This document shows, one piece after another, positions 1 through 15,811 of a stretch of 15,811 nt of DNA (positions within the stretch are counted from its first letter, which is position 1; every line of letters starts with the position of its first letter). The notes under the pieces were generated by a model, which was not told the origin of the DNA, ran no database searches, and was given only the letters and a program-made list of their open reading frames with translations. This DNA comes from Sulfitobacter alexandrii (lineage in GTDB: Bacteria > Pseudomonadota > Alphaproteobacteria > Rhodobacterales > Rhodobacteraceae): the NCBI RefSeq assembly GCF_001886735.1, contig NZ_CP018079.1:1-15811 (forward strand), given 5' to 3'. The translations under genes were made by a program, and so were the position numbers.

Positions 1-2153
1 TTGAACAGTCCATCGCGGACGTGGAACGCCTGCAAGCGATCGCCCGCGGTGAAGAGGAAGAGCCCGAGAAAACCACCGGCACAAGCGGGCGGCGCAAGCG
101 TGACGGGGTGGTCTATACCCCCGACTACATCGCGCGCTTCATCGTGGCCGAAACCCTGGGAACGCATCTGCGGGAAATTTTTGAGGACACCTTGCGCGCT
201 CACGCCAAGAAGGGCGCGGATGTCACCGACTACGAAAACATCCCCTGGCGGAAAAAGTCGGCCGAGCTGGAAGCTTGGCAAGCCTATCGCGATCGCCTGA
301 AATCTTTGCGCATTGTCGATCCCGCCTGTGGCTCCGGTGTGTTCCTGATCATGGCCTTCGACTTCATGAAGGCCGAACTGACCCGCGTAAACGACAAGAT
401 CAAAGACCTGCTGCCTAAGGCCGAGCATTTTGGCGATCTGCTCGACTATGTCCCCGACAGCGAAATTCTGACCGACAACCTCTTCGGCGTGGACGTGAAC
501 GAGGAAAGCATCGAGATCACCAAGCTGTCGCTCTGGATCAAGACCGCCCGGCGCGGCAAGGTTCTCGACAGCCTGTCGGGCAGCATCCGCGTCGGTGACA
601 GCCTGATCGAGGACAGCAACTTCGCCTATCTCGACCACGCCTTCACCTGGGAAACCGCCTTCCCCGGCGTCTTTGCCGAAGGCGGCTTTGACGTGGTCCT
701 GGGCAACCCGCCTTATGTGCGGATGGAATTCCTGAAGCTGCTGAAACCCTATCTGGAAAAGCGCTATGAGGTCGTGTCCGACCGGGCTGATCTCTACTGC
801 TATTTCTACGAACGCGGCCTGCGCTTGCTGAAACCGGGTGGGCGCTTGGGCTACATTTCCTCGAACACTTTCTTCAAGACCGGCTCGGGCAAGCCCCTGC
901 GCGAATACCTTCTGAAAGAGGCGACCATCGAAAGCGTGGTCGATTTTGGCGACCTGCAAGTCTTCGAGGGCGTAACCACCTATCCGGCGATCCTGACCAT
1001 GAAACGCGGGGCCGCGCCCAAAGGGCATGAGCTGCGCTTTTGGAAGGTGGATGCCCTGCCGGAAAACAACTTCTTGGCCACTTGGGAAGCTGCTGCCGGC
1101 CCATATCCACAAACAGCCTTGGGTGCCGGATCGTGGGAACTGGAAAACCCAGCCTTGCGTGCGCTGCGCGCCAAGATACGTAAAGGCCGCAAAACTCTCA
1201 AAGAGGTTTATGGCTCGCCGTTTGCAGGTATAAAGACTGGTTATAATGCGGCCTTCATCCTGACTCGTTCAGAACGTGACAACCTTGTTTTGGCTGACCC
1301 TAAATCGACCGATTTGTTGAAGCCAATACTGTTTGGAACCCAGCTCCAGCAATGGAAATCTGAAGCGCCAGAAAAATGGATAATTTATATCCCAAAAGCA
1401 GGTATTAATATCTCAGACTATCCTGCAATCGAAGATTGGCTTCGGCCTCATAAGGCAAAGCTCGCAGCTAGAGCTGCCAAGCAGAAATGGTTTGAGCTGC
1501 AACAGCCACAACAGAAATATCAAGCCACTTATGAGGGCACCAAGCTAATCTACCGAGACATCGCAAATCGACCCAGTTTTTCAGTCGATACAGGTAATTA
1601 CATTGACATGACTTGTTTCTGCATACCTGACGCGAGCCACTTTGAGGTGGCGTTACTATCATCTTCTGTTTTGTGGTTTTCATTAATTAGTGAAACGACG
1701 GTGGCCAGGGGCGGCTATTTTCGGATGAAATCACAATACTTGGAACCTTTACCCATTCCAGATGCCACTCCCGCTCAAAAAGCCGCCCTTGCCACCCTCG
1801 CTGAAACTGCTCAAACCCACGCAGAGGCTCGCTATAGCCTGCAAACCGCTCTGACCCGCCGGATACCCGATCTCTGCCCGCCTGACCGCGAACCCAAGTT
1901 GACCAACAAGCTCAAGGAATGGTGGACACTGCCCGATTTTGCCGCCTTCCGCGCCGAGGTGAAGAAGGTGTTCAAGGCCGACATCCCGCTGGCCGAGCGG
2001 TCCGACTGGGAGGATTGGATCAACCGCGACCGCGCTGAGATCGCCCGCCTGACCGCTGAGATCGCCCAGGCCGAAGCCCGGATCGACAGCATCGTCTATG
2101 ACCTGTTCGACCTGACCGAAGACGAAATCGGGCTGCTAGAGGCGGCAATCTAA
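1..2153 (+). CDS. Restriction-modification protein (type IIG-like), C-terminal part: N6-adenine methyltransferase and target recognition
   Basis: This is residues 346-1062 of the protein begun at 14776. A YTP motif at about 384-386 precedes the SAM-binding motif I, DPACGSG, at 452-458. The catalytic motif IV is NPPY at 581-584, typical of amino-methyltransferases that make N6-methyladenine. Residues of about 740-930 form the probable target-recognition domain, followed by the RMKSQYLEPLPIPD segment (around 920-935) that closes this domain in the family. A charged helical tail (about 1000-1062) ends the chain. All key motifs are intact, so the enzyme is likely active. The part coding for the recognition domain is markedly AT-richer than the rest (see findings). 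A terminator-like hairpin follows about 110 nt after the stop. Alternatively it could be a methylase-only member if the nuclease centre is inactive, which the intact PD...ELK argues against. Confidence 0.92.
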   Translation, partial: EQSIADVERLQAIARGEEEEPEKTTGTSGRRKRDGVVYTPDYIARFIVAETLGTHLREIFEDTLRAHAKKGADVTDYENIPWRKKSAELEAWQAYRDRLKSLRIVDPACGSGVFLIMAFDFMKAELTRVNDKIKDLLPKAEHFGDLLDYVPDSEILTDNLFGVDVNEESIEITKLSLWIKTARRGKVLDSLSGSIRVGDSLIEDSNFAYLDHAFTWETAFPGVFAEGGFDVVLGNPPYVRMEFLKLLKPYLEKRYEVVSDRADLYCYFYERGLRLLKPGGRLGYISSNTFFKTGSGKPLREYLLKEATIESVVDFGDLQVFEGVTTYPAILTMKRGAAPKGHELRFWKVDALPENNFLATWEAAAGPYPQTALGAGSWELENPALRALRAKIRKGRKTLKEVYGSPFAGIKTGYNAAFILTRSERDNLVLADPKSTDLLKPILFGTQLQQWKSEAPEKWIIYIPKAGINISDYPAIEDWLRPHKAKLAARAAKQKWFELQQPQQKYQATYEGTKLIYRDIANRPSFSVDTGNYIDMTCFCIPDASHFEVALLSSSVLWFSLISETTVARGGYFRMKSQYLEPLPIPDATPAQKAALATLAETAQTHAEARYSLQTALTRRIPDLCPPDREPKLTNKLKEWWTLPDFAAFRAEVKKVFKADIPLAERSDWEDWINRDRAEIARLTAEIAQAEARIDSIVYDLFDLTEDEIGLLEAAI

Positions 2154-2224
2154 CCGGCGCGCACACAGATTGTTGCCCAAACACAACGCCTGGAGACGCA
2201 AGAGAACAATCGAAGAACTCACGC

Positions 2225-2253
2225 TTGCAATTTGGTAAATTTTCTGTTAAAAT
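2225..2253 (+). promoter_or_regulatory. Candidate promoter for the BRO-N gene
   Basis: TTGCAA at 2225-2230 and TAAAAT at 2248-2253 are separated by 17 bp in a locally AT-rich stretch. A start near 2260 would place the following hairpin at the very 5' end of the transcript. The -35 matches consensus at only four positions, so this is tentative. Confidence 0.35.
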
Positions 2254-2260
2254 GAAAAAT

Positions 2261-2290
2261 GGACCGAACCCTTTATGGGTCGGTCCTTTT
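2261..2290 (+). terminator. Rho-independent terminator-like hairpin after the restriction-methyltransferase gene
   Basis: GGACCGAACCC (2261-2271) pairs with GGGTCGGTCC (2277-2286) apart from one bulged A. TTTT follows at 2287-2290. It lies about 110 nt downstream of the stop at 2153 and fits as the end of the abiE-RM operon. Because a promoter-like pair sits just upstream, it could also act as an attenuator for the next gene. Confidence 0.6.
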
Positions 2291-2395
2291 CCGTAACCGC
2301 AGTGCGATTCGGCTTAACTGTCAAAGGGTATGTCCCATGAAGAGGAACACCCGTCAAGCAAAATCGTACTGCACCAGCGTCATGAAAGGACGTAA

Positions 2396-3148
2396 ATGCA
2401 GTATACAATGCAAATTTTTGAGTACGAAGACAACGATCAGTTCCGTGTTATCGACCGTGAAGGAGAGCCTTGGTTCGTTTTGACTGAGGTCTGCAAAAAG
2501 ATCGGAATTGCGAACCCACGGGATGCCGCGAGCCGTCTTGATGACGATGAGAAGGATGGCGTCGGAATTTCCGACGCCATGGGCAGGGAGCAGAAGACCA
2601 CCGTCATCAGCGAGTCCGGCCTCTACTCTCTCGTGCTGCGCTCATCCAAGCCAGAAGCAAAGCGTTTTAAGAAATGGATCACCTCAGAAGTCCTTCCGAG
2701 CATTCGGAAAACTGGCTCTTATGGTGGTCACGTTCCAGCCTTTATCAAGCGCTACAACGAGAACTGGAACAGGGTCAGCGCGGGTCATTTCTCAGTGATC
2801 AACGAACTGGTTGTCAGGTTGTGGGGACGCCTTGAAATGGTCGGCCACATGATGGCGGACCGGGCCCCGAATGGGACACAACTACGCCCCGATACCAGCG
2901 TAGGAAAGCTCTTCGCAAAGTGGCTCGACGAGAACCATCCCCGGCTGAGTGGGTCTCACTCGATGTACTCACACAAGACCGATGAGTGGGAAGGCGATGC
3001 ACGACAGTATCCAAACAGTATGCTGCCGCTATTCATCGAGTTCGTTGATAACGTCTGGATTCCCGAGCATTCGGAGCGTTATTTCAACACTCGCGACCCA
3101 GCGGCGCTGCCCCATCTGCCCAAGCTGCTACCAGCGAAGGCAGCTTAA
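2396..3148 (+). CDS. BRO-N domain protein (phage-antirepressor-like)
   Basis: A 250-aa protein. Residues of about 8-105 match the BRO-N/antirepressor fold: EPWFVLTEVCKKIGIANPRDA, then a DDDEK turn, VISESGLYSLVLRSSKPEAKRFKKWITSEVLPSIRKTG at the end of the domain (quoted here in overlapping family terms). In phages such proteins bind DNA or repressors and modulate lytic genes. The C-terminal part (about 110-250) is not one I recognise; it is rich in aromatic residues and has no catalytic signature that I can see. The ATG at 2396 has AAGGA at 2386-2390, 5 nt upstream, which decides it over the ATG at 2408. The gene stands alone between a terminator-like hairpin and the convergent ardC. Its target on a plasmid is unknown. 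Confidence 0.82.
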   Translation: MQYTMQIFEYEDNDQFRVIDREGEPWFVLTEVCKKIGIANPRDAASRLDDDEKDGVGISDAMGREQKTTVISESGLYSLVLRSSKPEAKRFKKWITSEVLPSIRKTGSYGGHVPAFIKRYNENWNRVSAGHFSVINELVVRLWGRLEMVGHMMADRAPNGTQLRPDTSVGKLFAKWLDENHPRLSGSHSMYSHKTDEWEGDARQYPNSMLPLFIEFVDNVWIPEHSERYFNTRDPAALPHLPKLLPAKAA

Positions 3149-3155
3149 GATCGTT

Positions 3156-3171
3156 CGCCCCTTTGGGGGCG
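3156..3171 (+). terminator. Short GC hairpin after the BRO-N gene
   Basis: CGCCCC (3156-3161) pairs with GGGGCG (3166-3171) 8 nt after the stop codon. No T-run follows, so a role in termination is uncertain. A second imperfect inverted repeat lies at 3190-3202 / 3215-3227 (11 of 13 positions pair, with G-U possible at the others). Confidence 0.3.
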
Positions 3172-3267
3172 TCCGCGCGAAGCGCCGGGCCTGTCAGCGG
3201 GTGGCCTTCAGGTTGCCCGCCGACAGGTCACCCTGAAACCGCCCACCACCTGGATCACACCAGAACG

Positions 3268-3297
3268 CAAAAGGCCCCCGCCTGCTGACGGGGGCCT
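3268..3297 (-). terminator. Terminator of ardC
   Basis: A perfect 9-bp stem, AGGCCCCCG at 3272-3280 with CGGGGGCCT at 3289-3297, has an 8-nt loop. On the minus strand it is followed by TTTT (3268-3271 read in reverse). It lies 25 nt past the ardC stop, where a minus-strand terminator is expected. Confidence 0.8.
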
Positions 3298-3321
3298 CGA
3301 TCATTGCAGTGGTGCGGACTG

Positions 3322-4206
3322 TTACTCGGCTGCCATCCGGTCGGCCTGCGCGGTGCGCTCCATGATGTAGTCCACGGCCTTCTGCGCCTCGGACGCGGCG
3401 CGAAAGATCGCACGGTTGTCTTCCTTCATCGCCTCAAGCCAGCCTTCAACATATGCAGCGCTCTGGTCGAATTCGGGCTCCACCCCGATCTGCGCGCAAA
3501 GCATGCAGTTGCCAATCTCCGCGACCAGCTCCTCGAAGGCGTATGCCTTACGGTCATTGAACCTGCCCAAGCGGTCCAGCCGCTTTGTCGCGCCTGTCCA
3601 GTGGGTCAGCTCATGTGCCAAGGTGCCGTAATATCCTGCGGCTCGGTGGAACGTGCCAATCGGCGGCATGTGGATGCGGTCGGTCTTGATGTTGTAGTAG
3701 GCACGCGGCTCTTCGGTGCTGTCGATCTGTGCGCCACTTGTTGCAAAGAACGCTTCCAACGTAGGATCGGCTTTGGTGCCAAGATCACGGGGCGGATCGG
3801 GCAGGATGTAGAATTCAGCGGGCAAGCCCTCGATCTGGTCGGCATTAAACACGCGGTAGGCCTTGGCATAGGGGATCTGGCGTTCCTCGCCGTTCTCGTC
3901 CTCGCGCTCAACGGTGCCGTATTTCACGACCGTCGCGGATTTCTCGCCCTTGCGAACATGGCCCCCAAGCTGCTTGGCCTGATTGAACGTCATCCAGCGG
4001 GCTGAGCTGTAATCCTTGGCCATCGCTGTCGCCCAAAGCATCAGGATGTTGATGCCCCGATAGGCCTCGCCGTTAAACCGTTCCGGCAGGCTGACCCCAC
4101 CTCCTCCACCGGTCCACGGCTTGCGCCAGGGCGGCGTCCCCGCCTCGATCTGCGCGACAATCTGATTGGTGACATGGGAATAAACGTCAAACTTCTCTGC
4201 GGTCAT
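3322..4206 (-). CDS. ardC: ArdC-like antirestriction protein (ssDNA-binding domain plus zinc metallopeptidase-like domain)
   Basis: A 294-aa protein of the ArdC family (N-terminal ArdC-like ssDNA-binding domain, C-terminal zincin-like domain). Residues of about 4-125 carry the family pattern of aromatic and glycine positions, including PPWRKPW at 25-31 and the YRGINILMLW stretch at 49-58. The metallopeptidase motif HELTH is at 198-202, with the glutamates of AFEELVAEIG (223-232) as candidate third ligand. ArdC proteins coat or shield incoming single-stranded plasmid DNA and relieve restriction in the recipient, which suits a mobilisable plasmid. The start at 4206 is chosen because AAAGGAGGG lies just upstream; the frame stays open for another 96 codons upstream but without an SD or family similarity. 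It is transcribed on its own and ends at a clear terminator. Confidence 0.9.
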   Translation of the reverse strand: MTAEKFDVYSHVTNQIVAQIEAGTPPWRKPWTGGGGGVSLPERFNGEAYRGINILMLWATAMAKDYSSARWMTFNQAKQLGGHVRKGEKSATVVKYGTVEREDENGEERQIPYAKAYRVFNADQIEGLPAEFYILPDPPRDLGTKADPTLEAFFATSGAQIDSTEEPRAYYNIKTDRIHMPPIGTFHRAAGYYGTLAHELTHWTGATKRLDRLGRFNDRKAYAFEELVAEIGNCMLCAQIGVEPEFDQSAAYVEGWLEAMKEDNRAIFRAASEAQKAVDYIMERTAQADRMAAE

Positions 4207-4695
4207 TTGTGACCCTCCTTTGAGTGACGCGGGCCGGGTCTCTTCCCCTTTCCGCCAATGGGCGGGCCTTCCTGTTCTGATCTTTGGAATGCCCATGCAT
4301 TCCGAAGGGCAGAGCAGGTAAGGGCAAAGCCCGTCCTGCGGCCTGGCGGGGCCGTGACAACCGGGTGGAGGGCGTGAATTTGGGAGGGAACCGCGCGCCT
4401 GCGTGTGGGAGGAACCGGAATTCTCGACCGGAACCGACGCCACAGGCGGCGCTTGCCGGTTTTCTCGGACCTGCCGGGATGGCAGGCGGATCAACAGTAT
4501 TTGGAAGCTGTCTGGGTTGGGGTGAGCGGGCGCCAGCCCGTCGATCCCCTGCCCTGTCTATCGCTCAAAGCGATACCGGCGCACTGCCGGGATCACTGAT
4601 CTCTATCGAGCCAAATCTAACTCGATAATATACGATTGATGCCTTCGTTAGATTCAGGCACAAGACGACCATCATTGTTTCTGTTGGTATGCGCG
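4207..4695. other. 489-bp non-coding stretch between ardC and the orphan gene, rich in inverted repeats
   Basis: No convincing gene is seen here. Structures include the large dyad at 4262-4331 (listed separately) and two consecutive hairpins: ATCGCT/AGCGAT at 4560-4574 and CCGGC/GCCGG at 4576-4590. The motif GGAACCG occurs three times between about 4389 and 4437. The stretch must contain the divergent promoters of ardC and of the 4696 gene. A TAATAT hexamer at 4626-4631 could be a -10 for the latter, but I see no good -35. Confidence 0.5.
4262..4331 (-). promoter_or_regulatory. Large imperfect dyad in the ardC upstream region
   Basis: The core is a perfect pairing of GGAATGC (4286-4292) with GCATTCC (4297-4303) around CCAT, extended by CTTT/GAAG. 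Further out CCTG (4271-4274) pairs with CAGG (4315-4318), and outermost a CGGGC with a GCCCG. In the ardC transcript this would be a 5'-leader stem-loop ending about 55 nt before the start codon. A regulatory or structural role is inferred. Confidence 0.4.
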
Positions 4696-5034
4696 ATGAA
4701 CCAGACGATTGACCTCGAACTAAACGTCACCACCGAACAAGGCCTTCGGGCACTTGCTGAGGAGGGACACACGGTCGAAGTGCTGTGCAAAGCCGATCCT
4801 GAACGCAAGGGACCAAGCTGGTACGGTCTGTGGATCATGCGGACGGTTGGGAGTGATGGGCAGGAGAAAATCCTTGTCACTGCCAGAACGCGCGTGACGC
4901 AGAATGCGATCAGGGTGCGCGAATTCAAGACGGCAACCGGCGTGATTTCATTCCTTGTTGGTGTCGGGTTCTCTCAGGCGAGCATTCCCATGAAGAATGG
5001 GGAAACGACCTCTCATCGCCTCGTCAGTGACTGA
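4696..5034 (+). CDS. Hypothetical protein, 112 aa, overlapping the 3' end of mobA
   Basis: I do not recognise this protein. It begins MNQTIDLELNVTTEQGLRAL and contains a hydrophobic, beta-rich middle (WYGLWIMRTVGSDGQEKILVTA style) and a short hydrophobic stretch near residues 84-93 (GVISFLVGVG) that is too short for a sure membrane segment. There is no signal peptide. The start at 4696 is a guess: no SD is visible for it, and a TTG/ATG pair at 4636/4639 would add about 20 residues. Its last 11 nt overlap the end of mobA in the convergent direction, so the two transcripts are antisense to each other there. Position between ardC and mobA suggests a role in transfer or establishment, but this is inference only. 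Confidence 0.6.
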   Translation: MNQTIDLELNVTTEQGLRALAEEGHTVEVLCKADPERKGPSWYGLWIMRTVGSDGQEKILVTARTRVTQNAIRVREFKTATGVISFLVGVGFSQASIPMKNGETTSHRLVSD

Positions 5035-6310
5035 GACCTGGATCACGGTCGATTTCCCTATCCTTCTCGACCTCCTGATCCTTCTCCTGGTCGCGCTCGT
5101 CCTCAATTTCCAGCTTTTCGCGCGGCTTGTTCAGCACGTCCTTCAGGCGCTCGTTCACGGACGGCTTGCGCGCCTCGCGGCTTGTGTCCTCGCCCAGATC
5201 ATACTCGCTGTACCCGTCCAGCTTGTGAACCGCCGCCTGGCCATCCCGCCCGGCGTCCTTCTCCATGATCTCTTTCAGCCGCTCCCGCGCGTAATTGCGG
5301 CCTTCCGCCTTTGGCGTGTCGTCCTGGTCCCGTGACCGGCCCACGACCTGCGACAACCGCTCCTGGATATCGTCTGACGCGCGCCCGTCGCGATCTTTCG
5401 CGGTTGCGGCCCGGAGTGCCGCCAGACCGGCAGAGACACGCCCCTGCCCCGCCTCGCGTTCGGCACCGTAGGTCTCCCGCGCGATATCCAGCCGCTCACG
5501 CATTTCGCGGAAAGCGGCGCGCGCCTGGCGGGCGGCATGGACAACGGCCCCCCGTTCGGTGACAGGGACATATTCCCGGCCCTGGCGCTCGGCCATCGCC
5601 TTCGCCCGCCGCTCCATGGAATTGGCCGCTGGCCCCAGCTTCAGCTCGGGGTCGCGGTCCAATTCCTCGGCGGTCAGCTTGTCACCACGCTCCATCGCGG
5701 CCTCCCGCTGCGCTTCAAGCGACCGGTGATCGACCCGCTCAACCTCCCCTGCCCGTTCCAGAGCACGGTTCTGCAACTCGGCCCAAAGGCCGCGCATCTG
5801 CTCGATCTCGACTCCGCCGGTCTTTGCGGAGTCGAGTACGCGCGTCTTGGCTGTGAAGCCCCCGGCTTCCAGCTTGCGGGTGGAGGTCAGGACGTGAGCA
5901 TGGTGGTTGCGCTGATCGCCTTCGCGGTGCGGCGCATGGATCGCCACATCGACGGCCACGCCGTAGCGGCTCACCAGCTCCTGGGCGAAGTCGCGGGTAA
6001 TCTGAGAGCGGTCCTCGGCGCTGATCTCGGACGGCAGGGCCAGCTCCCACTCGCGGGCGGTGACGGAGTTGCGGCGGGTCTCGCTGGCCTCGACCTCGTT
6101 CCAGAGGCGGGACCGATCCGAGGCCCAGTCCGGGGCGTCTTTCGGTGCCAGGATGAAGGTCTCCTCGATGCCCTGCTTGCGGGTGTAATCGTGGACACGG
6201 CCTTCGCGCTGGCACTCGATGCGCTCCCCGACACGGTAGGCCGCCGCCGCCGTGGCAGAGCGCCCGGCGCTGCGTTTGATCGTCTTCACGGAGAGGTGGT
6301 AGCTGGCCAT
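5024..6310 (-). CDS. mobA: MobA/MobL-family relaxase (MOBQ)
   Basis: A 428-aa relaxase that nicks oriT and stays bound to the 5' end of the transferred strand. The N-terminal domain shows the family features: AAAAYRVGER with the candidate catalytic Tyr25, HDY at 40-42, and the metal-binding histidine cluster in HAPHREGDQRNHHAHVL (125-141). Residues of about 180-430 are charged and helical, ending in a very acidic/basic DRDQEKDQEVEKDREIDRD tail; I see no primase or helicase domain, unlike RSF1010 MobA or Ti TraA. The start at 6310 (MASYHLSVK) has GGGAGG upstream and matches the usual family start; an upstream ATG at 6346 lacks this. It is divergent from traD/traG with oriT between, as in IncQ and Ti-type mobilisation regions. 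Confidence 0.92.
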   Translation of the reverse strand: MASYHLSVKTIKRSAGRSATAAAAYRVGERIECQREGRVHDYTRKQGIEETFILAPKDAPDWASDRSRLWNEVEASETRRNSVTAREWELALPSEISAEDRSQITRDFAQELVSRYGVAVDVAIHAPHREGDQRNHHAHVLTSTRKLEAGGFTAKTRVLDSAKTGGVEIEQMRGLWAELQNRALERAGEVERVDHRSLEAQREAAMERGDKLTAEELDRDPELKLGPAANSMERRAKAMAERQGREYVPVTERGAVVHAARQARAAFREMRERLDIARETYGAEREAGQGRVSAGLAALRAATAKDRDGRASDDIQERLSQVVGRSRDQDDTPKAEGRNYARERLKEIMEKDAGRDGQAAVHKLDGYSEYDLGEDTSREARKPSVNERLKDVLNKPREKLEIEDERDQEKDQEVEKDREIDRDPGLSH

Positions 6311-6553
6311 GCGCCCTCCCCTCGCCTGCGATGCAAACGCGCCCACGCGCCGGAGCTGATCCGTGCCGATACCCCGATATTGGCCACCGGATCAGCCGTC
6401 TTTTCTCCGCAAGAGTGCGCCCGAAACCGGCGCGATCCGAGGGGAAAAGACAGCCCGCTTGAGGCAAGCCAACGGCTCTCCGATACGCGGGCTTGCCAGT
6501 GAACTGCCCCCAGATCCCCAGCCTCATGGGTGGCGGGATATGGGGACAGTTCA

Positions 6554-6625
6554 CTTGCGGTTTGCCGGGGGCAAACCCGGTTCGTGTCGGCACCGTCAGG
6601 TCCGACGACACGAACCTCCCGCAAG
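6554..6625. repeat. Nested inverted repeats able to fold as a three-way junction
   Basis: An outer stem CTTGCGG (6554-6560) / CCGCAAG (6619-6625) encloses two hairpins. The first is GGTTTGCC (6559-6566) / GGCAAACC (6570-6577) with a GGG loop; it shares one or two bases with the outer stem. The second is GGTTCGTGTCG (6579-6589) / CGACACGAACC (6606-6616), a perfect 11-bp stem. The pairing is seen directly; its function (relaxosome binding, lagging-strand priming, or leader RNA) is unknown. Confidence 0.6.
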
Positions 6626-6818
6626 GAAGACGCCAGCGGCAGACCGGCCCCCACCGTGGGGCATCGGGCGAGACGCTGGCGCGACCTTGCGGGACGCGAT
6701 CCAACCGCTGAGGTTGGGCTGGGATGGTTTGGAAGGGGCGGCGCGCCCTTCCATGTCGCGGCGGCACGCAGCGAAGGGGATGACCATCGGTCGGGGCGTA
6801 GCCCCAGAGAGATCGCAC

Positions 6819-6866
6819 GCAAATCTCGGAACCGCAGGTGAAGAGTTTGCATAAGTGCGCCCTTGT
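6819..6866 (+). other. oriT: oriT with IncQ/MOBQ-type nic site
   Basis: TAAGTGCGCCCT at 6852-6863 is identical to the nic core of RSF1010/IncQ oriT, with cleavage expected between 6859 and 6860. As in that family, an inverted repeat lies immediately 5': GCAAATCT (6819-6826) against AGAGTTTGC (6842-6850), with one bulge. It sits between divergent mobA and traD, the standard arrangement. Confidence 0.85.
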
Positions 6867-6933
6867 CCTTTACAGGCCTACGGGTAAGCGCTATCGCTGG
6901 TTGTGGCAAGCCTAACCTTTACACCTGCCCTCT

Positions 6934-7230
6934 TTGAAGTGGATTCCCGAATTGGCCGAGACTGAGCTTGAACGTGCCGAGAAACGCTACGCCCAGGCCA
7001 AGGCCCGCCTTCAGGCTCTGAAGAACCGGGAAGCCACCAGACAGCGCAAGCTGGATACACGGCGCAAGGTGATCCTGGGCGGGGCGCTCATGGACCTGGC
7101 GGAACGGGATTCCAATGCCGCCGCCATGCTCGACCGGCTGATCCGTAACCTCTCCCGCGAACAGGATCGCAAAGCCTTTGCGGAGTGGGACGCTCCCTCC
7201 CCTACCCCAAGCGATGACGGTGCAACCTGA
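6934..7230 (+). CDS. traD: TraD-like relaxosome/conjugal transfer accessory protein
   Basis: A 98-aa protein. Residues of about 8-36 form a charged heptad-like helix (LERAEKRYAQAKARLQALKN), followed by RKLDTRRKVILGGALMDLAERD (39-60), the signature of the small TraD proteins found next to TraG in Ti-type and rhodobacterial mobilisation regions; LIRNLSREQDRKAF (69-82) closes the fold. The family is thought to help the relaxosome dock to the coupling protein, a role comparable to MobC. The start is TTG at 6934, with no good SD; an in-frame stop at 6913 limits any extension. The stop codon shares its last base with the traG ATG (TGATG), which implies translational coupling. Confidence 0.82.
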   Translation: MKWIPELAETELERAEKRYAQAKARLQALKNREATRQRKLDTRRKVILGGALMDLAERDSNAAAMLDRLIRNLSREQDRKAFAEWDAPSPTPSDDGAT

Positions 7231-8900
7231 TGCGGAGCGTGATGCTCGTCTTCGGGGGTCTGTTCCGCTTCTTCGGTCGGTTGATCTTCACGCCTATCAT
7301 GCTCGGATGGTTGATCGGAGCGATGGCCTTCGGAGCGATGCTCGGAACGCTTGTGGCCACACCGTTCATCTTCGCCTTCTTCGACCAGACGCCCGGCGAA
7401 AGCGCCTGGCAATGGCTGGTCTTCGGTCCATTCATGTTCGTGGGTGCTGTCTTCGGGTTCCAGTACTGGCGCATGGCCTCAGGGGCGGATGCGTATTTCG
7501 GGCTGACCGGCGACAGCCACGGCTCGGCGCGGTTTGCCAACCGCAAGGAGCTGAAGAAGCTGGAGCGGAGCAAAGGGCAAGACGATGCCGGACTTCTGAT
7601 CGGACGCAATCCGCACACAGGGCGGCTCTTGCGCTATGACGGCCCGGCGCATCTGATCACCCTCGCCCCGACACGGGCCGGGAAAGGCGTCGGCACCGTG
7701 ATCCCGAACCTGCTGGCGGCGGAACGCTCGGTCCTGGTGATTGACCCCAAGGGTGAGAACGCGAGGATCGCGGGCGAGGCCCGGCGGCGCTTTGGAACGG
7801 TCCATGTCCTTGACCCCTTCGAGGTCAGTGGGCACCCCTCGGCCTGCTATAACCCGCTCGACCGGCTAACACCGCACAGCCTCGATCTGGGCGAGGATGC
7901 CGCCTCCCTGACAGAGGCGCTGGTCATGGACCCGCCGGGCCAGGTGACGGAAGCCCACTGGAACGAGGAGGCGAAAGCCATCCTCGGCGGTCTGATCATG
8001 TTCTGCGTCTGCCACGAGGACCGCGACCGCCGGTCCCTCGCCACCGTCCGGGAATATCTCACCCTGCCCCCGGAAAAGCTGCGCGCTCTGTTGGAGCTGA
8101 TGCAGGACAGCGACGAGGCAGGCGGGCTGATCGCCCGCGCCGCCAACCGCTTCCTCGGCAAGGCGGATCGAGAAGCCGCCTCGGTTCTGTCGAACGCACA
8201 GCGGCACACCCATTTCCTGGACTCGCCCCGGATCGCGAAGTGTCTGGCGCGCTCGGACTTCGCCTTTTCCGATCTGCGCCATCGGATCACTTCGGTGTTC
8301 CTTGTGCTGCCTCCGAACAGGATGGACGCCTACAGCCGCTGGCTGCGCCTTCTGGTCTCTCAGGCCCTTCAGGACATTGCGCGAGACGCTGAGCGGCCTC
8401 AGAACGCGTCAGAGGGCCGTTCTGAGCGCCTTACGGCCCCTGCCCTCTTCCTCCTCGATGAATTCGCCGCCCTGGGCCGTCTGGAGGCCGTAGAGCGCGC
8501 CATGGGGCTGATGGCGGGCTACGGGCTTCAGCTCTGGCCGATCCTCCAAGACATGAGCCAGCTCAAGGACCTTTACGGCGAACGCGCTGGCACCTTCATC
8601 GCCAATGCCGGGGTGCAACAGGTCTTTGGGGTGAATGACTTCGAGACGGCCAAGTGGCTGAGCCAGATGATCGGCCAAGAAACCGCCGGGTTCCAGACTG
8701 ACAGCTTCAAGCCCGGTGATGGCCCCAGCTTCTCGAACAACCTCACGGGTCGCGATTTGCTGACCCCCGATGAAATCATGCAGCTCCCGCCGAAACGCCA
8801 GCTCCTGCGCGTCCAGGGGCAGGCCACCGCCGTCGCGCAAAAACTGCGGTACTACGCCGATCCTGAATTTGCCGGGCTGTTCACGCCCGAAACCCCATAA
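7230..8900 (+). CDS. traG: TraG/VirD4-type coupling protein (T4CP)
   Basis: A 556-aa integral membrane ATPase that links the relaxosome to a type IV secretion channel. Two N-terminal membrane segments are visible at about 20-52 and 62-80. Walker A is TRAGKGVG at 148-155 and Walker B is ALFLLDEFAALG at 405-416. Also present are the family segments IDPKGEN (171-177) and the C-terminal LTPDEIMQLPP region. Length is near that of other short VirD4/TraG proteins, so it is not truncated. It overlaps traD by one base and precedes a membrane-anchored accessory gene by 17 nt, forming one operon. No other mating-pair gene is on the plasmid, so it must pair with a T4SS encoded elsewhere in the donor. Confidence 0.94.
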   Translation: MRSVMLVFGGLFRFFGRLIFTPIMLGWLIGAMAFGAMLGTLVATPFIFAFFDQTPGESAWQWLVFGPFMFVGAVFGFQYWRMASGADAYFGLTGDSHGSARFANRKELKKLERSKGQDDAGLLIGRNPHTGRLLRYDGPAHLITLAPTRAGKGVGTVIPNLLAAERSVLVIDPKGENARIAGEARRRFGTVHVLDPFEVSGHPSACYNPLDRLTPHSLDLGEDAASLTEALVMDPPGQVTEAHWNEEAKAILGGLIMFCVCHEDRDRRSLATVREYLTLPPEKLRALLELMQDSDEAGGLIARAANRFLGKADREAASVLSNAQRHTHFLDSPRIAKCLARSDFAFSDLRHRITSVFLVLPPNRMDAYSRWLRLLVSQALQDIARDAERPQNASEGRSERLTAPALFLLDEFAALGRLEAVERAMGLMAGYGLQLWPILQDMSQLKDLYGERAGTFIANAGVQQVFGVNDFETAKWLSQMIGQETAGFQTDSFKPGDGPSFSNNLTGRDLLTPDEIMQLPPKRQLLRVQGQATAVAQKLRYYADPEFAGLFTPETP

Positions 8901-8917
8901 CCCGAAAGCAATCCGCC

Positions 8918-9469
8918 ATGTCTGACACGCCTGCCTCCCCTGCCCCGCTCTCGGATGATGATCTGCGCGAAACGCTCGATCTTCTCGCCACGGCTGTCGC
9001 CAGCATCTCGGATCGGGTGGATGATCAGACACGGGTGCTCGACCGCGTGAATAAGACGGCGACGGAAGCCCGCTCTGCCGCCTTCGCCGCGCAAAAGCAG
9101 ACGGACCCGGAACACTATGGCGAGATTGTCGGCGCAACCATCAACGGCAAGATCGGCGACACCCTGACCCGCGTCGGCCAGATGGCCGGTGATCTCCTCC
9201 GGGCGTCCAACCACACTCAGGAAGTTCTCAGGAAAGCTGAGGATGCCAGGTCGGACACAATGCGCCAGCTCTGGGAACGGGAACAAAAGCTGGAGCGCTT
9301 CAAAAGCCGTCTTCCATGGTTCGGCCTGGGTGCCGTCGTTCTTACTCTTGTCCTGACGGTGACGCTTCCTCGTTTCTTAGCCAGCAACGCATCCATGTGC
9401 GCTGTCCTTGGAGCGTCCTGGACCACGACAACCACGGGTGTTGATGCCTGCGTGTTTTATCAGCGGTGA
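8918..9469 (+). CDS. Putative membrane-anchored mobilisation accessory protein
   Basis: A 183-aa protein of no family I can name with certainty. Residues 1-130 are hydrophilic and helical with coiled-coil character (DRVDDQTRVLDRVNKTATEA, then QEVLRKAEDARSDTMRQLWE). One clear membrane segment is at about 133-151 (LPWFGLGAVVLTLVLTVTL), leaving a short tail of about 30 residues with two cysteines (161 and 178) that would lie in the periplasm if the N-terminus is cytoplasmic. It follows traG by 17 nt with only a weak SD, so it is probably co-transcribed. By position and topology it may assist the relaxosome or coupling protein at the membrane, as MobB does in IncQ plasmids; this is inference. Confidence 0.72.
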   Translation: MSDTPASPAPLSDDDLRETLDLLATAVASISDRVDDQTRVLDRVNKTATEARSAAFAAQKQTDPEHYGEIVGATINGKIGDTLTRVGQMAGDLLRASNHTQEVLRKAEDARSDTMRQLWEREQKLERFKSRLPWFGLGAVVLTLVLTVTLPRFLASNASMCAVLGASWTTTTTGVDACVFYQR

Positions 9470-9715
9470 GCGGTGAAGTGCTGATGGTGATCGGCTCTGA
9501 CTGAGAAGCTGGGTGTTATATTTGTGTTAAAATCTGTGTTACGCGTCTTCAGAACCGGCGCAAAGCTTTGAAAAATAATGGTTTTCCCTGAGTTCTGGTA
9601 ACTAATAACACGAATCCCGGTAACTGAAATCCTGCTTTTGGTAACTGATAACACGAATCTTGACTGCGGTAACTAAAACCACGAATGTCGACTCATGGTA
9701 ACTGATAACACGAAT
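9470..9715. other. oriV: Probable origin of vegetative replication (oriV)
   Basis: This stretch just upstream of repA combines an AT-rich segment (about 9508-9590) with an iteron array (9597-9715). Within the AT-rich part GTGTTA occurs three times, at 9513, 9524 and 9536, spaced 11 and 12 bp, i.e. on one face of the helix. I see no consensus DnaA box. Placement next to repA is typical for iteron plasmids. Confidence 0.75.
9597..9715 (+). repeat. Iterons (four full copies, one partial) upstream of and into repA
   Basis: The 19-bp unit GGTAACTGATAACACGAAT occurs exactly at 9640-9658 and 9697-9715. Near-identical copies lie at 9597-9615 (GGTAACTAATAACACGAAT) and 9668-9686 (GGTAACTAAAACCACGAAT), and a partial copy GGTAACTGAAAT at 9619-9630. 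Start-to-start spacings are 22, 21, 28 and 29 bp. They are the expected binding sites of RepA. The last one contains most of the repA start codon region. Confidence 0.9.
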
Positions 9716-10729
9716 ACTCTCGCCCCGCTCCTGCCGGATCGCCATCCGCAGCATGATCTGTTCATTTGTGATGTGGCGGACGCTGTCCTGAAGGACGTGA
9801 TGCAGCACATGGAGCATCCGTTTTATTCCCTCTCAAAGAAGCCTGAGACGACGATCAAACGCTATGAGAATGGCGATAAGTGGCTTCAGATCACGCCGAG
9901 CGTGAAAGGCCTGGCGACGATCTATGACAAGGACATTCTGATCTACTGTATCAGCCAGATCATGGCGAAGCTGAAAGAAGGTGAAGCCGTCTCTCCTCGT
10001 GTGCGGATCAACTCCAGAGAACTGCTTATCTTCACCAACCGAGGGACAAGTGGCCGGGAATATCAGTCCTTGCTTGATGCCCTTGATCGCCTCGAAGGAA
10101 CGCGGATTAGGACAAACATCGTCACTGGCGATGAAGAGCAAGTCGATGGTTTTGGACTGATCGACGCGTCGTCGATCCGCCGGAAACATGGCCTCGATGG
10201 CCGTCTTCTCTGGTGTGAAGTGAAGCTGTCAGATTGGGTTTTTAACGCAATCCGGAACGAAGAAGTGCTGACTCTCCACCGGGACTACTTCCGCCTGCGC
10301 AAGCCCATTGAAAGACGGGTGTACGAGATCGCTCGGAAGCATTGCGGGCAGCAGAAAACCTGGCGCATCACGCTGGCTAAGTTGCTGCTTAAGACTGGGT
10401 CGCAAAGCCCACAGAAGCGCTTTCGGCAGATGATCCGGCAACTCGCAGAGCATGACCATTTGCCGGACTACCATGTTACCTTTGAAGATGAAGCTGACAT
10501 GGTGGTGTTCACTAATCGCGGCACGATGTCCACTGCTCAGCTTGTTGAAGGCAGTATTCCACCGCTGCAGTCTGACACCTACGAAGAAGCGCGCCATGCA
10601 GCGCCTGGTTGGGACGTTCGTTTCCTGGAGCGTGAGTGGCGCGGCTGGTGTGTTGAGCCACCCCGCAATGCCGACCGGGCCTTCATCGGGTTCTGCCGAA
10701 AGTGGTTTGAGAAGCGAGGCAGGCCCTGA
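9695..10729 (+). CDS. repA: Replication initiator, RepA of the RPA family
   Basis: A 344-aa plasmid initiator. The N-terminal block reads RHPQHDLFICDVADAVLKDV, then MEHPFYSLSKKP (39-50), KRYENG, PSVKGLATIYDKDILIYC, all hallmarks of the replication initiator protein A (RPA) family common on alphaproteobacterial plasmids. The middle (about 180-260) contains the winged-helix region (LHRDYFRLRKPIERRVYEIARKH in family terms). It should bind the iterons just upstream and open the origin. The ATG at 9695 lies within the last iteron, so the residues VTDNTNT are iteron-encoded; no SD is visible, and binding of RepA there would block its own expression. The stop is followed at once by the 18-bp repeats. 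Confidence 0.92.
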   Translation: MVTDNTNTLAPLLPDRHPQHDLFICDVADAVLKDVMQHMEHPFYSLSKKPETTIKRYENGDKWLQITPSVKGLATIYDKDILIYCISQIMAKLKEGEAVSPRVRINSRELLIFTNRGTSGREYQSLLDALDRLEGTRIRTNIVTGDEEQVDGFGLIDASSIRRKHGLDGRLLWCEVKLSDWVFNAIRNEEVLTLHRDYFRLRKPIERRVYEIARKHCGQQKTWRITLAKLLLKTGSQSPQKRFRQMIRQLAEHDHLPDYHVTFEDEADMVVFTNRGTMSTAQLVEGSIPPLQSDTYEEARHAAPGWDVRFLEREWRGWCVEPPRNADRAFIGFCRKWFEKRGRP

Positions 10730-10730
10730 G

Positions 10731-10820
10731 ATTAAAAACCGGTTACAGAAATAAAACCGGTAAGAGATTTAATTCAGGTATTGGATTTAATTCCGGTGTA
10801 AGATATAAAACCGGTAACAA
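10731..10820 (+). repeat. parS: Five tandem 18-bp repeats: probable partition centromere and par operator
   Basis: Five units begin at 10731, 10749, 10767, 10785 and 10803, each exactly 18 bp, with a shared [A/T]TAAAACCGGTAA-like core; the CCGG-type tetranucleotide falls at 10739, 10757, 10775 (CAGG), 10793 and 10811. Units 1, 2 and 5 have the AAAACCGG form, units 3 and 4 the TTTAATTC form. The array fills the gap between repA and parA, the usual location of the centromere of type Ib par systems, where the small partner protein binds. A second Rep-binding array is the alternative, as both share GGTAAC. Confidence 0.75.
10781..10809 (+). promoter_or_regulatory. Candidate par promoter embedded in the 18-bp repeats
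   Basis: TTGGAT at 10781-10786 and TATAAA at 10804-10809 are 17 bp apart and lie in repeats 3-5, about 25 nt before the parA start. Binding to the repeats would cover the promoter, implying autoregulation. Confidence 0.5.
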
Positions 10821-10840
10821 CAAAGCGGCAGGATCGAGCA

Positions 10841-11509
10841 ATGCCCGTCATCGTAATGGCAAGCCCCAAAGGCGGGGTTGGAAAATCAACATGCGCCGTT
10901 CTTCTGGCGTCTGAGTTCGCCCGCATGGGCGCGGACGTCACGGTGCTTGACTGTGACCCGAACAAGTCTCTTACCCGGTGGGCATCGCATGGCGCACCTT
11001 CTGGTGTGACCCTGAAGGGCGATGTTGGTCGTTCAGAGATCGTTCCAACCATCCGGAGCGCAGACGGTGACGGCAAAATCGTCATTGTGGACCTCGAAGG
11101 TGTTGCGTCCCAGCTCGTCAGCCGCGCCATTTCCCAGGCGGACCTGGTGATCGTCCCGATGCAGCCAACAGCGCTCGACGCAGAGATCGGCTCAGAAGCA
11201 CTGGCATTGGTTCGCGAAGAGGAAGAAGCGCTTGGGCGGTCAATCCGGCATGCGGTGGTGCTGACCAAGACCAGCGCAGCCGTCAAAAGCCGCGTACAGA
11301 AGGAACTCGAAGCACAGCTCAGCGGGGCAGGGATCGACGTGATCGAGCCGTCCCTGGTCGCGCGCGCAGCGTTCTCGGAACTGTTCGCCTATGGGGGCGA
11401 TCTGACAGCGATGATGAATGACCCAGAGATGGTCACAGGCGGCAAGGTAGATAAAGCGTTGGCAAACGCTCAGGCATTCACGGAGGCGGTTTATGAGCGG
11501 CTCAAATAG
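10841..11509 (+). CDS. parA: ParA-type partition ATPase (small, type Ib-like)
   Basis: A 222-aa ATPase with the deviant Walker A KGGVGKST at 10-17, the A' region LDCDPNKS and the Walker B region IVIVDLEGVAS. There is no N-terminal helix-turn-helix, so it is of the short type Ib class, in which a small partner protein rather than ParA does the DNA-specific repression. It forms dynamic gradients on the nucleoid that position plasmid copies before division. The ATG at 10841 has AGGA at 10830-10833, 7 nt upstream. Its 3' end overlaps the next gene by 17 nt. Confidence 0.93.
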   Translation: MPVIVMASPKGGVGKSTCAVLLASEFARMGADVTVLDCDPNKSLTRWASHGAPSGVTLKGDVGRSEIVPTIRSADGDGKIVIVDLEGVASQLVSRAISQADLVIVPMQPTALDAEIGSEALALVREEEEALGRSIRHAVVLTKTSAAVKSRVQKELEAQLSGAGIDVIEPSLVARAAFSELFAYGGDLTAMMNDPEMVTGGKVDKALANAQAFTEAVYERLK

Positions 11510-11765
11510 GCTTGCGGGGCTGAAAGCCCGTCCGAAAGGGACGACCGTTGAAGAAGTACGGCGCGTAGATGAAGTTGGCGAAGCGAGAGGCTTTCTGGAT
11601 CGAACCCCACGAAAGAAGCCGGGCCGCAAACCAAGCCCGCGCACGTACCAGTTACATCCCAAAGTGCTGCCGGAAGTTGGTGAAGCAATCGCTTCTGAGG
11701 CTGAAGCGCTTGGGATCACACAGGGACAACTCATAGAGCGGATGTGGTCTGCCTATCGCGGCTGA
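11493..11765 (+). CDS. Small basic partition partner (ParB/ParG-like candidate)
   Basis: A 90-aa protein overlapping the end of parA by 17 nt, with a strong SD (GGAGG at 11482-11486, 6 nt before ATG). The N-terminal half is basic and probably disordered (RKKPGRKPSPR at about 39-49). The C-terminal half, TYQLHPKVLPEVGEAIASEA followed by LGITQGQLIERMW, is compatible with a ribbon-helix-helix or similar DNA-binding fold. In type Ib par loci this gene position encodes the centromere-binding protein and autorepressor, whose flexible basic tail stimulates ParA. The role follows from position and composition; I cannot name its exact family. Confidence 0.75.
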   Translation: MSGSNRLAGLKARPKGTTVEEVRRVDEVGEARGFLDRTPRKKPGRKPSPRTYQLHPKVLPEVGEAIASEAEALGITQGQLIERMWSAYRG

Positions 11766-11770
11766 GTAAC

Positions 11771-11800
11771 CATGCAAGCTTTACATTAAAAGCTCGCATG
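11771..11800 (+). repeat. Imperfect stem-loop after the par operon
   Basis: CATGCAAGCTTTA (11771-11783) pairs with AAAAGCTCGCATG (11788-11800) at 11 of 13 positions around a 4-nt loop, beginning 5 nt after the stop codon. No T-run follows. It may limit read-through or protect the 3' end. Confidence 0.35.
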
Positions 11801-11873
11801 AGCACCCAAGCTAAGAACCCAACAAAACATGGGGAAAGTGCAGCACCTCACAACATCCCACTTCCATCATGCA

Positions 11874-11903
11874 AGGTTTATAGGTATTATACCGCTATAA
11901 CCT
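11874..11903. repeat. Dyad upstream of the recombinase gene (possible core recombination site)
   Basis: AGGTTTATAG at 11874-11883 faces CTATAACCT at 11895-11903 with a near-palindromic centre GTATTATAC (11884-11892). Two inverted arms around a short AT-rich centre right beside a tyrosine recombinase resemble the core sites of this enzyme class; an operator is equally possible. GCAAGG flanks it on both sides (11871 and 11905). Confidence 0.35.
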
Positions 11904-11918
11904 CGCAAGGATTTGCCC

Positions 11919-12548
11919 GTGAAAGCTGCCGCCCAGACCACCTGGAACAAGGGTCGCGTTGTAGGCAAAAAACCTCCGCTGACGCCCGACCAGGTCTCCC
12001 TGATCCGGATGATCCTGCGCCAGGAGAAAGCCCTGCGTGATCTGGCGCTGTTCAACGTGGCCCTCGATACCAGTTTCCGGGGGTCTGACCTGGTACGCCT
12101 GCGGGTCTCGGATGTGGCCACCCCGGCAGGGGTGCGCGAAATCGTCGAAATCCGACAAAAGAAAACCGAGACGCGCAATGCGCGTCCGGTCCAGGCGCGC
12201 CTGTCCTCCGGGACGCGCGACAGCTTGCGCGCCTATCTCGCAGCTTCAGAAAAGCCGCTGCACGGCTGGCTCTTCACGGGGCAGGGGGCACGGTGGTCCC
12301 AGTCCCATCTCAGTGAAAGTCAGCTCTGGCGTCTGTTCCGGGTCTGGCTGGAGAAGGCTCGCCTCGATCCCAGCCTCTACGGCCTGCATTCGCTGCGCCG
12401 GACCTTCCCGACCCATATCTACCAGCAGACCGGCAACCTGCGCGCGGCCCAGCTGCTGCTCGGCCATGCCAGTATTGAAAGCACCAAGGAATACATCGGC
12501 ACCGAACAGGCTGAAGCCCTCAAAATTGCGCGCAAGTATCACCTGTGA
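11919..12548 (+). CDS. Minimal tyrosine recombinase (phage-integrase family, catalytic domain only)
   Basis: A 209-aa protein containing just the catalytic domain. The catalytic set is present: R54 in SFRGSDL, K81 or K82 in the beta-turn RQKKTE, HSLR with H157 and R160, H183 in LLLGHASIESTK, and Tyr192 in KEYIG. The N-terminal core-binding domain of typical 300-400-aa integrases is missing, as in small plasmid-borne recombinases. Expected job: resolving plasmid dimers or site-specific integration. The GTG at 11919 has AAGG at 11907-11910 with 8-nt spacing, better placed than the TTG at 11913. It is followed almost directly by the WGR gene, so the two are probably co-expressed. Confidence 0.87.
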   Translation: MKAAAQTTWNKGRVVGKKPPLTPDQVSLIRMILRQEKALRDLALFNVALDTSFRGSDLVRLRVSDVATPAGVREIVEIRQKKTETRNARPVQARLSSGTRDSLRAYLAASEKPLHGWLFTGQGARWSQSHLSESQLWRLFRVWLEKARLDPSLYGLHSLRRTFPTHIYQQTGNLRAAQLLLGHASIESTKEYIGTEQAEALKIARKYHL

Positions 12549-12553
12549 CAGCC

Positions 12554-12805
12554 ATGCAGACCTATCTTGAGAAACGCCAGCCTGCGCAGAAAATGGCCCG
12601 GTTCTACCGGATGGCGGTCATGCCGAACCTGTTCGGCGAATGGACGCTGTACCGCGAATGGGGCCGCATAGGGCAGGGCGGTCAGGTTCGGATGGATTGG
12701 TTCGAGGACGAGAACCAGGCCGTTGCGGCTCTGGTCACACTGGAAGCCTCCAAGCGTCAGCGGGGCTATTGGGTGGAGCCTCAGCAGCTCGCGATGTTTG
12801 GATAA
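12554..12805 (+). CDS. WGR-domain small protein
   Basis: An 83-aa protein made of a single WGR domain: ARFYRMAVMPNLFGEWTLYREWGRIGQGGQV, with W36-G37-R38 (quoted as adjacent short motifs FYRMAV, NLFGEW, REWGRIG). WGR domains in PARP proteins bind nucleic-acid ends; the bacterial stand-alone members are common in alphaproteobacteria and lack an assigned function. The ATG at 12554 is 5 nt past the recombinase stop; a GTG at 12545 would overlap that stop and add three residues. Pairing with a recombinase hints at a DNA-processing role, which is inference. Confidence 0.85.
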   Translation: MQTYLEKRQPAQKMARFYRMAVMPNLFGEWTLYREWGRIGQGGQVRMDWFEDENQAVAALVTLEASKRQRGYWVEPQQLAMFG

Positions 12806-12819
12806 CTTTATTGGCCCAG

Positions 12820-12848
12820 TTTACATCTGAGCGGGATGTCTATATGTC
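12820..12848 (+). promoter_or_regulatory. Candidate promoter P1 at palindrome 1
   Basis: TTTACA at 12820-12825 lies 3 nt before the left arm of palindrome 1. Candidate -10 elements are TATGTC at 12843-12848 (17-bp spacer) or TATATG at 12841-12846 (15 bp), both inside the palindrome. The layout copies that of P2. Confidence 0.4.
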
Positions 12849-12873
12849 CTTAGGACATATAGACATCCCGCTC
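12829..12873. repeat. Palindrome 1: 45-bp perfect inverted repeat upstream of abiEi
   Basis: Two fully complementary 22-nt arms (12829-12850 and 12852-12873) surround a single T at 12851. The centre TATGTCCTTAGGACATA is identical to that of palindrome 2, but the outer 14 bp of each arm differ between the two and still pair perfectly with their own partner. It is a likely operator for AbiEi, which in characterised systems represses its own promoter through inverted repeats. Confidence 0.9.
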
Positions 12874-12911
12874 GAACCTAGTCACGCTTTTATTTGCTTT
12901 GGGAACCTCTC

Positions 12912-12940
12912 TTGACATAACGCCATCCTTACCCTTATGT
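12912..12940 (+). promoter_or_regulatory. Candidate promoter P2 of the abiE-RM operon
   Basis: A consensus TTGACA at 12912-12917 is followed after 17 bp by TTATGT at 12935-12940, inside palindrome 2. Transcription would begin near 12947, in the right arm, giving a leader of only about 20 nt before the abiEi ATG. Confidence 0.6.
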
Positions 12941-12966
12941 CCTTAGGACATAAGGGTAAGGATGGC
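12922..12966. repeat. Palindrome 2: 45-bp perfect inverted repeat overlapping the abiEi ribosome binding site
   Basis: Perfect 22-nt arms (12922-12943 and 12945-12966) flank a single T at 12944; the 17-bp centre is the same as in palindrome 1. The right arm contains AAGGA at 12958-12962, the SD of abiEi, whose ATG begins 2 nt after the palindrome. The left arm carries the -10 of P2. A protein on this site would block transcription, and an RNA hairpin would hide the SD. Confidence 0.92.
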
Positions 12967-12968
12967 AG

Positions 12969-13850
12969 ATGAATTTTACCGAAGGCCTAGAAAAGGCTAT
13001 AAATGACAAGGACTTGCCAGTCGTAACCTTCTACAAATTCTTCGTTCTGGGCTACCATCTGTTTCACAAAAAGGCGCTGAACGGCGAGCCGTTGAAGCGC
13101 TTACCGCACGGCTGGGATCAGACACGCGCCAAAAATGCGCTACGACGCCTTGAGGCACGGAAGGTGCTTGTCATGGACTCCGACTTCCGCTCGGGTGTGT
13201 GGCGTGTAACGCAATCAACGAGAGCAGGATCGGCGGAAGAGGTCGCCTGCATCGCTGATCCTTTCGCCTACGTCTCGCATCTATCTGCCATGCAGCGCTA
13301 TGGGCTTACGGATCGCAGCCCACAGGCGCTACATCTGACAACCCCCAAAAGACCCCTGTGGAATGCACTCCGAAAGGAGCGTCTTCGTGAAGACCTGCCC
13401 GATCTCGACCAGATTGAAGCGCCCGTTCTCAACAGGTCCGGCTTCAAGGATACGATCCGTCGCCGCCCGATGGTGGTGCATGTATCAAGCCACCCTTGGA
13501 CACCTGCACCTGTGAGTGGTGAGGAAACGCGGATCACCTCGATTGGCCAAACCTTTGCTGATATGCTTTCTGAACCGCAGCTTTGTGGGGGCATGCGCCA
13601 TGTTCTCGATGTCTGGGAAAATGAGGCGGATCAGTGGGTGCCCGAAATTATTGCCGCAATTGATCTCCTCGACAGTAAGATCGCAAAAGTTCGCGCAGGC
13701 TATATTCTGTCTGAAGTCATGGACATAGATGATCCGGCGCTGCACAAATGGGAGCAGTTTGCTCAACGGGGCGGATCACGCAAACTCGATCCTGACGCCG
13801 AATATGCCCCTGAATTCTCAGAACGCTGGATGATTTCAATCAATGTCTGA
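12969..13850 (+). CDS. abiEi: AbiEi-type antitoxin / transcriptional repressor (type IV toxin-antitoxin)
   Basis: A 293-aa protein. The N-terminal part is a probable winged-helix DNA-binding domain (HGWDQTRAKNALRRLEARKVLVMD at about 47-70, then FRSGVWRVTQ). This is followed by the AbiEi signature ADPFAYVSHLSAMQRYGLTD (96-115) with LHLTTP at 121-126, and a C-terminal ISSIGQ-type region: TSIGQTFADML at 190-200, then LCGGMRHVLDVW. AbiEi neutralises AbiEii without direct binding in known systems and represses the operon via inverted repeats. AAGGA 6 nt upstream fixes the ATG. It overlaps abiEii by 8 nt (ATG inside its last codons), so the two are translationally coupled. Confidence 0.88.
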   Translation: MNFTEGLEKAINDKDLPVVTFYKFFVLGYHLFHKKALNGEPLKRLPHGWDQTRAKNALRRLEARKVLVMDSDFRSGVWRVTQSTRAGSAEEVACIADPFAYVSHLSAMQRYGLTDRSPQALHLTTPKRPLWNALRKERLREDLPDLDQIEAPVLNRSGFKDTIRRRPMVVHVSSHPWTPAPVSGEETRITSIGQTFADMLSEPQLCGGMRHVLDVWENEADQWVPEIIAAIDLLDSKIAKVRAGYILSEVMDIDDPALHKWEQFAQRGGSRKLDPDAEYAPEFSERWMISINV

Positions 13851-14772
13851 CAATGACCCCCACGCGCAAGATAGAACATTCGACATCGTCGATGTCGATG
13901 TTCGTGCATGGGTCGAAACCGCGCGCGCCAACCCAACGCTCTATCGAGATCGCCAGGTTACAGAGATTGTCCTGGGGGCAATTGGTTTGGCCCCTTCATT
14001 ATCAAAAACGCTCGTTTTGAAAGGTGGGGCGGTCATGGCCCTAGCGTTCAAAAGCAATCGGGTCACCGGGGATGTGGACTTCACCTCGATGGCAGAGCCC
14101 GCTGACCTGACGGAAAAGATCACCGCCGAACTGAATGAGATATTGCCTAGCACTGCGATCAAGCTCGGCTATCTCGATCTTATCTGCCGAGTGCAATCGG
14201 TTAAGAAGATGCCGCGTGCCGAGAACTTTGAGGATCATGAATTCCCTGCGCTGAAAGTCAAAGTAGGGTCTGCCACACGCGGGACGGCTGAAGCCGCTCG
14301 GCTCGCTGACGGCAAGGCAAGCCGGGTTCTTGATGTCGAGATCAGCTTCCGTGATCAGGTCTATGCCTTCCAGGAGCTGAACCTGCACGGGGCCGGTGTG
14401 GCGGTACGCGCGTTCACAATTCATGAGCTCATTGCCGAAAAATTCCGCGCTCTGCTTCAACAAATCACCCGCAAGCACAAGCGCAACAGGCGACAGGACG
14501 TCTACGACATCGCCTTTCTGATAGATGAGCATGATTTCGGGGATGCTGACAAAACAGCCATCCTGACCACATTTATCGAAAAGTGCCGCAGCCGTGGGAT
14601 CGAGGTCAAACCGGACTCCATGGATGACCCGGAAATCAAGCAACGCGCCCAGGCCGATTGGGAAACGCTCGCCCTCGAAATTGGTGACCTTCCGCCCTTT
14701 GAAGAGCGCTTTGCGCTTATGCGCGATCTCTATGTTTCGCTGCCATGGGGCGGCATCAAGAAAGACCGTTAA
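13843..14772 (+). CDS. abiEii: AbiEii/AbiGii-type nucleotidyltransferase toxin
   Basis: A 309-aa nucleotidyltransferase of the DUF1814/AbiEii class. Motif I is KGG at 60-62 with the metal-binding GDVDF at 76-80; a further acidic pair LDVEISF is at 163-169; the C-terminal conserved part has HELIAEKFRALL (194-205) and RRQDVYDIAFLI (216-227). Related toxins (AbiE, MenT) transfer nucleotides, in some cases to tRNA 3' ends, halting growth; the substrate here is unknown. All catalytic residues are present. The start overlaps abiEi by 8 nt, and the stop is only 3 nt before the restriction-methyltransferase start, which ties toxin and RM expression together. Confidence 0.9.
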   Translation: MSDNDPHAQDRTFDIVDVDVRAWVETARANPTLYRDRQVTEIVLGAIGLAPSLSKTLVLKGGAVMALAFKSNRVTGDVDFTSMAEPADLTEKITAELNEILPSTAIKLGYLDLICRVQSVKKMPRAENFEDHEFPALKVKVGSATRGTAEAARLADGKASRVLDVEISFRDQVYAFQELNLHGAGVAVRAFTIHELIAEKFRALLQQITRKHKRNRRQDVYDIAFLIDEHDFGDADKTAILTTFIEKCRSRGIEVKPDSMDDPEIKQRAQADWETLALEIGDLPPFEERFALMRDLYVSLPWGGIKKDR

Positions 14773-14775
14773 TTC

Positions 14776-15811
14776 ATGAATTTGTTCAACCGTAAGACCC
14801 TGAAGCGCCACATCAAAGCCGATCCGGTCCCGTCAGAGCATCTGGCTGCGCTGGAAGCCTGGGCAGAGTTGATCAGCTCGGGCCGGATTGAACGCCTGAA
14901 GGAAACCGCCCTCCATGGGCAGTTCGCCTCCAAGATCGTTGAAGGTGTTCTCGGCTACCATGGCCCAGCCGGTGGCGCGGATTACAACGTCTCAACCGAA
15001 CAAAATATTCTGCGCGGCAGCGTCGATCTGGCGCTTGGCCGCTTTGGCGGCAAGACGCCTGACATCGTGGCACCATTCGAGCTGAAGGGCGCAGATACCC
15101 GCGACCTCGATGCAATCATGCCGGGCCGGAACAAGAGCCCCGTTCAACAGGCGTGGGAATACGCCATGAACGCCCGTGGCGTGAAATGGGTGCTGGTCTC
15201 GAACATGATCGAGCTCCGCTTCTACGGCTTCGGAGAAGGCACCTCGGCCTATGAGGAATTCCGCCTCGACCAGCTGACAGACCCGGAAGAATACGCGCGC
15301 TTCACACTGCTCTTGTCGGCGGAAAACCTGCTGTCTGGTCGCACGGCTGATCTGTTGAAAGAAAGCCGCCGCGAAGACAAGGACATTACCGACAGCCTGT
15401 ATCAGGACTACAAGGACCTGCGCCTCAAGCTCCTGAGTGCCGTCCAGAAGGCCGATGCCGCGATCGCGCCCCTTGATGCGATTGCCCTCGCGCAGAAGAT
15501 CCTCGATCGGGTGTTGTTCATTGCCTTTGCTGAAGACACCGGCCTGCTACCAGACAACACACTGGAAAACGCCTTCGTCGCGCGCGACCCTTACAACCCT
15601 CGCCCCGTCTGGGACAATTTCAAGGGTCTGTTCCGCGCCATCGACGAGGGTAACAACGAGCTGAAAATCCCGCGCTACAACGGGGGGCTGTTCCGCGAAG
15701 ACGCGGTGATCAACGGGCTGATCATACCCGATGACATCTGCGAGGGGTTCAAGACTCTGGGCGGGTATGACTTCGCCTCCGAGGTCTCGGTCACGGTCCT
15801 CGGCCACATCT
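14776..15811 (+). CDS. Restriction-modification protein (type IIG-like), N-terminal part: nuclease and helical connector
   Basis: This is residues 1-345 (plus one base) of a 1062-aa protein that continues at position 1 of the window. The N-terminal 150 residues look like a PD-(D/E)xK endonuclease: D84, then PD at 95-96, ELK at 102-104, and QQAWEY at 124-129, as in type IIG and MmeI-like enzymes. Residues 200-340 are a helical connector containing the family signatures LDRVLFIAFAEDTGLLP (about 244-260) and YNGGLF (301-306). A single chain that both cuts and methylates is expected to act alone, using SAM and Mg2+. The ATG lies 3 nt after the abiEii stop, with only a weak purine-rich SD (AAGAAAGA inside abiEii), so translation is probably coupled. 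The recognition sequence cannot be read from the sequence. Confidence 0.9.
   Translation, partial: MNLFNRKTLKRHIKADPVPSEHLAALEAWAELISSGRIERLKETALHGQFASKIVEGVLGYHGPAGGADYNVSTEQNILRGSVDLALGRFGGKTPDIVAPFELKGADTRDLDAIMPGRNKSPVQQAWEYAMNARGVKWVLVSNMIELRFYGFGEGTSAYEEFRLDQLTDPEEYARFTLLLSAENLLSGRTADLLKESRREDKDITDSLYQDYKDLRLKLLSAVQKADAAIAPLDAIALAQKILDRVLFIAFAEDTGLLPDNTLENAFVARDPYNPRPVWDNFKGLFRAIDEGNNELKIPRYNGGLFREDAVINGLIIPDDICEGFKTLGGYDFASEVSVTVLGHI

Follow-up and report, generated by a model that had tools for sequence, protein, structure and literature searches.

The window, a stretch of 15,811 nt that makes up a whole contig (C4, positions 1-15811) of the six-contig, 4.69-Mb Sulfitobacter alexandrii assembly, carries three closely spaced genes on its forward strand. 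The first (12969-13850) encodes an AbiEi antitoxin and predicted autorepressor of 293 aa with a winged-helix N-terminus, the second (13843-14772) an AbiEii toxin of 309 aa whose nucleotidyltransferase fold was assigned by Pfam and a structure model, and the third, with its ATG at 14776, a type IIG restriction-modification (RM) enzyme. Residues 1-345, the N-terminal part of the RM enzyme, are encoded at 14776-15811, and the frame continues at positions 1-2153 with the adenine methyltransferase (Pfam Eco57I), the variable target-recognition domain and the stop codon. Position 15811 is merely the point at which the circular contig was cut and not the end of the RM gene; that the frame stays open across 15811 and position 1 also argues that the molecule is circular. 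A terminator-like hairpin, as read from the sequence (GGACCGAACCC...GGGTCGGTCC, then TTTT), lies 3' of the RM gene at 2261-2290 on the same strand. These results bear out the layout given in an earlier note on this DNA, namely an 8-nt overlap of the AbiEi and AbiEii genes, an RM start codon 3 nt past the AbiEii stop, a single RM chain of 1062 aa (free of inner stops from 14776 to 15811 and on from 1 to 2153) and a hairpin at 2261. The proposal that the three genes share a palindromic promoter held in part: a compact three-gene operon does lie behind such a promoter, but what had been described as one palindrome is actually two. The spacing and order of the genes suggest that AbiEi, AbiEii and RM are carried on one transcript. 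A scan for consensus promoters found two, against 1.5 +/- 1.2 in shuffled sequences, a result at background that is uninformative on internal promoters.

AbiEii matched Pfam PF08843 (E=2.9e-28; 99.9 bits against a cut-off of 22.5) and PDLC02306 (E=9.1e-111), and its structure model (pLDDT 91.1) had MenT3/TglT and MenT4 as its best fold matches. Residues K60-G61-G62, D77 and D79 were invariant across 34 relatives. AbiEi combines a winged helix with a C-terminal domain, as in the antitoxin fold, and its gene lies 5' of the toxin gene and overlaps it, which is the gene order of type IV AbiE systems. AbiEii is accordingly classed here as a MenT-like nucleotidyltransferase and predicted toxin that AbiEi would neutralise. 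The RM enzyme matched Pfam Eco57I (E=6e-45) and, over the whole protein, PDLC03609 (E=1.4e-137), and contains the motifs PDIVAPFELK at residue 95, which we take to be nuclease-like, and, in the adenine methyltransferase part, DPACGSG at residue 452 and NPPY at residue 581. It joins nuclease, N6-adenine methyltransferase and target-recognition domain in one chain, the architecture of type IIG enzymes, and is predicted to cut and methylate DNA in a sequence-specific manner. The variable target-recognition domain lies at approximately residues 751-950, where 13 of 14 RM relatives compared showed only 22-62% identity and the 14th 98-100%; outside this region identity among the 14 was mostly above 60%, and above 90% in the close set. 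Target-recognition domains thus appear to have been exchanged between RM relatives while AbiE was unchanged.

Upstream of the AbiEi gene lie two perfect palindromes, P1 (12829-12873) and P2 (12922-12966), each with 22-bp arms and one central base. At 45 bp each they are the two longest of the three palindromes in the window with arms of at least 12 bp, and as single-stranded DNA they fold with z-scores of -14.0 and -11.1, respectively (200 shuffles each). They share the same 17-bp core (TATGTCCTTAGGACATA in P1) and have different outer arms. A -35-like hexamer, TTGACA (12912-12917, forward strand), lies 4 nt outside P2, and the right arm of P2 stops at 12966, 2 nt before the ATG at 12969; a TTTACA hexamer (12820-12825) lies 3 nt beyond the left end of P1. 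At the place of the P2 hexamer a 5/6 match to TTGACA was present in 36 of 62 distinct relatives; the mirrored side had such a match in 3 and a neighbouring interval in 10 of the 62. The corresponding signal at P1 was weaker and occurred on both sides (9/59 and 17/59, with 1 and 10 in neighbouring intervals). The -10 and start region of abiE transcription most likely falls within P2. The centre-to-centre distance between P1 and P2 was 82-120 bp in 54 of 55 distinct loci and 165 bp in the remaining one, with no helical phasing at 10, 10.5 or 11 bp. In many relatives the nearer palindrome stops at least 45 nt ahead of AbiEi.

Scanning genomes with an alignment of AbiEii gave 151 confirmed relatives, of which the best 80 were analysed; many of these 80 loci are near-duplicates, and counts of distinct arms or counts on trees were used where stated. 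The three-gene arrangement is not unique to this plasmid, uniqueness being what the earlier note had named as a refutation of its idea. An RM gene lies directly 3' of AbiEii in 11 of the best 80 of 151 loci (L003-L012 and L020), with the RM start 3-10 nt past AbiEii and three of the 11 truncated by a contig end. The trio at L020, from Fodinicurvata, is diverged (67% identity for AbiEii, 78% for RM), indicating that recent copying alone does not account for the arrangement. Two further loci, L002 and L018, retain full AbiE frames and an RM gene reduced to an N-terminal remnant, and at L013 an MmeI-type enzyme occupies the place of the RM gene. The other 66 of these best 80 loci had no RM match 3' of AbiE, five of them with less than 500 nt of downstream DNA, too short for a judgement. 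Ten genes 3' of AbiE, picked by eye from the 80 loci, were scanned; five gave a Pfam match, and genes immediately 3' of AbiE include those for a GHKL-type ATPase, a protein kinase and a KAP NTPase.

Plasmid records and the RM relatives gave a similar picture. The stretch 12500-15811 was matched by 25 plasmid records, 16 of them across at least 80% of its length. Among the seven plasmids inspected, the complete trio was found in Pseudosulfitobacter (H1) and Thioclava (H16). On plasmid pP13_h of Phaeobacter piscinae P13 an insertion sequence (IS) splits RM and leaves AbiEi and AbiEii intact; on a Paracoccus alcaliphilus plasmid an IS interrupts AbiEii instead; in Sulfitobacter OXR-159 AbiE has no RM beside it; and on two Paracoccus plasmids RM has no AbiE beside it, one of the two RM matches spanning only 612 of the 1062 residues. 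An RM relative without AbiE on a Paracoccus plasmid was 74% identical. In genomes of the order, RM relatives were present in 8 of 244, with at least 60% identity in five. Of these five close relatives, two are accompanied by AbiE (the source genome and G358) and three are not (G490, G346 and G369), and the three distant relatives are likewise without AbiE. RM relatives of 60-87% identity were thus found without AbiE, and in G346 and G369 an XRE-regulator-like gene, as judged by eye, lies upstream of RM instead. Since the two halves separate freely and other genes also follow AbiE, we read RM as one of several passengers; it reads best as cargo under the promoter of AbiEi, with exchanged target-recognition domains.

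The palindromes were found to be a property of this AbiE clade. When palindromes were counted that had the shared core and arms no shorter than 11, 72 of the 87 clade loci with at least 250 nt of upstream DNA carry two palindromes and 14 carry one, while the 87th (L055) has a palindrome with 23-bp arms and a different centre. The palindromes of the other 86 loci are perfect and roughly 45 bp long, and have little in common beyond the central core TCCTNAGGA. Palindromes with arms of at least 14 numbered 162 upstream of AbiEi versus 15 elsewhere in 1.16 Mb, and six of these 15 sit in a single cyanobacterial locus. Of 390 genomes of the order, five contained the 17-bp core, each at two sites that were separated by 93-96 bp and without exception lay next to AbiEi. 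We rejected the idea that such palindromes are general to AbiE, as none was present in 34 loci of other AbiE families (six of which, being under 3 kb, may lack the promoter); the sole long repeats in those loci were two terminator-like ones with loops of 4. Nor are they tied to RM: loci with and without RM have the same palindromes, which are consequently uninformative on the AbiE-RM partnership. Two viral contigs carried core-bearing palindromes with 18-19-bp arms and no AbiEi match, which we took as chance, and the family is not a viral one in the set searched, as no relative of AbiEii was encoded on any of its viral contigs.

Comparison of the palindromes revealed that their arms evolve as mirror images. 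Across 122 distinct palindromes the two arms were complementary in 100% of cases at arm positions 1-12, 92.6-99% at positions 13-21, 80% at position 22 and 44% at position 23, and then at the level of chance, with pairing at positions 1-11 partly built in, since a palindrome needed 11 or more uninterrupted arm positions (8 or more in one set) to be included. In the same palindromes base entropy was approximately 1.8-2 bits from position 11 outward, so that the outer arms are near-random in sequence, yet 98% complementary. When changes were counted by parsimony on a tree of AbiEi from 72 loci, positions 9-21 had 568 mirrored pair changes versus 31 others (16 one-sided changes, 14 two-sided pairing losses and one other), whereas one-sided changes made up the largest class (453 of 804) at flanking positions 26-36. 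All 27 arm changes among the 16 closest loci were mirrored. Arm length was narrowly distributed, at 21-24 bp in 116 of 139 palindromes, and differed between clades.

The rate of these changes is informative as to their origin, since selection alone, which needs second-site repairs, would be expected to give slow arms, while copying of one arm from the other would give mirrored changes at an approximately neutral rate. Outer-arm divergence tracked four-fold synonymous divergence (0.28 at a four-fold divergence of 0.1-0.2, 0.28 at 0.2-0.3 and 0.67 at saturation). In several bins the arms were slower than the spacer (0.275 vs. 0.350 at four-fold divergence 0.2-0.3), which indicates that they are not strictly neutral. 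Given that 2% of pairs are unpaired, we estimate that pairing is restored roughly a hundred times faster than mutation disrupts it. Passive copying by itself would allow the arms to shorten or lengthen at their ends, and therefore leaves the sharp, clade-specific arm length unexplained. Taken together, these results are best fitted by DNA-level copying of the arms combined with selection for arm length. Additionally, at positions 11-20 the P1 and P2 belonging to one locus were more alike than palindromes of different loci (0.333 vs. 0.268, reached by 3 of 2000 permutations), with sharing beyond chance mainly at positions 6-14 and positions 15-22 near the between-locus level. This likeness suggests that AbiEi probably reads the core plus some inner arm bases, in line with the sequence-read operators of Streptococcus agalactiae and Mycobacterium tuberculosis, and hence that the arm sequence is probably not wholly free.

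The explanation we favor, and hold to be somewhat more probable than all others combined, is a modular AbiE operon with RM as a passenger, a core read by AbiEi, arms kept mirrored by copying and an arm length held by selection. AbiEi would act as a winged-helix antitoxin and as autorepressor of the palindromic promoter, behind which the type IIG RM gene would have been captured and from which its expression level would be set; the suggestion of the earlier note that AbiEi sets the RM level is plausible. The core TCCTNAGGA and a few adjoining bases would be the conserved part, presumably contacted by AbiEi. Outside the core, one arm would be copied as the mirror of the other, most likely by fold-back template switching during replication, and selection would keep arm length near 22 bp, either because the protein requires symmetry over a site of this length or because the folded form has a role.

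Two other readings concern the RM gene. The earlier note had proposed that loss or inhibition of RM triggers AbiEii; in this reading the two would form one system, and the freed toxin would kill plasmid-free or infected cells. The compact operon and the 3-10-nt spacing in 11 of 80 loci, including the diverged Fodinicurvata copy, agree with this, but an obligate single system was rejected in view of the 66 of 80 AbiE loci that lack RM, the RM relatives that lack AbiE and the broken RM genes beside intact AbiE. The same loci leave the mutual dependence of AbiE and RM unsupported, and the intact AbiE in pP13_h, L002 and L018 is hard to square with a toxin triggered by RM loss. Furthermore, RM specificity appears to shift by domain exchange while AbiE stays constant, making it unlikely that AbiE senses one particular methylation pattern, and we consider a single AbiE-RM system very unlikely. 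It is also improbable that the genes are chance neighbors, with RM inserted behind AbiE through plasmid shuffling and expressed independently. RM relatives do sit behind unrelated genes as well, but the stop-to-start gap stays at 3-10 nt in many genera and also in the diverged copy, and no promoter-like or terminator-like sequence fits into the AbiEii-RM gap.

The remaining readings concern the palindromes. They may be ordinary operators read by AbiEi as sequence, one half-site per monomer, whose symmetry results from passive template switching and whose folded form has no function. Their size and place match the Streptococcus agalactiae operator as described in the available text of PMC3985639 and PMC7319586, at several of positions 6-14 the two palindromes of a locus have more bases in common than chance would give, and the perfecting of inverted repeats by template switching is established according to the accessible parts of PMC7202029 and PMC8604942. 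Against this, within a locus P1 differs from P2 in its outer arms, yet pairing stays at 92% or more as far as position 21, and the arm lengths that passive copying should erode or extend are narrow (21-24 bp in 116 of 139). We regard the ordinary operator as a real, if minority, possibility. A role as RNA hairpins, for example in masking the abiEi ribosome-binding site, is unlikely. The right arm of P2, ending 2 nt before the ATG, does span the ribosome-binding region, but the adjoining TTGACA predicts a start near the P2 center and hence a transcript without the left arm, P1 has the same form at a distance from start codons, and the nearer palindrome of relatives is often at least 45 nt away. 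No Rfam match was present in the window, so that a known Rfam element at the palindromes was rejected, and G-T mismatches were rare (3 among 26 unpaired of 1152 cells), giving no enrichment and no sign of selection on an RNA stem, although DNA-level copying could mask such an excess. We would only tentatively propose that the folded DNA form itself has a role. It is similarly speculative that foldability controls this AbiE clade, in which case palindromes kept perfect by copying would be sensed as hairpins or cruciforms by AbiEi or the replication fork, and the toxin and cargo such as RM would be freed when supercoiling is disturbed or DNA becomes single-stranded, for example during phage infection.

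The modular AbiE operon resembles S. agalactiae AbiEi/AbiEii and Mycobacterium tuberculosis Rv2827c/Rv2826c (Rv2826c being MenT4), as far as the available text of PMC3985639 and PMC7319586 describes them, in that the antitoxin gene comes first and overlaps the toxin gene, both folds are present and the promoter carries an inverted repeat. In the same text the operators of both species are read as sequence, and that of S. agalactiae consists of a pair of 23-bp inverted repeats that overlie the promoter with 3 bp between them. The clade described here differs in having two separate perfect palindromes with near-free outer arms instead of one repeat pair with 4 mismatches in 23 bp, and the Sulfitobacter plasmid in having an RM gene next in the operon. 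The RM enzyme is like type IIG (Eco57I/MmeI-like) enzymes in carrying a nuclease-like motif, an N6-adenine methyltransferase and a variable target-recognition domain in one polypeptide, and unlike others, which follow a regulator of their own or belong to a different operon, in sitting behind AbiE. The closest parallel for its control is RptR, which the accessible part of PMC12255303 describes as a small DNA-binding repressor encoded by the first gene of a type I RM operon and setting the RM level. A repressor gene likewise heads an operon with RM here, where control of RM by AbiEi would be the counterpart; unlike AbiEi, RptR as described there is no antitoxin, and its sites are short TAGCTA palindromes.

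No description of the AbiE-RM pair as one system was known to the earlier note, and our search, of literature mostly outside subscription papers and preprints, gave none; it likewise found no description of sequence-free palindromes at AbiE. We regard the AbiE operon variant with RM cargo as new, and the mirrored, near-sequence-free palindromes as the finding most deserving of follow-up. AbiE promoters can evidently carry other defense genes as cargo, and the AbiE-RM pairing is loose and not a fused system. Correction of quasipalindromes by template switching, which turns imperfect inverted repeats into perfect ones and predicts mirrored double changes, is known from the available text of PMC7202029 as a mutation mechanism at single sites and not as a long-term keeper of a conserved promoter element. 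The approximately 120 distinct perfect palindromes are a natural set in which pairing has been kept and sequence has not, and thereby make testable both template switching as the long-term keeper of a functional DNA element and the recognition of a toxin-antitoxin operator by its foldability.

A copy of the AbiE and restriction-modification (RM) operon on Phaeobacter piscinae plasmid pP13_h was 99.9% identical to window 12895-15811, a stretch that takes in AbiE and the first part of the RM gene. This copy lacks P1, the first of the two 45-bp palindromes upstream of AbiEi, with the match beginning past it, and its RM gene is interrupted by IS1247. Among otherwise near-identical RM enzymes, the target-recognition domain (residues about 751-950; gene at window 14776-15811 and 1-2153) is swapped, and the version carried by this plasmid was shared only with the AbiE-family locus L005 among the 14 RM relatives compared.

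Upstream of AbiE, 11913-12805 encodes a tyrosine recombinase together with a WGR-domain protein, in frames that overlap by 4 nt. Annotations for Paracoccus alcaliphilus and Sulfitobacter OXR-159 likewise place both genes ahead of AbiE, and those for Pseudosulfitobacter place the recombinase there. Two additional AbiEii-family matches of another subfamily, with equal scores, were located elsewhere in the genome that carries this plasmid (G000:C5:11556-12404 and G000:C6:301797-302645).

The 17-bp core common to P1 and P2 was detected within palindromes of two viral contigs, L102 (around 5490; 19-bp arms) and L103 (around 231; 18-bp arms), neither of which had an AbiEi match. Within the window, a perfect palindrome with 12-bp arms lies inside the Bro-N gene (2556-2580). 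A distinct palindrome, with 14-bp arms and a loop of 4, is located ~1.2 kb upstream of AbiEi in the AbiE-family loci L008 and L013. Comparison of these two loci revealed a mirrored change in it, with both arms altered and pairing kept, suggesting that arm copying, the proposed DNA-level process that keeps palindrome arms mirror images, may not be confined to AbiE.
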